Assembly: GCA_015075425.1 (NCBI GenBank)
Contig: JABTUL010000002.1
Coordinates: forward strand, 1-64,000
Direction: 5' to 3'
From: Spirochaetales bacterium
GTDB taxonomy: Bacteria > Spirochaetota > Leptospiria > Leptospirales > Leptonemataceae
DNA: 64,000 nt
The first letter of the stretch is position 1. The number at the start of each line of letters is the position of its first letter. The position numbers and the translations under genes are program-made. Under the pieces are notes generated by a model, which saw nothing but the letters and a program-made list of their open reading frames with translations, had not been told where the DNA came from and searched no databases. Positions 1 to 64,000 of the stretch are shown piece by piece.

Positions 1-33
1 CACCGCAAGAAGCGCGCCGTCGCGCTGGATGCC

Positions 34-381
34 CTATAATCGGTGCTTTCTCACTGAAAACTCTTCAACTTGTGCCGGCCAAACCTCGTCATACGCAAAT
101 CCCTCTAAGCAGCGCATCAGGCCGTTTTCCACATAAAGGACAAAGCCCGCTCCATTTTTCAGGCCCTTGATATCTGCTACTGCATTAGAAAGTTGATAGG
201 ATTTCTTTGAAGGAGTGCTCAAACTCTGAGGGGTATCTATCTCGGTAAAAAAACCAACCCCAGTAGCTTCGCGGCTTCGAATAATTGCAAGCTCTAACTG
301 AGCCTGAAGAAATTGCGCTTCCTCCTCACCCAAGATCAGTGTCGCTATCGCCGCAGACTCCAGAGCATTCAGAGTATTCAC
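34..381 (-). CDS. Putative immunity protein for the adjacent toxin
   Basis: A 115-residue acidic protein with no signal peptide or membrane segment; I do not recognise a family. It starts 13 bp downstream of the toxin-like gene at 395-847 on the same strand, the usual place for a cognate immunity gene in polymorphic-toxin loci. The function rests on that position alone. It is the last minus-strand gene visible before the window edge, so further toxin/immunity cassettes may lie beyond. Confidence 0.5.
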   Translation of the reverse strand: MNTLNALESAAIATLILGEEEAQFLQAQLELAIIRSREATGVGFFTEIDTPQSLSTPSKKSYQLSNAVADIKGLKNGAGFVLYVENGLMRCLEGFAYDEVWPAQVEEFSVRKHRL

Positions 382-394
382 TATCGCTCAGTTC

Positions 395-847
395 TCATGG
401 AGGCGGAACATTGCCCGAAAAGGTTCCTATCCGCGGAACACCGTCTATGATCTTTCCTGCCACCCATATTCTTTGACCACCAACAGAGATGACGTGATCA
501 ATAACTCCGCCTTCCGGGAGACCTTTCGCAATTTTCACCGTTTCGCTAAAAACTGCTCGTGCTGCGGCAGATTGATTTCCTCCAAATTTTTCCAACAATG
601 GCTGGAGATTATGGCGCCCCGCTCCAAATATGTGATGCAGCTTGTTCGGTTGAGTGAGACTTTCAACGGCTTTCTGTCTGATAGCGAGGGAAGCTCCCGC
701 GCCAGTGCCTAGCCCGAATCGTGCTAGAAGCGCTCCGCTCGTACCACTTGTAAGCCATGCTCCCACACTACCCGCTGCTGGCGCACACCAAGCTATGCAA
801 GCGGCTCCAGCGATCGCTGCGCCCGTGCCAATGGCCGTGCCCACCAA
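395..847 (-). CDS. C-terminal toxin domain of a polymorphic toxin
   Basis: The first ~60 residues are Ala/Gly-rich and hydrophobic, followed by a compact domain beginning KLHHIFG and ending with VGGQRIWVAGKIIDGVPRIG. That HIFG...HNL...FGG...VGG pattern is what I recall from C-terminal toxin tips of RHS/CdiA-type proteins, probably nucleases; the exact family is uncertain. The frame stays open upstream of the first start codon (a TTG at 847) to about 950, overlapping the end of the Ig-like lipoprotein gene in another frame and without a good start codon. The domain may therefore be the tip of a longer protein joined by a frameshift (real or sequencing error), or an orphan tip. A putative immunity gene follows. 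Confidence 0.5.
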   Translation of the reverse strand: MVGTAIGTGAAIAGAACIAWCAPAAGSVGAWLTSGTSGALLARFGLGTGAGASLAIRQKAVESLTQPNKLHHIFGAGRHNLQPLLEKFGGNQSAAARAVFSETVKIAKGLPEGGVIDHVISVGGQRIWVAGKIIDGVPRIGTFSGNVPPP

Positions 848-936
848 GGCCCCTTCAGTGCTCGCTTTGTAAGCATTGTTTATGCAATTCGGGTCAGAGC
901 TGTTCTTGCATTGCGAAGTTATGGCGATCGCAATTC

Positions 937-2079
937 CTATTCCGGAAGCTGATTCCCGGCGAGATCAGTAGCAGATGTCGATACTTTCAATGAGTAGTTC
1001 ACGTTGGGTGCAAATCCCGATCCGAGAGGAGTGATTTGAAGCTGATTCGCCGCAGCCCAAGCGTAATTGGCGGTAATCGATGGTGAAAAGGTCGTTGCCG
1101 TCGATGTAGCTGTTTGATTCATATCTTCGTCGAAAGTAATGACTATTGGCGTAACCAGACAAACCTCGGTCGTGCTGGCTCCAGCTGCAGCCAAGAGAAT
1201 ATCATTTGGTGGCGCAACGCAGCCATCGGCACTGACACTCTGGGCTCGCTCAAAGGCAATATTGGTTACAGTTGGCGCCGTCGTATCGAGCGATCCAGCC
1301 ACAAAAGAACCTGCCACAGCTGTGGCGATGTTTTCCTCTTGCTGGCTCACTGCGCTTGAGCTGATTGTAATATCGTAGCGCTGTCCAAAAATGAATAAAC
1401 TGTCAGGTGTAAAAGTGAGCTGGTTGCTATCCGCATTCCATGAAAAGGTTCCGGCGGCTGTGGGCGCAATGGAGAAGGCTGACTGCGTCGCATTGCGGTT
1501 CATGGATTTGGAAAAGTGGATTGTGATTGGATTTATGCCGGGATTACCGGTGCAGGCCGTTGTCAGCGTGGATGAGTAGAATTCAGCGAGGCTGCCTGTT
1601 CCTGCCGCGCAGGCGGCGGCCGTTCCGGAAAAGGTTTGCATGGATGTAACTTCAGGAAAGCTTGAAGTGGTGCCGTCTGTCCCTACAGCAAATGAAGCTA
1701 TATAGCCTGTTTCCAGATCGCGACCGTTCAAATCCTCGCATTGTTTGGTCATATTGAAAACGTAGGTTCCCTTCTTGAATGGATTTGCTGGTGTAAAAAG
1801 AAGCTGAGGGCCGGCCACGTCAAAAAAACCCAGAGTGAAGGGTTGCATTCCGAAAGCGCCAATGCATCGTTGCGACTGCATTTCTCTGTTAAAAAAGATA
1901 CCTATCTGCTGTCTCTCACTCACGTTTTTCTGGCCAGGATGGGGAAAGGAAAAAAGAACACGGGGAACTTCGCCTTCCCCGAGAATCGGTTCGATTAGAC
2001 GGGAGAGGCCTTCCTCGATTGGTGTACATGATGTGCAAATAAAAAGGAAGAAAACTATGACTCTATATTTTTTCATCAT
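937..2079 (-). CDS. Ig-like (SbsA/Big_5) repeat lipoprotein
   Basis: 380 residues. The N-terminus is a lipoprotein signal (MMKKYRVIVFFLFICTSC, lipobox TSC), so the protein should be anchored in a membrane and exposed to periplasm or surface. The rest contains about three repeats of the SbsA Ig-like type, each with the hallmark of a hydrophobic strand, FxxxM(N/Q) and a closing ITFTPxxxF strand (for example IHFSKSMNRNATQSAFSI and ITFDEDMNQTATSTATTFS). Such proteins act as adhesion or stalk modules. It starts one base after the TolC-like gene ends, so the two are probably co-transcribed. The stop at 937 falls at the end of an Ig repeat and a toxin-like frame continues beyond it, so a longer fused product cannot be excluded. 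Confidence 0.7.
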   Translation of the reverse strand: MMKKYRVIVFFLFICTSCTPIEEGLSRLIEPILGEGEVPRVLFSFPHPGQKNVSERQQIGIFFNREMQSQRCIGAFGMQPFTLGFFDVAGPQLLFTPANPFKKGTYVFNMTKQCEDLNGRDLETGYIASFAVGTDGTTSSFPEVTSMQTFSGTAAACAAGTGSLAEFYSSTLTTACTGNPGINPITIHFSKSMNRNATQSAFSIAPTAAGTFSWNADSNQLTFTPDSLFIFGQRYDITISSSAVSQQEENIATAVAGSFVAGSLDTTAPTVTNIAFERAQSVSADGCVAPPNDILLAAAGASTTEVCLVTPIVITFDEDMNQTATSTATTFSPSITANYAWAAANQLQITPLGSGFAPNVNYSLKVSTSATDLAGNQLPE

Positions 2080-2080
2080 T

Positions 2081-3622
2081 TTACTCTAGCTCGACCTCGT
2101 CTATCAGGTACCCCCTCCGCGGTGCGGGTCCTGGCAATTTCCGAGCGTCGATCCTCTTTACTCTATCGGATCTTTGCTGTCGTAGCATCTGACACAAAAG
2201 TGTATTTCCAGCATCGGGGCTGTATTCAGAAAGGCGCAAGGCTCCTGGGTCAAGGCCGGCGGAAGATTCAAGGCCATAAGCCGCAAGGATGTATCCAGCT
2301 ATTGCGTCGGTTAAACTTTCCTGTGCCTGCACCAGTTCCGTTTCCGCAAAGACCAGATCTGCCCGGCTAATGGTTCCGACGCGAAAACCAGTTTGGGTAA
2401 GGCGTAGCGCTTCATACCTGAAAAACGTCCTTCCATTTCCGGTGCGTATGCTTTCCCAGGACTGGTGTAGTGAATCGATTCCACTCTTTACCTCAATCGC
2501 GATCTGATTGTAAAGCCGATCATGCTCGTTGATAGCTTGGCCAAGGCTCACCTGACTTTCCAGTTTCTCACGGTAATAAGATAGCTGATCCAGGACCTGA
2601 ATTCCGGATGTTGAACCTGCGCTGCGCCGATCTGTACCTCCGGCAATTCCTGTATTCGACCCGCTGCTGGCTGAGGAGCCTGCTATTGGAAAGGTAACGG
2701 CAATATCGATACCCCATGTACGATCTCGAACGGGCAGACGGTCTCCTGCCCGTCCCACGTACCCGCCCAAGCTAACGCGTGGAATCCAGGCGTTTTCAAT
2801 TATTTCCTTTTCCTTCTTTAACCGGTGGAGATTGGTTTGCGACCTTTTGATTTCAACGCGTTTTGACCGAGCGCCGTAAACCAATTTCTCTTCATCTACT
2901 TCTGGTGGTAGCATATAGAAATCACAAAAAAGATTACCTTCAAGGTCCAACTCTACCCCATAGTCAAGATTCAAAACCGATAGTAATCTGAATTTTGCTT
3001 GTGCATATTCCGCCTCCGCTGTTATTACAGCCTGCTCTACTTCGCGCAATCGCGCTGCGACGGTCAAGAGCTGCGCTCTTGCCGAGATACCCTGCGTGTG
3101 CTCAAGCCGTGCAAATCTCAATTGCAGCGCGGCCCTTTCCAGAGATTTTTTGTTAAGAGAGATTTTACCCGCTGCGCTCAGAGCACTTAGATATGCTTGC
3201 TGAACATCCAATCGCAGTCGATTGTAGATGAGCCGAAAATCTTCAGAAGCTAACATTGCATCTATTCTCGCTAGATCCAGAGCAAGTGACCGGTCCCCCC
3301 CATCGTATATCACTTGTTCAATATTGAGTCTTATTTCATGACTAATATTGTCAACTTCACCGATATTGACCTGCTTTACACGGTTGTAAGATAGACCGAA
3401 CCGGGGGAGATAGGATCGCCAGCGCTCGGTTATCACTTTTTTTACAATTGCCTGACGGGAATTTGTGGCCTTCAGGGCAAAATGATTGGCGGCGGCAATT
3501 GCGACCGCTTTTTCCAGATTCAAACGCATCTTCATCCCTGCCGGTGCGGAATCAAGCCTAGATAGGAAGATGAAAGACAGCACAACCAGAGGCTTTAAAT
3601 TATTAAGTGGAACTCTCCGCAC
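2081..3622 (-). CDS. TolC-family outer membrane channel
   Basis: 513 residues with a signal peptide and the two-lobed repeat layout of the outer-membrane efflux protein family: long amphipathic helices (residues ~150-240 and ~370-450) and the conserved SRADLVFAETELVQAQESL region near the C-terminus, typical of the second OEP repeat. A Ser/Gly-rich insertion sits around residues 315-345. TolC proteins form the outer-membrane exit duct of type I secretion or RND efflux systems; no inner-membrane partner is visible here. It heads a minus-strand group with the Ig-like lipoprotein and the toxin/immunity pair, which hints at export of those products, but that link is only positional. Confidence 0.8.
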   Translation of the reverse strand: MRRVPLNNLKPLVVLSFIFLSRLDSAPAGMKMRLNLEKAVAIAAANHFALKATNSRQAIVKKVITERWRSYLPRFGLSYNRVKQVNIGEVDNISHEIRLNIEQVIYDGGDRSLALDLARIDAMLASEDFRLIYNRLRLDVQQAYLSALSAAGKISLNKKSLERAALQLRFARLEHTQGISARAQLLTVAARLREVEQAVITAEAEYAQAKFRLLSVLNLDYGVELDLEGNLFCDFYMLPPEVDEEKLVYGARSKRVEIKRSQTNLHRLKKEKEIIENAWIPRVSLGGYVGRAGDRLPVRDRTWGIDIAVTFPIAGSSASSGSNTGIAGGTDRRSAGSTSGIQVLDQLSYYREKLESQVSLGQAINEHDRLYNQIAIEVKSGIDSLHQSWESIRTGNGRTFFRYEALRLTQTGFRVGTISRADLVFAETELVQAQESLTDAIAGYILAAYGLESSAGLDPGALRLSEYSPDAGNTLLCQMLRQQRSDRVKRIDARKLPGPAPRRGYLIDEVELE

Positions 3623-3892
3623 AATTTATGACCCTTTTGCGTTTGGGGTCATATCCCCAGCAGTAACGTTTTTTTTATTAAATAAAAAAAGGCCCTGAAT
3701 TCTTGTTGAGACATGATTAACTTTCGGAGAAACTGCCAGGAGCTTGAAGGAAATTCAGAGTTCCCACATATTCAGTTTAAAACCAATGAATTATGTCGTT
3801 TTTTTCCTTTTTTTGAGTCTTTTAAGGAAGAAAAGCAAAAAGCTTCTCTGCTTATGTTCTAATACACTAATTCAATAGTCGAGGCGAACCCA
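3623..3892. other. A+T-rich divergent intergenic region
   Basis: About 270 bp between the divergent TolC-like gene and the small exported protein. It is markedly A+T-richer than its surroundings, with several T and A runs (3670-3690, 3798-3840), and presumably holds both promoters. I could not assign -35/-10 boxes convincingly. Confidence 0.4.
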
Positions 3893-4474
3893 ATGAGGAT
3901 TGTGTTGATATTTGTCGTAGCTCTATTCAGTACTGCACTGCTACCCCAAACTGAAAGGAAGAATTTTGTTGTAGCACCGGGAATGATGTACATCGTTGGA
4001 AAAGGCAGCGGTCGGTATTTGACCAGTGCCTATATAGACAGTGCCGGGATCGTTCAAAAGCGGGGCAGCCTTAGCCAGGTCAGCCGGGTATTCCCCACCA
4101 TTTCAGGTTTGTGGAGCCGTAAACTGGGGAAAGAAGATGATAAATTTCTGTGGGGTGTATCACTGGGGGTAAATGATGGGGTTACCAACGAAGGAGCTGG
4201 TTTTGCAGTGGCCTACGGGCTCTTTCTCGGATTGAAAGCCGGGACTTCCGGGCATTTTGGAATTGTTTTCGGAGGATTGCACGATCCGACCGTGCGCCGG
4301 TTGCCATACTATGCGCGGCCTGGTCTACCCTATCCAGACCCCGAAGTTCAGGACTTCATTCGTGCAAGCCGTGATAACACAGCCTTCGCTCTATCTAAGG
4401 GCATTGAACTCCCGACCGAACAAGTTGCTGGCCGCTATACGTTTGCGGGGATAGCCTTTAGTGTTTCAATGTAG
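3893..4474 (+). CDS. Exported hypothetical protein, outer-membrane-like
   Basis: 193 residues starting with a short hydrophobic signal (MRIVLIFVVALFSTALLPQ). The mature part has alternating small and aromatic residues and ends in Phe-Ser-Val-Ser-Met, compatible with a small outer-membrane beta-barrel of the kind common in spirochaetes. I do not recognise a family. It stands alone, divergent from the TolC-like gene, preceded by the A+T-rich region. Confidence 0.55.
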   Translation: MRIVLIFVVALFSTALLPQTERKNFVVAPGMMYIVGKGSGRYLTSAYIDSAGIVQKRGSLSQVSRVFPTISGLWSRKLGKEDDKFLWGVSLGVNDGVTNEGAGFAVAYGLFLGLKAGTSGHFGIVFGGLHDPTVRRLPYYARPGLPYPDPEVQDFIRASRDNTAFALSKGIELPTEQVAGRYTFAGIAFSVSM

Positions 4475-4718
4475 CCCTAAACTGGCTGAAGCGCCCGGAG
4501 AGCATGTCCCTCTCGTTTCTGCTTATGCCGTCTCGCTCGCTAAGCCGCATATGAGCAACTAAAGCGTGCGCTATGATTTGAAGAATTTTTAGCGTCCGTC
4601 CTCTTTTGAGAATATTTTTTGTTGCCGGGGAACCGCTTTTGCATTATCGTTCTCAATAGAGGACATTGATTCTGCAACAGACGGGCAGGTCAATCAAAAA
4701 AAGGGACGGGGAGGAAAT
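4475..4718. other. Intergenic, nothing recognised
   Basis: About 245 bp with no ORF on either strand that looks like a gene and no clear hairpin. The last bases contain the GGGGAGGA ribosome-binding site for the cassette starting at 4719. Confidence 0.4.
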
Positions 4719-5093
4719 ATGCAATCCATCCAGCTGTGGCTGAGCCGTGCGGGCGGCTGGCAGAGCCTGACCCAGGCCGGTTCTTTCTCTGCCAGTGCAG
4801 GCGGACAGCTTGAGATTAGACTGCATTGCCGGGGACTGAGCCCCACTGGCCTGCGCGCTCTTTCCCTTGAATGCCGGGAAAAGCCAGTGCATTGGGGGCC
4901 GGAGCTATACCTGGAAATCGGGGACCTGGCATGGTATCCCTACGAATACAGAGAACCGGGCCTGCTCTTTCCCTTCTGTGTGTACCGGAAGGAAAAAGGA
5001 AAACTGCGCGTGGACCAGGCCCTGAAACGGCGGCTCATCTTAATGGCAGAGGCCTGGGATCAAGAGCTGCTCCAATACCATCTATCAGCTTAA
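4719..5093 (+). CDS. Orphan homologue of element gene A (DUF6908-like)
   Basis: 124 residues. It shares its layout with gene A of the three recombinase elements: start MQSIQ versus MNSIQ, a central acidic-aromatic block (PELYLEIGDLAWYPYEYR versus MHFAVSAEIWLPYYLR) and a C-terminal W-D helix (AEAWDQELLQYHL versus ATVWDMALFREGF). This resembles the DUF6908 family found on mobile elements; function unknown. A strong GGGGAGG site lies 6-7 bp upstream. It is followed by a gene-B homologue but no recombinase, so this is either a decayed element or an independent A-B cassette. Confidence 0.6.
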   Translation: MQSIQLWLSRAGGWQSLTQAGSFSASAGGQLEIRLHCRGLSPTGLRALSLECREKPVHWGPELYLEIGDLAWYPYEYREPGLLFPFCVYRKEKGKLRVDQALKRRLILMAEAWDQELLQYHLSA

Positions 5094-5104
5094 AGGAGAG
5101 ACGC

Positions 5105-5254
5105 ATGAAAAAAGAAACCTATACCAAGGTCCATGATTTGCTCATGGCCAGAATGCGCCGGGAGTTGCACCAGAAGGATCTGTTGGAAATCAAGCGGACC
5201 AGCCGGCGGCTGTGCCGCTTGCGTCAACGCTACCGCAAACGCTTCGCCGCCTGA
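5105..5254 (+). CDS. Orphan homologue of element gene B (basic peptide)
   Basis: 49 residues, very rich in Arg and Lys, preceded by a GGAGAG site. Its C-terminus RRLCRLRQRYRKRFAA aligns directly with RRLCRLRKRYKKRLAA of the gene-B peptides in elements I-III, and the N-terminal helix matches too (KVHDLLMARMRRELHQK versus NAHDRLMREMRHQLRLK). The conservation outside a recombinase operon shows that this short ORF is a real gene. A nucleic-acid-binding role is plausible from its charge but not shown. Confidence 0.65.
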   Translation: MKKETYTKVHDLLMARMRRELHQKDLLEIKRTSRRLCRLRQRYRKRFAA

Positions 5255-5278
5255 GTAGAGCCCTCTACTCAGGGCGGC
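5246..5278. terminator. Hairpin at the end of the orphan A-B cassette
   Basis: The gene-B stop codon lies inside a 15-bp stem: arm GCCGCCTGAGTAGAG pairs with CTCTACTCA(G)GGCGGC with one bulged G and a 2-nt loop. No clean T-run follows, so it may be a weak, two-way terminator between the cassette and the convergent YhhN pseudogene. Confidence 0.5.
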
Positions 5279-5788
5279 TCAATTCCGCTCTTTCAAATCC
5301 GCACCAGCGGATAGACGGAGCGCAGAAAGGCCACGCGAAAGCCCGACAATGCCAATAGAAACTGCGCGGCAAATAGACAAGCCCGGATAGATATAGAAGA
5401 AAATAGCACCCACGGCTCCAAATGTCAGCACAGCAGAAATCGCCTCCTTCCGATTCCAGACAAAGCCCCGGCTGTGTCGCACGATATAGACCAGTTGCAC
5501 CGTGAAGAAGACACCAACGCCCGCCACAAAATGACCCAGAATTCAAATGACGAAATCGGCAATAGCAGTGAAGAGGAAAGCCAGTCGCAATGTCCACGTA
5601 TCGCGCCAGTCATGACCCGCCGGGCCGATAGCCAGAGTCAGACCGCAGCAGAGCAGAATGCAGAGATACTTTGCAATACGTGAGAATAGATGATACGGAT
5701 CGCCGGTCAAAATATCAGCGGTGAGGAAGGAAAAATACAATCCGACCAGAAGCAGTGTCGAGACGAAAACGAAAAGTCGGCGGCCCAT
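5279..5788 (-). pseudogene. YhhN/TMEM86-like membrane protein with in-frame stop
   Basis: Two pieces in the same frame (5788-5546 and 5542-5279) are separated by a TGA at 5543-5545. Joined, they read as a ~169-residue protein with 5-6 membrane segments and the family-like stretch AIADFVI*ILGHFVAGVGVFFTVQLVYI. That resembles YhhN proteins (bacterial lysoplasmalogenase-like). The stop falls in the most conserved region, so the gene is either inactivated or carries a base error. Confidence 0.55.
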
Positions 5789-6045
5789 GCTGCATCCCTC
5801 GTCCTATCCGGCTCGAATCAATGCTTTTCCAGGCCATCATCCGGCCGATCGCATGAGCCAGAGCCTAAAATCCATCTTGACTTCTTCAAGGATGGCCCTT
5901 ATTTGAGCCGGTACGGAGTCGGCTGACGAGGATTTGGTTTTGCTTTTCTCCCGCCGTCTCCACATCTTTTCGGCTGGAAGGCTTGCTTTTTCCCGGCTGG
6001 TATTATTCTGCTTGCCTTCCCTGAAGGAAGCCGAACGCATCCTGT

Positions 6046-6468
6046 ATGCTTGACAATACATGGTTTGAAGACTGGCGCCGGGTGCGTGCGGAAACCGAAG
6101 CCGTCGCGGAACGAATGCCGGAAGATCGTCTGGATTTCCGACCACATCCCGATCTGATGCATCTGGGCGAGCTGGCGCGACACATCGTCGGCGCTTGCTA
6201 TTTCATTCTATCTCGAGGGCTGGGCCGCGAAATAGTCACACCGGAGCCGATCAAGAACAAAATTCCTATGCCCGGGACCAGGCTCCGGCAGGAACTGCAA
6301 GCAACCGATCAGTTGGTCAGAACCACAATGACGGACCTGAGTGAAGAAGACCTTCAGACAACCAATTCCTCAGGGAAGCCCAAACGAGAAGTTTTGCGGC
6401 ATCTCATGGAACACGAAATTCATCACCGCGCCCAACTTAAGATGTATTTAAAAATGATGGGCCTGTAG
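6046..6468 (+). CDS. DinB-superfamily protein
   Basis: 140 residues forming the four-helix layout of DinB/YfiT metalloenzymes. Candidate metal ligands are His in the helix GELARHIVGACYF and the C-terminal HEIHHRAQL motif, where two His of the usual triad lie. Members include thiol transferases and damage-inducible proteins; substrate unknown. A second DinB-like gene lies at 59099. It sits directly upstream of tRNA-Ser and belongs to the chromosome, not the element. Confidence 0.75.
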   Translation: MLDNTWFEDWRRVRAETEAVAERMPEDRLDFRPHPDLMHLGELARHIVGACYFILSRGLGREIVTPEPIKNKIPMPGTRLRQELQATDQLVRTTMTDLSEEDLQTTNSSGKPKREVLRHLMEHEIHHRAQLKMYLKMMGL

Positions 6469-6528
6469 AGCCCGTCTGAGCCAATTCTGATTGACAGATG
6501 CTCGCTCACAGGGGTCCTGGAAGCCACA

Positions 6529-6611
6529 GGAGAGGTGTCCGAGTGGTCTATGGTGCACGCTTGGAAAGCGTGTGTACGCAAGTACCGAGGGTTCGAATCC
6601 CTCCCTCTCCG
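6529..6611 (+). tRNA. tRNA-Ser (anticodon GGA)
   Basis: Class II tRNA. The acceptor stem GGAGAGG (6529-6535) pairs with CCTCTCC (6604-6610), followed by discriminator G; there is an anticodon stem CACGC/GCGTG with loop TTGGAAA (anticodon GGA), a long variable arm and T-arm GGGTTCGAATCCC. The CCA end is not encoded. The 3' acceptor strand coincides with the outer end of element I, so the element appears to have integrated at, and rebuilt, the 3' end of this gene. Confidence 0.93.
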
Positions 6612-6679
6612 CAGCTCGGGATGGCTGCAACCCCTCGTGGGTGATGTCACATCGGCAAATTCTTGCTGTCACAGGAACA
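6604..6679 (-). other. Element I left end (att-like)
   Basis: Lies between the recombinase stop codon and the chromosome. Read outward from the stop it holds two TGTGACA repeats, 22 bp apart start to start, separated by the conserved stretch AAGAATTTGCC. Then come CACGAGGGGTTGCAGCC and the terminal GAGCTGCGGAGAGG shared by all five element ends. The last bases are also the tRNA-Ser acceptor strand. Confidence 0.6.
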
Positions 6680-8626
6680 CTAAAGGCTGCTTGAATGGGA
6701 TCTTCTGAGAATGCGTCGGACGGTTGTAGCATTCCACACGCCGCCACGTTTCGTACTGATTAGTTTCCTGTTAAGGTGAGCTGCAATATCACGGAGCGTC
6801 ATGCCTGCGGCGCGGAGTTGCCGGACCATTCGAATAATCTGTTGTTCCGACCGGCTCTGTACCAGCTTTCCACTTTTGAAGTCATAACCATAAGGAACCT
6901 GCTGCGGACGTTTGGCATGGTCTTCGGGAGCTTTCGCAAGGCCATGTCTCTGGATGGCATCGGATACGGTGGACTGACCCACACCTATGCGTCTGGCAAT
7001 GGCATTAGTTGAAAGCCCCTCGTCCTGGTATAGTTTTCTGAGGAATACTCTACTTTTCAAAAGAAGAACGCCTGGTAGTGTGATTCGGTCGGAAACCAGG
7101 ACCAGGCCGCCTTTTGTGAAGGATCGACCATCGGCATGGACCAGCTCCACATTCAGGCCTTCTTCGCCCAGGGTGAGGGTTTGCAGCAGGTCAAAGACTT
7201 TGCGGCACTTTTTTCGGGCTGAAAGCTTGATAAAATCTTTTATACGATCGCAGTAGCTCCGGAAAATGGCAGGATCACCAGTTGCCAGAAGTGTGCTCAG
7301 GTTTTCGGCCTGGCTGCGGAGTTGTTCGGTTTGTTGTTCATTCTCCCGGAGTTGCTCAAGGAGCTTGTCCGCTTCTTTCTCGAAGTGCTTCCGTTGCGGA
7401 GCCCGGCATGGAAAGACTCTGGGTGGTGGCATCGTGCAGCCTTTGCGCAGGGCGGCTTCCTCATGGTCCAGTTGTTTCAGCCGGGATTTGAGAGCCCGCA
7501 GCTGTTTGCCCAGTCCTTCCTGCCGACTTCCAGTAATTCATTAAAATATTCTTTGTCTATCGCCAGCCTGGCCAGCCATTCATCAACCAGTTTGTGCGCA
7601 TCTTCGGCCTCGATAGAATGCAGGCCACCTTCGGCGCAGCGGCCCGGATGGGCATAATAGTATCGTACCTGCCCAGAGCGGCCCGTTCCGCTTTTGCCCT
7701 GGAGCTTTTTGTCGCATCTGGCGCAGCGGATGAGGCCAGAGAAAATATAATTGTGTCTGGGTGAGCGCGGTCCCGGCCCATTGCCGGAAAGGACTTCGCG
7801 GACCTGTTCAAATGTCTTGTCGGTGATGATGGCCTGCCAGGCTCCGGGGACTTCTTCGGTGCCTTCGGTTGTTTTGATTTCTCTGATTCCAATGTAGACG
7901 CGGCTGGTCAGTATGCCGTAGATTCCATTTCGGCTGAGTTTCTGGATTTTAGGATGATCGTATTGATTCTTCAAGACTCTCAGCGTTTCCAGAAGGGAGC
8001 ACTTGCGCAGATAGGTCTGGAAAATGTCCCGGACCAGCTTTGCTTCTTCGGTATCGACCAGGAGCCTGCCCTTGTGTTCGGGATCGCGTTTGTATCCCAG
8101 CGGTTCAAAACCACCGTATGCCAGGCCTCTCTTGCTGCGTTCGTATGCGTTGCGGCGAATTCGGTCGGCAGTCATGTCGCGCTCGAACTCGGCAAAGACC
8201 ATCAGGATGCGCACGACCAGATTGGAGAAGGGAGAAGTGGTGTCGATTTCGGTCTTGAGGCAAACCAGGTCGCAGTTGTGCTGCTGCGTGAATTCAAAAA
8301 TTCCCAGGAAATCCTTGAGAGACCTGGACAATCGGCTTAGCTCCGTGAAGAAAATGGCATCGATCGCACCGCGCTCCACGTCGGCCAGAAGTCTTTTGAA
8401 TTCTGGTCGGTCTATGCTGGAGCCGGAAAAGCCACCATCGACATACGAGCCCACCAGACGGCCCCAGGCTCCACCGGCATTGCGGCGGCGCAGCTCGGAC
8501 GCCAGCATCTGCTCCTGATTTTTCAGTGAACCTTCGGCAACCCGTGCTTGCCCCTCAGTTGAGACACGCACATAGAAAGCCACCCGGCGGATTTTCTGTC
8601 CGCCGGGTGCTGATTTCTCTGGCCAT
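6680..8626 (-). pseudogene. Large serine recombinase, element I left arm (frameshifted)
   Basis: Left-arm copy of the element I recombinase. At least two single-site indels break it: a lost GA dinucleotide just after the start (near 8615), and a shift near 7530 in the coiled-coil region, where the product ends prematurely before reopening at 7432. The right-arm copy is intact at these places, so the gene may be whole in the organism. Domains as for the element II copy at 23363: resolvase catalytic domain, recombinase domain, zinc ribbon, coiled coil, two C-terminal helix-turn-helix motifs. The C-terminal tail RRILRRSHSSSL is specific to element I. Confidence 0.8.
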
Positions 8627-8771
8627 CAGGCTGCCGCGCGTTTCTTGTATCTTTACGCAACCGGCAGAGTCTTCTGCCGGTGCGCTCAATACCTTTACGG
8701 TTCTTGAGCCTGAGCTGGTGGCGCATCTCCCGCATTAGCCTGTCATGGGCGTTCTGGTATATGGCTTCCAT
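8626..8771 (-). pseudogene. Gene B basic peptide, element I left arm (1-base deletion)
   Basis: Reads MEAIYQNAHDRLMREMRHQL and on to RRLCRLRK, then one A is missing from an AAAA run relative to the right-arm copy at 10506, which shifts the last dozen codons. Stop and start codons of its neighbours overlap it by one base on each side (TGATG), as in the intact copies. Probably a homopolymer error rather than a true mutation. Confidence 0.65.
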
Positions 8772-9160
8772 CAGGCCATCCCTGCGAAGAGCGGGAATTG
8801 CTCATGGGTGAGCCGGTCAAAGCCTTCTCTGAAAAGAGCCATGTCCCAGACCGTAGCATGTTCCTGGAGACAGGCTGACACAAAAGCGTCCGTCTGGATG
8901 CTGTGGGCAATGACTTCCACCTGCGCCGGGATGCGTAGATAATACGGGAGCCAGATTTCTGCACTGACGGCAAAGTGCATTTCCCGGTCAGTGAGATCCT
9001 CCGTTGACTGTTCCACGCAAATGGCTTCACCATATTGCAGGCCATACTTGATGAGTGTGATGTCCAGTCTGCGGTTGCCTTTCTGGACCGTAATGCTACC
9101 ATGCTGGCGCAAAGCGGGCATGCCGCCAAAAGCCCCGATGATACGCTGGATTGAATTCAT
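8771..9160 (-). CDS. Gene A (DUF6908-like), element I left arm
   Basis: 129 residues, identical to the right-arm copy except for one residue (Leu versus Arg in ACLQEH/ACRQEH). The motif DREMHFAV...IWLPYYLR followed by HATVWDMALFREGF matches what I recall of DUF6908, a family of unknown function on mobile elements. A consensus AGGAGG lies 6 bp upstream of the start. Its stop codon overlaps the start of gene B, so the operon A-B-recombinase is translationally coupled. Confidence 0.75.
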   Translation of the reverse strand: MNSIQRIIGAFGGMPALRQHGSITVQKGNRRLDITLIKYGLQYGEAICVEQSTEDLTDREMHFAVSAEIWLPYYLRIPAQVEVIAHSIQTDAFVSACLQEHATVWDMALFREGFDRLTHEQFPLFAGMA

Positions 9161-9214
9161 GTTTCCTCCTGTGCTGAACGTGCAGCGCGCCGAGATGACC
9201 TGTTTTTCAGGGGA

Positions 9215-9250
9215 GGTTGCTAAAAAATTTTCCTGATTCTGAAAATTTTT
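9215..9250 (-). promoter_or_regulatory. Leader hairpin, element I left arm
   Basis: In the leader of gene A an A/T-rich inverted repeat (AAAATTTTC...GAAAATTTT, ~10 bp arms) is followed by the small palindrome CCTGAAAAACAGG. The same pair occurs in arms at 10024, 25905 and 26703 but is missing from element III. It may be a leader structure or a protein-binding site. Confidence 0.45.
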
Positions 9251-9329
9251 CGGCGAAGAGGATAAGCGCCTTTCAGGAGGAAGGATTCTGTTTGTTTATT
9301 AAACTTTTAAACATATCATCGCGAACACC

Positions 9330-9386
9330 GGCCCCCAGAAATAAAGGTGGCCCCGCTTTGTGAAGCCACCTTTATTTCTGGGGGCC
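9330..9386. repeat. Core hairpin a, element I
   Basis: Perfect 21-bp arms (9330-9350 and 9366-9386, beginning GGCCCCCAG and ending GGTGG) around a 15-nt loop CCCCGCTTTGTGAAG. The loop is close to the reverse complement of the loop of hairpin e. Compared with hairpin a of element II, five arm positions differ and every change is matched on the opposite arm. Confidence 0.8.
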
Positions 9387-9405
9387 TCTTCCTGCTGAGG
9401 AATAT

Positions 9406-9460
9406 GGGCGGACATTAAACAGGCTGCCGCCGGACGTGAGAGCCTGTTTAATGTCCGCCC
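9406..9460. repeat. Core hairpin b, element I
   Basis: Perfect 20-bp arms (9406-9425 GGGCGGACATTAAACAGGCT and 9441-9460) with a 15-nt loop GCCGCCGGACGTGAG. Element II has a perfect 19-bp counterpart with a similar loop and six compensated arm differences. Confidence 0.8.
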
Positions 9461-9513
9461 ATCGTCACTCGGGATACTGTCAGCGTTTGCAGAATTTCCG
9501 GCAAAGAAACCTG

Positions 9514-9591
9514 CATTTCACGTGCCAGGCCACCGGATCGTTTAAGTTATAAACTTACACGCCTGAATGGTGTGGCCTGGCACGGGAAATG
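9514..9591. repeat. Core hairpin c, element I
   Basis: 20-bp arms (9514-9533 and 9572-9591, core GTGCCAGGCCAC) with one mismatch and a 38-nt loop. It belongs to the long-loop class together with hairpin f. Confidence 0.7.
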
Positions 9592-9691
9592 CTGAAAGCT
9601 GGTTTAAATGCCTGAATGTGAGGCTGATAATCGGTTTCAAGCCAGCATCCCATAGCTGCAAATTCTTCGATCAAAGCACCCTGAAATGCCC

Positions 9692-9748
9692 AAATCCCCC
9701 TGAGCCGGACGGCTTCACCATGCGGGGCCGTCCGGCTCAGGGGGATTT
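9692..9748. repeat. Core hairpin e, element I
   Basis: 22-bp perfect arms (9692-9713 starting AAATCCCCCTGAGCCGGACG, and 9727-9748). Counting the closing C-G pair as loop gives the 15-mer CTTCACCATGCGGGG. This is the most conserved hairpin of the set, almost unchanged in element II and present in inverted orientation in element III. Confidence 0.8.
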
Positions 9749-9845
9749 CTAAGGTCCTGAGGTTTATCAGGCAAACTATTTACTCGGAATAACCCACGGA
9801 GGCTGTGCGACTTCATGTGTTCTTGAGTGTCCACGCCCAGAATCT

Positions 9846-9923
9846 GCAAACATCATGCCCGCCCTTGAATGGATAGGCTCTCAACTAAACACAGGGAAAA
9901 GCCAGGGTGGGCATGATGTTTGC
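9846..9923. repeat. Core hairpin f, element I
   Basis: 20-bp arms (9846-9865 GCAAACATCATGCCCGCCCT; 9904-9923) with one G-T wobble and a 38-nt loop. Element II has the same hairpin with a compensated C-to-G change (GCAAAGATC paired with GATCTTTGC). Confidence 0.75.
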
Positions 9924-9979
9924 TCTGGAGGCCGAACACGAAATCGGTGCCCTGGCAAATATAAAGTACAAAAATAATT

Positions 9980-10010
9980 TTGACAACAGAAGAAGGCAAT
10001 CTTGTATATT
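9980..10010 (+). promoter_or_regulatory. Promoter of element I right-arm operon
   Basis: TTGACA at 9980-9985 and TATATT at 10005-10010 (19-bp spacing; TGTATA at 17-bp spacing is an alternative) lie ~105 bp upstream of gene A in an A+T-rich stretch. No equally good promoter is visible upstream of the left arm. Confidence 0.5.
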
Positions 10011-10116
10011 CGTAAACGGTTGCCGAAAAATTTCCAGAATCAGGAAAATTTTTTAGCAACCTCCCCTGAAAAACAGGTTCTCCGGCGCTGGCTGCACGTT
10101 CAGCACAGGAGGAAAC

Positions 10117-10506
10117 ATGAATTCAATCCAGCGTATCATCGGGGCTTTTGGCGGCATGCCCGCTTTGCGCCAGCATGGTAGCATTACGGTCCAGAAAGGC
10201 AACCGCAGACTGGACATCACACTCATCAAGTATGGCCTGCAATATGGTGAAGCCATTTGCGTGGAACAGTCAACGGAGGATCTCACTGACCGGGAAATGC
10301 ACTTTGCCGTCAGTGCAGAAATCTGGCTCCCGTATTATCTACGCATCCCGGCGCAGGTGGAAGTCATTGCCCACAGCATCCAGACGGACGCTTTTGTGTC
10401 AGCCTGTCGCCAGGAACATGCTACGGTCTGGGACATGGCTCTTTTCAGAGAAGGCTTTGACCGGCTCACCCATGAGCAATTCCCGCTCTTCGCAGGGATG
10501 GCCTGA
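10117..10506 (+). CDS. Gene A (DUF6908-like), element I right arm
   Basis: 129 residues, intact. It starts MNSIQRIIGAFGG after AGGAGG, with the DREMHFAV...WLPYYLR block at residues ~60-80 and VWDMALFREGF near 110. No signal peptide, membrane segment or catalytic motif is evident. Position and coupling (stop TGA overlaps gene B's ATG) suggest it works with the recombinase, for example as a directionality or accessory factor; that is inference. It is 50-100 bp downstream of the leader hairpin and the TTGACA promoter. Confidence 0.8.
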   Translation: MNSIQRIIGAFGGMPALRQHGSITVQKGNRRLDITLIKYGLQYGEAICVEQSTEDLTDREMHFAVSAEIWLPYYLRIPAQVEVIAHSIQTDAFVSACRQEHATVWDMALFREGFDRLTHEQFPLFAGMA

Positions 10507-10652
10507 TGGAAGCCATATACCAGAACGCCCATGACAGGCTAATGCGGGAGATGCGCCACCAGCTCAGGCTCAAGAACCGTAAAGGTATTGAGCGCACCGG
10601 CAGAAGACTCTGCCGGTTGCGTAAAAGATACAAGAAACGCCTGGCAGCCTGA
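10506..10652 (+). CDS. Gene B basic peptide, element I right arm
   Basis: 48 residues, intact, about a third Arg or Lys, with the invariant C-terminus RRLCRLRKRYKKRLAA. Both ends overlap neighbours by one base (TGATG at each junction). Such a short, strongly conserved, highly charged peptide between gene A and the recombinase is probably a nucleic-acid-binding partner; the hairpin-rich core is an obvious candidate ligand, but nothing in the sequence proves it. Confidence 0.75.
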   Translation: MEAIYQNAHDRLMREMRHQLRLKNRKGIERTGRRLCRLRKRYKKRLAA

Positions 10653-12599
10653 TGGCCAGAGAGAAATCAGCACCCGGCGGACAGAAAATCCGCCGGGTGG
10701 CTTTCTATGTGCGTGTCTCAACTGAGGGGCAAGCACGGGTTGCCGAAGGTTCACTGAAAAATCAGGAGCAGATGCTGGCGTCCGAGCTGCGCCGCCGCAA
10801 TGCCGGTGGAGCCTGGGGCCGTCTGGTGGGCTCGTATGTCGATGGTGGCTTTTCCGGCTCCAGCATAGACCGACCAGAATTCAAAAGACTTCTGGCCGAC
10901 GTGGAGCGCGGTGCGATCGATGCCATTTTCTTCACGGAGCTAAGCCGATTGTCCAGGTCTCTCAAGGATTTCCTGGGAATTTTTGAATTCACGCAGCAGC
11001 ACAACTGCGACCGGTTTGCCTCAAGACCGAAATCGACACCACTTCTCCCTTCTCCAATCTGGTCGTGCGCATCCTGATGGTCTTTGCCGAGTTCGAGCGC
11101 GACATGACTGCCGACCGAATTCGCCGCAACGCATACGAACGCAGCAAGAGAGGCACGCATACGGTGGTTTTGAACCGCTGGGATACAAACGCGATCCCGA
11201 ACACAAGGGCAGGCTCTCGGTCGATACCGAAGAAGCAAAGCTGGTCGGGACATTTTCCAGACCTATCTGCGCAAGTGCTCCCTTCTGGAAACGCTGAGTC
11301 TTGAAGAATCAATACGATCATCCTAAAATCCAGAAACTCAGCCGAAATGGAATCTACGGCATACTGACCAGCCGCGTCTACATTGGAATCAGAGAAATCA
11401 AAACAACCGAAGGCACCGAAGAAGTCCCCGGAGCCTGGCAGGCCATCATCACCGACAAGACATTTGAACAGGTCCGCGAAGTCCTTTCCGGCAATGGGCC
11501 GGGACCGCGCTCACCCAGACACAATTATATTTTCTCTGGCCTCATCCGCTGCGCCAGATGCGACAAAAAGCTCCAGGGCAAAAGCGGAACGGGCCGCTCT
11601 GGGCAGGTACGATACTATTATGCCCATCCGGGCCGCTGCGCCGAAGGTGGCCTGCATTCTATCGAGGCCGAAGATGCGCACGAACTGGTTGATGAATGGC
11701 TGGCCAGGCTGGCGATAGACAAAGAATATTTTAATGAATTACTGGAAGTCGGCAGGGAAGGACTGGGCAAACAGCTGCGGGCTCTCAAATCCCGGCTGAA
11801 ACAACTGGACCATGAGGAAGCCGCCCTGCGCAAAAGGCTGCACGATGCCACCACCCAGAGTCTTTCCATGCCGGGCTCCGCAACGGAAGCACTTCGAGAG
11901 AAAGAAGCGGACAAGCTCCTTGAGCAACTCCGGGAGAATGAACAACAAACCGAACAACTCCGCAGCCAGGCCGAAAACCTGAGCACACTTCTGGCAACTG
12001 GTGATCCTGCCATTTTCCGGAGCTACTGCGATCGTATAAAAGATTTTATCAAGCTTTCAGCCCGAAAAAAGTGCCGCAAAGTCTTTGACCTGCTGCAAAC
12101 CCTCACCCTGGGCGAAGAAGGCCTGAATGTGGAGCTGGTCCATGCCGATGGTCGATCCTTCACAAAAGGCGGCCTGGTCCTGGTTTCCGACCGAATCACA
12201 CTACCAGGCGTTCTTCTTTTGAAAAGTAGAGTATTCCTCAGAAAACTATACCAGGACGAGGGGCTTTCAACTAATGCCATTGCCAGACGCATAGGTGTGG
12301 GTCAGTCCACCGTATCCGATGCCATCCAGAGACATGGCCTTGCGAAAGCTCCCGAAGACCATGCCAAACGTCCGCAGCAGGTTCCTTATGGTTATGACTT
12401 CAAAAGTGGAAAGCTGGTACAGAGCCGGTCGGAACAACAGATTATTCGAATGGTCCGGCAACTCCGCGCCGCAGGCATGACGCTCCGTGATATTGCAGCT
12501 CACCTTAACAGGAAACTAATCAGTACGAAACGTGGCGGCGTGTGGAATGCTACAACCGTCCGACGCATTCTCAGAAGATCCCATTCAAGCAGCCTTTAG
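10652..12599 (+). pseudogene. Large serine recombinase, element I right arm (frameshifted)
   Basis: Same protein as the left arm. The frame breaks near 11010-11015 (CTGGTTTGCC region) and again between about 11150 and 11300, then is open from 11301 to the stop at 12599. The left arm is intact across these sites, so the two arms together define one complete ~650-residue protein. Catalytic Ser sits in YVRVSTEGQ near residue 24. If the indels are real, neither arm of element I makes an active enzyme and element I depends on elements II or III. Confidence 0.8.
10671..10699 (+). promoter_or_regulatory. Hairpin in the 5' coding region of the recombinase
   Basis: An 11-bp G+C-rich stem (CACCCGGCGGA / TCCGCCGGGTG, loop CAGAAAA) begins 19 nt after the recombinase ATG. 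Equivalent stems with different loops are in the other recombinases (25270-25299, 27351-27383, 42932-42964). In mRNA it would lie just inside the ribosome footprint and could restrain recombinase translation. Confidence 0.55.
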
Positions 12600-12676
12600 T
12601 GTTCCTGTGACAGCAAGAATTTGCCGATGTGACATCACCCACGAGGGGTTGCAGCCATCCCGAGCTGCGGAGAGGG
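12600..12676 (+). other. Element I right end (att-like)
   Basis: Inverted copy of the left end, base for base: two TGTGACA repeats at 22-bp period, the AAGAATTTGCC spacer and the terminal GAGCTGCGGAGAGGG. Beyond it the sequence becomes repeat P (GCGTTACAGGGGG). Confidence 0.6.
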
Positions 12677-12759
12677 CGTTACAGGGGGCCGGGGGTGGCA
12701 AGCAGAAAATGTTTAAATCGGATTGCAGAAGAACCCTCAGAAAGCCGCGATGAACGACT

Positions 12760-13028
12760 ATGAAGACATACCATTTAAAATTCGTGCCGTATCACGGAAC
12801 TGCGGCTTACTGATCTCCTCGATACGCCTATAGGGCGCATTATCTGGGATGGCGGGCCTGAAACAAGCCCACCTATATCGGTGAAGGCAATGTTCTGGCT
12901 CGTTTCGACAAACATCGCATCAGGTTCCATGCGCCAATTGACGGGTATGTATCCCTGATAGATGATTCGGATGCGAAAGCCAAAAACAGGCGGAGATGCT
13001 GGAGGCACTTTTGCTCCAAAGAAGGTGA
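12760..13028 (+). pseudogene. GIY-YIG-like nuclease, broken (P copy)
   Basis: Same gene as 22926-23198 on the other strand. The reading IIWDG...KPTYIGEGNVLARFDKH...PIDGYVSLIDD...EMLEALLL resembles small GIY-YIG nucleases (Y...YIGEG...R). In both copies a TGA follows the IIWDG block, and this copy carries further indels. It is the first gene outside the element end. Confidence 0.45.
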
Positions 13029-13121
13029 TTGACGTTCGGGTTGAGTCCGACCGCAACGGGAGGAATCCTTTTTCGATAAAACATGGCTGGCGATCGTTGC
13101 GTTAAGGGGCGTGGAAGTGTG

Positions 13122-13560
13122 ATGAATCTACCGCAGCGCAACAAAGCCGTCGCGTTTCTGCTTTTCTAATCGGTTGCCTACAGATGACAGGATACGTGCT
13201 CGGCATTCCGGCTATCCAGATGGCCGGGCGGCTGACCGGTGCGGCTCCACTACCCCTCGTTTTCAACCCCACGAACGGCTACGAATACTGGGCGACTCGC
13301 TGCCAGATTCAGGTCATTTTCAGGCATGGCCAGCAAATGGACCTGAATCTGGACAAAAAGCCGTTGAGCGAATAAACCGCCCGCACCTGCTCAAAATGAA
13401 AGCCATCCTGCCTTTGTCTGTGGCGCCCGTAGCAAATCCTGCCTTTCTGGAGGAAGTCCTGCATTCTCATCTTTGCGGGGCTGGCTACTTCGTGAGGCCT
13501 TCGACCTGCACGAACCGATTCGTTCGGCCACCATTGTGATAAAAAGCCTGATGGTCAGCA
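13122..13560 (+). pseudogene. Exported hypothetical protein, broken (P copy)
   Basis: Left copy of the intact gene at 22358-22831. The signal region is split by a missing T in a T-run near 13163 and another shift follows near 13355-13480. See the intact copy for description. Confidence 0.6.
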
Positions 13561-14373
13561 GTGGAGGCATTCGATTTCATGCGGCCAGTGAGTGCCGGTC
13601 AGGTATTTGTTCTTTTCCGCATTGCGCTGGGATTGTATGTATCTTATTATTTTTAAGTCTGCTGCCATACGTCAGTGAGCTGATTGCCCAACCGCTGTTT
13701 CTGGTGCGCTTTGCTCTGGCCTTTCTGGGGGCGACTGGCATTTTATTTGCTTTTGGCTTCTGGCGGCGCAGCGCTGCCTTGCTGTTGTGGCTGGGCTGGA
13801 TCTGGGCTACAACGCGCATACTCTGGCTGCACATTCCGAGTGATGGCTACATCGGCTGGCTGTTACTGGCCTGTGTTTTATTCCCGGCGGCGAGCTGGAC
13901 CGGATCGGGAAACTGGACTCTGCCGCGACCTTTCTTCCTCGCAGCGGTATCTGTCCGGTCTCAGTTATACGTTAAGCGGCCTGACCAAACTGGAAAGTCC
14001 ACTCTGGCAGAGCGGAGAGGCGCTGGCTATCGTGCTGGCCGGTCCCATTGCCCGAGATTCTGGCAAATGGCTTCTGGACCTCGGGCCTCTCCTGCGTATT
14101 CTCAGTTATGTTAGTCTGGCTCTGGAAATTCTGGCGGGTCCGCTGGCCTTCCTGCGCCTGGGACGCAAAATCGCCTGGATTTCTCTGACGCTGTTCCATA
14201 CAGGAATACTGATTTTTCTGAATGTGGGTTCGGTCAGCCTGGCCATGCTGGTGCTTCAGCTCTATCTATTCGATTCCGATTGGCTGGCCAGCCTGCGCTT
14301 GCGGCGGCGCATAGCTGAGAGTATCAGGGCCAGGAGAACGAGCCAGGCACAGCCGTACCAGAGCATTCCATAG
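13559..14373 (+). pseudogene. HTTM-like membrane protein, broken (P copy)
   Basis: Left copy of the intact gene at 21570-22388. Frames shift near 13650 and near 13880-13950, all at short homopolymers. Its 3' end overlaps the convergent lnt gene by about 110 bp, exactly as in the other copy. Confidence 0.6.
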
Positions 14374-16043
14374 CGCATATAGAATGTTGGCGAGCCTGGA
14401 TTCAGGGGCACATGAAAGACCTGAACACTTTTTGTATAAACGGACGATTTGAGCGGGCCGTAGAAAGCAGGCAATAGTTCCCCGGTCAGACCATAGGCGG
14501 CAGAAATGCCTGAGTTTGTGGCCCGCACCAGCGCCCGCCGGGTTTCAATAGCGCGGATGCGTGCATAATGCGCATGCTGATGCGGCTCGAAGGTATCGCC
14601 ATACCAACCATCCTGAGTCAGATTGATCATGGCCTGTGGCCTTTGCTGCACGAAAAACTGGCGCGGCAAAAGTGTCTCCAGATCCTCTGAACAAATCAGG
14701 GGCATGATGAGGGCATAGTCCAGAGCTTTGCGCTCCGCTAGGTCCAGCCGCAGTTCAGTCGGGGATAGCTGCGTCCAGTCTCTGTAAGTTTTCGGATCAG
14801 CGTCAGTCCGTTTTGCAGGGTGTGTCGTGGTGAAGACGGTGGCGCTATTCCCGGGCCAGTAGCGGTGTAGCCGCTCAAAACGATTGCCAACAAATTGCAA
14901 ATCAAGTAGTTCCATATAGCGTAGTACAGGTAGTTCCTCGCCGGGCAGCAGAGCCTGTTTACGATACGTGGAGCGCTTTCCTCTGCGATCCAGAAAAGTG
15001 GCAGCATTGAATGCTTTTACCGCCGTTCGATTTCCCATCCGCACGGGGTCTCTGGTGTCCTCATTGAAAAGCAGATCCACATTGTGATCGCGCACCAGAC
15101 CCAGCACCAGTTGCTCGAAGACGGGTGCATACAGCGGATAGGCAGGATCGTTGGTATAGGGATTGTTTTCGGTCGAAAAATAGGGGATGGCACCTTCTGG
15201 TAGCACCATAAGGTCAGGCTTCTGGGCGGCGGCTTCTTGTGCCAGAGCGGGAATCGTCCGGTAGAATAGCTCGGTGAGATCCTCCGGCGACAGCCGCTCT
15301 CTGGAGCGCAGCCAGCTGGGCCGTGTGTTGGGCTGGAGGACAGCCACGGATATTGTATCCAGTTTTAGCTGATGGGTCTCCAGTCGCTCTTTGCGAAAGA
15401 CACCGTAGCACAGAGCGCTGGCAAAGAGCAAAGGAACAGGCCAGGCATGCTTCCAGAATGAATCGCGTTTCAGGCTCTGCCAGACACCGGTGCGCGCTTT
15501 CAGGAGCATTCTGGCCATTCGAAAAAGAAAGTAACTGAAACATACCAATAGAAAGGTCAGCCCGTAGATGCCGATCAATTCAGCTGTCTGAAGAGTGTAC
15601 GGATCGACGGCAATGCCCCAGTGCGACTTAAAGAGCGAGGGCATACTCCACTCACTGCCCACGGCGACAAGGGCCAGCCACAGCCAGCGGGGCCGCAGCC
15701 AGCGCAGTTTGTATGCGACGGAACCCAGCAACAAAAAGACCGGATATTTGAGAAAATAGATGATCGCATAGACCAGGAGATCAAGCAGAGACTCCAGATA
15801 GCTGTATTCCATGAAGCGAACCAGAGTCCCCAAAAGCCAGCCGGTAACGATCAGAGCATAGGCCAGCCCGCAGCAGAGCCCGGACCAGAAGAGCCAGAGC
15901 GGCCGCCGCTGAAACTGATGCAGCAAGAACAGCAGTGGCAAAAAGCTGAGGTAGCCCAGAGGCCAGCCAAAAGGATCCAGCGTGAACAGGGCCAGCAGGC
16001 CATGAATGAGAGCTGCGCCTGAAGCAAGCAGCAGATCTTTCAA
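14262..16043 (-). CDS. lnt: Apolipoprotein N-acyltransferase
   Basis: 593 residues. Transfers the third acyl chain to the N-terminal Cys of lipoproteins in the inner membrane. The N-terminal half has 6-7 membrane segments; the C-terminal half is a nitrilase-type domain with the three catalytic positions in order: Glu in VLPEGAIPYF (~residue 275), Lys in YRKQALLPGEELP (~365) and Cys in PLICSED (~445). A last membrane helix and basic tail follow. It is the last gene of a minus-strand operon of exported proteins and overlaps its upstream neighbour (ATGA). The last ~80 codons lie inside repeat P and recur at 21440-21681. Confidence 0.9.
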   Translation of the reverse strand: MKDLLLASGAALIHGLLALFTLDPFGWPLGYLSFLPLLFLLHQFQRRPLWLFWSGLCCGLAYALIVTGWLLGTLVRFMEYSYLESLLDLLVYAIIYFLKYPVFLLLGSVAYKLRWLRPRWLWLALVAVGSEWSMPSLFKSHWGIAVDPYTLQTAELIGIYGLTFLLVCFSYFLFRMARMLLKARTGVWQSLKRDSFWKHAWPVPLLFASALCYGVFRKERLETHQLKLDTISVAVLQPNTRPSWLRSRERLSPEDLTELFYRTIPALAQEAAAQKPDLMVLPEGAIPYFSTENNPYTNDPAYPLYAPVFEQLVLGLVRDHNVDLLFNEDTRDPVRMGNRTAVKAFNAATFLDRRGKRSTYRKQALLPGEELPVLRYMELLDLQFVGNRFERLHRYWPGNSATVFTTTHPAKRTDADPKTYRDWTQLSPTELRLDLAERKALDYALIMPLICSEDLETLLPRQFFVQQRPQAMINLTQDGWYGDTFEPHQHAHYARIRAIETRRALVRATNSGISAAYGLTGELLPAFYGPLKSSVYTKSVQVFHVPLNPGSPTFYMRYGMLWYGCAWLVLLALILSAMRRRKRRLASQSESNR

Positions 16044-16327
16044 GAATCCTGACAGCGGCCTGGCACTTTGCTGAAGCAGTAGAAGGAGCGCAGTAGATAT
16101 TCTTCGCTACAGGCTGAAACCCGAGCGCTGGTTTCAGCGCCAGAAAGCCCGGTTGTAACCTGTACCCGATCAATACAGGCATTCTGCTCCATAAAGAAGA
16201 TCAAATTACACTGCTCGGCCTCAGTCTTCTTTTTCCGGCATTCGGCCCTGTCTGCATCCGATTCGATCGTGCAGGCGGTAAAGGTCGCCAGAATCATAGT
16301 CACCAGAGCCATGTGTTTTCTTTTCAA
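16040..16327 (-). CDS. Small Cys-rich lipoprotein
   Basis: About 95 residues. I choose the TTG at 16327 because AAGGAG lies 7 bp upstream, giving MKRKHMALVTMILATFTAC, a lipoprotein signal with TAC at the lipobox. The mature part has six further Cys, suggesting disulfides outside the cytoplasm. No family recognised. The stop overlaps the lnt start by 4 bp. The neighbour at 16408 has a similar size and Cys spacing and may be a distant paralogue. Confidence 0.65.
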   Translation of the reverse strand: MKRKHMALVTMILATFTACTIESDADRAECRKKKTEAEQCNLIFFMEQNACIDRVQVTTGLSGAETSARVSACSEEYLLRSFYCFSKVPGRCQDS

Positions 16328-16407
16328 TCTATTTCTCCTTGGGCCGCGAAAGTTCAACATTTTGGGACTTCGTGATTATTTCCAGAGGACTCTCCTCAGA
16401 CTTTGCT

Positions 16408-16692
16408 TTAGTTGCATGCAGGCCTCTCTCTAGTGCTTGTTTGGGCAGCGCATGCAAGTTGCAACTGAAAAGTGGTTCCAAGCGCAGTTGAATGGCAGTT
16501 TCTTTTACCTTCCGAATTATTAGATTCACAAGAACTAAGGGTTAAAGAATAAAGAATTCCTATACACTCGATATACTTACGACAATCTGCCTGGTTTTGC
16601 CTTTCAGCTGGACCAGGAACAATTTCATCCCAAAGAAAACATGAACTCAACATGAGCAATGCCGCAAGAGCTACAAATGGACGGAAATTCAC
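16408..16692 (-). CDS. Small Cys-rich lipoprotein
   Basis: 94 residues from a GTG at 16692 that overlaps the stop of the SGNH hydrolase gene (GTGA), a typical coupled start; the longer frame to 16746 lacks a signal. The N-terminus VNFRPFVALAALLMLSSC is a good lipobox. The mature part has repeated Cys (CRKYIECIG, LSSC, NCHS, LACAAQ). Function unknown. Confidence 0.65.
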   Translation of the reverse strand: MNFRPFVALAALLMLSSCFLWDEIVPGPAERQNQADCRKYIECIGILYSLTLSSCESNNSEGKRNCHSTALGTTFQLQLACAAQTSTRERPACN

Positions 16693-17849
16693 CACCAACA
16701 CCTCTGGCGCAACGCACGGGCCAGATAGTAAGAATGAACCTGACACCCGAGTCCATTTAAGTGAACTGCGTCCGCAAAAAATTCATATGGCATGGTATCC
16801 GGCAATTGGGCAAATGAAGTCCGCGGTGTCTTGGGCACAAAATATATCTGCCAGCCAGTCCAAGCAAAAATTGGCTGCTTCCAGCAAAGACGGATATTCT
16901 TAATGCAGAACGGGCAAAAGCCCAAGGTTACAATCCGGCAGGTACTAACCCACTCTTTAATGTAGAGTCGCGGGGGGATTAGCCGTATCGGCTCACCTTC
17001 ACCAAATTCCTCCCATGCATAGCCGTTGAGCGCATCAAAAGTTTCATTGTAAAACTGATACCTGCTGAGATTGAAGGAAGCATCCACATTCACCGGAGGC
17101 AATCCGGCGGCCAACATCAGCGGGGCCGGAATATGCAAACGTTGCCAGCCGACTGACGGATTTACTTTAAAGTGACGCTGGACAATGACATCTTTGCCCC
17201 GCCAGATGGACAGATGATGAACGACTTTCCTTATATGACCATGGATTTCGTGGGCCTCCCTTTGATTGATCAAAGTGCCCAGAATAGGGATTTTTATCAG
17301 GTCCGCTCGGTTCTTGATATCGTTTCCTCCCATCATCATGACAACCCGCGAACCAATGTTGTAGAAGTTAACGTTGCATGCTGGATTTTCGACACATTGT
17401 GCCCATTGGCGCGCTTCGCTTCCCTCTACGGCGTTGTTATGTATCCGTGCTCTGCCTCCCGAACAGGAGTCATCCCGCCACCTACCGAGTAGATACTGTT
17501 GGTGCCATGCACCTACGCGAGACGGCGTTATATCCTCAGGGTGGACGAAAGCCCAAGCCGTACGGCTATCGCCTATCATACTGAAAGAATGCAGATCTCC
17601 ACGAAACCCTCCGGTCAGGCGGCCCTCCCCATCAGGTACTTGCGCGTTGCTTGGAATTTCAAGCACCGCAACCCCATCCACCCCGATCGGGGGAGGCGGA
17701 GGCGGTGGGGGTGGAGGCGGCGGCGGGGGTGGTGGACCGCCACCGGAACAACCAAGGCCGGTCACGCCACAGATCGTATCAGAGATCCCTCCGGCTGTCA
17801 GCGGTTGCACAGCCAACAGGCTAAAAAATAGTACAGGAAGCCTTTTCAT
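16689..17849 (-). CDS. Secreted SGNH-hydrolase-like protein with polyproline linker
   Basis: 386 residues: signal peptide (1-19), a Cys-containing stretch, a run of 16 Pro (residues ~39-54), then a domain with the SGNH blocks: GDSRTAW (block I Ser, ~96), MMGGNDI (block III, ~174) and a C-terminal ADAVHLNG block supplying Asp/His (~366). SGNH proteins are esterases or acetylhydrolases on glycans or lipids; the substrate is unknown. The polyproline tract probably spaces the domain from the membrane or wall. Its start overlaps the upstream gene (ATGA). Confidence 0.75.
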   Translation of the reverse strand: MKRLPVLFFSLLAVQPLTAGGISDTICGVTGLGCSGGGPPPPPPPPPPPPPPPPIGVDGVAVLEIPSNAQVPDGEGRLTGGFRGDLHSFSMIGDSRTAWAFVHPEDITPSRVGAWHQQYLLGRWRDDSCSGGRARIHNNAVEGSEARQWAQCVENPACNVNFYNIGSRVVMMMGGNDIKNRADLIKIPILGTLINQREAHEIHGHIRKVVHHLSIWRGKDVIVQRHFKVNPSVGWQRLHIPAPLMLAAGLPPVNVDASFNLSRYQFYNETFDALNGYAWEEFGEGEPIRLIPPRLYIKEWVSTCRIVTLGFCPFCIKNIRLCWKQPIFAWTGWQIYFVPKTPRTSFAQLPDTMPYEFFADAVHLNGLGCQVHSYYLARALRQRCWW

Positions 17850-18685
17850 AACTGGCCCTCACCATCTGCAAAGTATTCGGGAAACAGTCTCAAATAATTA
17901 TCAATGTCCGTTCTGTTCTTCCAGACATTGCGTGTAATCAGCTCGCGCAGATGCTCCCGCCGAATCTGGATGATGGCCAGCTTTTCTGCTTCCAGCCAGA
18001 GCGGATCGACCAGCTCTTTTTCCCTGTTGTAGTCAATGAGCACATCCAGGCGCGCCAGGTGGCCTATTGTGTCCGTATAACCTCTTTTCAGTTCATAGTT
18101 GCGGCGTGTTCTGGCCCCCCGAATGGCATGCTGAATATCGAGCAAAATCAGGCGCGAAATTTCGTAGGTGCTTAGATCCCCATACTGGTTGCTGTACAGA
18201 CTGGCTGCAAATTCCAGATCCTTGATCAGTGCTTTTTTGCCCACGAATGCCTCTTCCGTCATTTGCACCGGCGCTTCCGGGTCAGGCAGCGTGAGTTCGC
18301 TATCATCGGTAACAGGGAGGTCTTTACGGGCCAAAAGCTCGGTTTTGTAAGCATCGGCCGCGTCGCGCTCTCGATCCGAAGACTTAAATAGCGGATTGGG
18401 TTCGGTGTCGGGATGAAAACAGGGAACTGGATTGCAGAGTGCTGCTACTTCCTGGTAGAAGATGTCGGCGGTAAACTTTTCCGGTCCACGGTTGGGTTCA
18501 CCCGTGCTACCACGCAGGCCATAGGCAACCAGGGCCTGCTTGACTGGATCTCTCTTTTCCACTTCCTTCCATTGCTCTTCCGTGGCCATCATAACCCCGA
18601 GACACTGCGGCATGAGCAGCAGTGCAGTCAGAAGGAGCGGCAGTTTACTTTTACCGCCGGGCACGAATGGTTTCCAGCATTTCAT
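17846..18685 (-). CDS. Exported hypothetical protein
   Basis: About 279 residues from the ATG at 18685, which has GGAAG 6 bp upstream and gives a basic N-terminus followed by a hydrophobic stretch (LPLLLTALLLMPQCLG). The mature part is charged and helical with no motif I recognise. It overlaps the gene before it and the SGNH gene after it, so it belongs to the same operon; an accessory role in envelope maturation is possible only by context. Confidence 0.6.
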   Translation of the reverse strand: MKCWKPFVPGGKSKLPLLLTALLLMPQCLGVMMATEEQWKEVEKRDPVKQALVAYGLRGSTGEPNRGPEKFTADIFYQEVAALCNPVPCFHPDTEPNPLFKSSDRERDAADAYKTELLARKDLPVTDDSELTLPDPEAPVQMTEEAFVGKKALIKDLEFAASLYSNQYGDLSTYEISRLILLDIQHAIRGARTRRNYELKRGYTDTIGHLARLDVLIDYNREKELVDPLWLEAEKLAIIQIRREHLRELITRNVWKNRTDIDNYLRLFPEYFADGEGQL

Positions 18686-19166
18686 AGGATTCTTCCAGCA
18701 AATCTTTTTTCTTCTCGTTATAGATCTTGTCATGCTCGGGCGGTGTGTAGCTTTCCGTCACTTCTGGAGCGTCTTCTTCTGTGAGGCTCGCCATTTCAGA
18801 GCGCCATTCCTCAAGGCCGGCCTGGTTTTGTGCTTCCATCACTTCATCCGTCAGGGGCATCTTATCCGGATATTCCTGGCTGCGGATTAGACCTTCAGCC
18901 GTGCTGATCAAAGTCAGCAGATTGACTTCCATGACTTCCAGCTCAGCGGCACTGTATGAGCCCTGCTTGAGATTGCCGTGGATATGCGCGACTGCCGGGA
19001 CGAGGTCCGCTGCATCCCCGCGCTTGAGGACCGTATCGATGTACTCAGCAACAACACGGGACTGGCGGTCGAACAGGAAATTTTGCGGAGTGTGGGTATC
19101 TTCAAGCTCCTGCGCCAGCAGGGCCGTGACAATGAGACATAAGGCGGAGAGGAACACGATACGCAT
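18651..19166 (-). CDS. Exported hypothetical protein, first gene of the lnt operon
   Basis: About 171 residues from MRIVFLSALCLIVTALLAQ, a plausible signal peptide; a longer frame to 19220 adds unlikely residues. The mature part is acidic and helical, ending ETIRARR. No family recognised. It is divergent from the OmpA-like gene at 19300; the ~130 bp between them, with T and A runs near 19230-19290, should hold both promoters. Confidence 0.55.
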   Translation of the reverse strand: MRIVFLSALCLIVTALLAQELEDTHTPQNFLFDRQSRVVAEYIDTVLKRGDAADLVPAVAHIHGNLKQGSYSAAELEVMEVNLLTLISTAEGLIRSQEYPDKMPLTDEVMEAQNQAGLEEWRSEMASLTEEDAPEVTESYTPPEHDKIYNEKKKDLLEESYEMLETIRARR

Positions 19167-19299
19167 TTTTATCGACCGAATCATGGGAGGCATGCAGTCA
19201 GATCCTTTATACCCTGTCAATAGATTTGTGAAAAAAAAAAAACACTCTGGTACAATTTTTTCTTTACCGTATACTCAACTATACTACAATCTGGCATTC

Positions 19300-20004
19300 A
19301 TGTTCATTCGCAATATACTATGTTTTACTACCGTTTTCTGTGGTTTTATTCCATTTTCAACGGCCTTCATTCACTGCGCGGGTGCAAGGCAGACCGATCC
19401 CTTTCGCTACCAGATTACGATGCAGCCCCAATTTCAGCTGCAGAATGCCGCAGCAATGAATTGCCGGGAATTGTCCCGCAAGCGCATTGTCTACGGCCTG
19501 TTTCATCTTCCTTTGAACCGTTTGGGGCCACTTCCCGTCCAGCGTGGGCCGGAGCTGTTGCGATTTCGGGAAATCCTTACGTGGGGTGATATTGGCTACA
19601 CAGCGCTCGGTTTTCTGGTCAGTTTTATTACCCGCACTCAGATCATGGAAGCCTGTCAACCATCGGCACCTTTTACGCCTTTCGATCGCCCCCTCGACTA
19701 TACCATAGTCTTTCCGGGAAAGAATGCTCTGGTCCCTGATAAAGCCGTTCCCCTGCTGAATGCTCTTGCAGACGAAATGCGTAAAAAACGCGGCTGGCTC
19801 CTCATCGTCGGTCATGCCGAGCCCAGCCCGGAAGCAGCGACGGACCGCGCTCTGGCCACCCGGCGGGCTTTGAATGTGAAAGAAATTCTTACACAATATG
19901 GCGTGCAGGCAACTCGTATGGCAACTCTTTCAGCCGGTCCGGATTGGCCCGGTCGCACGGGCAGCCGGGTAGAATTCTACCTTATCCCGGAGCGTCGACC
20001 ATGA
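19300..20004 (+). CDS. OmpA-like C-terminal domain protein, exported
   Basis: 234 residues from the ATG at 19300. The N-terminus is hydrophobic and contains FIHCAG, compatible with a lipoprotein or signal peptide. The C-terminal ~110 residues fit an OmpA-like peptidoglycan-binding fold: LDYTIVFPGKNALVPDKAVPL, then WLLIVGHAEP and RALATRRALNVKEIL, the usual strand-helix order though the peptidoglycan-contacting Asp/Arg are not all clear. It is the first gene of a plus-strand group with PilZ and HEPN genes, each overlapping the next. Confidence 0.6.
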   Translation: MFIRNILCFTTVFCGFIPFSTAFIHCAGARQTDPFRYQITMQPQFQLQNAAAMNCRELSRKRIVYGLFHLPLNRLGPLPVQRGPELLRFREILTWGDIGYTALGFLVSFITRTQIMEACQPSAPFTPFDRPLDYTIVFPGKNALVPDKAVPLLNALADEMRKKRGWLLIVGHAEPSPEAATDRALATRRALNVKEILTQYGVQATRMATLSAGPDWPGRTGSRVEFYLIPERRP

Positions 20005-20660
20005 TTTCGCTTTTGAGTAGCGAGCGCCGCAAGCGCATCCTCCCACCCCGATCTCTGGTGGTTCTGGGCTGGTTTGTGGCCGTCTTCCCTTTACTGAATT
20101 ATTTCTATCTTGCCAATGCCATGCAGACATCATGGCGCTATCCTACTTTCCTGCTTTTGCCCGGAGTGCGCTGGGTGTTGCCCGCTCTGATCCTGGCCCC
20201 CCTTGCTGCATGGGGACTGCTGCGCATCAAGAAATGGGGCTGGTATGCTTTCCTCTTCTTTGCTCTGTACCTGATGGCGCATAACGGGCTGGCCTTGCTG
20301 AAAAACCCGGCATTCAGCAACGTGGGTGCTCTGGTGAGCGTGACCTTCGGGACAATCATTGCCATTTATATCTGCCAGAAAGACGTTGCGGCTCCCTATT
20401 TTCGGATGTACCCGCGAGGCTGGCGCTACCAGAAGCGCTATCCGGTGCAAATTCCGGTCAAGATCAATGGAAAAGAGTTTCAAACCACTGACCTGAGCGA
20501 TTCTGGATTCTATGTGGAGATGGACTCCACTGAGCGTGAGGCATTGACCGTGGGTCAGGCCTGCCAGGTCGAACTACAGGGCCAGATGCGCGACGCAGGA
20601 GTAGTGCGACTGGATGATACTGGAGTGGGATTTGCTTTGAGGAAAACAGGAAGAAAGTGA
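20001..20660 (+). CDS. Membrane protein with C-terminal PilZ-like domain
   Basis: 219 residues from the ATG at 20001, overlapping the preceding stop (ATGA). Four membrane segments occupy residues ~20-130. The C-terminal part reads as a PilZ domain: basic RYQKRYPVQIPVKI (the RxxxR switch region), then DLSDSGFYVEM, matching the D/NxSxxG motif that binds cyclic di-GMP. It probably couples cyclic di-GMP to a membrane or surface process. Confidence 0.7.
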   Translation: MISLLSSERRKRILPPRSLVVLGWFVAVFPLLNYFYLANAMQTSWRYPTFLLLPGVRWVLPALILAPLAAWGLLRIKKWGWYAFLFFALYLMAHNGLALLKNPAFSNVGALVSVTFGTIIAIYICQKDVAAPYFRMYPRGWRYQKRYPVQIPVKINGKEFQTTDLSDSGFYVEMDSTEREALTVGQACQVELQGQMRDAGVVRLDDTGVGFALRKTGRK

Positions 20661-21439
20661 AGCTACGTACCATCTGGGATTCCGCAATACAGGACAGCAT
20701 CCGTCTGGAAAAACTCTTCTTGGGGCTCCAAGCGCAGAACGAACGCTCTATACGCTCTGAGTTTAGAAACCGCATATTCGATTCCAAAATTGTCACATGG
20801 AACCGTTCTGAGGGGTTATGGAGAGCACGGGGTAAGGATGTCCTCATACTGGGAAAATTAAATGGGAATCTTTCTCATATCGATTTCTCTTCTGAGAACA
20901 CGCAAATTCTTTTGAAGTCTTCCCTCGTCGCGGCGATGGCCGCCGTTGATAAAATTTTGCATGAAGCGTTAATTAAGCACTTCGCTACCCTCGCCAAATC
21001 GGGAAATCTGGACTCAATGATCGATTTCCCGCTGTCGTCAAGCTACAGCATCGCACTCCAATCACGAGAACGCAGTGGAAAAGGTGGTAAGAAGCGCAAG
21101 CGTCCGGGCCATCTGTTCAAGGAAGAAATCGTAGATATTCTATTTGAAAAGACGTTTCTTTCGCAGGCAAAATTAACGCAAGTGTGCTCAATGTGTAACC
21201 TGAAGAAGGTTTTCACAGAATTTTCCCGGAAGCATGCTGCTTTTGGTGCTCCGCTGGACATTCAATCCGCATGGAATGCTGCTTATCGCCGCCGCAATCA
21301 TATAGCTCATGAATGCGATTTAAAGAGAAAGGAAAAAACCAGAAAGGTTACGCAGAATCGGTTTCATGCACCCTCTTATCGCAAAGAGCTCGAATTCATA
21401 CGGGCCTTTGGAGAATTTCTGTCAGACAATCTACATTGA
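20657..21439 (+). CDS. HEPN-domain protein (possible RNase toxin)
   Basis: 260 residues from a GTG overlapping the previous stop (GTGA). The C-terminal region has RRRNHIAHE, the Rx4H signature of HEPN ribonucleases, within a helical domain; CSMCNLKK upstream may be a structural Cys pair. HEPN proteins act as defence or toxin RNases. Its stop codon at 21437-21439 coincides with the junction to repeat P', so the true 3' end may have been cut by the rearrangement. Confidence 0.65.
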   Translation: MKLRTIWDSAIQDSIRLEKLFLGLQAQNERSIRSEFRNRIFDSKIVTWNRSEGLWRARGKDVLILGKLNGNLSHIDFSSENTQILLKSSLVAAMAAVDKILHEALIKHFATLAKSGNLDSMIDFPLSSSYSIALQSRERSGKGGKKRKRPGHLFKEEIVDILFEKTFLSQAKLTQVCSMCNLKKVFTEFSRKHAAFGAPLDIQSAWNAAYRRRNHIAHECDLKRKEKTRKVTQNRFHAPSYRKELEFIRAFGEFLSDNLH

Positions 21440-21681
21440 CTGCCGCCTATGGTCTGACCGGCGAACTATTGCCTGCTTTCTACGGCCCGCTCAAATCGTC
21501 CGTTTATACAAAAAGTGTTCAGGTCTTTCATGTGCCCCTGAATCCAGGCTCGCCAACATTCTATATGCACTATGGTATGCTCTGGTACGGCTGTGCCTGG
21601 CTCGTTCTCCTGGCCCTGATACTCTCAGCTATGCGCCGCCGCAAGCGCAGGCTGGCCAGCCAATCGGAATCGAATAGATAG
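21440..21681 (+). pseudogene. 3' fragment of lnt
   Basis: The last ~80 codons of lnt (from TAAYGLTGELLPAFYGPL to the basic tail SESNR), nearly identical to the end of the intact gene at 14262. The fragment starts directly after the HEPN stop codon and has no start codon. It marks the inner edge of the inverted duplication. Confidence 0.85.
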
Positions 21682-22388
21682 AGCTGAAGCACCAGCATGG
21701 CCAGGCTGACCGAACCCACATTCAGAAAGACCAGAATTCCCGTATGAAACAGCGTCAGAGAAATCCAGGCGATTTTGCGTCCCAGGCGCAGGAAGGCCAG
21801 CGGACCCGCCAGAATTTCCAGAGCCAGACTAACATAACTGAGAATACGCAGGAGAGGCCCGAGGTCCAGAAGCCATTTGCCAGAATCTCGGGCAATGGGA
21901 CCGGCCAGCACGATAGCCAGCGCCTCTCCATTCTGCCAGAGTGGACTTTCCAGTTTGGTCAGGCCGCTTAACGTATAACTGAGACCGGACAGATACCAGG
22001 CTGCGAGGAAGAAAGGTCGCGGCAGAGTCCAGTTTCCCGATCCGGTCCAGCTCTCGCCGCCGGGAATAAAAACACAGGCCAGTAACAGCCAGCCGATGTA
22101 GCCATCACTCGGAATGTGCAGCCAGAGTATGCGCGTTGTAGCCCAGATCCAGCCCAGCCACAACAGCAAGGCAGCGCTGCGCCGCCAGAAGCCAAAAGCA
22201 AATAAAATGCCAGTCGCCCCCAGAAAGGCCAGAGCAAAGCGCACCAGAAACAGCGGTTGGGCAATCAGCTCACTGACGTACGGCAGCAGACTTAAAAAAT
22301 AATAAGATACATACAATCCCAGCGCAATGCGGAAAAGAACAAATACCTGACCGGCACTCACTGGCCGCATGAAATCGAATGCCTCCAC
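21570..22388 (-). CDS. HTTM-like multi-pass membrane protein
   Basis: 272 residues, 6-7 membrane segments, with the early FRIALGLYVSYYF helix and a WLSGLSYTLSGLTKLESPLW stretch resembling the HTTM/vitamin-K-dependent carboxylase-like membrane fold; the assignment is tentative. The start is a GTG overlapping the 3' end of the exported protein gene at 22358. Its 3' end overlaps the lnt fragment, convergent. The partner upstream and this protein probably act together in the envelope. Confidence 0.6.
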   Translation of the reverse strand: MEAFDFMRPVSAGQVFVLFRIALGLYVSYYFLSLLPYVSELIAQPLFLVRFALAFLGATGILFAFGFWRRSAALLLWLGWIWATTRILWLHIPSDGYIGWLLLACVFIPGGESWTGSGNWTLPRPFFLAAWYLSGLSYTLSGLTKLESPLWQNGEALAIVLAGPIARDSGKWLLDLGPLLRILSYVSLALEILAGPLAFLRLGRKIAWISLTLFHTGILVFLNVGSVSLAMLVLQLYLFDSDWLASLRLRRRIAESIRARRTSQAQPYQSIP

Positions 22389-22831
22389 TGCTGACCATCA
22401 GGCTTTTTTATCACAATGGTGGCCGAACGAATCGGTTCGTGCAGGTCGAAGGCCTCACGAAGTAGCCAGCCCCGGCAAAGATGAGAATGCAGGACTTCCT
22501 CCAGAAAGGCAGGATTTGCTACGGGCGCCACAGACAAAGGCAGGATGGCTTTCATTTTGAGCAGGTGCGGGCGGTTTATTCGCTCAACGGCTTTTCTGTC
22601 CAGATTCAGGTCCATTTGCTGGCCATGCCTGAAAATGACCTGAATCTGGCAGCGAGTCGCCCAGTATTCGTAGCCGTTCGTGGGGTTGAAAACGAGGGGT
22701 AGTGGAGCCGCACCGGTCAGCCGCCCGGCCATCTGGATAGCCGGAATGCCGAGCACGTATCCTGTCATCTGTAGGCAACCGATTAGAAAAAGCAGAAACG
22801 CGACGGCTTTGTTGCGCTGCGGTAGATTCAT
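22358..22831 (-). CDS. Exported hypothetical protein, partner of the HTTM-like protein
   Basis: 157 residues from the ATG at 22831, with GGAAG upstream. N-terminal signal (AVAFLLFLIGCLQMTG, possible lipobox IGC). The mature part contains APLPLVFNPTNGYEYWATRCQIQV. A clear paralogue is encoded at 44597-45007 next to element III (SGAAPLPLVFSPIHGYDYWASRCWIQV). Function unknown. Confidence 0.65.
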   Translation of the reverse strand: MNLPQRNKAVAFLLFLIGCLQMTGYVLGIPAIQMAGRLTGAAPLPLVFNPTNGYEYWATRCQIQVIFRHGQQMDLNLDRKAVERINRPHLLKMKAILPLSVAPVANPAFLEEVLHSHLCRGWLLREAFDLHEPIRSATIVIKKPDGQQWRHSISCGQ

Positions 22832-22925
22832 CACACTTCCACGCCCCCTTAACGCAACGATCGCCAGCCATGTTTTATCGAAAAGGATTCCTCCCCGTTG
22901 CGGTCGGACTCAACCCGAACGTCAA

Positions 22926-23198
22926 TCACCTTCTTTGGAGCAAAAGTGCCTCCAGCATCTCCGCCTGTTTTTTGGCTTTCGCATCCGAATCATCTATCAG
23001 GGATACATACCCGTCAATTGGCGCATGGAACCTGATGCGATGTTTGTCGAAACGAGCCAGAACATTGCCTTCACCGATATAGGTGGGCTTGTTTCAGGCC
23101 TGGCCATCCCAGATAATGTACGCTCCTATAGGCGTATCGAGGAGATCAGTAAGCCGCAGTTCCGTGATACGTACGAATTTTAAATGGTATGTCTTCAT
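22926..23198 (-). pseudogene. GIY-YIG-like nuclease with in-frame stop (P' copy)
   Basis: Ninety codons: IGAYIIWDGQA, a TGA, then KPTYIGEGNVLARFDKH and EMLEALLL. Spacing and residues resemble small GIY-YIG endonucleases. The TGA is shared with the P copy, so the damage predates the duplication or is a common error. It starts ~85 bp from the left end of element II and reads away from it. A second GIY-YIG-like gene occupies the same position outside the other element ends (40515-40892). Confidence 0.45.
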
Positions 23199-23281
23199 AG
23201 TCGTTCATCGCGGCTTTCTGAGGGTTCTTCTGCAATCCGATTTAAACATTTTCTGCTTGCCACCCCCGGCCCCCTGTAACG

Positions 23282-23362
23282 CCCTCTCCGCAGCTCGGGA
23301 CGGCTGCAACCCCTCGTCTGTGCATCCGCATGGGCAAATTCTTGCATCCGCAAGATCGGAAA
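23282..23362 (-). other. Element II left end (att-like)
   Basis: Read outward from the recombinase stop: two TGCGGATGCA repeats at 22-bp period around AGAATTTGCCCA, then CAGACGAGGGGTTGCAGCC and the common terminal GAGCTGCGGAGAGGG. Spacing is as in element I but the repeat sequence differs. Confidence 0.6.
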
Positions 23363-25318
23363 TCAGGGCTCTTTTGCCTCCCGATTCAGTAGCCGACCGA
23401 CCAATGCGGAGTCCCACACACCACCTCTCTTTGTCGGCACCAGTTTCCGATTGAGATGAGCGGCAATGTCGCGCAGCGTCATACCTGCCTCCCGAAGTTG
23501 GCGCACCATGCGAATGGTCTGTTGTTCAGTTCGATTCTGGACCAGTTTGCCGCTCTTGAAATCAAAACCAAATGGAACATGCTGAGGGCGTTTTGCATAG
23601 TCCTTGAGTGCTTTCGTCAGCCCATGCCTCTGAATGGCATCGGACACAGTGGACTGGCCCACGCCTATGCGTCTGGCAATGGCGTTCGTGGACAATCCTT
23701 CGTCGTGATACAGTTTCTTTAAGTAGCCTTTGCTTTTCAATAGCAGAATACCTGGCAACGGGATTCGGTCACGCAGAAGAATCGCTGTCTGATCGGTATA
23801 GGATGGTCTGGAACCATTTGGGTGGACCAGTTCTATATGCAGCCCCTCCTCCCCCAGAGTCAGAGTTCGGACAAGCTCGAAGATGCGGCGGCACTTCTGG
23901 GCCGGGGTCGATTTCAGATACTTGCTCAGCCGGTCGGTATAGAGCCGGAACTGGGCGTCGTCTCCGGTGCTGAGAATGGCCGCGAGGGTGTCGGCCTGGC
24001 TTTTCTGGCCTTCGGTCTGCCTTTCGTTCTCCCGGAGCTGTTCCAGCAGTTGTTCGGCATCTTTTTCGGCCAGAGCCTTCGTGGCTGGCCCTTCTTTCAG
24101 GAGACTCTGCGTCGTGGCATTGTGCAGCTTTTTGCGGAGGGCTGCGTCTTCGTGGTCCAGACGTTTGAGACTGGATTTCAGGGCTCGCAGTTTCTTGCCC
24201 AGCTCTTCCCTCCCGGTCTCCAGCAATTCATGAAAATACTCTTTATCTTTCTGCATTCTGGTCAGCCATTCCTCCACCAGCTTGTGCGCATCTTCGGCTT
24301 CGATGGAATGCAGGCCGCCTTCCGTGCAGCGTCCCGGATGGGCATAATAATAGCGCACCTGGCCAGAACGGCCCCTGCCACTTTTGCCCTGGAGCTTCTT
24401 GCTGCACCTGGCGCAGCGGATGAGGCCGGAGAAAATATAGTTGTGTCTGGGTGTACGTGGTCCAGGTCCATTTCCTGAAAGAATGTCGCGGGCCTGCTCG
24501 AAGGTTTTGTCTGTGATGATGGCCGTCCATTCACCGGGCACTTCCTCCGTATTGCCGTTGCTGCGGATTTCACGGATGCCAATATACATGCGGTTTGTCA
24601 GGATGCCATAGATGCCGTTTCGGCTGAGTTTCTGGATTCTGGGGTGATCGTATTTTTTCTTTAGTGCTTTAAGGGACTCCAGCAGGGAGCGTTTGCGCAG
24701 ATAAGTCTGGAAGATGTCCCGGACTATCTTTACTTCTTCTGCATCGACCAGGAGTTTTCCCTTGTGTTCTGGATCGCGTTTGTATCCCAGCGGTTCAAAG
24801 CCACCGTATGCAAGACCGCGCTTGCTGCGTTCGTATGCGTTGCGCCGGATGCGGTCAGCCGTCATGTCGCGCTCGAATTCAGCAAAGACCATGAGGATGC
24901 GCACCACCAGATTGGAAAAGGGTGAAGTTGTATCAATCTCAGTCTTGAGGCAGACCAGATCGCATTTGTGTTGCTGGGTGAATTCAAATATATTTAAGAA
25001 ATCTTTCAGGGAGCGGGAAAGACGGCTCAGTTCTGTGAAAAAAATGGCATCAATGGCACCGCGTTCCACATCGGCCAGAAGCCTCTTGAACTCTGGCCGC
25101 TCGATATTGGACCCGGAAAAGCCACCATCAACGTATGTTCCCACCAGACGGCCCCAGGGCTGGCCTGCATTGCGGCGGCGCAGCTCAGTTGCCAGCATCT
25201 GCTCCTGATTCTTGAGTGATCCTTCCACTACCCGTGCCTGGCCCTCGGTGGAAACCCGGACATAGAAAGCCACCCGGCGGACTTTCTGTCCGCCGGTGGC
25301 TAATTTCTCTCTGCCCAT
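23363..25318 (-). CDS. Large serine recombinase, element II left arm (intact)
   Basis: 651 residues. Resolvase catalytic domain (1-~150) with Ser23 in YVRVSTEGQ and the basic/acidic FAEFERDMTADRIRRN stretch; recombinase domain (~165-270, GYKRDPEHKG to NRMYIGIREI); zinc ribbon (~300-345, LIRCARCSKKL and HPGRC); a long coiled coil (~365-450); then two helix-turn-helix motifs, STNAIARRIGVGQSTVSDAI and TLRDIAAHLN. Such enzymes cut and rejoin att sites to integrate, excise or invert DNA. The last residues (GRLLNREAKEP) differ from elements I and III. It starts 3 bp after gene B's stop. Confidence 0.92.
   Translation of the reverse strand: MGREKLATGGQKVRRVAFYVRVSTEGQARVVEGSLKNQEQMLATELRRRNAGQPWGRLVGTYVDGGFSGSNIERPEFKRLLADVERGAIDAIFFTELSRLSRSLKDFLNIFEFTQQHKCDLVCLKTEIDTTSPFSNLVVRILMVFAEFERDMTADRIRRNAYERSKRGLAYGGFEPLGYKRDPEHKGKLLVDAEEVKIVRDIFQTYLRKRSLLESLKALKKKYDHPRIQKLSRNGIYGILTNRMYIGIREIRSNGNTEEVPGEWTAIITDKTFEQARDILSGNGPGPRTPRHNYIFSGLIRCARCSKKLQGKSGRGRSGQVRYYYAHPGRCTEGGLHSIEAEDAHKLVEEWLTRMQKDKEYFHELLETGREELGKKLRALKSSLKRLDHEDAALRKKLHNATTQSLLKEGPATKALAEKDAEQLLEQLRENERQTEGQKSQADTLAAILSTGDDAQFRLYTDRLSKYLKSTPAQKCRRIFELVRTLTLGEEGLHIELVHPNGSRPSYTDQTAILLRDRIPLPGILLLKSKGYLKKLYHDEGLSTNAIARRIGVGQSTVSDAIQRHGLTKALKDYAKRPQHVPFGFDFKSGKLVQNRTEQQTIRMVRQLREAGMTLRDIAAHLNRKLVPTKRGGVWDSALVGRLLNREAKEP
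25270..25299 (-). promoter_or_regulatory. Hairpin in the 5' coding region of the recombinase
   Basis: Element II left-arm version of the stem described at 10671: CCACCCGGCGGA pairs with TCCGCCGGTGG around a short loop, ~20 nt inside the coding sequence. Confidence 0.5.
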
Positions 25319-25321
25319 GAC

Positions 25322-25468
25322 TCAGGCCGCGAGACGTTTTTTGTATCTTTTGCGCAAGCGACAGAGTCTTCTGCCGGTGCGCTCAATGCCTTTACGGTTC
25401 TTGAGGCGTACTTGCTGGCGCATTTCCCGCATCAGTTTTTCATGGGCGCTCTGGTATATGGCTTCCAT
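25322..25468 (-). CDS. Gene B basic peptide, element II left arm
   Basis: 48 residues, intact, MEAIYQSAHEKLMREMRQQV to RLRKRYKKRLAA. Its ATG overlaps the last base of gene A's TAA. Only the N-terminal helix varies between elements; the Arg-rich tail is invariant in elements I and II. Confidence 0.75.
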   Translation of the reverse strand: MEAIYQSAHEKLMREMRQQVRLKNRKGIERTGRRLCRLRKRYKKRLAA

Positions 25469-25854
25469 TATGAAAGCCCAACGAAGAGCGGGAACTGTTC
25501 ATGAGTGAGCTGGTTAAAGCCTTCTCTGAAAAGAGCCATGTCCCAGACCGTGGCATGCTGTTCAAGGCAGGCCCGCACAAAAACATCTGTATGCGCATGG
25601 GTGACGATTTCCACCTGCTCCGGGATGCGCAAATAATATGGCAGCCAGATTTCTCCGCTGATGGCAAAGTGCATTTCCCGGTCTGTGAGATCATCCGTGA
25701 ATTGTTCCACACAAATGGCTTCACCCTGGTGAATGCCATACTGGATGAATGTGATGTCCAGTTGCCGGTTGCCCTTGTGGACTGAGATGGAACCCTGCTG
25801 GCGCAGAGCTGACCATCCGCCAAAGGCCCCGATGATACTCTGGATTGAATTCAT
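25468..25854 (-). CDS. Gene A (DUF6908-like), element II left arm
   Basis: 128 residues, intact: MNSIQSIIGAFGGWSALRQQ, then DREMHFAISGEIWLPYYLR and HATVWDMALFREGF. A strong AGGAGG precedes it. About three quarters of residues match the element I copy by eye, with the DUF6908-like blocks unchanged. Confidence 0.75.
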   Translation of the reverse strand: MNSIQSIIGAFGGWSALRQQGSISVHKGNRQLDITFIQYGIHQGEAICVEQFTDDLTDREMHFAISGEIWLPYYLRIPEQVEIVTHAHTDVFVRACLEQHATVWDMALFREGFNQLTHEQFPLFVGLS

Positions 25855-25904
25855 GTTTTCCTCCTGTGCTGACTTGCAGCGCGCCTGGATGACCTGTTTT
25901 TCAG

Positions 25905-25950
25905 GGGATGGTGCTAAAAAATTTTCCTGATCCTGAAAATTTTTCGGCGA
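25905..25950 (-). promoter_or_regulatory. Leader hairpin, element II left arm
   Basis: Same A/T-rich inverted repeat (AAAATTTTC...GAAAATTTTT) and CCTGAAAAACAGG palindrome as in element I. The segment between them and gene A (GCGCGCCTGGATGACCTG) is of the left-arm type. Confidence 0.45.
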
Positions 25951-26028
25951 AGGAGCAATCCTGTATTCGCAGAGAGGTGGAGTTTGAATGGATGGACCTT
26001 TTGACATAGTTCTGACCTATGATATGGC

Positions 26029-26082
26029 CCACCAGGAGCAGAGGTGACCCCGCCTGGGTGAGGCCACCTCTGCTCCTGGTGG
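26029..26082. repeat. Core hairpin a, element II
   Basis: 18-bp arms (26029-26046 CCACCAGGAGCAGAGGTG; 26065-26082) with loop containing CCCCGCCTGGGTGAG. Loop ends match hairpin a of element I while the arms differ in a paired manner. Confidence 0.75.
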
Positions 26083-26110
26083 CCTGGGGTTAGCTCCGGA
26101 TATGATGTGC

Positions 26111-26162
26111 TGCTGCGAGTAAACGGGCTGCCGCCAGCGCGAGAGCCCGTTTACTCGCAGCA
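26111..26162. repeat. Core hairpin b, element II
   Basis: Perfect 19-bp arms (26111-26129 TGCTGCGAGTAAACGGGCT; 26144-26162), 14-nt loop GCCGCCAGCGCGAG. Six arm positions differ from element I, all compensated. Confidence 0.75.
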
Positions 26163-26204
26163 CACGGTTAAAGTTGAGAGAATCGAATGAATTTCCTGAT
26201 AACA

Positions 26205-26243
26205 GCAAGTCTCATGCCTGAGCTGGTCAGGCATGAGACTTGC
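26205..26243. repeat. Core hairpin c, element II
   Basis: 17-bp arms (GCAAGTCTCATGCCTGA at 26205-26221 and its complement at 26227-26243) with a 5-nt loop. It has the position of hairpin c in element I but a different sequence and a much shorter loop. Confidence 0.65.
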
Positions 26244-26322
26244 AAAGCGGCGGAATGAAAAACCGTCAGGCTTTACGCTTTGCGCCAAACACGCTTTCTC
26301 ATGGATAAAGCTCCTGGCACCC

Positions 26323-26382
26323 TAAATCCCCCTGAGCCGGACGGCTGCACAATGCGGGGCCGTCCGGACTCAGGGGGATTTA
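26323..26382. repeat. Core hairpin e, element II
   Basis: Arms beginning TAAATCCCCCTGAGCCGGAC (26323-26345 and 26359-26382, one extra A in the right arm) with loop TGCACAATGCGGG. Nearly the same as in element I. Confidence 0.75.
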
Positions 26383-26484
26383 CAAGATCATGTCAGAAGG
26401 ACTCTCTTTTGCTGTGAATGGGGTATGCGGCAGGCTGCATGGTCTTCTGATTTTTAAGGACCGCGAATACGCGCTAAGGAAACA

Positions 26485-26555
26485 GCAAAGATCATGCCCG
26501 CCCTTGCGATGGTCCTCATCTACAAGAAATGACGATGGGTGGGCATGATCTTTGC
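26485..26555. repeat. Core hairpin f, element II
   Basis: 19-bp arms (26485-26503 GCAAAGATCATGCCCGCCC; 26537-26555) with one wobble and a 33-nt loop. Confidence 0.7.
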
Positions 26556-26656
26556 AAGCCGCGCACTGTCGGCTCGTATTGTCTGATTTAATCGAGCTCC
26601 TTTTTAACGATCCGTTATCCGGCAGAAAATCTCTCCAGTCTATTCAGAAACATGAA

Positions 26657-26681
26657 TTGACAATCATAGAAGATGTAATAC
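26657..26681 (+). promoter_or_regulatory. Possible promoter of element II right-arm operon
   Basis: TTGACA at 26657-26662, in the same position relative to gene A as the element I promoter. TGTAATAC follows, but its spacing from TTGACA is short, so the -10 box is uncertain. Confidence 0.35.
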
Positions 26682-26795
26682 GTTGCATTCGCTCTGGTTC
26701 GCCGAAAAATTTTCGGGACCAGGAAAATTTTTTAGCACCATCCCCTGAAAAACAGGTTCTCCGGCGCTGGCTGCAAGTCAGCACAGGAGGAAAAC

Positions 26796-27182
26796 ATGAA
26801 TTCAATCCAGAGTATCATCGGGTCCTTTGGCGGATGGTCAGCTCTGCGCCAGCAGGGTTGCATCTCAGTCCACAAGGGCAACCGACAACTGGACATCACA
26901 TTCATCCAGTATGGCATTCACCAGGGTGAAGCCATTTGTGTGGAACAATCCACGGATGATCTCACAGACCGGGAAATGCACTTTGCCATCAGCGGAGAAA
27001 TCTGGCTGCCGTATTATTTGCGCATCCCGGAGCAGGTGGAAATCATCACACATGCGCATACAGATGTTTTTGTGCGGGCCTGTCTTGAACAACATGCCAC
27101 GGTCTGGGACATGGCTCTTTTCAGAGAAGGCTTTAACCAGCTCACTCATGAACAGTTCCCGCTCTTCGTTGGGCTTTCATAA
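26796..27182 (+). CDS. Gene A (DUF6908-like), element II right arm
   Basis: 128 residues, intact, differing from the left-arm copy at only a few positions (for example IGSFGG versus IGAFGG and VEIITH versus VEIVTH). AGGAGG lies upstream; TAATG overlap with gene B. Confidence 0.75.
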   Translation: MNSIQSIIGSFGGWSALRQQGCISVHKGNRQLDITFIQYGIHQGEAICVEQSTDDLTDREMHFAISGEIWLPYYLRIPEQVEIITHAHTDVFVRACLEQHATVWDMALFREGFNQLTHEQFPLFVGLS

Positions 27183-27328
27183 TGGAAGCCATATACCAGA
27201 GCGCCCATGAAAAACTGATGCGGGAAATGCGCCAGCAAGTACGCCTCAAGAACCGTAAAGGCATTGAGCGCACCGGCAGAAGACTCTGTCGCTTGCGCAA
27301 AAGATACAAAAAACGTCTCGCGGCCTGA
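27182..27328 (+). CDS. Gene B basic peptide, element II right arm
   Basis: 48 residues, intact and the same as the left-arm peptide. Its stop is 3 bp before the recombinase ATG. Confidence 0.75.
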   Translation: MEAIYQSAHEKLMREMRQQVRLKNRKGIERTGRRLCRLRKRYKKRLAA

Positions 27329-27331
27329 GTC

Positions 27332-29278
27332 ATGGGCAGAGAGAAATTAGCCACCGGCGGACCCAACCAGGTCCGCCGGGTGGCTTTTTATGTCCGGGTG
27401 TCCACCGAAGGCCAGGCGCGGGTCGTGGAAGGATCACTCAAGAATCAGGAGCAGATGCTGGCGTCCGAGCTACGCCGCCGCAATACCGGCCAGAGCTGGG
27501 GACGCCTTGTGGGCTCGTATGTCGATGGCGGTTTCTCTGGCTCCAGCATTGAGCGGCCGGAATTCAAGAGGCTCCTGGCCGATGTGGAACGCGGAACCAT
27601 TGATGCCATCTTCTTCACCGAACTGAGCCGACTTTCCTGCTCCCTTAAAGATTTCTTAAATATATTTGAATTCACCCAGCAACACAAATGCGATCTGGTC
27701 TGCCTCAAGACTGAGATTGATACAACTTCACCCTTTTCCAATCTGGTGGTGCGCATCCTCATGGTCTTTGCTGAATTCGAGCGCGACATGACGGCTGACC
27801 GCATCCGGCGCAACGCATACGAACGCAGCAAGCGCGGTCTTGCATACGGTGGCTTTGAACCGCTGGGATACAAACGCGATCCAGAACACAAGGGAAAACT
27901 CCGGTCGATGCAGAAGAAGTAAAGATAGTCCGGGACATCTTCCAGACTTATCTGCGCAAACGCTCCCTGCTGGAGTCCCTTAAAGCACTAAAGAAAAATA
28001 CGATCACCCCAGAATCCAGAAACTCAGCCGAAACGGCATCTATGGCATCCTGACAAACCGCATGTATATTGGCATCCGTGAAATCCGCAGCAACGGCAAT
28101 ACGGAGGAAGTGCCCGGTGAATGGACGGCCATCATCACAGACAAAACCTTCGAGCAGGCCCGCGACATTCTTTCAGGAAATGGACCGGACCACGCACACC
28201 CAGACACAACTATATTTTCTCCGGCCTCATCCGCTGCGCCGTGTGCAAGAAGCTCCAGGTGGCAAAAGTGGCAGGGGCCGTTCTGGCAGTGCGCTATTAT
28301 TATGCCCATCCGACGCTGCACGGAAGGCGGCCTGCATTCCATCGAAGCCGAAGATGCGCACAAGCTGGTGGAGGAATGGCTGACCAGAATGCAGAAAGAT
28401 AAAGAGTATTTTCATGAATTGCTGGAGACCGGGAGGAAGAGCTGGGCAAGAAACTGCGAGCCCTGAAATCCAGTCTCAAACGTCTGGACCACGAAGACGC
28501 AGCCCTCCGCAAAAGCTGCACAATGCCACGACGCAGAGTCTCCTGAAAGAAGGGCCAGCCACGAAGGCTCTGGCCGAAAAAAGATGCCGAACAACTGCTG
28601 GAACAGCTCCGGGAGAACGAAAGGCAGACCGAAGGCCAGAAAGCCGTGCCGACACCCTCGCGGCCATTCTCAGCACCGGAGACGACGCCCAGTTCCGGCT
28701 CTATACCGACCGGCTGAGCAAGTATCTGAAATCGACCCCGGCCCAGAAGTGCCGCCGCATCTTCGAGCTTGTCCGAACTCTGACTCTGGGGAGGAGGGGC
28801 TGCATATAGAACTGGTCCACCCAAATGGTTCCAGACCATCCTATACCGATCAGACAGCGATTCTTCTGCGTGACCGAATCCTGTTGCCGGTATTCTGCTA
28901 TTGAAAAGCAAAGGCTACTTAAAGAAACTGTATCACGACGAAGGATTGTCCACGAACGCCATTGCCAGACGCATAGGCGTGGGCCAGTCCACTGTGTCCG
29001 ATGCCATTCAGAGGCATGGGCTGACGAAAGCACTCAAGGACTATGCAAAACGCCCTCAGCATGTTCCATTTGGTTTTGATTTCAAGAGCGGCAAACTGGT
29101 CCAGAATCGAACTGAACAACAGACCATTCGCATGGTGCGCCAACTTCGGGAGGCAGGTATGACGCTGCGCGACATTGCCGCTCATCTCAATCGGAAACTG
29201 GTGCCGACAAAGAGAGGTGGTGTGTGGGACTCCGCATTGGTCGGTCGGCTACTGAATCGGGAGGCAAAAGAGCCCTGA
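27332..29278 (+). pseudogene. Large serine recombinase, element II right arm (many indels)
   Basis: Open from 27332 to about 27900, then broken repeatedly between 27900 and 28910 by single-base losses (about ten sites by comparison with the left arm), open again from 28901 to the stop. Nearly all indels are in homopolymers or short repeats, and substitutions are few. This is what unpolished long-read sequence looks like in a repeat, so true loss of function is uncertain. Domains as in the left-arm copy. Confidence 0.8.
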
Positions 29279-29359
29279 TTTCCGATCTTGCGGATGCAAG
29301 AATTTGCCCATGCGGATGCACAGACGAGGGGTTGCGGCCGTCCCGAGCTGCGGAGAGGG
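29279..29359 (+). other. Element II right end (att-like)
   Basis: Inverted copy of the left end: two TGCGGATGCA repeats at 22-bp period and the terminal GAGCTGCGGAGAGGG; one base differs (GCGGCCGTCCC versus GCAGCCGTCCC). Beyond it GGTTACGG starts repeat Q; element I's right flank is similar (GCGTTACAG). Confidence 0.6.
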
Positions 29360-29388
29360 GGTTACGGTAGGCGGCGGGCGGTCCAATT

Positions 29389-29757
29389 TTGCGATTGACC
29401 TTGGTCGAGAGCCGCGCGAAACTTGGAGGCGTGGCGACAAAACCGGTGACGCTGGACATTGGGGACCGAGAGTTTCGGTGTGTTCCATTGACAGAGGCGG
29501 ATTTCATTGACCAAGCTGCTATCTATGTGATCCTGTGCGTCGGGGAAAAAGGGAAATGGCGGGTTCTTGACGTTGGCCAAAGCGGAGAACTGGGAACACG
29601 GATTGAATCACACGACCGAAGGGATTGCTGGGAGGAAGAGTGCGCGACCGGGAACATTTGGGTTTGTGTTTATCCCATGCCCAGCAAGAGATACAGCAAG
29701 CAAGATCGTCTCAATCTGGAGGCGGCGTTGCGCGGAGGCAAGATGATCCTCCCTGCG
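29389..29757 (+). pseudogene. GIY-YIG-like nuclease, Q copy (3' end shifted)
   Basis: Same as the intact gene at 40515-40892. Reads through IYVILCVGEKGKWRVLDVGQSG to NLEAALR, then a frameshift replaces the last ~10 residues. Confidence 0.5.
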
Positions 29758-29807
29758 GGAAGCGATAGCACTCGCGAGCGTTCAGCGGTCGGGCGGATTC
29801 GTCATTG

Positions 29808-30258
29808 TCAGAGGCCTCCATCGAAGCCATCTAATAGTTTCCGAACCTTTGCTTCCTTCCAGTCTTCGTGTTCGTCAGGCGCTATGGAGTTCCCTCTCAA
29901 CTGGAGTGAGGTCGCGCGCCTGAATGCTCATGGACACCATCTGCTCTGCTTTTGGAATCGGCTCGTAAACAATCCATGATTTGTCCCGAAACGCGCCCGC
30001 TGCAGGGTCTGCCACCAAAGACCCCGCATTCTCCAACGGCACGCGGAATAAATCAAAGTCTGTCCTGGAGGCAATCCCAATTTGCTTGAGCACGACTATT
30101 TCGGCCATGCGTTCTGCTTCTTGAGATCGCATTCCATCGGACTCCCAAACAAGTAGATCCGTTCTTCTTCATCTGCCACCCTGTTGAACGGCTTCAGCCC
30201 GTCTTTCTATGGAGGCCCGATTCTTGGATGGTGTGATGATGTACAGATATTTGGACAT
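29808..30258 (-). pseudogene. ART-like protein, Q copy (frameshifted)
   Basis: Left copy of the intact gene at 40017-40475. The frame breaks near 30135-30150 and again at ~29890 (PVERELHSA instead of PVERGELIA). Confidence 0.5.
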
Positions 30259-30301
30259 GGAAGAACCTGAAGAAGAGCAGCTTCGTCGGACAAGCATAAA
30301 C

Positions 30302-30563
30302 CTAACGGCGGTTATCGGCTTCGGTTATGTCACCGGTGTTCCCCGGAAGTCCAATTTCACGCAACAGGCGAACGCGCCGCGTACCGTCCCAAACCGCATA
30401 CTCTGCCGCGACCGAGGCGATTCACGATCAGGGGAACGAGCACCCCGTTCGTGTCGAGCGACTGTCGGAGCCTTCGGTCCGTGGCCGGGTGCGACGACTG
30501 CCGCAGTGTCTCGGCGGGGACGTTGAGCTTGTCGAGGCGGACCCGGAGGAGATCGGAAGGCAT
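30302..30563 (-). pseudogene. ParB-like domain protein, Q copy (frameshifted)
   Basis: Left copy of 39713-39973, with one base inserted after NRLGRG. The intact copy continues EYAVWDGTRRVRLL. Confidence 0.45.
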
Positions 30564-30785
30564 CGGGTCAGGATGAGCCGTTGTTGACTGGGTCAACAAG
30601 AGTATGGGGCCCATAGAACGGAGTCGGCACGCAGGCCGGCCGGCGCGGCCATCTTGAAAACGCGGTCTTGGGTTTCAAAGGTGCTGAAAATCTGGAAGCT
30701 GCCGAAATCCGTCCTTTCGGATTTGCGATCCTCGCAGCCCTTCATAAAGAGGCCAAAGCGGGCAACATTTCCAAAAAGCGGCTGA

Positions 30786-30971
30786 GTGCGCTTGGTCGCC
30801 GGATGGAAAAAGACGGCGTTGTGGCCGGGCGGAGGCTCGCACCCAGGCGGCATTCCCTGGGCCCGGATCGAGCCCCTCCAGAAAGGGGTCCGCGTGGAGG
30901 TTCATCTGAATGAAGCCGACGATTCCAAGGCGGCCATTGCGGCGCTGGTGAAGGTGCTGGGCAAACACTGA
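30786..30971 (+). CDS. Small hypothetical protein (Q copy)
   Basis: 61 residues from a GTG, MRLVAGWKKTALWPGG to ALVKVLGKH, identical in frame to 39303-39488. An overlapping frame upstream (AILAALHKEAKAGNISKKRL) looks protein-like and could be the N-terminal part of the same ancestral protein separated by an old frameshift, since both copies share it. Confidence 0.35.
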   Translation: MRLVAGWKKTALWPGGGSHPGGIPWARIEPLQKGVRVEVHLNEADDSKAAIAALVKVLGKH

Positions 30972-30982
30972 ACCCTGCCGCT

Positions 30983-31012
30983 GCGGGCGCGCGGGCGAAG
31001 AAGCGCGCCCGC
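30983..31012. terminator. G+C-rich hairpin at the inner edge of repeat Q
   Basis: GCGGGCGCGC (30983-30992) pairs with GCGCGCCCGC (31003-31012), loop of 10 nt. No T-run. Its mirror copy is at 39262-39291; the duplication ends 4 bp beyond it on both sides. Confidence 0.55.
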
Positions 31013-31094
31013 CGGGCCGATTTTAGCCCCTGGCCCCGGAAAAATTATGTCGCCAATGTGACCCGATGCGCAGTAGGTTCCGTCAGGGGAGATT

Positions 31095-31538
31095 ATGGGC
31101 TATTCCAACAGGCAGCTGGACGATATCTATGACAAGACGGATGGGCGGTGCCATCTGTGCGGAAAGAAGCTGGCCATCAGCAACTATGGGATAATTGGAA
31201 CTCGCGGCGCATGGGAGGTCGAGCATTCCGTCCCGCGCGCGCGGGGAGGCTCCAGCCATCTGAACAACCTCTACCCGGCTTGCATCCCCTGTAATCGCGA
31301 GAAGGGTACGCGCAGCAGCCGGACACACCGCAAGTATTCCGCCATTCGGCGCGCCCCCATGTCCGCAAAACGCAAAACTCGGGAACGTAGAAAGGTAACC
31401 GCTTGGAGCACGGTCCTATTGTCTCTCGGTGGTGCAGCCATAGGCGGGGGACGGGGCTTCTTAGTGGGGGGCTTGGTCGGGTACGGCCTCGGCCGCCTCC
31501 ATGATCCAGAGGCTACACTCTATTGGGAAGAATCCTGA
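31095..31538 (+). CDS. HNH endonuclease with C-terminal membrane segment
   Basis: 147 residues. The HNH fold is clear: CHLCGKKL (first Cys pair), WEVEHSVPRARGGSSHLNNLYPAC (His and Asn of HNH) and PCNREKG. After residue ~105 comes a hydrophobic Gly-rich stretch (LLSLGGAAIGGGRGFLVGGL), unusual for an HNH enzyme and suggesting membrane association. GGGGAG lies 7 bp upstream. Its 3' end overlaps the convergent OLD gene by 19 bp. Probably a defence nuclease by context. Confidence 0.75.
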   Translation: MGYSNRQLDDIYDKTDGRCHLCGKKLAISNYGIIGTRGAWEVEHSVPRARGGSSHLNNLYPACIPCNREKGTRSSRTHRKYSAIRRAPMSAKRKTRERRKVTAWSTVLLSLGGAAIGGGRGFLVGGLVGYGLGRLHDPEATLYWEES

Positions 31539-33220
31539 GTAGCCGGATTGCGGGCTTGCGCCGGACATAGCCACGTCAGAACCGGAGGAACGAAACCAGG
31601 AATGGGAATGGACTCATCGGAGGCCATTTGGCGGGCACGGACCACTTTGGACACACCGGGGTAACGGCTGCAGTGGGATTGGTAGATTGCTTCTCCCATC
31701 TCCCCGCGAATGAACCCCTCATAGTTGGGTGCCACACTCCACACTTGGATACCAGCGCTCCGCAGACCTTCCAGTTCGGCGTTGAACTCCGCCTCAGCAT
31801 CGCGTTTGTTGGCGAAGTCGCTGCTGTCTGTATCAAAGAGCAATCCTGTTTCGATGCCGAAGGACGCAGCTAGCTCGGCGAAGATCTTCAGGTTCCGCTT
31901 GCCTCCCGCCTCGACCACGGTCGCGTTCGCTTGATCCAAGTCCAAGCCCATCCTGCTTGCGTACTCCGGAAAGGCAAGACGTTCGGTCGGTCCTTCGACT
32001 ACGAGCACCCGCGCGGCAAAAAACATCTCGCTTCTTGTCGGATCGAGTTCTTTCCGGAGCTTTTCAAGAACGTGCGCGCCTGCGGACATGCTTGAACGCC
32101 GGACTCGCGTCCTTCCACCCACCTTGTGCACCATTACAATGTCTTGATATTCGGGAACGGCCACGAAGCTCGCTGAGTGCGTTACGTATAGGATCTGATT
32201 GGTTTCAGAGATTCTCCGGAGTGTTTTGTAAAGGGAGCGCTGCATCTGGGGATGAAGATACAACTCCGGTTCTTCGATCAGGAAAATGGCTCCTTTCTTC
32301 TGTCCCTCTTCGAAAGCTTTGAGAATTGCCATGACGATGGCGTTCTGAAACCCTCCACCCAAGTCGACCGCATCCACCGCAAAGTCAGGGCTCTCCTGAA
32401 GATAGATGCGCAGCGCGCGATAGAAATCCATGCTTGACAGGGCGCGGAACTGAATATCGAGCTTCTCTGAGTCGGCATCTGGGTCAAAGCCCAGTTGAAA
32501 CAAAGCATTCCTTTTGATTGCATTCTCCATTGCGACGAAGTCGCTCGTTCGTAGAAGCCGAAGGGCTTCCGAGATGTGATGCGCGAATGCTTCGTAGCGG
32601 GAAAGCTCCTGCGCGCCGTCGCCGCCGTAAATAACGACCCGTTCATATGTTTGCCTGAGATTCCTGTCGATATCGCCCAACAGCTGACCCAGCAGGGAGC
32701 CCCGCGCTCCGGGCAGGTGGTCCTTAACCTGACGATTCGCGGCAACGTAGATGAGGGGAATACCCTCGAGCACTGGGTTCGGTATGCTGGTCATCGGGCG
32801 GAAGTTCGGGGCACCGGTCGCCTGAGTCCGTTCGAACACCGGCTTCCCATCCGGTTTGATGCACCTCTTTTCAAGCCGCCTTTCGCCTTTGTTTGCACCG
32901 ACCTTGTATGTTGTGTACCTGAATTGCAGGCATGGGACATCGAGGAACTGCCCTTTGAACTGCTCGTACTTCAAGGGCTCGCGGAACGACACCGTAATGG
33001 TCAAATCTCTATTCGGATCCCTCCGAAACACGTCATCCTCCGAGAAGGAATTCACGGTTAGCCAATCTGGCACCAGAACCCGACGCAGGGCCAGGAGAAT
33101 GTTGCTCTTCCCGGAATTGTTTGGCCCAATGAGCGCATTCAGCGCTCCGAGGTCCAAGACGAGGCGGTCCCCAATAGAACGGAATCCATCTATCTCAATA
33201 CGGGAAATTGCGATGCCCAT
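31520..33220 (-). CDS. OLD-family ATP-dependent endonuclease
   Basis: 566 residues from the ATG at 33220, chosen because AGGAGG lies 8 bp upstream. ABC-type ATPase: Walker A GPNNSGKS (~30), Walker B IFLIEEPELYLHP (~310) and H-loop VTHSASF. The C-terminal TOPRIM nuclease has LVVEGPTERLAF (Glu) and LLFDTDSSDF (DxD). OLD proteins include phage P2 Old and GajA of Gabija. No UvrD-like GajB is present; instead the gene follows a type III restriction pair, so it may be an add-on effector. Same strand as res, 60 bp downstream. Confidence 0.85.
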   Translation of the reverse strand: MGIAISRIEIDGFRSIGDRLVLDLGALNALIGPNNSGKSNILLALRRVLVPDWLTVNSFSEDDVFRRDPNRDLTITVSFREPLKYEQFKGQFLDVPCLQFRYTTYKVGANKGERRLEKRCIKPDGKPVFERTQATGAPNFRPMTSIPNPVLEGIPLIYVAANRQVKDHLPGARGSLLGQLLGDIDRNLRQTYERVVIYGGDGAQELSRYEAFAHHISEALRLLRTSDFVAMENAIKRNALFQLGFDPDADSEKLDIQFRALSSMDFYRALRIYLQESPDFAVDAVDLGGGFQNAIVMAILKAFEEGQKKGAIFLIEEPELYLHPQMQRSLYKTLRRISETNQILYVTHSASFVAVPEYQDIVMVHKVGGRTRVRRSSMSAGAHVLEKLRKELDPTRSEMFFAARVLVVEGPTERLAFPEYASRMGLDLDQANATVVEAGGKRNLKIFAELAASFGIETGLLFDTDSSDFANKRDAEAEFNAELEGLRSAGIQVWSVAPNYEGFIRGEMGEAIYQSHCSRYPGVSKVVRARQMASDESIPIPGFVPPVLTWLCPAQARNPATQDSSQ

Positions 33221-33279
33221 GGGACTTCCTCCTGCGCCAGCCCGCAATGGCAGTCGCTCGGCCACAGTCTATGGCGATT

Positions 33280-35808
33280 TCAGTCAAACAATCCACGGAT
33301 CGTCTGCTCTTCCCGGCCATCCTCTACGAAGTGACCTTCCACCTCGCGATTCAGCTCAAAGGGCAGTCTGCCCTGCTGCTGGGCCACGATTCGCTTTTTC
33401 CGGCGCTGGTCCGTGATCGTCCCCAACAGCTTCTCCTTGTAGAGCGAATCCTCATTGCCCTTGAGGTGCTTGCCTTTGGCCTCCAGCACGAAGACGATCT
33501 CGACCTCGTCCGTGTCCTTCTTGCGGGCTGCAATGAAGTCTGGCTTGATGCGGCGGTCCTCCCAACCGTCCAGAGCGTACCAAGTGCGGCGGGTCCGGTT
33601 TCGAAACCACCACAGGAGTTTGTCCTGCTGTTCGAGCAGGCGCGCAACCTTGTGCTCCAACGCGTTCATTGAGTTGTAGTCCAAGGCCTCGAAGAGGTAG
33701 CGGCCATAAGGGAGTGTTGCTTCCGGAGGAATTTCGTCCTCTTTTGGGATGCGCCAACCGTGGGTTGGATCGTCCGAAACGACCAACTGGAGCTCGCGTT
33801 TGTCGAGCATCGATAAGAAGCGCGCTTCCGCATTGGAACGCTTGCGCTCGTCAAGAGCTTGGTGGAGGCGAAATGCCACATAGCCGAAATGGTTTTCCAA
33901 CATATCAGCACCCAGCTTGGCCTGAAGGATATCAAGCGAGCGACGTGCTACCCTGTGAGCCATGAAGGGGTTGGGGATAATCTCGCTGAAGCGCCGGGCC
34001 AGGTACTCTATGCTGATCTCTTCCGCTACTTCTTGTTCTCCGCCCGCAAGACGTGAAGCTTTCGACTCAGGGTCGACGGTCATCTTCCAAGACCTCGGAT
34101 CGGTAGTTTCCCCCGCAGTCTTGCGTATGCTCTCTGCCAGCTCTTCCGAAGGGCTGAAGTCGTCCAGCGACAGAAACGGGCGGATGTCCCGCGCGTAGTT
34201 GAATCGGCGCATTTCGCCTTGATCCTTCTTCATCATCCAGACCGGCAGGTAGAATGCAGATTCATGCTTTCGGAATTCGTCCCGAATCTTGGCAATGCGT
34301 GCCTTGCGCCGGGCGTCCGCCGTTTGGGTGCGCACTGATGCAACAAGGTCCTCCAGGCCCTCGTCACGAAAGCCCGCCTGTACGCGATTCAGAACCTGCT
34401 GCACCTCCCCTCGGCAGTAGTAGATATGGCTTTCGTCGAGATCCTGAACGCCTGTCTTTGCCGCGTACGGTTGCCGAAGAATGCGGCCCACAAGCTGCGT
34501 CATTCCCGTGTGACTCTGGGCATTCGGAATCACGCCCAACAGGTACGCAAAGGGACAGTCCCACCCCTCGCGGAGCGCTTGGACCGTGATGATGTACCGG
34601 ACGGGGCAGCTCCCGGACAGGATGTCGATGTCTTCGATGTCGTTCTGGCTACCGGTCTTGATGGCAACCTGGTCGGCGGGGATACCATCGGAAATCAGAA
34701 AGTCGCGAACCTCTTCACTGTGAACCTTGCCGCGTCCTTTTTGGCCAGCCCCTGCGGCTTCGGCCTGCACCAGGGCAATGGGGCGGATATACAGACCCTC
34801 GTTCTTGTGATACTTTCGCGCCGCCTTCTCGAGTTTCTCACGGTGAGCCCGCAGTCGCCTCAACATCGCCTTCCAGTCTTCATTTGCCGACGGTGGTGGA
34901 TAGATGTGCATATCCAGCTTCACCATCTGTTCTTCTTTCAGCTGATACCCCGTCACGGAAACCAGTATGTTCATTTTGTTGTTGGGTGTAGCCGAAAGAC
35001 CGATCACCATCTCGGGATTGAGCCCGTTGATTGTTTCGCGTGCCTGGTCCGAGAAGACCCGGTGGATCTCGTCGATAATGATCAAGGGACGCGATACTCG
35101 GACCGCATTTCCCAGACTCGTTGTCACCAACTGAAACAGGGCGTCCGGGCCCGTGATGGTGTCCAAGTTGGGGAAGGCCTGCAAGAGGGCTCGGTGCTCG
35201 TCGTACCGTTCTGGCGCGGGGAAGAAGTCTTCGAATCCCCCTGAATCCTGAAAAACTTTCAGCGCCTCGCGCCCATTGCGCCGTGAGATGGATTGGATCA
35301 TCACGAAAAGAACAACGAGATTCTCTTCGATGTCTGAACGGCGGAGGCGCTGGCCCTTCTCCAGAATGAGTGTCCGGTTGCCTGATGACTGGTCGAGAAA
35401 CTGGCGCAAGAAGTCGGATTTGTCCCGTAGGCGGTCGATGGTCTGGCGGAAGATCGTCTCTGATGGAACCACCCATACCGCGAGCCCTGTGCGCCTGCGT
35501 GCGTACAGGGTGGCATACTCGCGAATCGCCTCAACCGCGATAAGGGTTTTTCCCCCGCCAGTCGGCATCTTAATTACGAACCGCGGATAGTGTTCGCCAA
35601 GTCCGTTTACAGCCGCATCGACATATGGATGCGCGGCGATATCCCGCACCGAACTTTCAAAGGGCGCCTTGGTCCAGTTCAGGCTTGCGCGCAGTTCAGG
35701 GGAAAGGTCCTTTGTCTGCGCGCGAAACTTATCACGGGCTTCCGCGGCCGTACGGAAGTAGTCTTGGAGCTGCCGGACAACTTCTTCCTGGTAGTTCTTG
35801 AGGCCCAA
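33280..35808 (-). CDS. res: Type III restriction enzyme, Res subunit
   Basis: 842 residues. SF2 helicase motifs: Walker A MPTGGGKTLIA (~80), DEIH in IIIDEIHR (~240), GLSATPNNK, and motif VI QLVGRILRQPY (~470). The C-terminal nuclease shows KPDFIA...VFVLEAKGKH, a PD-ExK site (~770). It cuts DNA when two unmethylated sites are met by translocating complexes. The start is TTG with AGAGGA upstream, 2 bp after the mod stop codon. The frame is intact. Confidence 0.9.
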   Translation of the reverse strand: MGLKNYQEEVVRQLQDYFRTAAEARDKFRAQTKDLSPELRASLNWTKAPFESSVRDIAAHPYVDAAVNGLGEHYPRFVIKMPTGGGKTLIAVEAIREYATLYARRRTGLAVWVVPSETIFRQTIDRLRDKSDFLRQFLDQSSGNRTLILEKGQRLRRSDIEENLVVLFVMIQSISRRNGREALKVFQDSGGFEDFFPAPERYDEHRALLQAFPNLDTITGPDALFQLVTTSLGNAVRVSRPLIIIDEIHRVFSDQARETINGLNPEMVIGLSATPNNKMNILVSVTGYQLKEEQMVKLDMHIYPPPSANEDWKAMLRRLRAHREKLEKAARKYHKNEGLYIRPIALVQAEAAGAGQKGRGKVHSEEVRDFLISDGIPADQVAIKTGSQNDIEDIDILSGSCPVRYIITVQALREGWDCPFAYLLGVIPNAQSHTGMTQLVGRILRQPYAAKTGVQDLDESHIYYCRGEVQQVLNRVQAGFRDEGLEDLVASVRTQTADARRKARIAKIRDEFRKHESAFYLPVWMMKKDQGEMRRFNYARDIRPFLSLDDFSPSEELAESIRKTAGETTDPRSWKMTVDPESKASRLAGGEQEVAEEISIEYLARRFSEIIPNPFMAHRVARRSLDILQAKLGADMLENHFGYVAFRLHQALDERKRSNAEARFLSMLDKRELQLVVSDDPTHGWRIPKEDEIPPEATLPYGRYLFEALDYNSMNALEHKVARLLEQQDKLLWWFRNRTRRTWYALDGWEDRRIKPDFIAARKKDTDEVEIVFVLEAKGKHLKGNEDSLYKEKLLGTITDQRRKKRIVAQQQGRLPFELNREVEGHFVEDGREEQTIRGLFD

Positions 35809-35809
35809 T

Positions 35810-37420
35810 TCATCCTCTGCGGTGGAGCTCGTACGGAATCAGTACGAAGTCGATCTTCATGTCGGCCAAGGATTCCTGATCCAGATAGCAGGCGGGTGCG
35901 TACACAACGTAGCGCTTCGCCTCGTGGGCACTCCGAAACTTCTCAGCCAGCTCCAAAGTTAGGGCCAATCGCGTAAGTGCGTCGTAGTCGTTCTTGTAGA
36001 TGAGAAACAGGGCTTCGCGTTCCGTTCCGCCGACGAAGTAGTCGGTTTCCGAAACTTGATTGGCGTCAGGGTGATAGGCGCCGGTCCGCAGGTAGTAGAC
36101 ATGCTTGGCCAGTTCCGTGTACGTTGGAAGTTCGCCTGCAAGCATCGTCTGCGCATCGATGGCCTTGCCAACGCGGAGATAGCGAAAGCCGGAGTTGTAT
36201 CCGTTCTTCTCTATGGCACGCTTCACGCGCTCGCGCGTGATGTCGCGGGAAATGTTCTTTTCGGGCTCCTTTTCGGTTGCCTCCGTCATTTGCACGAGGA
36301 TGCACTTGCGACTGCCGCCGTCTTCTCCGTTGAGCTCCATGACGGCGTGCATGGTTGTGCCGGAGCCAGCGAAAGAGTCGAGGATGATGGAATCTAGATC
36401 CGTCCCAATTCGAAGTATGTGCAGAAGAAGCTCGACAGGCTTCACTGCCTCGAATGGTAATTCTTGGTCGAAGAGCTGCAACAGTGCCTTCTTAGCGGAA
36501 TCCGTAGTCCCGACTTCTGCCGCAGTCCATAGCGTATGTGGAGTGAGTCCCTCCTTGGCCTCTGAACGAAACTTCTTGAGGCGGGGGACGTTTGTGCCGT
36601 CTTGGCCGAACCAAACGCGGTTGTCTGCGATCAACTCCTTGAGGCGCTTTTCTGTGACCGTCCAGCAGCGTCCGGGCGGCGGATCGAGTGTACGCCCACC
36701 AGGAGTCTTTATCCTGTAGAATTGGTCCTCTGTAGCATGGCCAGCTTGTGCGTTCAAGGAGACTGACTGCCATGGACCGCGTGGATCCGAATCAGGGTTG
36801 CCATAGCGCGCTTCGACTTCCTCGGTCAGGGGCAGAAGGCCGCGCCGCGCCTCGAAGAGATCCCGATTTGGGGCGCAAAGGACAATGTAATCATGATTGA
36901 AGGAGAAGACGCGGCGATTCTCCCGGGTCGTCCGTTTCTCCCAAATGAAAGTGGCCGTCCACTGGTCCTCGCCGAAGACCTCGTCCATCATCTCCCGCAA
37001 CCGGTGAACCTCGTTATCGTCTATCGAGACGAATATGGCACCATCGTCCGCGAGAAGTTCACGCAGGAGCTTGAGTCTTGGCACCATCATGCACAGCCAC
37101 TTGTCGTGGCGCGTCAAATCGTCGGTGCCGACTTCGCGGCCGAGCCACTGACGGATGAGCGGGCTATTTACATTGTCATTGTAGACCCAACCCTCGTTGC
37201 CGGTGTTGTAAGGTGGGTCAATGTAGATGCACTGCACTTTCCCCGCGTACTGGGGGAGCAAGGCCTTCAGGGCCAGCAGATTGTCTCCCTCAACGATAAG
37301 GTTTCCGTCCCCTTTCCCCGGTTGGAAGTCCAGATCCCGGACCTCCTCCAACGTGTGGTAGGGAATGGCGAGGTGGTGGTTCCAGACGGAGGCCTTGCCC
37401 TTGAATTGAAGTGTGGGCAT
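35810..37420 (-). CDS. mod: Type III restriction-modification methyltransferase
   Basis: 536 residues. The adenine-methyltransferase motif IV IDPPYNTG comes first (~residue 70) and the SAM-binding motif FAGSGTT later (~350), the beta-class order typical of Mod. The region between is the target recognition domain. It methylates one strand of the recognition site and provides specificity for Res. A sigma70-like promoter lies directly upstream with its predicted start at or next to the ATG, so the message may be nearly leaderless. Operon: mod, res, OLD. Confidence 0.9.
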   Translation of the reverse strand: MPTLQFKGKASVWNHHLAIPYHTLEEVRDLDFQPGKGDGNLIVEGDNLLALKALLPQYAGKVQCIYIDPPYNTGNEGWVYNDNVNSPLIRQWLGREVGTDDLTRHDKWLCMMVPRLKLLRELLADDGAIFVSIDDNEVHRLREMMDEVFGEDQWTATFIWEKRTTRENRRVFSFNHDYIVLCAPNRDLFEARRGLLPLTEEVEARYGNPDSDPRGPWQSVSLNAQAGHATEDQFYRIKTPGGRTLDPPPGRCWTVTEKRLKELIADNRVWFGQDGTNVPRLKKFRSEAKEGLTPHTLWTAAEVGTTDSAKKALLQLFDQELPFEAVKPVELLLHILRIGTDLDSIILDSFAGSGTTMHAVMELNGEDGGSRKCILVQMTEATEKEPEKNISRDITRERVKRAIEKNGYNSGFRYLRVGKAIDAQTMLAGELPTYTELAKHVYYLRTGAYHPDANQVSETDYFVGGTEREALFLIYKNDYDALTRLALTLELAEKFRSAHEAKRYVVYAPACYLDQESLADMKIDFVLIPYELHRRG

Positions 37421-37423
37421 GGC

Positions 37424-37459
37424 TTGACACTACACAAAGGACGCGGTATTGTGTCAAGC
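37424..37459. promoter_or_regulatory. Overlapping divergent promoters with 8-bp palindrome
   Basis: CTTGACAC (37424-37431) and GTGTCAAG (37452-37459) form a perfect inverted repeat, and each half contains a TTGACA -35 box. Plus strand: TTGACA, 17 bp, TATTGT, toward the TIR gene. Minus strand: TTGACA, 17 bp, TGTAGT, toward mod. One regulator bound to the palindrome, or competition of polymerases, would couple the two operons. Confidence 0.6.
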
Positions 37460-37463
37460 GGGT

Positions 37464-37623
37464 TATGTCGCGTGGATGGGGTTCGGCCGAACGAATCCGC
37501 CGTAGCGGATGCGTAGCTGTATTATGTCGCATTGGCTTTCGAGCGGGTGTTCACGCGAAAATTTTTCACGCAGACCCTGGACGCGCGGGGAGCCGTACGC
37601 TATGGTGTACCGCGCTATGTCGC
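37464..37623 (+). repeat. Three TATGTCGC repeats in the TIR leader
   Basis: TATGTCGC occurs at about 37465, 37524 and 37616 between the divergent promoter and the TIR gene's likely ATG. The extended form TTATGTCGC also occurs in intergenic DNA near 31046, 45056 (minus) and 51227. Possible regulator sites or remnants of another repeat. Confidence 0.35.
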
Positions 37624-37651
37624 ATGGGCCTTTCGCCCACTGAGAGTTCGA

Positions 37652-38404
37652 ATGAAACGATTCAATCCTAGCGAATTCAATCGGCAGATCCGGGAAGCAG
37701 GGCGCCGGGCACAGCAGGCGGTCAATCGCGAAATTGACCGCGTCAACCGGGCGAACAAGCGAGCAGTCGATGACTACAATCGAAGAGCTGAAGCCCACAA
37801 CCGCAAGGTGGTAGCTGACTACAACAACCGCGTTCGCGAGCACAACCGGAAAGCCGACGCGCACAATCGACGGGTCGTTGCCGACCTCAACCGACGCTTA
37901 CAGGGTTCGTCCCAGTCCCTGCAATACACGGAGCCCGAGCTGCGCCTCGCCGAGCGAGTCTACACCAAGGTCGGCTCGATGGATTCGCGAGAGTACGATG
38001 CTTTCCTCAGCTACGCGCGGATCGACGGGGCCGAAGTGGCCGGGGCGCTTCGGGAAAATCTTGAGGAACTCGGAGTCGCAGTTTGGTTTGATGCAGTTTC
38101 CATTATCCCGGGGCGGAGCCAATCGCTCCAGATGGATGCGGGGCTCCGCAAAGCACGTTCTGGAATCGCGCTCCTGACGCCAGCCTACCTTACTGGGCGC
38201 TTCTGGACAGAAAGGGAGTTAGGGGCCCTCCTTTCGAAGGAGACATTGATCCCGGTTTTGCACAATGTCACATTCGAGGACGTGAAGGAATACAGCGGAA
38301 TTCTTCCGGACTTGGCGGGCTTTACGACGGAGCATGACTCTATTGCGGACATTGCCCGTAAGATTGCGGCGGCGATCATGGTTCAGGAAGCCGAAACGCC
38401 ATAG
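37652..38404 (+). CDS. TIR-domain protein
   Basis: 250 residues from the ATG at 37652 (a TTG at 37532 would add 40 residues of unlikely composition). The N-terminal ~90 residues form a charged helical repeat (AHNRKVVADYNNRVREHNRK), a probable coiled coil. The C-terminal ~140 residues are a TIR domain: YDAFLSYARID, GVAVWFDAVSIIPG, and GIALLTPAYLTGRFWTERELG, where the Glu in WTERE matches the NADase catalytic position. Probably an NAD-degrading defence effector, paired with the protease gene 45 bp downstream. Confidence 0.85.
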   Translation: MKRFNPSEFNRQIREAGRRAQQAVNREIDRVNRANKRAVDDYNRRAEAHNRKVVADYNNRVREHNRKADAHNRRVVADLNRRLQGSSQSLQYTEPELRLAERVYTKVGSMDSREYDAFLSYARIDGAEVAGALRENLEELGVAVWFDAVSIIPGRSQSLQMDAGLRKARSGIALLTPAYLTGRFWTERELGALLSKETLIPVLHNVTFEDVKEYSGILPDLAGFTTEHDSIADIARKIAAAIMVQEAETP

Positions 38405-38449
38405 AGGCATAGTCGCAAACACATACCATACTTGGACTAAGCTCAATCA

Positions 38450-39244
38450 ATGGAAATCGAGAACTCCTTTGGAACATTATTTGAGACTCCCGTACGGGCG
38501 ACTGTCCCGATCTTCTCATTTGAGAATGGTCGAACCCGAAACGTCGCGTCTGGTCTGCTCTTTTCATCCGCAAGACGCCTATACCTGATTACAGCGACCC
38601 ACGTGCTTGTAGACCCGGAGTGCCCGCGTGATTCGCTATTTTTTGTCGATGCCCAGAACAATCGACTCCATTGCCATGAATACCGAATGAGTCTCATGAC
38701 CACACCCGGGTCAAAATTTGGTTCGAACAAGGATCGGGCTGACGTCTCCGTGCTGGAATTGCATGGACACTCACGCAGCGACTTTTGCCAACTCATCTTG
38801 AACCAGACGTATTGCTACCTTCCCACTGCCATCTCGGAGGAGTGGGACATTCTGCTGTCCGGATTCCCGTATGCGCCAAATATCGATACGGACGAACGAA
38901 CGGTTACGCTGCGCAGCTATATGCACCACACGCGCATTTTGGCGAGCGAACGCAGGGTCCTCAAGGCTGGCTATCTACCCGCCTTCCACCACGTCGTCGA
39001 ATACCGACGCCGCGACATTAGGCCGACAACAGGTGAACGAGTCCTCACCCCAGAGCCGTACGGACTTTCGGGCGGTGGCATGTGGGTCCTTAGCACGGAC
39101 GCTGAAGGGATGCGCTCCTACCGGCTCATCGGAGTCAATATAGAGTACTATCGAGATTCGTCAGTATTCGCTGCTGTTCAGATCAATCACGTACTGCGCT
39201 TCATGAAGCCCATTGACGACCTCCGCGCGGCCGCGGGACAGTAG
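38450..39244 (+). CDS. Trypsin-like serine protease
   Basis: 264 residues, no signal peptide. The chymotrypsin fold triad is visible: His in LITATHVLV (~50), Asp in RADVSVLEL (~95) and Ser in GLSGGGMWVL (~205, GxSGGG). Cytoplasmic trypsin-like domains are known in bacterial conflict systems as effectors or activators. Its position directly behind a TIR gene suggests a two-gene module in which one partner may be cleaved by the other; this is inference. Confidence 0.8.
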   Translation: MEIENSFGTLFETPVRATVPIFSFENGRTRNVASGLLFSSARRLYLITATHVLVDPECPRDSLFFVDAQNNRLHCHEYRMSLMTTPGSKFGSNKDRADVSVLELHGHSRSDFCQLILNQTYCYLPTAISEEWDILLSGFPYAPNIDTDERTVTLRSYMHHTRILASERRVLKAGYLPAFHHVVEYRRRDIRPTTGERVLTPEPYGLSGGGMWVLSTDAEGMRSYRLIGVNIEYYRDSSVFAAVQINHVLRFMKPIDDLRAAAGQ

Positions 39245-39302
39245 TGCTCCTTTTCCACCCGGCGGGCGCGCTTCTTCGCCCGCGCGCCCGCAGCGGCAGG
39301 GT

Positions 39303-39488
39303 TCAGTGTTTGCCCAGCACCTTCACCAGCGCCGCAATGGCCGCCTTGGAATCGTCGGCTTCATTCAGATGAACCTCCACGCGGACCCCTTTCTGGAGGG
39401 GCTCGATCCGGGCCCAGGGAATGCCGCCTGGGTGCGAGCCTCCGCCCGGCCACAACGCCGTCTTTTTCCATCCGGCGACCAAGCGCAC
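39303..39488 (-). CDS. Small hypothetical protein (Q' copy)
   Basis: 61 residues, identical frame to 30786-30971 in Q. Unknown function; may be the C-terminal part of a frameshifted ancestral gene that starts near 39690. Confidence 0.35.
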   Translation of the reverse strand: MRLVAGWKKTALWPGGGSHPGGIPWARIEPLQKGVRVEVHLNEADDSKAAIAALVKVLGKH

Positions 39489-39712
39489 TCAGCCGCTTTT
39501 TGGAAATGTTGCCCGCTTTGGCCTCTTTATGAAGGGCTGCGAGGATCGCAAATCCGAAAGGACGGATTTCGGCAGCTTCCAGATTTTCAGCACCTTTGAA
39601 ACCCAAGACCGCGTTTTCAAGATGGCCGCGCCGGCCGGCCTGCGTGCCGACTCCGTTCTATGGGCCCCCATACTCTTGTTGACCCAGGTCAACAACGGCT
39701 CATCCTGACCCG

Positions 39713-39973
39713 ATGCCTTCCGATCTCCTCCGGGTCCGCCTCGACAAGCTCAACGTCCCCGCCGAGACACTGCGGCAGTCGTCGCACCCGGCCACGGACC
39801 GAAGGCTCCGACAGTCGCTCGACACGAACGGGGTGCTCGTTCCCCTGATCGTGAATCGCCTCGGTCGCGGCGAGTATGCGGTTTGGGACGGTACGCGGCG
39901 CGTTCGCCTGTTGCGTGAAATTGGACTTCCGGGGAACACCGGTGACATAACCGAAGCCGATAACCGCCGTTAG
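39713..39973 (+). CDS. Small ParB-like domain protein
   Basis: 86 residues resembling the N-terminal half of a ParB/Srx-type domain: LRQSLDTNGVLVPLIVNRLG, then YAVWDGTRRVRLLREIG. The usual GERR box is represented by DGTRR. Much shorter than a partition protein and without a DNA-binding helix-turn-helix, so it is probably a nucleotide-binding domain protein paired with the gene 43 bp downstream. Confidence 0.5.
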   Translation: MPSDLLRVRLDKLNVPAETLRQSSHPATDRRLRQSLDTNGVLVPLIVNRLGRGEYAVWDGTRRVRLLREIGLPGNTGDITEADNRR

Positions 39974-40016
39974 GTTTATGCTTGTCCGACGAAGCTGCTC
40001 TTCTTCAGGTTCTTCC

Positions 40017-40475
40017 ATGTCCAAATATCTGTACCACATCACACCATCCAAGAATCGGGCCTCCATAGAGAAAGACGGGCTGAAGCCGTTCAACAGGGTG
40101 GCAGATGAAGAAGAACGGATCTACTTGTTTGGGGAGTCCGATGGAAGTACCGATCTCCAAGAAGCAGAACGCATGGCCGAAATAGTCGTGCTCAAGCAAA
40201 TTGGGATTGCCTCCGGGACAGACTTTGATTTATTCCGCGTGCCGTTGGAGAATGCGGGGTCTTTGGTGGCAGACCCTGCAGCGGGCGCGTTTCGGGACAA
40301 ATCATGGATTGTTTACGAGCCGATTCCAAAAGCAGAGCAGATGGTGTCCATGAGCATTCAGGCGCGCGACCTCACTCCAGTTGAGAGAGGGGAACTCATA
40401 GCGCCTGACGAACACGAAGACTGGAAGGAAGCAAAGGTTCGGAAACTATTAGATGGCTTCGATGGAGGCCTCTGA
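40017..40475 (+). CDS. Small ADP-ribosyltransferase-like protein
   Basis: 152 residues from MSKYLYHIT. The opening YLYHITPSKNRASIEKDGLKP resembles the start of DarT-type and related ART-fold proteins (YHIT...NLxSIxxxGL). No clear catalytic Glu motif is recognised, so activity is uncertain. It may form a toxin or modifier pair with the ParB-like gene upstream. Confidence 0.45.
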   Translation: MSKYLYHITPSKNRASIEKDGLKPFNRVADEEERIYLFGESDGSTDLQEAERMAEIVVLKQIGIASGTDFDLFRVPLENAGSLVADPAAGAFRDKSWIVYEPIPKAEQMVSMSIQARDLTPVERGELIAPDEHEDWKEAKVRKLLDGFDGGL

Positions 40476-40514
40476 CAATGACGAATCCGCCCGACCGCTG
40501 AACGCTCGCGAGTG

Positions 40515-40892
40515 CTATCGCTTCCCGCAGGGAGGATCGTACTGCCTCCGCAACGCCGCCTCCAGATTGAGACGATCTTGCTTGCTGTATCTCTTGCTGG
40601 GCATGGGATAAACACAAACCCAAATGTTCCCGGTCGCGCACTCTTCCTCCCAGCAATCCCTTCGGTCGTGTGATTCAATCCGTGTTCCCAGTTCTCCGCT
40701 TTGGCCAACGTCAAGAACCCGCCATTTCCCTTTTTCCCCGACGCACAGGATCACATAGATAGCAGCTTGGTCAATGAAATCCGCCTCTGTCAATGGAACA
40801 CACCGAAACTCTCGGTCCCCAATGTCCAGCGTCACCGGTTTTGTCGCCACGCCTCCAAGTTTCGCGCGGCTCTCGACCAAGGTCAATCGCAA
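40515..40892 (-). CDS. GIY-YIG-like nuclease adjoining element III
   Basis: 125 residues. IYVILCVGEKGKWRVLDVGQSG (GIY and YIG equivalents, here IYV and DVG), then CWEEEC and the terminal NLEAALRRQYDPPCG, a closing motif I associate with a GIY-YIG-like group. The TTG start is uncertain. It begins ~30 bp outside the end of element III and reads away from it, the same place and direction as the other GIY-YIG-like gene next to elements I and II. Confidence 0.5.
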   Translation of the reverse strand: MRLTLVESRAKLGGVATKPVTLDIGDREFRCVPLTEADFIDQAAIYVILCVGEKGKWRVLDVGQSGELGTRIESHDRRDCWEEECATGNIWVCVYPMPSKRYSKQDRLNLEAALRRQYDPPCGKR

Positions 40893-40921
40893 AATTGGAC
40901 CGCCCGCCGCCTACCGTAACC

Positions 40922-41021
40922 CCCTCTCCGCAGCTCGGGATGGCTGCAACCGTCGGTCTGTGCGTCAACACAGGCGTTTTTTTGCATCAACGGCCGATCA
41001 AAAATGCGTCCTTCGGAACGG
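40922..41021 (-). other. Element III end (att-like)
   Basis: Read outward from the recombinase stop: GTTGATGCA and GTTGACGCA at 22-bp period, then CAGACCGACGGTTGCAGCC and the common terminal GAGCTGCGGAGAGGG. The repeat sequence differs again from elements I and II while spacing and terminal part are kept. Confidence 0.6.
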
Positions 41022-42983
41022 TCAACGATCGGAGGCCTTCGGCTTGTTGAGAAGCCTTTGAAGCATACCAGGTTCCCAGACGCCGCCTCTCTTCGTCGGC
41101 ACCAGTTTCCTATTCAGGTGGGCCGCAATATCGCGGAGAGTCATCCCAGCATTGCGGAGCTGTCGGATCATGCGGATCGTTTGCTGTTCTTTGGGATTGC
41201 TGACATATTTTCCGCCCTTGTATTCATAGCCGAAAGGTACATGCTGGGGCCGTTTCGCATAGTCCTCGGTTTTCTTCGCCAGCCCGTGCTTCTGGATCGC
41301 ATCGGACACCGTGGACTGGCCCACACCTATGCGTCTGGCAATGGCATTGGTGGAAAGGCCTTCGTCGTGGTACAGTCTCTTCAAGAATCCTTTGCTCTTT
41401 AATAGAAGAATACCAGGCAGCGGGATTCGGTCACGCAGAAGAATTGCTGTCTGATCGATATAGGATGATCTGGAACCATTGGGGTGGACCAGTTCTATGT
41501 GCAGGCCCTCTTCTCCCAGAGTCAGAGTTCGGACAAGTTCAAAGATGCGGCGGCATTTCTGGGACGGGGGTGATTTCAAATACTTGCTCAATTGGTCGGC
41601 ATACAGGCGGAAGAGTGCATCGTCCCCGGAGCTGAGAATGGCTGCCAGAGATTCGGCCTGGCTTTTTTGCTCTTCGGACTGCCTTTCGTTCTCCTGGAGA
41701 CGGGCAAGCAGTTGTTCGGCATCTTTCTCGGCCAGAGCCTTCGTGGCTGGCCCTTCTTTCAGGAGACTCTGTGTCGTGGCATTGTGTAGCTTTTTGCGGA
41801 GGGCTGCGTCTTCGTGGTCCAGACGTTTGAGACTGGATTTCAGGGCTCTCAGTTTCTTGCTCAGTTCTTCCTTCCCGATTCCAAGCAATTCATGAAAATA
41901 CTCTTTATCCTTATACATTCTGGTCAGCCATCCCTCCACCAGCTTGTGGGCATCTTCGGCTTCAATGGAATGCAGGCCACCTTCGGTGCAGCGGCCGGGG
42001 TGGGCGTAATAGTATCGGGCCTGACCGGATCGGCCTTTGCCGCTTTTGCCCTGGAGTTTCTTGCCGCACCTGGCACAGTGGATCAGCCCGGAGAAAATAT
42101 AGTTGTGTCTTGGTGTACGTGGTCCAGGTCCATTGCCAGAAAGGATGTCGCGGACCTGTCCAAAGGTTTTGTCAGTGACGATAGCCGTCCATTTACCCGG
42201 CACTTCTTCGCTCCCGTTCGTTGTCTTGATTTCTCGGATGCCAATATACATGCGGTTTGTCAGAATGCCATAGATGCCGTTTCGGCTCAATTTCTGGATT
42301 CTGGGGTGTTCGTATTTTTTCTTCAGGGCTTTGAGAGACTCCAGCAGGGAGCGTTTGCGCAAATAGGTCTGGAAAATGTCCCGGACGATTCTTGCTTCTT
42401 CTGGATCAACGAGGAGTTTTCCCTTGTGTTCTGGATCGCGTTTGTATCCCAGTGGCTCAAAGCCACCGTATGCCAGGCCGCGCTTGCTGCGTTCATAGGC
42501 ATTGCGGCGGATGCGGTCGGCGGTCATGTCGCGCTCGAATTCAGCAAAGACCATGAGGATGCGCACCACCAGATTGGAAAAAGGTGAAGTTGTATCAATC
42601 TCAGTCTTGAGGCAGACCAGATCGCACTTGTGCTGTTGTGTGAATTCAAATATGTTTAAGAAATCTTTCAGAGAGCGGGAAAGTCGGCTCAGCTCAGTGA
42701 AGAAAATGGCATCAATGGTCCCGCGTTCCACATCGGCCAGAAGCCTCTTGAATTCCGGTCGGTCGATGCTGGAGCCAGAGAAACCGCCATCGACATACGA
42801 GCCCACGAGGCGGCCCCAGTTCTGGCCGGTATTGCGGCGGCGCAGTTCGGAAGCCAGCATCTGCTCCTGATTCTTGAGTGATCCTTCCACGACCCGCGCC
42901 TGGCCCTCGGTGGACACCCAGACATAGAAAGCCACCCGGCGGACCTGGTTGGGTCCGCCGGTGGCTGATTTGTGTCTGGCCAT
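41022..42983 (-). CDS. Large serine recombinase, element III (intact)
   Basis: 653 residues from the ATG at 42983 that overlaps the gene-B stop; the frame remains open further upstream only because gene B is short. Same domains as element II: catalytic Ser in YVWVSTEGQ (the usual Arg after YV is Trp here, notable because this Arg is normally conserved), FAEFERDMTADRI, zinc ribbon LIHCARCGKKL, coiled coil, and two helix-turn-helix motifs. The tail QRLLNKPKASDR is unlike elements I and II. Probably the newest or best preserved copy, but the Arg-to-Trp change could impair catalysis. Confidence 0.9.
   Translation of the reverse strand: MARHKSATGGPNQVRRVAFYVWVSTEGQARVVEGSLKNQEQMLASELRRRNTGQNWGRLVGSYVDGGFSGSSIDRPEFKRLLADVERGTIDAIFFTELSRLSRSLKDFLNIFEFTQQHKCDLVCLKTEIDTTSPFSNLVVRILMVFAEFERDMTADRIRRNAYERSKRGLAYGGFEPLGYKRDPEHKGKLLVDPEEARIVRDIFQTYLRKRSLLESLKALKKKYEHPRIQKLSRNGIYGILTNRMYIGIREIKTTNGSEEVPGKWTAIVTDKTFGQVRDILSGNGPGPRTPRHNYIFSGLIHCARCGKKLQGKSGKGRSGQARYYYAHPGRCTEGGLHSIEAEDAHKLVEGWLTRMYKDKEYFHELLGIGKEELSKKLRALKSSLKRLDHEDAALRKKLHNATTQSLLKEGPATKALAEKDAEQLLARLQENERQSEEQKSQAESLAAILSSGDDALFRLYADQLSKYLKSPPSQKCRRIFELVRTLTLGEEGLHIELVHPNGSRSSYIDQTAILLRDRIPLPGILLLKSKGFLKRLYHDEGLSTNAIARRIGVGQSTVSDAIQKHGLAKKTEDYAKRPQHVPFGYEYKGGKYVSNPKEQQTIRMIRQLRNAGMTLRDIAAHLNRKLVPTKRGGVWEPGMLQRLLNKPKASDR
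42932..42964 (-). promoter_or_regulatory. Hairpin in the 5' coding region of the recombinase
   Basis: Element III version of the stem at 10671: CCACCCGGCGGAC pairs with GTCCGCCGGTGG around an 8-nt loop, different from the loop in element I. Confidence 0.5.
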
Positions 42984-43129
42984 CAGGCTGCGAGACGTTT
43001 CTTGTATCTTTTGCGCAACCGGTGTAGCCTTCTGCCGGTGTGCTCGATACCTTTGCGGTTCTTGCGCTTGAGCTGCCTGCGCATTTCCTGCATCAATCTG
43101 GCATGGGCGTTCCGGTACAGGGTTTCCAT
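42983..43129 (-). CDS. Gene B basic peptide, element III
   Basis: 48 residues, METLYRNAHARLMQEMRRQL to RRLHRLRKRYKKRLAA, the most diverged of the element copies; Cys of RRLCRL is His here. One-base overlaps with both neighbours (TGATG). Confidence 0.75.
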   Translation of the reverse strand: METLYRNAHARLMQEMRRQLKRKNRKGIEHTGRRLHRLRKRYKKRLAA

Positions 43130-43515
43130 CAGAGCACACCTGCGAAGAGCGAAAATTGCTCATGGGTGAGCTGGTCAAAGCCCTCTCTGAACAGAGCCAT
43201 GTCCCAGACTCTGGCATGCTCTTCCAGGCAGGCCCGTACAAAAGCATCCATTTGTATGCTGTGGCAGATGACTTCCACCTGTTCCGGGATGCGAAAATAG
43301 TACGGGAACCAGATTTCTCCGCTAACGGCAAAATGCATTTCCCGATCGGTCAGATTCTCTGTGGATTGTTCCACGCAAATGGCTTCCCCGTGAAGGCCAT
43401 ACTGGATCAGTGTGATGTCCAGTTTCCGGTTGTCCTTCTGGACGGTGATGCAACCATGCTTGCGCAGAGCTGGCATTCCCCCAAAGGCTCCGATGATACG
43501 CCGGATTGAATTCAT
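43129..43515 (-). CDS. Gene A (DUF6908-like), element III
   Basis: 128 residues from MNSIRRIIGAFGGMPAL, with AGGAGG 7 bp upstream; a longer frame to 43581 is not supported. DREMHFAVSGEIWFPYYFR and HARVWDMALFREGF keep the family blocks. Confidence 0.75.
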   Translation of the reverse strand: MNSIRRIIGAFGGMPALRKHGCITVQKDNRKLDITLIQYGLHGEAICVEQSTENLTDREMHFAVSGEIWFPYYFRIPEQVEVICHSIQMDAFVRACLEEHARVWDMALFREGFDQLTHEQFSLFAGVL

Positions 43516-43644
43516 GTTTTCCTCCTGTGCTGACCGTGCAGCCAGCGCCGGAGGAATCTGATCAGCACGATGCCTTTGCAACTCCTCCTAAAGGTCAATG
43601 ACCTGAATATGCCTTGAATGAAACAGTGGCCAAAAATTTTAGAG

Positions 43645-44061
43645 TCAATGAGAGATCCCGATCAAATATTCTTCACACGTTAGCAGTGCCACGGAGTCTC
43701 TGGGATAATCTTTCTTGTTCCTTGTAATAATGGTGCTGATCTTCTCCGATTGCGAAGCAAAGAATTGCACTGAGTCCTCAAAATCTTTAATTTCTGAGGA
43801 AAGAGCCTGGTCGATGATCCTTGCGTCTACAGAAATGAGCTGAAGAAGAGAACGAAGATCTTTCAGTAGACGGCCAGCTTCTTTGCGACCGAATTCCTTC
43901 TGTAGAAAGTAGTGGAGATTCCATATGATGAGAGTGGAAACGTACGCCCGTACCTTCCCGGCTTCCACAAGCGCCATTAAGCGAACTGCGGATCCGAAAA
44001 AGGGTTCCCTCTGATACAGGAAATCGAGAAGAACATCCGTGTCGAGGTATATACGATTCAT
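43645..44061 (-). CDS. PIN-domain toxin (VapC-like)
   Basis: 138 residues. PIN fold acidic residues are visible: Asp in YLDTDVLLDFL (~6), Glu in AVRLMALVEAG (~32), and DFEDSVQFFA (~96), followed by IITRNKKDY. VapC toxins are Mg-dependent RNases acting on tRNA or rRNA. The start overlaps the antitoxin gene by 4 bp (ATGA). It sits between gene A and the hairpins of element III, where it could stabilise the element. Confidence 0.85.
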   Translation of the reverse strand: MNRIYLDTDVLLDFLYQREPFFGSAVRLMALVEAGKVRAYVSTLIIWNLHYFLQKEFGRKEAGRLLKDLRSLLQLISVDARIIDQALSSEIKDFEDSVQFFASQSEKISTIITRNKKDYPRDSVALLTCEEYLIGISH

Positions 44062-44321
44062 TTGTGTTTCTGAGCGACATGGGCAGCCAGTTCGGTTTCG
44101 GAATCCGGAGCCGGATGCCCTTTCAGTATGCCCATCAGGCGCCGGGTTCTGGGTGGGAGGGTGTCCACAGGCGGGACCGTATTACTGCTCTCATCAAGGG
44201 CTGTGAAATAATCCTGAACGATCTGTGATACACTCTTGTTGTGGGATCTGGCAAACCGCTTCGCTTTGCGGATTGCAGCCGAATCCAGTGCCAGTGTTAG
44301 TTTGGCCGTAGCTCGCTTCAT
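44058..44321 (-). CDS. Antitoxin of the PIN toxin (DUF6364-like)
   Basis: 87 residues: KLTLALDSAAIRKAKRFARSHNKSVSQIVQDYF, a ribbon-helix-helix-type N-terminus as in DUF6364 antitoxins, then an acidic C-terminal tail that would bind the toxin. First gene of the pair; expected to repress its own promoter just upstream. Confidence 0.8.
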   Translation of the reverse strand: MKRATAKLTLALDSAAIRKAKRFARSHNKSVSQIVQDYFTALDESSNTVPPVDTLPPRTRRLMGILKGHPAPDSETELAAHVAQKHK

Positions 44322-44373
44322 ACGTATAAAATGTCACAGAGCACACGTGCCGTCAAGGACAAAAGGCAGGATT

Positions 44374-44468
44374 TGCAATGTCCATGCCTGCCCACTTCCT
44401 TCACCCCTCCATGGAGTCGCTTCATGATTTTGCTTTTATCAAAGCAGTGGGCAGGCATGGACATTGCA
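44374..44468. repeat. Core hairpin f, element III
   Basis: Perfect 23-bp arms (44374-44396 and 44446-44468, containing CAATGTCCATGCCTGCCCA) with a 49-nt loop. It corresponds to f of elements I and II with diverged but still fully paired arms. Confidence 0.75.
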
Positions 44469-44519
44469 GACGTCAGTTGTTTCAGAAAAAAATCCAATCA
44501 CAAATCCCGAAGCCCTTGA

Positions 44520-44569
44520 CCCCCTGAGTCTGGACGGCCCCGCATGGTGAAGCCGTCCGGCTCAGGGGG
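44520..44569. repeat. Core hairpin e, element III
   Basis: Arms CCCCCTGAGTCTGGACGG and CCGTCCGGCTCAGGGGG (one bulge and a mismatch) with loop CCCCGCATGGTGAAG, the exact reverse complement of the element I loop, so the hairpin is inverted relative to elements I and II. Confidence 0.75.
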
Positions 44570-44596
44570 ATTTGGGTATCAGGGCCGGTTTAATCC

Positions 44597-45007
44597 TCAG
44601 AATCCGCATTTTGGCCGATGGCCTGAAAAAGTCAGAGAGTTGTATTTCCGGTGCTTTGCAATCCGCATGCCTGACCTTATCAAGAGATTGGGGCGGTTGA
44701 TGCGCTCCATGGCTCTACGATCCAGCTCCATCTCGACTTCACTGCCATTTCTGAACTGGACCTGAATCCAGCAGCGCGATGCCCAGTAGTCGTAGCCATG
44801 GATCGGACTGAAAACCAGCGGCAGAGGTGCGGCCCCGGAAAACCGGCCAGTTTTCAGAAGCAAGGGACTCTTAAAAAGAGAGTCCAGCTTTCGTAGACAG
44901 CCGACCAGAAGCAGCAATAATGTAAAAATCAAATTACATTGATTGATTGATTGATTGATTTTATTTATAACCGCCACTCCCCATATGGTGGGTCGGCATG
45001 ATTTCAA
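44597..45007 (-). CDS. Exported hypothetical protein, paralogue of 22358 gene
   Basis: 136 residues. The N-terminus has a hydrophobic signal (NLIFTLLLLLVGCLRKL) after a repeat-encoded NKINQSINQ segment; the mature part shares APLPLVFSPIHGYDYWASRCWIQV with the gene at 22358. The coding start includes five GATT units (44941-44960), so slippage could switch the frame. It abuts hairpin e of element III. Confidence 0.55.
   Translation of the reverse strand: MKSCRPTIWGVAVINKINQSINQCNLIFTLLLLLVGCLRKLDSLFKSPLLLKTGRFSGAAPLPLVFSPIHGYDYWASRCWIQVQFRNGSEVEMELDRRAMERINRPNLLIRSGMRIAKHRKYNSLTFSGHRPKCGF
44937..44960. repeat. Tetranucleotide repeat (GATT)5
   Basis: CATT followed by five GATT units, inside the 5' coding part of the gene on the minus strand. 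The unit length is not a multiple of three. Confidence 0.7.
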
Positions 45008-45295
45008 AGAAATAAAAAAAAGGTGCCGGGGGCGCAGCAGTCCCTTATTTTATAGGCGACATAATCCAACAAGGAGCCAAAGACATGGCCGACCCAAAAA
45101 CCGTTCCCGTCAAACCCCACAACGCTCACCGCCGAGCAAACCTGCCATCAGGGTCCGGGAAATAGCCTGGCCCGAAACCGGTCCCGGTCCCTGGCCATAA
45201 ACGGAGCAAGCCAAAATAAAGGTCTGCGCGGATCGGCTTTTCCATCTGCGCAGGTTGAGCTTGACATCCTTCCGTCGGATCTCTCCTCTCGCTTA
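45008..45295. other. Intergenic with TTATGTCGC motif
   Basis: About 290 bp. Holds TGGATTATGTCGC on the minus strand (45050-45065) upstream of the 44597 gene, and a short frame at 45085 (MADPKTVPVKPHNAHRR...) that I do not consider a gene. Nothing else recognised. Confidence 0.4.
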
Positions 45296-45679
45296 ATGGA
45301 CATTGTGGCAACTTTCGACCTGACCAATGAGGACCAATACGCCGAAGCATACGCTGTTCTTGAAGAATTTGGCCTGTCCCAATACACGCCAGAAAAAAAT
45401 GTAAAGCTACCATCCACCACGGTGCTGGGCAGGAACAATGACTACGCGGATACCGCTGACTTGGCCGAAGCGATTCGGGATAGGATGAGGGCAAAACCAC
45501 CTCCTCCGAAAAACCACCGTGCTCCTCTTCTTTGGTTCCCCCATCCGCAACCTTTCACCTGCTCTCCGCAGTTGCCCTTTGGGCGAGACTACTTAAGCAG
45601 CGGGCCTTGCTCGGCCACAGTTCGGAACCGATCCAAGCACAGAACACGATTGGTGAGCAGAAAGTTCTGGAAAGTTTAG
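45296..45679 (+). CDS. Small hypothetical protein
   Basis: 127 residues. The first ~75 look protein-like (MDIVATFDLTNEDQYAEAYA... to DLAEAIRDRMRAK), possibly a small alpha/beta fold; the rest is Pro/Arg-rich and may be out of frame. No RBS is convincing. Family unknown. Confidence 0.35.
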   Translation: MDIVATFDLTNEDQYAEAYAVLEEFGLSQYTPEKNVKLPSTTVLGRNNDYADTADLAEAIRDRMRAKPPPPKNHRAPLLWFPHPQPFTCSPQLPFGRDYLSSGPCSATVRNRSKHRTRLVSRKFWKV

Positions 45680-45695
45680 GAGCAGAGTCCACCCA

Positions 45696-47720
45696 ATGAA
45701 TCCCAGGCGATCCCTTTTTGTTGCCGGCCTATTCTTCCTTGTGCCTTTCCTGACCTGGCCCGGTGCTGCCAGGGCTGAGACGATGATCCTGAAGGGAGAC
45801 GATGTAACGTCCATCGCGCGAGGAATGAGCATCCTGGAAGATCCGCAGAATCAATGGGACTGGGCGGACCTGGATTCTGCGGATGTGGCAGGGCGCTTTC
45901 AGGCGAGCAACGGAGAAAGCCCCAACCTGGGATTGAAACACAGCACGTTCTGGCTGAAAGTGACCGTACACAATGCGGCATCAGCGGGCACCGAACATTT
46001 TCTCGTTCTGGAGTACCCGCTCATGGACCACATCGATCTTGCCCTGCGCGGGCCCGGCGGTTTTCAAATCGAGCGGGGCGGAGATCAGGTCGTGCGCTCT
46101 GGTCGTGCCGATTGGCAGCGTACGGCTCGCTTTCCTCTGAAAATTGCCCCTGGAATGACCGACACGCTGTACATGCGAGTGCAGACGGAAGGAGCGGTAC
46201 AACTCCCGCTCTACATTTACACAGCGCAAGCCTACCACCAATGGGAAAGGGAGCAACTGATCTGGGGCGGCACACTGGCCGGGATCATCGTCGTAATGTT
46301 GATTTATAGCCTGATCTACGGGCTGGCGCTCCGGAGCCTGACGCACCTGAGCTACGTACTTTTCCTGCTCGGCGCCGGAGTTTTCTTTCTGACGCAACTG
46401 GGTATGGGGCTGCTTCTTTTCTGGGGCCCGGCCAGCCCCATGACAAACCCGGCGCTCGTCCTGTCAGGGGGCATCTGCATCATTGGAGCCGGGATCTTCT
46501 TCCCGTCCTATCTGAACGCCAGACAGAAGCTGCCGGAGTTCAGATACGCTTTCTGGTGCGTCCTTTTTCTTGGCATCGCACTTGTCCTTACGGCTTTTTT
46601 CCTGCCCTACCGGGTCGGGGCGATCCTCCTGATCGTATCGTCTCCGATTACTGCCATTGTCGCCCTGCTGGCCAATCTTGTCGGAACGATGCGGCGCTAT
46701 CGACCGGCCATTACCGGTTTGATTGCCTGGAGCGCCGGAGCCCTGGGCTTTGTACTGGTGGGAGTCAAGTATGCGGGGATACTCCCGGCCAACTGGTTGA
46801 TCGACAACTCGGCCGCTCTCGGTACTATGCTGGGCATAGTGTTGCAGGCGCTGGCCAACGCCGACCGGGTTCTCTTCCTGCAGCGCGAGCAGCTACGATC
46901 CGTGGAAAAACACAAATCGGAACTTGAAACGCGCGTGATCGAAAGAACGCAGGAACTGGCCGCAGCGCGGACGCTTGCCGAAGCGGCGCGCAAAGAGTCC
47001 GACGACCTGCTTGCCAAGATCCTGCCGGTAGAAATCGCCAACGAACTGAAGCGCGACGGATCCGTAGAATCGCTATTTCATGACGAAGTCTCCGTACTCT
47101 TTACCGATTTCCAGGGCTTTACCAGCATGTCGGCACGGATGCGGCCCGATGAACTGGTTTCCCATCTCGATGCTTTCTTCTCGCAATTCGACGAAATCTG
47201 TCTGCGCAATCGGATGGAGAAATTGAAAACCATTGGGGACGCGTATATGTGCGCCTCGGGAGTTCCGGGTCCGAGCCTCAGTCATGCGATCGACGCTTGT
47301 CTGACTGCTCTGGAAATGCGTGAATTCATACAGAGCACCTCCCGACTGCGTTCTGAGGCTGGCCTTGAGACCTGGCAGATTCGCATTGGTATACACTCCG
47401 GGCCTGTCACTTCCGGCGTGATCGGAAACTATAAGTTCGCCTATGACATCTGGGGGGATACGGTCAACACAGCAAGCCGTATGGAATCGCACGGCGCCCC
47501 GGGGGAAGTGAACATATCTGAGGCCACATATTCCCTGGTGAAGGATTTCTTCGAATGCGAAAGGCGAGGGGAGACCCAGGTGAAAGGAAAAGGCCTTCTG
47601 GCCATGTACTTTCTGCGGCGCATACGGCCAGAATTATCCGAACAGGAGAACGGCCTGATTCCCAATGAGGAGTTCATCCGGCGTCGTGTTGACATTTCGG
47701 AGGGCAAGGGGCTGTTTTGA
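45696..47720 (+). CDS. Adenylate cyclase with 7TM-DISM sensor
   Basis: 674 residues: signal peptide, a periplasmic 7TMR-DISM extracellular domain (~30-180), seven membrane segments (~190-390), a coiled linker (~410-450) and a class III cyclase domain (~455-650). Catalytic and metal residues are present: LFTDFQGF, IGDAYM, and YDIWGDTVNTASRMES. Makes cyclic AMP (or GMP) in response to an extracytoplasmic ligand. Such fusions are abundant in Leptospira. The 7TM-AraC gene follows after 16 bp and may act in the same pathway. Confidence 0.88.
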   Translation: MNPRRSLFVAGLFFLVPFLTWPGAARAETMILKGDDVTSIARGMSILEDPQNQWDWADLDSADVAGRFQASNGESPNLGLKHSTFWLKVTVHNAASAGTEHFLVLEYPLMDHIDLALRGPGGFQIERGGDQVVRSGRADWQRTARFPLKIAPGMTDTLYMRVQTEGAVQLPLYIYTAQAYHQWEREQLIWGGTLAGIIVVMLIYSLIYGLALRSLTHLSYVLFLLGAGVFFLTQLGMGLLLFWGPASPMTNPALVLSGGICIIGAGIFFPSYLNARQKLPEFRYAFWCVLFLGIALVLTAFFLPYRVGAILLIVSSPITAIVALLANLVGTMRRYRPAITGLIAWSAGALGFVLVGVKYAGILPANWLIDNSAALGTMLGIVLQALANADRVLFLQREQLRSVEKHKSELETRVIERTQELAAARTLAEAARKESDDLLAKILPVEIANELKRDGSVESLFHDEVSVLFTDFQGFTSMSARMRPDELVSHLDAFFSQFDEICLRNRMEKLKTIGDAYMCASGVPGPSLSHAIDACLTALEMREFIQSTSRLRSEAGLETWQIRIGIHSGPVTSGVIGNYKFAYDIWGDTVNTASRMESHGAPGEVNISEATYSLVKDFFECERRGETQVKGKGLLAMYFLRRIRPELSEQENGLIPNEEFIRRRVDISEGKGLF

Positions 47721-47736
47721 CAGGGTAGCCGTTTAC

Positions 47737-48816
47737 ATGGAATGGAACATTGCGCTTAAAGCAGCAACTACGGCACTTTTCCTCTACAATGCCCTTCTTT
47801 TGTTCCGCAGTCGAGGAGGGACGGTGCCTGGCTTTCTGTCCGGGGTATTTATGACCTCGATGGCGTGCTACGTTGTTTGCACTGCCACGCATGGAAAGCC
47901 AGAGCACGCCTTCCTTCACAATTTCCTGTTGATCGGGTGCATCTCCACCCCCTTTCTTTTCTGGCTAACTGTTCAATCCATCTTCAAGGATTCATGGCGG
48001 CCACGCGCCATGCATGCAATCGTGTTCATTGTTGTCGAGGGTTTGACCCTTATGAAGCATACCCGCTTTCCCGGGCCGGTTTTTGGATTCATCGAGCAAA
48101 GCCCGGCTGGCACGGCAATGCTGGCTCTTTTTCCGCAAAGCTTCTCACTTGCGTTTATCGGGCTTGCTCTTCATGCAAGCCTGTCTGGAAGCAAAGAAGA
48201 TCTTGTGGAAGGAAGACGGAGCTTCCGGAAACTTTTCCTGCTTGCCGCCGGTGTTTATGCGATTGGCGTGCTGCTTGTGGAAATCGGGATAAAGGGGCTG
48301 CCAGAGGCCCCCGCGTTCCTCGAGACCTTCCATGCCATTGTCCTGATCGGATTCAATCTGACGCTCGGGCTGGGCAGCGTACGCCTTGCCAGCAGCATTC
48401 TGCCCGAGCCACCAACCTCACAGGCGCCTCCCGTCGATCAGGGAGTGCCGCAGGAATGGCTGGAGAGACTCGACAGAGCAATGATAGAAGAAGAGGTTTT
48501 TCGCGAAGAAAAGCTGAGCATTCGGACTCTGGCCTTGCGCCTGAATCTACAGGAATACCAGTTGCGGCGTTTGATCAATCAGGGGCTGGGCTATCGTAAC
48601 TTCAATGATTATATAAATACGCACCGGATCAATGCTTCATGTATGGCTCTGGCCGATCTAAAACAGAAGGGCGTGCCGGTGATTCGGATCGCAATGGACA
48701 ACGGCTTTGGCTCGCTTGCCCCCTTCAACCGCGCTTTCAAGGCCCACACGGGAAAAACGCCCACAAGATACCGCAGCGATGCCCTGGCTGCCAGAGATGC
48801 GTCAGAAAAATCCTGA
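47737..48816 (+). CDS. Membrane-bound AraC-family regulator
   Basis: 359 residues from the ATG at 47737. Six to seven membrane segments fill residues 5-230; the C-terminal ~100 residues are an AraC DNA-binding domain (LSIRTLALRLNLQEYQLRRLIN and GFGSLAPFNRAFKAHTGKTPTRYR). This 7TM-AraC layout is characteristic of Leptospira-type genomes. It directly follows the cyclase. Confidence 0.85.
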   Translation: MEWNIALKAATTALFLYNALLLFRSRGGTVPGFLSGVFMTSMACYVVCTATHGKPEHAFLHNFLLIGCISTPFLFWLTVQSIFKDSWRPRAMHAIVFIVVEGLTLMKHTRFPGPVFGFIEQSPAGTAMLALFPQSFSLAFIGLALHASLSGSKEDLVEGRRSFRKLFLLAAGVYAIGVLLVEIGIKGLPEAPAFLETFHAIVLIGFNLTLGLGSVRLASSILPEPPTSQAPPVDQGVPQEWLERLDRAMIEEEVFREEKLSIRTLALRLNLQEYQLRRLINQGLGYRNFNDYINTHRINASCMALADLKQKGVPVIRIAMDNGFGSLAPFNRAFKAHTGKTPTRYRSDALAARDASEKS

Positions 48817-48915
48817 TCGATTTCGAAAACGAACAGGATTTTCCAGATCCGATTAGACCACTTCGCTAATTTCTGCTAACTTTCTCAGCGATGTCAAATG
48901 AATCGGAGATCGCCA

Positions 48916-50481
48916 ATGATCATAAACTGGTATAAAAATAAGTCAATTGAAATAAATGGACTGGTTGGCACACTGGTGCTGGCAAAAATAGCCATTCATT
49001 TGATTCTGGCTGAGCGCTACGGATTTCATGGCGACGAGCTGTATTTTATTGAATGCGCCAGGCATCTTTCCACAGGGTACGTGGATCACGGACCATTTGT
49101 AGTCTGGCTGACGGCCGCGACACGGTTCCTCTTAGGTGAAAGTCTTTTTGCCCTCCGACTTCTGCCCGCCCTCGCCGGCGGTTTGGGTCTCTGGTTAACA
49201 ACCCGTATGGTCCATTTGATGGGCGGTGGCAAATTCGCTGAACTGGTCGCAGGGCTTGTTTTTATTCTTGCACCTGCGTTTCTGAGAATGCACGGATTGA
49301 TGCACCTGCCAGCATTTGAGCTGCTATTCTGGTCTTTCAATGCTCTTTTGCTGATGCGCATTTTTACCGGCGGAAGTACCCACCTGTGGTGGCTTGTAGG
49401 ACTTTCCACTGGATCTGGCCTGCTCAATAAGCATACCATGCTTATCTGGATCGCTGCCCTGGGCCTGACAATACTCGGGACGCAGACAGGGCGCAAGCAA
49501 CTCCGTTCTCCTGATCTCTGGGGTGGGGCGCTTCTGGCCCTGGCTTTGTTTGCCCCGAATATCTACTGGCAGTTAACTACAGGTTGGCCAACGCTCGCTT
49601 TCATCCAGAGCATGCGCACCGGCTTTGCGCGTGAGGTCCCCGCAGTACTTTTTGTTCTGGGACAGGTTCTCTATCTGGGCCCTGCACTGGCATTTGTCTG
49701 GGTGGCCGGCCTGGCATCCCTTCTTTGGGGTGCACAGCGCAACTTTAGGGCGACAGGGCTCATCTATATAATAACTTTTGCTATTTTTCTACTGACTGGC
49801 GGGAAGCCCTATTATCTGTCGGCCGCCTATCCGCCCCTGATAGCAGCCGGGGCCGTATTCTGGGAACGCCGGGCCAGAGCAGCGGATGGAAAGGACCGGA
49901 ACAATTTCCGGCCCGTAAATTCTCTTCAGAAAGCCATCATAATACTGATACTCGTGGGTGGAACCATTACGGCAATCCCCGGAGTTCCGATCATTTCCCT
50001 GCCGGCAATGAATCGCTACGTTTCTTTCCTCCTGGGCTTTGCCATCAAGGATCCCCGCATGCTGACCCACGATTTCCACGGGCAGTATGGCTGGGAAGAT
50101 CAAGCGAAGACTGTGGCCCGCCTGTTCCTGAAACTCCCGGTCGAGCAGCAATCGCGCACGGCTATTCTTGCCGGAAATTACTCTCAAGCGGCCGCCTTTA
50201 ACATCTATCGCCCGGAGTCCCTACCACGCGCAAAGTCGGGCCACATGACCTATTACTACTGGGGCGCACCGGACCCCGCCGCCGACAGCTTCCTGGTTTA
50301 TGGATTCCCCGGAGAGTTCCTGGAAATGAAGTTCCGTTCCGTTGTCCTTCTGGGAGAGAGTGACCACCCACTGACGTATTTAAGGGACCGCCATTTACCG
50401 ATCTATCTATGTCAGGGCCCTTACCGGCATCCTTCCCTGGACTGGGTATCCTACCGCAGATTTGGCTTCCATCCATATTAA
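48916..50481 (+). CDS. GT39/ArnT-like glycosyltransferase
   Basis: 521 residues from the second ATG (48916), which has GGAG 8 bp upstream; the first ATG at 48898 has none. About 11 membrane segments. The first periplasmic loop contains YGFHGDELYFIE with the acidic pair required by polyprenyl-phosphate-sugar-dependent transferases (PMT, ArnT), followed by YVDHGPFVVWL. Probably adds a sugar from a lipid carrier to lipid A or protein outside the membrane. Intact. Confidence 0.8.
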   Translation: MIINWYKNKSIEINGLVGTLVLAKIAIHLILAERYGFHGDELYFIECARHLSTGYVDHGPFVVWLTAATRFLLGESLFALRLLPALAGGLGLWLTTRMVHLMGGGKFAELVAGLVFILAPAFLRMHGLMHLPAFELLFWSFNALLLMRIFTGGSTHLWWLVGLSTGSGLLNKHTMLIWIAALGLTILGTQTGRKQLRSPDLWGGALLALALFAPNIYWQLTTGWPTLAFIQSMRTGFAREVPAVLFVLGQVLYLGPALAFVWVAGLASLLWGAQRNFRATGLIYIITFAIFLLTGGKPYYLSAAYPPLIAAGAVFWERRARAADGKDRNNFRPVNSLQKAIIILILVGGTITAIPGVPIISLPAMNRYVSFLLGFAIKDPRMLTHDFHGQYGWEDQAKTVARLFLKLPVEQQSRTAILAGNYSQAAAFNIYRPESLPRAKSGHMTYYYWGAPDPAADSFLVYGFPGEFLEMKFRSVVLLGESDHPLTYLRDRHLPIYLCQGPYRHPSLDWVSYRRFGFHPY

Positions 50482-50548
50482 AGGATTGACTTTGCGGGAT
50501 TTCTTCAGTGGAACAGAAAAATTGTCAAACGTAAAGGAGATAAATAAA

Positions 50549-50869
50549 ATGAAAACAGGACTGGTCATTTCAACCACTGACTCCGAAATCTTATGGAATG
50601 CCTTCCGCTTTGGATGCTTTGCCGCCGAACGCGGAGATCAGGTGCGTGCCTTTCTTCTGGGACCGGGCGTAGAGGCCGAACAGCGCGATACCGACCAGTT
50701 TCCCGTATCCAATCAAATGCAGCGGTTCGTCGACCTGGGAGGCCAGATTCTGGCCTGTGGCACCTGCTTGAAAATCCGCAACGCAGGCGGCAGCGACCTT
50801 TGCCCCATTTCCACCATGGCCGATCTGTACGCGCTTGTCCATGAATGCGAGCGGGTATTAAGCTTTTAG
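50549..50869 (+). CDS. DsrE-family protein
   Basis: 106 residues from the ATG at 50549 with AAAGGAGA upstream. DsrE fold: MKTGLVISTTDSEILWNAFRFGCFA, GDQVRAFLLGPGVE, and the Cys pair in ILACGTCLKIRNAG, where the first Cys would carry sulfur in transfer reactions. Follows the glycosyltransferase by 67 bp. Confidence 0.75.
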   Translation: MKTGLVISTTDSEILWNAFRFGCFAAERGDQVRAFLLGPGVEAEQRDTDQFPVSNQMQRFVDLGGQILACGTCLKIRNAGGSDLCPISTMADLYALVHECERVLSF

Positions 50870-50932
50870 CATGACTGGAAAAAGCGCTGTGGAAGCTCTG
50901 ATTGCGGTTATGGAAAGCTGAAGGCCGCTGCC

Positions 50933-51145
50933 CTAACGATTCTCAGTCAGGTTGCGACCGTAACGCACCTGACTACCCTGATGGGCTTCCGTCCCTTCCG
51001 CAAACCAGCTCTTGATTCTCTCGACCTGTAGGGCCAGAATGTGGGCCGTCGATTCCAGAGAATAGCCGCGCGCCACAAGCTGTCTGGCCTGCGCTTTTTT
51101 GGCCTCAAATAAAGCCTTACGTACCGATTCTTGTTCCAGTTTCAT
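50933..51145 (-). CDS. Small hypothetical protein
   Basis: 70 residues, helical and charged; SLESTAHILALQVERIKSWF resembles the helical tail that ends Rpn-type transposase/nuclease proteins, such as the one at 60964, so it may be a remnant of that family. Confidence 0.4.
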   Translation of the reverse strand: MKLEQESVRKALFEAKKAQARQLVARGYSLESTAHILALQVERIKSWFAEGTEAHQGSQVRYGRNLTENR

Positions 51146-51363
51146 TGTATGAATGCTCCCCTTGCAACCAATCAGATACTAAACGTATGATACGTCAACA
51201 AAGATTCAGTATCGGCCGGTCGCTGGATTATGTCGCTTAAAAAGCATACACCAGCCATACCAGAAAAAAATCGGATCGGGCAGAAAAAAAACCGCCGCGA
51301 GAATCAGGTCAAACCCCTTTTTCTTGACTGAATCTGGATCTATGCTTTCCCTGAAAAAGGATC

Positions 51364-51702
51364 ATGAAAACCGCGCTGACTCTTTTTTTAACCCTGGCAC
51401 TCCTCTGGCAATGCCAGAAACAAGAGGCCCATACCGGGCCCGATCTCAAGCAAATCATTGATTCCGGTGCCAGAGTTATCGATGTGCGCAGTTTGCCAGA
51501 ATACCAGAGCGGGCACTATCCCGGAGCACTGCACATACCGTATGATGAGGTTGATTTTCGGCTGGCCGAACTTCCTTCCCGGGAAAATCCTCTGGTGCTC
51601 TATTGTGCCAGTGGCTTTCGTAGCGCAAAAGCTGCCATCGTACTCAGGAAGCACGGCTACCAGGTGATTGACGCCGGAGGATTGCAAAACATGCCCCGTT
51701 AA
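51364..51702 (+). CDS. Rhodanese-domain lipoprotein
   Basis: 112 residues. Lipoprotein signal MKTALTLFLTLALLWQC, then a single rhodanese domain: VIDVRSLPEYQSGHYPGALHI and the active loop YCASGFRSAKAA with catalytic Cys. Resembles PspE-type periplasmic thiosulfate sulfurtransferases. Probably in the same transcript as the alkyltransferase 31 bp downstream. The 218 bp upstream contains TGGATTATGTCGC at 51222. Confidence 0.8.
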   Translation: MKTALTLFLTLALLWQCQKQEAHTGPDLKQIIDSGARVIDVRSLPEYQSGHYPGALHIPYDEVDFRLAELPSRENPLVLYCASGFRSAKAAIVLRKHGYQVIDAGGLQNMPR

Positions 51703-51733
51703 TCGGGCAGAAATTAACAGGAAAGTAACCATT

Positions 51734-52240
51734 ATGAAAGAAATATACTATCGTTCCATCCCTTCACCCATGGGTTTGCTGGGTGCCTGGGCTTCTACCC
51801 GGGCCCTGGTGCGCCTGGATTTTCTGGAGGATAATGCATCTGCGGATTCCTGGCCCGTGCCACCGATGGCGGCTCAAATCCTCCGGGCCACGGCTGATCA
51901 GTTGCATGAGTACTTCCAGGGCAAACGGAAAAGCTTTAGCCTGCCTCTTTCTCCGGAGGGAACAACCTTTCAGCAAAAGGTCTGGGATACCCTGCTTACC
52001 ATTCCTTTTGGTCAAACCATCAGCTACAGTGAAGAGGCCGACCGACTGGGTAACCGGGAAGCCATCCGCGCCGTGGCCCGGGCCAATGGCGACAATCCCA
52101 TTGGCATCATCATTCCCTGTCACCGGGTAATCGGCAAAGATGGCAGCCTCACGGGCTACGCCGGGGGACTGTGGCGCAAACGCTACCTGCTGGAACTTGA
52201 AGGGGTTCTCAAACAATCGGCCCTGCCGCTTCCGGCTTAG
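51734..52240 (+). CDS. ogt: Methylated-DNA-protein-cysteine methyltransferase
   Basis: 168 residues from the ATG at 51734 with AGGAAAGT upstream. The C-terminal DNA-binding and active-site domain has the family signature IIPCHRVIGKDGSLTGYAGG, with Cys as methyl acceptor, and the helix-turn-helix Arg in AIRAVARANGDNP. Repairs O6-alkylguanine by suicide transfer. The length fits Ogt rather than the Ada fusion. Confidence 0.88.
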   Translation: MKEIYYRSIPSPMGLLGAWASTRALVRLDFLEDNASADSWPVPPMAAQILRATADQLHEYFQGKRKSFSLPLSPEGTTFQQKVWDTLLTIPFGQTISYSEEADRLGNREAIRAVARANGDNPIGIIIPCHRVIGKDGSLTGYAGGLWRKRYLLELEGVLKQSALPLPA

Positions 52241-52490
52241 CCCGGATTATTCATGAAAGTGTATGCGTAAAGTACAGGTTCAAAGAAAAACCGCCCCGCA
52301 CCGGGCGGTTTTTCATCATTTCCACGAAAACCCGGAGCTTGTTTGTAAGAACAGTGTGTCGCGCGCGGCCTTGCCCCTGTCGCGGAGCCACGGAGGGCGC
52401 AGCGCCCCGCATTCGGGCAAGGACGTCCGTATGCGGGGCCAGGGGTAAGGTCGCGTGCGGCGCCCCACTGTTTTTCACGAATAATCCGGG
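52241..52490. repeat. MITE-like 250-bp inverted-repeat segment
   Basis: The gap between two convergent genes is exactly bounded by CCCGGATTATTCATGAAA (52241-52258) and its inverted copy with one mismatch (52473-52490). Inside are the terminator at 52286, imperfect ~30-bp arms (52350-52379 and 52440-52472) and a 9-bp stem GCCCCGCAT/ATGCGGGGC (52404-52439). No ORF. Could be a non-autonomous element or a structured RNA. Confidence 0.6.
52286..52313. terminator. Bidirectional intrinsic terminator
   Basis: AAAAACCGCCC, loop CGCACC, GGGCGGTTTTT: an 11-bp stem with A and T runs on both sides, suited to end both the alkyltransferase and the pyrophosphatase transcripts. Confidence 0.85.
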
Positions 52491-53111
52491 TTAGGATGTG
52501 GTAAAGGTTTCGCGGTAATCTTCCATAGAAGCACGAATCACTTCATGGGCGGCCGGGGCCCCATAAACGCCGGCTATTTCTATTTTGCGCGGACCGCTCC
52601 CTGGAATTTGCTTGTAGGTCAGAAAGTAATGCCTGAGCCGGTCCAGTAATGCCGATGGCATTTCAGAAACATCCTGTAAGGATTCAAAGACAGAATCCCC
52701 GCGCATCACAGCAATGATCTTGTCATCCGCTTCGCCGCCGTCCACCAGCCGCAGGCCACCCACTGGCCTTGCCTCCATCAAAATGCCGGAGCGGCTGATG
52801 ATGGGTTCGGCCAGGATACAGATGTCCAGCGGGTCACCATCGCCGCGATCCACTCTGGTTCCTTCCCGGGCGGCCAGTTCCGCTGTACGGCGCCCGCAAT
52901 AGGTCCGCGGAATGAATCCATAAGGCATGGGGCACAGACTGGAATACAATTGCGGCCGATCTATTTTCAGTAAACCAGAAGTTTTATCCACCTCATATTT
53001 CAGTGTATCTTGCGGAACTATCTCTACAAAAACAGTGACCAGCCGGGGGGCCTCATCGCCTGGACTCACGCCGTGCCAGGGATGGGCGACACTGAGCGAT
53101 ACCTGCATCAA
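52491..53111 (-). CDS. ppa: Inorganic pyrophosphatase
   Basis: 206 residues, family I soluble enzyme. Motifs: KYEVDKTSGLLKIDR, YGFIPRTYCG, and the signature GDGDPLDICILAE with three metal-binding Asp, then DDKIIAV. Cleaves pyrophosphate to drive sugar-nucleotide synthesis and other reactions. Its start overlaps the end of kdsD (ATGA). Last gene of the polysaccharide-related operon. Confidence 0.92.
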   Translation of the reverse strand: MMQVSLSVAHPWHGVSPGDEAPRLVTVFVEIVPQDTLKYEVDKTSGLLKIDRPQLYSSLCPMPYGFIPRTYCGRRTAELAAREGTRVDRGDGDPLDICILAEPIISRSGILMEARPVGGLRLVDGGEADDKIIAVMRGDSVFESLQDVSEMPSALLDRLRHYFLTYKQIPGSGPRKIEIAGVYGAPAAHEVIRASMEDYRETFTTS

Positions 53112-54079
53112 AGCCCTGCCCTGACCAGGTCATGGAGTCGCAAAAGGCCGATTGGTCTACGGTCCTCATCGAGGACGGGGAGCACACTGATCTGACTGGG
53201 TCGATTTTCCATGAACTTCAGCGCTTCAAAGGCCAGCATGCCCCGCTGGATGCTCAGCGGTTTTACCGTCATGATTTCTTCAATCTCACGATTCATAATA
53301 TCTCCATACTTTAAAATGGAACGTCGAATATCGCCATCGGTGACAATACCGGCCAATCTGCCGGATCCATCGACAACAATCACAGCCCCCAGGTTAGCCT
53401 CAGATTCCTTCTGCAAAAGTTCGAGCATGGTAGCCCCGGGGCCCACAACAGGGACAGACTCGCTCAGTAAATCGTCCACTACCAGAAGCAAGCGTTTTCC
53501 CAGCTGTCCGGCTGGATGAAACAGCGCAAAATTTTCCGGCTGGAAACCTTTCAGAGCCATTACAGCTGAAGCCAGCGCATCTCCGACAACAAGGGCAACA
53601 GTGGTGGAGGCGGTGGGCGCCAGATTGAGACTGTCCGCTTCCCGACTCACCTGTGCATGAATGATCACCGTGGAAAGCTTACCCGCAGTGGAACGCTCCT
53701 TTCCCAGAATACTGATCACCGGCAGTCCCATTTTTTTCACGATTTGCATCATTTGCACCACTTCTTCCGATTCTCCACTTTTCGCCAGCACCAGCAAGAG
53801 ATCGTTTGGTTGCAGGACGCCCAGGTCTCCGTGCAAAGATTCACCGGGATGCAAAAAAAAAGCCGGTGTCCCCGTAGAACTGAAGGTCGCCGCCAGCTTC
53901 TGGGCAATGAGTCCGGATTTACCCATGCCGCTCAAGGCCAGCTTGCCCTTGCAATTTAATATGAGTTCTATGGCCTGCTCCACGGATTCACGGGAAATGA
54001 GCGGCAGGTTCGACTGCAGCTCCTGCATCTCCATGGAATAGGTATTCTTAAAGTATTCAAAACCGTTTTGCATTACCAC
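53108..54079 (-). CDS. kdsD: Arabinose-5-phosphate isomerase (KpsF/GutQ)
   Basis: 323 residues: an SIS domain with LSGMGKSGLIAQKLAATFSSTGTPAFFLHPGE and AKSGESEEV, then two CBS domains (~205-320). Converts ribulose-5-P to arabinose-5-P, the first step to Kdo. Overlaps the NusG-like gene upstream and ppa downstream. Confidence 0.92.
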   Translation of the reverse strand: MVMQNGFEYFKNTYSMEMQELQSNLPLISRESVEQAIELILNCKGKLALSGMGKSGLIAQKLAATFSSTGTPAFFLHPGESLHGDLGVLQPNDLLLVLAKSGESEEVVQMMQIVKKMGLPVISILGKERSTAGKLSTVIIHAQVSREADSLNLAPTASTTVALVVGDALASAVMALKGFQPENFALFHPAGQLGKRLLLVVDDLLSESVPVVGPGATMLELLQKESEANLGAVIVVDGSGRLAGIVTDGDIRRSILKYGDIMNREIEEIMTVKPLSIQRGMLAFEALKFMENRPSQISVLPVLDEDRRPIGLLRLHDLVRAGL

Positions 54080-54579
54080 GCGTCCTCCAGGTCATGCACG
54101 TCGACTTCCGTCGAGGCCAGTTGACCAATCAGAGGGAGGTAAACAAAAAGACGACTCTTGTTTTTAGCTCGGTGCACGATGCCTTCCAGACCCTGAAAGG
54201 GCCCGGTGTGAAAGCGAACTTTCTTTCCGGGCGGAAAATCACTGGATGCCCGGGCCGTTACATTGTGCGCCGTTGCGATGAGAATGCGAACATTTTCAAT
54301 TTCCTGGTCGGCAAGAACGGCAGGACCGCTTTCTGTACGCACAAAATGCATAGCGGCGCTGTTTTCCAGCGCTTTCTTACGGTCTTCCCAATTGATATGA
54401 AGAAATATATAACCGGCAAAGAGTGGCATCTTTACAAACTTCACCCGATCCGACCATTGCCTTTTGCGTTCCACCAGAGGCAAATAGTGCTCTATGCCAA
54501 GCCTGGTAAGAAAGATCGAGAGCTTTTGTTCCTGTCTTGGCTTACAGTACAGAATGTACCATTTCTTTGTATCACTCAT
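54073..54579 (-). CDS. NusG/RfaH-type transcription antiterminator
   Basis: 168 residues: NGN domain starting KKWYILYCKPRQEQKLSIFL, with KMPLFAGYIFLHI, and a C-terminal KOW motif PPGKKVRFHTGPFQGLEGIV. Specialised NusG paralogues (RfaH, UpxY) let polymerase read through long surface-polysaccharide operons. Placed inside the NeuB-KdsD operon, it probably serves a polysaccharide cluster. It overlaps both neighbours. Confidence 0.82.
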   Translation of the reverse strand: MSDTKKWYILYCKPRQEQKLSIFLTRLGIEHYLPLVERKRQWSDRVKFVKMPLFAGYIFLHINWEDRKKALENSAAMHFVRTESGPAVLADQEIENVRILIATAHNVTARASSDFPPGKKVRFHTGPFQGLEGIVHRAKNKSRLFVYLPLIGQLASTEVDVHDLEDAW

Positions 54580-55591
54580 GGATATCCTGAAAAAAAATCG
54601 GCTCTCCGCGACGCACAGATCGCCCTATTCTTTTGCCCAGAACGTCTTCCCGTCGCGAGGGAGAAGCGGGAACACCAGGCCGCAAAAAACAAAGATCACT
54701 GGCAGCGGCCCGCTGACCGCTGGCCAGATCCGCACCGGCATAGGTGGCCCGCCGGCCATAGAGCCTCGGGGCTTCCTCTTCCGGAAGAGGTTCCCGCGGA
54801 CCACCGCGCAGGGCCTGTCTGGCTTCCTCGCATAACTGAACCATCAGACGAAACTCTGTCCCGGTCAAACTCATTGCGTGATCGGCTCCGGGCAGGTTCC
54901 GGTCGAGGGTGAAATGACGTTCAATCAGAGCACCACCGCGGGCAACGGAAGCCACGCTGACACCTAGGCCCATGGTATGATCTGAGACGCCTGCACGCAC
55001 ACCGTATTTTTCCCGCCAGAAGGGCAAAAGACCCAGACGATAGGAATCCGGGCGAGCAGGATAGGCGGAAACACATTCCAGCAGCACCAGGCGGCCAGAG
55101 CCAAGAATAGCCACAGCAGCTTCAATCTCTGCTTCTGAAGCAGTTCCCGTGGCCAGTACCGCCGGAAGGTCCGTTTGACAGACAGCATGGAGGAGATCCG
55201 TATGGGTAATGTCACAGGAAGCGATTTTTATAAAAGAATTTTGTGTCTGTGGCAGACGTAAGTAGTTTTCCAGGGCCTTGCGGTCAAAAACTGAACAGGC
55301 AAAACCCACGCCGGCTTCCTGACAATGGCTGGCCAGCGCCTCCCACTGATCCAGCTGCAAAGAGTACCTGGCAAAAAAAGTTCGCAAACTGCCGGGAACA
55401 CCATCACCAAGGCGCGCGCTTTCTTCTATGAAGAATTCTGGATGATACCACTGGAATTTAGCGTAAGTGGCACCAGCGTCGCGTGCGGCATCGACCATTT
55501 TACGGGCAACACTCAGATCCCCGTTGTGGTTCAGACCAATTTCTGCCACGTAGCAAACGGACCCGTCCAGCTGATCCAGAAAAGCTGACAT
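54572..55591 (-). CDS. neuB: NeuB-family sugar-acid synthase
   Basis: 339 residues: TIM-barrel YVAEIGLNHNGDLSVARKMVDAA, KFQWYHPEFF, KIASCDITH, SDHTMG, then a C-terminal SAF antifreeze-like domain (~280-335). Condenses phosphoenolpyruvate with an N-acetyl-mannosamine-type sugar to a nonulosonic acid (sialic, legionaminic or related). Which product cannot be told from the sequence. Starts next to the stop of the ATPase-domain gene. Confidence 0.85.
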   Translation of the reverse strand: MSAFLDQLDGSVCYVAEIGLNHNGDLSVARKMVDAARDAGATYAKFQWYHPEFFIEESARLGDGVPGSLRTFFARYSLQLDQWEALASHCQEAGVGFACSVFDRKALENYLRLPQTQNSFIKIASCDITHTDLLHAVCQTDLPAVLATGTASEAEIEAAVAILGSGRLVLLECVSAYPARPDSYRLGLLPFWREKYGVRAGVSDHTMGLGVSVASVARGGALIERHFTLDRNLPGADHAMSLTGTEFRLMVQLCEEARQALRGGPREPLPEEEAPRLYGRRATYAGADLASGQRAAASDLCFLRPGVPASPSRREDVLGKRIGRSVRRGEPIFFQDIHE

Positions 55592-56341
55592 TTACATGAC
55601 CGGCTTGAAAACCGTGCGCAGCTCTTCCGGAGGCAGCTGAGTCCGGGCCAGCTCTTCCTCAAATTGCCTGCGGCGTGGCAGGTACTCTTCCGAGAGCGGA
55701 ATTTCCAGACGGGCTGCCGTTTCATTGTATTTATTGTTAGAATACAATGTAAAAGAATGCTTATCGATTCCGGTCTGGTCCAGCAAAATCCCCACCATTG
55801 TGAGGCCAAGGCCGGCGCCTTCTGACTCATCGCCATGCTCCAGATAAAAATCCAGCAGACTGGCAAAGGACAGCGCTTGCCGGAATTTCTGCCGTATCCG
55901 CCGCTCTTCCTCCGGATACAGGGGAAAATTGTTCTTTACTTTAATATTGAGAACATCCGGGGAATAGTAGAATGTGGCCGTAACCAGCAGGTTTTGTTCC
56001 TTGAATTTTTGCTTGTGCCCTTTAATGATTTCTTCGCGCAGACTGTTTTTGAAAATCTCAAGGCCCCGGTCGTATTCTTCAGCCCGGGCCGGATCCAGGC
56101 TATGATCACTGAAAATGACCCTTTTCAGATTGGCCTTGGTGGCATTGAGGACCAGTTCCTTGGCAGAGGAGTAGACAATGTCATGCAAATCGAGCCGCCC
56201 AAACCGATTCAAGATAGAACGCGCGGTCTGGTTGAGTACCCGCTCTCCGTATTCGCTCAAGTAGTAGGTCTGCAAGGAAATGATATTGCCTTTACCCACA
56301 GACTCATCAATGATGCGTGCCAGATCCTGGTCCGAATACAT
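55592..56341 (-). CDS. GHKL ATPase-domain protein
   Basis: 249 residues, no receiver, histidine or membrane part. N-box KELVLNATKAN (~62) and G-box GDESEGAGLGLTMVG (~170) define a histidine-kinase-type ATPase fold. May be a signalling or anti-sigma-like regulator for the operon it heads. Confidence 0.65.
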   Translation of the reverse strand: MYSDQDLARIIDESVGKGNIISLQTYYLSEYGERVLNQTARSILNRFGRLDLHDIVYSSAKELVLNATKANLKRVIFSDHSLDPARAEEYDRGLEIFKNSLREEIIKGHKQKFKEQNLLVTATFYYSPDVLNIKVKNNFPLYPEEERRIRQKFRQALSFASLLDFYLEHGDESEGAGLGLTMVGILLDQTGIDKHSFTLYSNNKYNETAARLEIPLSEEYLPRRRQFEEELARTQLPPEELRTVFKPVM

Positions 56342-56405
56342 AGATCCTGCATTCCAGAAGAGCCCGGTGCAGCAATAAAAAAAAGGTCAAAAGATACGTG
56401 ACAGG

Positions 56406-57860
56406 GTGAGAGCAAAATCGGTTTTTGAGCCGGTGGAAAGTCTGGGTGCTATGTTCTGGAAACATTGTGCCCTGTTCAAGGAGCAATACGCCCTGGCATT
56501 TCGCACAGAGCATGAAGTCCGCCGCATTACCTATGAAAAAGTTCAGGATCTGAGCGCACAGATTGCGGCCGGACTACTTTACACGGGAATGCGGCCCGGG
56601 GAGAGAATCGCTATCTGTGGTCGGGCCTCTCCGGAGTGGGTTCTTACCTACTGGGCGATCCAGCTCATCGGCTGTATTGACGTGGCTCTGGATCCGGAAG
56701 AAAAGCTGGAAAGGAATCTGTCCGTTCTGACCTTAACCGAATGCCGGGCCCTGTTTCTGGGTGAGGAAAAACTGCGCCGCCCTTTCCAGCAATCCCTGCC
56801 TTCCCTGCAGCTGTACGACCTGAGCTGGAAATCGGGTATTTCCAATTTAACCGACCTCTGTCAATTGCAGGGCCGCAAACGGAAACTGCCCTTGCGTCGA
56901 TTGAGTGCGGACCCGGCGTCCATCGTGCAAACTCGAAGAGAGGAAGAAGGGCAAAACATAGTACTCACCCACACAGGAATTCTTTCCAATCTGGCCCGGG
57001 TGGCCGAGGCCGTCCCCATCACCCTCAAGGATCGTTTGCTGACACTCCTGCCCCTGTGGCACACCTCCGGTCGTACCGCTCTTCATCTTACTTTCTGGAC
57101 GGGAAGCACACTGGCCTTTCCATCCTCCGGGGTCATGGAAGATGATTTGCAATCTTTAAGACCAACTGTGGTTCTTGGCAGTGTTGAACACTTCCGTCGC
57201 CTTTACTATCGTTTGAAAGAGGGTTACCACACAGAAGGGCCGGTGAGTCTTTTTCTACGTAAACTGTATTTCTCCTGGTCGGCGATGGTCAACCAGAGCA
57301 GTGTGTTTCTGGAAACCGGTCGGATGGCCCTGCGTTCCGGCAACTCACCCCTGCAAATTACAGAAACACTGCTTCATGCCATTTTTTTTGTCCTGGGATC
57401 GGTATTGCGTATTCCCGGAGATATCTTCATCGGTCAACCGCTGGCTCGCGAACTCGGTCGCCTCAAAGCCATACTGGTAGGCGGTCAACGCATACCGGCG
57501 GATCTGGACGATTTTTTTCAGACTCTACGTATTGCAGTACTTGCTGGCTACTGGCTTTCCGAAACTTCCCATATGGCGGCCAGCAGGCAATTGCCGGCAC
57601 CGGGTCAATCGGCCCGGCTTCTCTCCCAGACGGTGGGACCGTTACTGCGCGGGATGGAACTCAAGATCAAGAATACCGGCGGCGATGATGTAACCCACAT
57701 TCCCGGCCAGCGTGGAACGATTTTTCTGCGCGGGCCCGGCATCATGGCCGGATACTATAAAAATCCGGTCAGAACCGCGGAAGTGCTCGATAGCAATGGC
57801 TGGCTCAATACCCGCGACCGCGGCTACCTGAAACACAGTGGTGAGCTGGTCATCGATTGA
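56406..57860 (+). CDS. Truncated acyl-CoA-synthetase-like protein
   Basis: 484 residues from a GTG. The N-terminal domain of the ANL superfamily is recognisable: YEKVQDLSAQIAAGLLYTGMRPGERIAI, LTLLPLWHTSGR, GYWLSETSH, and GNWNTRDRG-like GWLNTRDRGYL. The phosphate loop TSGTTGxPKG is replaced by QTRREEEGQNIV, and the protein stops at LKHSGELVID, where the hinge and C-terminal lid with the catalytic Lys should begin. Probably a non-catalytic relative or decaying gene; the reading frame is otherwise intact. Confidence 0.65.
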   Translation: MRAKSVFEPVESLGAMFWKHCALFKEQYALAFRTEHEVRRITYEKVQDLSAQIAAGLLYTGMRPGERIAICGRASPEWVLTYWAIQLIGCIDVALDPEEKLERNLSVLTLTECRALFLGEEKLRRPFQQSLPSLQLYDLSWKSGISNLTDLCQLQGRKRKLPLRRLSADPASIVQTRREEEGQNIVLTHTGILSNLARVAEAVPITLKDRLLTLLPLWHTSGRTALHLTFWTGSTLAFPSSGVMEDDLQSLRPTVVLGSVEHFRRLYYRLKEGYHTEGPVSLFLRKLYFSWSAMVNQSSVFLETGRMALRSGNSPLQITETLLHAIFFVLGSVLRIPGDIFIGQPLARELGRLKAILVGGQRIPADLDDFFQTLRIAVLAGYWLSETSHMAASRQLPAPGQSARLLSQTVGPLLRGMELKIKNTGGDDVTHIPGQRGTIFLRGPGIMAGYYKNPVRTAEVLDSNGWLNTRDRGYLKHSGELVID

Positions 57861-57863
57861 TTT

Positions 57864-59093
57864 TTACGATTCTTTATGGGAAAATGAATAAATAAAGAGA
57901 TCATCTCTGGCACCGCGAACCTGAAAGCTACCAAGCGCATCGAGCGCAGGCCGATCGCGAATCCCCGCAAGCACTGTTTCACTGATCAGAACAGACCGAT
58001 CCAGCAGCCCGCAGAATTCTGCCAGGCACCGGGCCACCTCCAGATCCTCACCCAGAGCCTGGAAATCCTGCCGTCCCGGAGAACCGGTTGCGCCAAAAAC
58101 AAGGGATGCCGAATGGATTCCGATATGCACCAGGCCGTTCCAGTCGGTCACAAGCGACCGGGCTACCTGCAAAGCCTGTCGGGCATGGTCAATCGGATCG
58201 GACAGACCAAACAAAATGGTTATCGTAGCTCCGTGGCTGCGCTCAAGAACGCCGCCGGCCTCCAGCAAAAAGCTGCTGATCTGCTCCAGACGTGAGTTCA
58301 ACGTCTGCACCAGGGATTGCGGTTCGCTATCTGTTAAAATCAGAGATAAAGAGAGGATTGTAACCTCGCGCTCCTGGCCTTCTCTCAGATCCAGCTGTCC
58401 CTCTTTGACCAGGAGCGCCAGGTCTTCCGGCAGATAAGCCAGCAAAGCTTCATGATCACGAACCACCCTGTCATGCTCTACAGCAGCACTCACAGCGTAC
58501 AATGCAACCCGACGCACTTCACGAGCAAGAAACGCAAGCACAAGACCGGTCAGGGATAAGTAAAGAGTTTTTAGTATAAAACTTTCCGGCGTCGCGGCGG
58601 GGACACCCGGCAAACCACGGATCTCTGGCAGAAAATAAATCCAGTTGGCCGCAAAACCCAGGACACTTGCCAGCGTTGCCAGAAGGACCAGCCGGGGATC
58701 ACTGCGCAGGGCAGCAAGACCCATTTGCAATGGATAGAGGAACACCATGGCACTTGCGAGAACGGTAGCCGGTGCATCGTTTCTGGCCGTGCCAAAGAGA
58801 ACGGCGGAGAGCAGCACAGCGTCGAGCAGCACACTGCTGTACTTAAACCAGGACCGGTACTTCTGGCGTAAAATCAAATAGAGGACCAGGCTGGAATACG
58901 CAAAGGCAGTAGCGATGACACTGAGTTGAAAGTACACATCAGCGGCGCGAGCCTGGCCATAGATTAAAGTCGCGTAAGCGGCGCCGACCAGAAGTAAAAG
59001 GAGAAAGAGTCTGACAAAACAGGCAAGAATCTCTGCCCGTATTTCCCGCAAATGCAGAACAGCGGCTATTGAGGAGTTCGTCTCCTGGTTCAT
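57864..59093 (-). CDS. Membrane protein with degenerate cyclase domain
   Basis: 409 residues: six membrane segments (~25-205), then a class III cyclase-like fold (~240-405). Metal-binding Asp and the transition-state Asn/Arg seen in the neighbour at 59720 are missing (ILSLSLILTD, GATITILFG, LGEDLEVARCLA). Likely a pseudoenzyme sensor or regulatory partner. Convergent with the truncated synthetase. Confidence 0.65.
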   Translation of the reverse strand: MNQETNSSIAAVLHLREIRAEILACFVRLFLLLLLVGAAYATLIYGQARAADVYFQLSVIATAFAYSSLVLYLILRQKYRSWFKYSSVLLDAVLLSAVLFGTARNDAPATVLASAMVFLYPLQMGLAALRSDPRLVLLATLASVLGFAANWIYFLPEIRGLPGVPAATPESFILKTLYLSLTGLVLAFLAREVRRVALYAVSAAVEHDRVVRDHEALLAYLPEDLALLVKEGQLDLREGQEREVTILSLSLILTDSEPQSLVQTLNSRLEQISSFLLEAGGVLERSHGATITILFGLSDPIDHARQALQVARSLVTDWNGLVHIGIHSASLVFGATGSPGRQDFQALGEDLEVARCLAEFCGLLDRSVLISETVLAGIRDRPALDALGSFQVRGARDDLFIYSFSHKES

Positions 59094-59098
59094 CCCGT

Positions 59099-59635
59099 CT
59101 AACGGGCTTCTATGCGTGCCCTGGCAACACCAATATGATGCACGGCATGCTTGAGTGCAAAAAGAACCTGGGTCCGCAAGGACATACCACCAAACACACC
59201 TTTGCGGGAATCCAGATCCTCCTCGGACAATTTTTCTACGGCCTCTTTCAAACGACTTCGGGTCTTCTGGATCTCCCTCTCAAGGGTGGTGCGCAAACCA
59301 ACCGGTAGCGGATGACCGGAAGGATACAGGCCATACTCTGCAACTTCCCGGTTGGTGGCTGAAATTTTTTCAATGGGTTTCTGGGGTTGCCGCGGCCTGC
59401 CCAAAAGCCGAATGAGCCAGGATGGCAGACCCAGGTAGAAGGCAGTAAATTTCTGAAAACCCAGAGCGTGCTTGACATTGCGCGCTACAGTCCAGCCCTC
59501 CGGGTACGCCGGTGCTGCCAGCAGTTCATCAGGAACCTCAGCCAGAAAGCGTAGAATGGCCTCGTTGACAGAATCAATCTGTTCGAGCAATTGCGACCTG
59601 GTCTCACAGGAATGTACGGTGGGCAGGGGCTGCAT
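59099..59635 (-). CDS. DinB-superfamily protein
   Basis: 178 residues in a four-helix DinB-like layout, with VARNVKHALGFQKF (first His) and VLFALKHAVHHIGVARARIE at the C-terminus (His ligands). Divergent from the cyclase at 59720. Substrate unknown. Confidence 0.75.
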   Translation of the reverse strand: MQPLPTVHSCETRSQLLEQIDSVNEAILRFLAEVPDELLAAPAYPEGWTVARNVKHALGFQKFTAFYLGLPSWLIRLLGRPRQPQKPIEKISATNREVAEYGLYPSGHPLPVGLRTTLEREIQKTRSRLKEAVEKLSEEDLDSRKGVFGGMSLRTQVLFALKHAVHHIGVARARIEAR

Positions 59636-59719
59636 GTTTTGCAGAAATGTAAGGAACTGGCAGGGGAAAAGTACTTTTTATTCGCTTGCAGCAAAGCCCC
59701 GCAATCTGACCCTTTTCTC

Positions 59720-60940
59720 ATGCTGCAGATTCTCTGGAACTACGTGGCCTACGCTGGCGTATCGGGACTGAAGCAATCAGCCGAACAAAAGCATGTCGTT
59801 TTGATCAATGGACTTTGCATAAGCATCAGCCTTTTCAGTCTGCTCAACCTCCTCCTGTCCGCGCTATTTGTGGGTACTCACCCGTACCAATGGATCTTTC
59901 TGGCCTATTCTTTTCTTCTACCGTTTAGCATCGTTTTCAATCATAAGCAACGCTACCTTACGGCCCGGTTGTATTTCTCCAGCCTCTCTCTGGGAGCACT
60001 GGTTTGCGGAGCCCTGCTCTTCGGATATGAATCACAGTTTTATCTATTCATCGCAAGTGTAATTTTATTGAGCTTCTTTTTGTTTCCGGATCATGAACAA
60101 ATCTGGCCTTACCTTGTTTCTGCGGCCGGGATCGCCGCTTTGATCTACATTCTGATCGAGCAGCCCGCAGCGGCTCCAGGATTTCCGGTAGAACTTATTT
60201 CCCTTCAGAGCAAAATCACAACAGCCAGCTTCTTTTTTCTTGTCACTCTGTTTGCTGTCTATATCCGTAAAAGCTTCCTGATCACGGAAAGGTACCTGGA
60301 AGCTGAGCGGCACAAATCAGAAAAATTGCTGCGCAACATCCTGCCAGCCAAAGTCATTGAACAATTGCGCGAGAACCCGGATTCCATCGCAGAGCGATTT
60401 GAAGACTGCACGGTCCTTTTTTCAGATATTGTAGGTTTTTCTGAATTATCACGCAAATTGAGCGCTGTGGAAGTCGTCAGACTACTCAATGATCTTTTTT
60501 CTGCCTTCGATGACCTGGCAGAAAAGCATGGGCTTGAAAAAATCAAAACGATAGGCGATGCTTATATGGCCGTGGGCGGCTTGCCTGAACCGGACCCCGA
60601 ACATGCAGAGCGCATTGCTCGTTTTGCGATTGATCTCCTTTCCGTCATTTCCAACTACAGGCGAGAACACGACCATGCCCTGGAAATTCGCATCGGAATT
60701 GCCTCTGGTGCCGCTGTTGCCGGCGTGATCGGCAAAAAGAAATTCATCTACGATCTCTGGGGTGATAGCGTGAACACGGCATCACGCATGGAGTCGCATG
60801 GTCTGCCCGGACAAATTCAGGTTACGGAAAATACGTATTCTTTACTTAAAGATAAATTTCTCTTCAAGGAACGCGGCAGCATCGAAGTCAAAGGGATGGG
60901 GCTCATCCGCAGCTATTTCCTGGAAGGGCCGGCCCTGTAG
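59720..60940 (+). CDS. Membrane adenylate cyclase
   Basis: 406 residues from the ATG at 59720: six membrane segments (~25-200), a short linker with ILPAKVIEQL, then a complete class III cyclase domain: LFSDIVGF, IGDAYMAVGG, YDLWGDSVNTASRMES. Catalytic residues all present. Domain order and linker match the cyclase at 45696. Confidence 0.85.
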   Translation: MLQILWNYVAYAGVSGLKQSAEQKHVVLINGLCISISLFSLLNLLLSALFVGTHPYQWIFLAYSFLLPFSIVFNHKQRYLTARLYFSSLSLGALVCGALLFGYESQFYLFIASVILLSFFLFPDHEQIWPYLVSAAGIAALIYILIEQPAAAPGFPVELISLQSKITTASFFFLVTLFAVYIRKSFLITERYLEAERHKSEKLLRNILPAKVIEQLRENPDSIAERFEDCTVLFSDIVGFSELSRKLSAVEVVRLLNDLFSAFDDLAEKHGLEKIKTIGDAYMAVGGLPEPDPEHAERIARFAIDLLSVISNYRREHDHALEIRIGIASGAAVAGVIGKKKFIYDLWGDSVNTASRMESHGLPGQIQVTENTYSLLKDKFLFKERGSIEVKGMGLIRSYFLEGPAL

Positions 60941-60963
60941 TTTCAGCAAATCGCCCCATAAAG

Positions 60964-61914
60964 TTAATTCCTGCCAATTCCGTTATCCAAAAGCTCATCC
61001 GTGGTCAGGCCCGTAATCTTTGCGATGAGCCGGAGCTCCATTCCCTCTTCCTCCATACGCCGGGCGTCCTCAAGCTTACCTTCAAGCTTACCTTCAAGCT
61101 TACCTTCAAGCCTACCTTCAAGCCTACCTTCAAGCCTGCCTTCAGCCTTGCCTTCTTGTTTCAACTGTTCTGCTGCTGTCATGATGGCCTCCCGGAGTTC
61201 CATCGCCCCAGACCTTTCCAGGGGAGCTTTGAGTTCTCCAAAATCTTCTTTGCGTGAATAGGACAAGTATATCAAGAGAGTCCGTGCCGATTCAACTCTT
61301 TTTTCTGCCTCCGGAACCTGGAGCAACAGGTCCACGACTTCTGGAAGAAAATCCAGAGTCTGCGACCAGATTTCGCGCATAGTGGTCAACATGGCCGCAA
61401 GCTCCACGGCAGAACGGAACTGGTCGAGATTCTCCTGCTTCAGGTCAAAGAGGCGCACGGCAAAATTCGGGAGGTAGCTGCCCAAAAGCCGCAATTGATG
61501 CTCAGAAAAACCAAGCATTTCCGCGAAGGATTGGCCCAGCTTCCAGCGGCCATCACGGCCTTGATAGAAAAGAAAGGGAATCACGGGAATGAAAGTCGTC
61601 TGCTTACGGTATACATGCGCCAGGTAGCCCAGAATTTGCACGGCTGTCCGGCGGTCCTGAGTTGCTTTGTGCTCAAAGAGGAGGGCAAAGGCGATGCGCT
61701 TGCCGTCCTGCGCCGGCACTTCAAAAAGCATGTCAGAAAAAGACTCCTGGAGTTCTGCATCCACAAAGCCACTTTCCACAAGCTTGAGTTCATCCAGCCG
61801 CACTGATTCCACGATGGCAGACGGCAGGGTCCGGGCAAAGAAGGCTGCGGCAAGATCGGGTCTGCCCAGCACCTGCTTGATGAAGCGATCATGGTTGGAA
61901 GGATGCTCGGGCAC
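60964..61914 (-). CDS. Rpn-family recombination-promoting nuclease
   Basis: About 316 residues from a GTG at 61914 (the longer frame to 61974 overlaps the SDR gene). PD-(D/E)xK-type core: HDRFIKQVLGRPDLAAAFF, SFSDMLFEV, and ALLFEHKATQD (Glu/Lys). The C-terminal part carries a 4-residue repeat (EGRL/EGKL) and ITGLTTDELL. RpnA-like enzymes promote RecA-independent transfer; they are commonly annotated as transposases. Confidence 0.75.
   Translation of the reverse strand: MPEHPSNHDRFIKQVLGRPDLAAAFFARTLPSAIVESVRLDELKLVESGFVDAELQESFSDMLFEVPAQDGKRIAFALLFEHKATQDRRTAVQILGYLAHVYRKQTTFIPVIPFLFYQGRDGRWKLGQSFAEMLGFSEHQLRLLGSYLPNFAVRLFDLKQENLDQFRSAVELAAMLTTMREIWSQTLDFLPEVVDLLLQVPEAEKRVESARTLLIYLSYSRKEDFGELKAPLERSGAMELREAIMTAAEQLKQEGKAEGRLEGRLEGRLEGKLEGKLEGKLEDARRMEEEGMELRLIAKITGLTTDELLDNGIGRN
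61068..61160 (-). repeat. 12-bp tandem repeat in the Rpn gene
   Basis: About six to seven tandem units related to AAGCTTACCTTC / AAGCCTACCTTC on the plus strand, coding for EGKL and EGRL. In-frame, so copy-number change alters linker length without breaking the gene. Confidence 0.75.
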
Positions 61915-61931
61915 AGGAGACGGAGGAAGGC

Positions 61932-62855
61932 TTAGCCGCGGATCTTGCCTACAATATTCTCCGTCACCTCCCACAATTTAAGGGCAAGGGCCTTGTCAGC
62001 GGCCTCCTTACGGGGAGTGGCCACGTTAACGTCCGCCAGATATTGGCCGGAAAGGGCACCGGCCTCGGGATGCACCAGCGCATAGCATTGCGTGGCCGCC
62101 CCTTCGGGAATGGATTTTTGAAAAATCGGTCCGACCATACCGAAGGCGAAACGTGCTACAGCCGGCATGTGCCGCCCCAGATTGGTTTGGATCACACCGG
62201 GGTGAAGGGACACGGCGACGCGGCTGCTTCCTTTGAAGCGGCGGGCCAGCTCACTGGCAAAGAGGATATTGGCCATTTTGGATTGGCCGTAAGCCGTCCA
62301 GGGACGGTAGCCGCGATCGCCGGACAGATTCTCGAAATCGATTCCGCCCGCAGGGGCCATCGTATGAGCGGAAGAGCTGACAACTACAACGCGGCCATTG
62401 CCCACAAGCTTTTCCAGAAGCCCGGTGATGAGAATGAAGTGACCTACATGATTCGTAAAGAATTGTAACTCGTAGCCATAAGCCTTTTCCAGCGATGGCA
62501 GCGCCATGATGCCGGCATTGGCCAGAATGCCGTCCAGCCGACCTTCCTCTCGCATGACGGCGGTCACGCACTGCCGAATCGACAAGGGATCTGCCAGTTC
62601 GCAGGCAAATCCCTTGTGCCCGTTACCAAGTGGTGCCAGGGCCCCGAAGGCCTTCTCTGCCGTTCGCGCCGTGCCCAGAATCTTTGCGCCGCGCAGAGAC
62701 AGCACCCGGGCCGACTCAAGGCCCAACCCGGAATTACAGCCCGTGATCAGATACGTTTTCCCGGTGAGATCCAGACCGGAGGTAACGGTTTCCGCTGTTG
62801 AGGAATAACCAAAACCATTCTTGCCGGGGGGTAAAAAGAAACCTATGACTGACAT
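61932..62855 (-). CDS. Short-chain dehydrogenase/reductase
   Basis: 307 residues. Rossmann motif TYLITGCNSGLGLESARVL (TGxxxGxG), NAG in LDGILANAGIMALP, catalytic Ser in VVVSSSAHT, and YxxxK in YGQSKMANILFA. Resembles the retinol-dehydrogenase/WWOX-type SDRs. Substrate unknown. Confidence 0.82.
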   Translation of the reverse strand: MSVIGFFLPPGKNGFGYSSTAETVTSGLDLTGKTYLITGCNSGLGLESARVLSLRGAKILGTARTAEKAFGALAPLGNGHKGFACELADPLSIRQCVTAVMREEGRLDGILANAGIMALPSLEKAYGYELQFFTNHVGHFILITGLLEKLVGNGRVVVVSSSAHTMAPAGGIDFENLSGDRGYRPWTAYGQSKMANILFASELARRFKGSSRVAVSLHPGVIQTNLGRHMPAVARFAFGMVGPIFQKSIPEGAATQCYALVHPEAGALSGQYLADVNVATPRKEAADKALALKLWEVTENIVGKIRG

Positions 62856-62989
62856 GCAAAAGACCCTGTTTTGGAAGGCTCCGCCGTGGCGAGCGAATCA
62901 TGCCGAGAATTACCGAAGAGGCTGTGGACCTGACCTGTGGTGAGTGGACCAAAAAAAGGGAATTCTTGTCATAGGATTAAAATAAACCA

Positions 62990-63018
62990 TTGACATTCTG
63001 CTTCACCGTGCTTATCCT
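62990..63018 (+). promoter_or_regulatory. Promoter of the FAD oxidoreductase
   Basis: TTGACA (62990-62995), 17 bp, TATCCT (63013-63018). The predicted start would fall at or next to the ATG at 63026, so the message may be nearly leaderless. Confidence 0.5.
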
Positions 63019-63025
63019 TGGGAGC

Positions 63026-64000
63026 ATGAAATCTGTGGCAATTATTGGAACCGGGATCAGCGGGATGGCGGCTGCCTACTCGTTGCGCAGAAAAGCCCAA
63101 CTGACTCTTTTTGAGAAGGAGCAGCGTTCGGGCGGGCATACCTGCACGATCGAAGTCGATGGCCCCGGCGCAGTACAGGTAGACATGGGCTTTATCGTCT
63201 TTAATGCCGAGACCTATCCGGGCCTCTGCGGCCTGTTCCAGGAGCTGGGCATTGAAACGCATGCCTGCGAAATGAGCTTCTCCATGCACAACCAGGAACA
63301 GGGCTGGATCTGGAGCGCAGCCAGGCTATTTGGTGCGCGCAATCTCCTGCGACCGGGTTACTGGCGAATGCTTGGCGAAGCTCTGCGCTTTTTCCGGGAT
63401 GCGGAGAAAGATGTAAAACTACTGGATCCCGAGATTTCGCTGGGTCAGTATTTTGAACTGCGCGGCTATAGCGAATGGCTTCGGGATAATTTTGTCTATC
63501 CCATGGGAGCGGCAATCTGGTCGACTCCCGTGCAGGGCATTGCCGAGTTTCCGGCGCGGTCTTTCCTGCGCTTTTTTCAGAATCACGGGCTGTTGGGCGT
63601 GGATACACAGCACCAGTGGTATAGCGTGAAAGGGGGAAGTCGAACCTATCATGAAGCTATATTAAAGAAAATCGAGCAACCCGTGCGCTTGAGCGAACCG
63701 GTGCTGGCCATTGAGTCGCTACCGGCCCGCACAGGGGCCGGTGCGCGAGTCCGCATTAAAACTGCCAGATCTGAGCAGGATTTCGGCGCTGTGATAGTCG
63801 CTTCGCACGCCGACGAAGCGCTGACCCTCCTGGGCCCGAATGCCTCCCCCCTGCAACAAACATTGCTTTCTAAGTTCAGCTACACGACCAACAACGCCGT
63901 GCTGCACACCGACGCGTCGGTCATGCATCCGGATCGAAAATACTGGAGTGCCTGGAATTTCAAAAAAGATACTGCGACGGGTGCTGCCCGGAATTTCCGA
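63026..64000 (+). CDS. FAD/NAD(P)-binding amine-oxidase-like protein (partial)
   Basis: Open to the window edge (325 codons seen). Dinucleotide fold MKSVAIIGTGISGMAAAYSL, then LFEKEQRSGGHTCTIEV and VDMGFIVFNAETYPGL, which resemble the COG2907-type predicted oxidoreductases often found beside cyclopropane-fatty-acid synthase genes. The partner, if any, lies outside. Confidence 0.8.
   Translation, partial: MKSVAIIGTGISGMAAAYSLRRKAQLTLFEKEQRSGGHTCTIEVDGPGAVQVDMGFIVFNAETYPGLCGLFQELGIETHACEMSFSMHNQEQGWIWSAARLFGARNLLRPGYWRMLGEALRFFRDAEKDVKLLDPEISLGQYFELRGYSEWLRDNFVYPMGAAIWSTPVQGIAEFPARSFLRFFQNHGLLGVDTQHQWYSVKGGSRTYHEAILKKIEQPVRLSEPVLAIESLPARTGAGARVRIKTARSEQDFGAVIVASHADEALTLLGPNASPLQQTLLSKFSYTTNNAVLHTDASVMHPDRKYWSAWNFKKDTATGAARNFR

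Follow-up and report, generated by a model that had tools for sequence, protein, structure and literature searches.

The question raised by this locus is whether the tRNA gene at which its first element ends is the attachment site of a mobile element moved by a large serine recombinase (LSR), and how much DNA such an element comprises. The window, that is, the whole 64-kb stretch of DNA that was analysed, contains one tRNA gene called by ARAGORN, tRNA-Ser(GGA) at positions 6529-6612 of the plus strand; on the basis of this call and of the junction sequence, it was taken as the chromosomal target, with its 3' end forming the left junction (T|e1). The first-pass annotation had described a terminal sequence common to five element ends and overlapping the acceptor strand of this tRNA. 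The sequence was found as the 12-mer CCTCTCCGCAGC (the core) in five exact copies, three direct (6604+, 23283+ and 40923+) and two inverted (12664- and 29347-), and the first copy begins inside the tRNA, with its first base in the 3' strand of the acceptor. An exact search of the whole 4.13 Mb assembly returned the same five copies and none elsewhere. When up to one mismatch was allowed, shuffled sequences gave a mean of 0.83 copies and none of the 100 shuffles reached five. It had also been noted that the other ends lack a tRNA, and this holds for all four (12664-, 23283+, 29347- and 40923+), where no tRNA precedes the 12-mer; they are internal or unit-unit junctions. Each core forms a junction X|e, in which X is the tRNA, a, a', b or b'. 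Judging from these surroundings, the five cores are not equivalent: one is the tRNA junction, two are unit-unit junctions (23283 and 40923) and two are internal inverted junctions (12675 and 29358).

The recombinase is represented by several broken copies and by one unbroken frame of 651 aa (23363-25318, minus strand). In the latter, a PF00239 (Resolvase) match of 118.4 bits is followed by a PF07508 (Recombinase) match of 66.2 bits, both over the cut-off; the zinc beta ribbon (PF13408) scored 25.2 bits against a cut-off of 25.3. The C-terminal part contains an HTH and a second copy of the Recombinase domain (25.4 bits, cut-off 21.1). The nearest NCBIfam models were XisF and CcrA/B/C, all of them far below their cut-offs; the CcrA/B/C models gave 90-114 bits against cut-offs of 700-900, so that the protein falls outside the Ccr family by this measure. 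An AlphaFold model was set aside because of a mean pLDDT of 55.7. The Resolvase and Recombinase domains agree with the earlier view that the element joined to the 3' end of tRNA-Ser(GGA) is moved by a serine recombinase, and attP x attB integration is its predicted activity.

The region of 6.6-43.5 kb of the window is a chain of inverted repeats, in which unit 1 (E1 and cargo A, 6604-23282) and unit 2 (E2 and cargo B, 23283-40922) stand head to tail. E1 (6604-12675) is composed of 2.65 kb arms and a centre of 767 bp, as delimited by a repeat match between 6603-9254 and 10022-12676. Its left arm e1 (6604-9254, plus strand; inverted match to 10022-12675) opens with the exact core of the T|e1 junction (6604-6615, plus strand). 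On the minus strand, this arm carries the left LSR copy (6680-8583), present as two open frames (6680-7432 and 7477-8583), and upstream of it a small ORF of 129 aa (8771-9160) with no Pfam family over the cut-off. The single-copy centre c1 (9255-10021, 767 bp, no strand assigned) is followed by the inverted arm e1' (10022-12675, minus strand), which contains a second LSR copy with frames 10652-11077 and 11301-12599 (+) and closes with the core of the internal inverted junction a|e1 (12664-12675, minus strand). Segment A (12676-23282) likewise consists of inverted arms, here of 1.8 kb around 6.9 kb. Arm a (12676-14503, plus strand; inverted copy at 21440-23282) includes the 3' 242 bp of an lnt-like gene (LNT_N, CN_hydrolase), the frame of which is whole on the a side (14262-16043, minus strand). 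The single-copy part of cargo A (14504-21439, 6.9 kb, no strand assigned) leads to arm a' (21440-23282, minus strand), in which the final 242 bp of this gene alone are repeated (21440-21681, 98.8% identity). The products of cargo A are the lnt-like protein and an HTTM protein.

Unit 2 begins with the core of the a'|e2 junction (23283-23294, plus strand). E2 (23283-29358) has 2.67 kb arms around 746 bp: the left arm e2 (23283-25951, plus strand; inverted match to 26698-29358) holds the unbroken LSR, the centre c2 spans 25952-26697 (746 bp, single copy, no strand assigned), and the arm e2' (26698-29358, minus strand) contains a broken LSR, part of the N-terminal stretch of which is nearer to e3 than to e2. 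After the core of the internal inverted junction b|e2 (29347-29358, minus strand), segment B (29359-40922) comprises 1.66 kb arms, b (29359-31016, plus strand) and b' (39258-40922, minus strand), around the 8.2 kb single-copy cargo B (31017-39257, no strand assigned). Genes encoding a type III methyltransferase (498 bits), a type III restriction enzyme (427 bits), an OLD/GajA-like ATPase (156 bits to Old), a TIR protein (114 bits to PDC-S66) and an HNH nuclease were found in cargo B, together with an ORF without a Pfam family (38450-39244). Based on these matches, cargo B looks like a compact defence cluster.

A third unit begins with the core of the b'|e3 junction (40923-40934, plus strand) and has the arm e3 (40923-43553, plus strand) without a right arm; its LSR (41040-42983, minus strand) is 88% identical to that of E2. 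To the right of this arm, a PIN-domain ORF (43645-44061) and a DUF6364 ORF (44058-44321), together 43645-44321 on the minus strand, form a toxin-antitoxin-like pair that probably lies in the remnant of unit 3. Direct cores at 23283 and 40923 bound the first two units; the point at which the whole array ends on the right was not located. A partial core at 45561 was considered as the right end of the array and rejected, as it has two mismatches and is equalled by four other places in the window. As a separate observation, a hairpin-like sequence is common to the centres of E1 (9707-9748) and E2 (26339-26380) and to a position right of the E3 arm (44532-44573), and a likeness to it also occurs in the centre of the first element of the second array, described below.

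This arrangement allows us to propose how the units move. In order to enter the tRNA site, each unit would form a circle of four parts: two inverted segments of 4.3-4.5 kb (cargo end, core, LSR operon), the short single-copy part c of about 0.75 kb, and the long single-copy cargo of 6.9 or 8.2 kb. Recombination of the circle junction a|e with the tRNA site T|downstream would then give T|e ... a'|downstream, and the second junction would stay intact, in inverted orientation, inside the integrated unit. Integration through one of the two circle junctions would thus produce the three direct and two inverted cores seen here. The circular form is inferred, and it yields predicted junctions that can be compared with the internal ones. 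The predicted circle junction of unit 1 (a'|e1) differs from the internal inverted junction at 12675 at 0 of 120 nt, and that of unit 2 from b|e2 at 1 of 120 nt, so that, after integration, the junction predicted for the circle of a unit is still present within that unit, in inverted orientation. Behind tRNA-Ser, units 1 and 2 stand in tandem with the truncated third unit, and, provided that each arrived by way of the tRNA end, the newest would be the one nearest to the tRNA. Flipping of c or of the cargo between inverted cores would alter no junction; if direct cores recombined, whole units would be excised or their cargo would be exchanged.

A further point is how large the moving unit is. 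The first-pass annotation had let the first element end in the tRNA; the junction itself stands, but the extent does not, as the moving unit appears to be larger and to comprise E1 together with segment A. Its smaller outline corresponds to a view that we regard as unlikely, namely that each of E1, E2 and E3 is an element in its own right, about 6 kb in length and with long inverted repeats at its ends, and that segments A and B are separate DNA. Such elements would account for the inverted arms of about 2.65 kb, with a core at either end, by which E1 and E2 are each delimited, but would leave unexplained why A and B also have near-identical inverted arms that run up to the core. We consider it likely that a family of integrative elements, moved by the LSR, uses tRNA-Ser(GGA) as its attachment site and that each complete unit is one element with doubled inverted ends. 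What can be taken directly from the sequence for this reading is the set of junctions and inverted repeats, the agreement between predicted and internal junctions, the position next to a tRNA, and a second array at a tRNA-Asn gene.

The second array was found in the same genome, on contig C1, at tRNA-Asn(GTT) (C1:1207062-1207135, locus L014). Its first inverted repeat, of 2.77 kb with arms of 96.9% identity, begins at 1207124, within the tRNA, and has the core TACCGGGGGAGCAG at both ends; at the junction g'|f2, the g side is common up to ACCGGGGGAGCA, after which f1 and f2 diverge. The architecture is, by these junctions, that of the window array at another tRNA, and this unit logic is a further point that independent 6 kb elements do not explain. 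At both element junctions on a tRNA 3' end, tRNA-Ser and tRNA-Asn, the tRNA is intact. The element side of F1 contains an inverted near-copy of the anticodon and T arms of tRNA-Asn (C1:1207106-1207163, L014 12106-12163); with up to two mismatches allowed, a search of the whole assembly returned the pattern from the tRNA and the two f1 arms and from no other place, each time with 0 mismatches. It can be noted that a read-through transcript past tRNA-Asn could pair with the tRNA through this near-copy. After f2, broken LSR pieces and short direct repeats (C1:1220000-1223700, L015 5000-8700) are followed by an ORF for an rve-domain transposase (L015 7832-8632), so that this array looks decayed on its right side.

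To find further insertions, relatives of the LSR were sought elsewhere. Outside this genome, three loci had at least 375 LSR residues matched, with 39-70% identity, and in all three a tRNA 3' end lies about 20-115 bp from the end of the match: a Spirochaetia MAG at tRNA-Ser(GGA) (70%; L029/L033, counted once, as G004:C7 and VFLI01000051.1 were taken as one contig on account of their equal length and match), an Elusimicrobia MAG at tRNA-Asn(GTT) (L034, 42%) and L018 at tRNA-Asn(GTT) (39%). Other insertions, which the annotation had proposed to look for at tRNA-Ser genes, thus lie at tRNA-Asn in the same genome and at tRNA-Ser or tRNA-Asn elsewhere. A more distant relative (L019, 25%) lies 256 bp from tRNA-Asn. 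No tRNA was found in the stretches examined for the C-terminal matches L024 (45%, 132 residues) and L021 (53%, 40 residues), which are L030 and L031, or in that of L020 (35% over 129 residues). A genome scan gave 56 other LSR loci with 23-37% identity; 18 of them, all at or below 30%, were submitted to ARAGORN, and three had a tRNA anywhere in the stretch and none within 1 kb. In a scan of the phylum, 3 of 392 genomes matched the LSR at E<=1e-80, namely the window's own, G004 and G058. Among viral contigs, 160 pattern matches included no confirmed LSR relative, and among the matches listed for plasmids (21 records) and phages (114), 20 each, identity was below 37% and LSR coverage at most 57%. 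The C-terminal HTH with the second Recombinase copy was considered as a mark of the whole tRNA-associated group and rejected, since the L034 and L018 matches stop near LSR residue 500.

The tRNA association could in principle come from an element with a tyrosine integrase, the LSR being a passenger, since, according to a passage of PMC5704250, tyrosine integrases commonly target the 3' ends of tRNAs, and this genome has nine PF00589 matches. However, none of the nine lies in the window, the one nearest to the C1 array is a piece of 56 positions located 4.7 kb upstream of tRNA-Asn and outside the array, and it is the LSR itself that adjoins a tRNA at five loci. We regard this origin as highly improbable.

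The doubled layout, in which the integrase and the attachment junction occur twice in opposite directions, looks unusual for such islands and is complete in one assembly only, at two loci. An assembly artefact was weighed against it, in which fold-back reads, or a repeat joined wrongly, would have built up the layout around a single simple LSR island. In favour of an artefact, homopolymer indels make up many of the differences between arms, a pattern known from uncorrected long reads, the contig begins just 6.5 kb from the tRNA, and the G004 contig ends inside the element, with no second contig carrying either of the two stretches tested. On the other hand, the distance from the core of G004 to the end of its contig is 2678 bp, roughly that of one arm, the layout recurs at two loci, and the arms are separated by single-copy centres and cargo. 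Within units, arm identity is 99.0-99.4% for e1/e1' and 96.5-97.5% for e2/e2', and between units it is lower, at 77% for e1/e2 and 83% for e2/e3; the arms a/a' differ by 21 substitutions and 13 indel events over 1844 alignment columns and b/b' by 18 substitutions and 8 indel events over 1668. In the E2 arms (25000-25290), 34 of the 43 differing sites fall at third codon positions, and the likeness of the right arm over alignment columns 1800-1950 is 92.7% to e3, against 80.7% to the left e2 arm. These E2 copies are therefore read as real and distinct, an artefact is regarded as quite improbable, and the stretch of the right-arm LSR that is nearer to the E3 LSR than to its partner arm is a sign of exchange between units.

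The preferred reading, an LSR-moved element at the tRNA, leaves the claim that the element rebuilds the 3' end of the tRNA. Here, the position of the crossover was estimated from dyad symmetry, scored as ungapped symmetric matches over 42 positions with the centre between discriminator base 73 and the next base; the centre and span were picked after the inverted copy at F1 had been seen. Among the tRNA|element sites, the scores were 18 at tRNA-Ser E1, 28 at tRNA-Asn F1, 18 at L018, 16 at L019 and 16 at L034, and symmetry was absent at the tRNA-Ser site of G004 (8 of 42). Of 40000 random positions, 1897 reached at least 16, 478 at least 18 and none 28. The 73/74 centre was the best one tried at three of the six sites (Ser E1, Asn F1 and L018), and other centres scored higher at L019 (17) and L034 (18). 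Six cargo|element junctions had no symmetry at centre 0 (7-12 of 42), and with the centre one base leftward a|e1 scored 16 and g|f1 20 of 42. Gapped local alignment was set aside in favour of the ungapped fixed-centre score, as it found a significant copy of the tRNA half at Asn F1 alone (0 of 2977 random pieces reached the score) and none at Ser E1 (369/2976), G004 (1754/2917), L018 (782/3000), L019 (332/3000) or L034 (184/3000).

Some symmetry is expected of an LSR site, since the attP of a Listeria integrase is described in a part of PMC3783163 as pseudo-palindromic, with a 25 bp half-site and crossover at the central dinucleotide. The likeness at F1 extends about 50 nt from the centre, past the 25 bp half-site given there (PMC3783163). 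On the basis of the symmetry, the crossover would lie near tRNA position 73/74; if it takes place at the central dinucleotide, as in the same source (PMC3783163), the acceptor strand in the tRNA would be the host's own. Moreover, of 22 genomes searched for the tRNA-Ser pattern, among them that of the window, 10 had a match; seven family genomes have an exact match and no LSR match at E<=0.001, so that the same CCTCTCCG strand is present there. From the dyad centre and these LSR-free genomes, the acceptor strand most likely belongs to the host itself and was probably not rebuilt. Thus, the junction at the tRNA 3' end is retained from the earlier claim, rebuilding is not fully supported, and 'rebuilds' is probably too strong a word.

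A syntenic empty site was not found when the flanks of 19 loci were compared with those of the window; beyond the tRNA itself, there was one match of 26 bases (L104), which indicates no shared gene context with the window flanks. The relatives searched included no genome of the same genus. The cyclase-like gene right of the array (45696-47720) was rejected as a synteny anchor, as it belongs to a many-copy family with matches in 21 of the 22 genomes.

If the proposed reading is true, there is an LSR group that targets tRNA 3' ends in more than one bacterial phylum, a rare choice among serine recombinases, and a type of island in which every element has two attachment junctions in inverted orientation. 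Recombinase and cargo modules could then reassort, one cargo here being rich in phage-defence genes, and tRNA-directed serine integrases suggest themselves as tools. The use of a tRNA, which had been called unusual for a serine recombinase, is termed rare in a passage of PMC3218068 that names phiRSM1 and mycobacterial elements; in a part of PMC5704250, specific serine-recombinase IMEs are said to disrupt dispensable genes. The word 'tRNA' is absent from the main text of PMC10083194, and a section of PMC12884075 names genomic-island databases, e.g., TIGER/Islander. The sequence context makes it most likely that an LSR uses the tRNA-Ser(GGA) junction as its attachment site, and targets of this kind are rare but known.

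The filamentous phages phiRSM similarly use a serine recombinase at the 3' end of tRNA-Ser. Their core in tRNA-Ser, TGGCGGAGAGGGT, has in reverse complement CCCTCTCCGC in common with the window site (PMC3816273, in part). Unlike the units described here, they have a small resolvase/invertase-type recombinase and a phage genome, and the relevant passages of PMC3816273 mention no doubled inverted arms. The mycobacterial AICEs also integrate into a tRNA gene (tRNA-Leu) by serine recombinases, but they are conjugative, belong to Actinobacteria and use another tRNA, and the passage on them in PMC3218068 mentions no inverted doubling. Compared with the tRNA-Ser target, which is of a known rare kind, the doubled-junction unit is the less ordinary part. 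No description of it was noted among the papers listed by a literature search on doubled and inverted layouts and related terms, which is not proof of absence.

The staphylococcal SCC (Ccr) islands are moved by LSRs, can stand in tandem at one site and vary in cargo, and the weak matches of the LSR include CcrC, CcrB and CcrA. However, the target of SCC is rlmH, with one attachment junction per unit, whereas the junctions of the window family lie at tRNA-Ser(GGA) and tRNA-Asn. The yeast 2-micron plasmid and plastid genomes are circles in which two inverted repeats split two single-copy regions; the 2-micron plasmid has a recombination site in each repeat, and in plastids a repeat boundary inside a gene produces a truncated copy. 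The repeat boundary within the lnt-like gene suggests, by analogy with these plastid boundaries, that a' was copied from a. It is possible, although we would lean against it at present, that the units are a distinct kind of integrative element, a four-part circle like that of plastids or the 2-micron plasmid with a complete attachment junction and integrase operon in each inverted repeat, and with inversion and swapping of modules in a tRNA-anchored array. In such a circle, either junction would integrate to the same product and the second, inverted junction would be kept, so that modules could change orientation or be exchanged where they stand; as for the inverted near-copy of the tRNA half found at the end of the element, it would either belong to the recognition site or be left over from the inversion by which the repeats arose. 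The likeness to the 2-micron plasmid and plastids is one of architecture and implies no descent: the units described here are integrated in the chromosome, and their repeats carry the recombinase.
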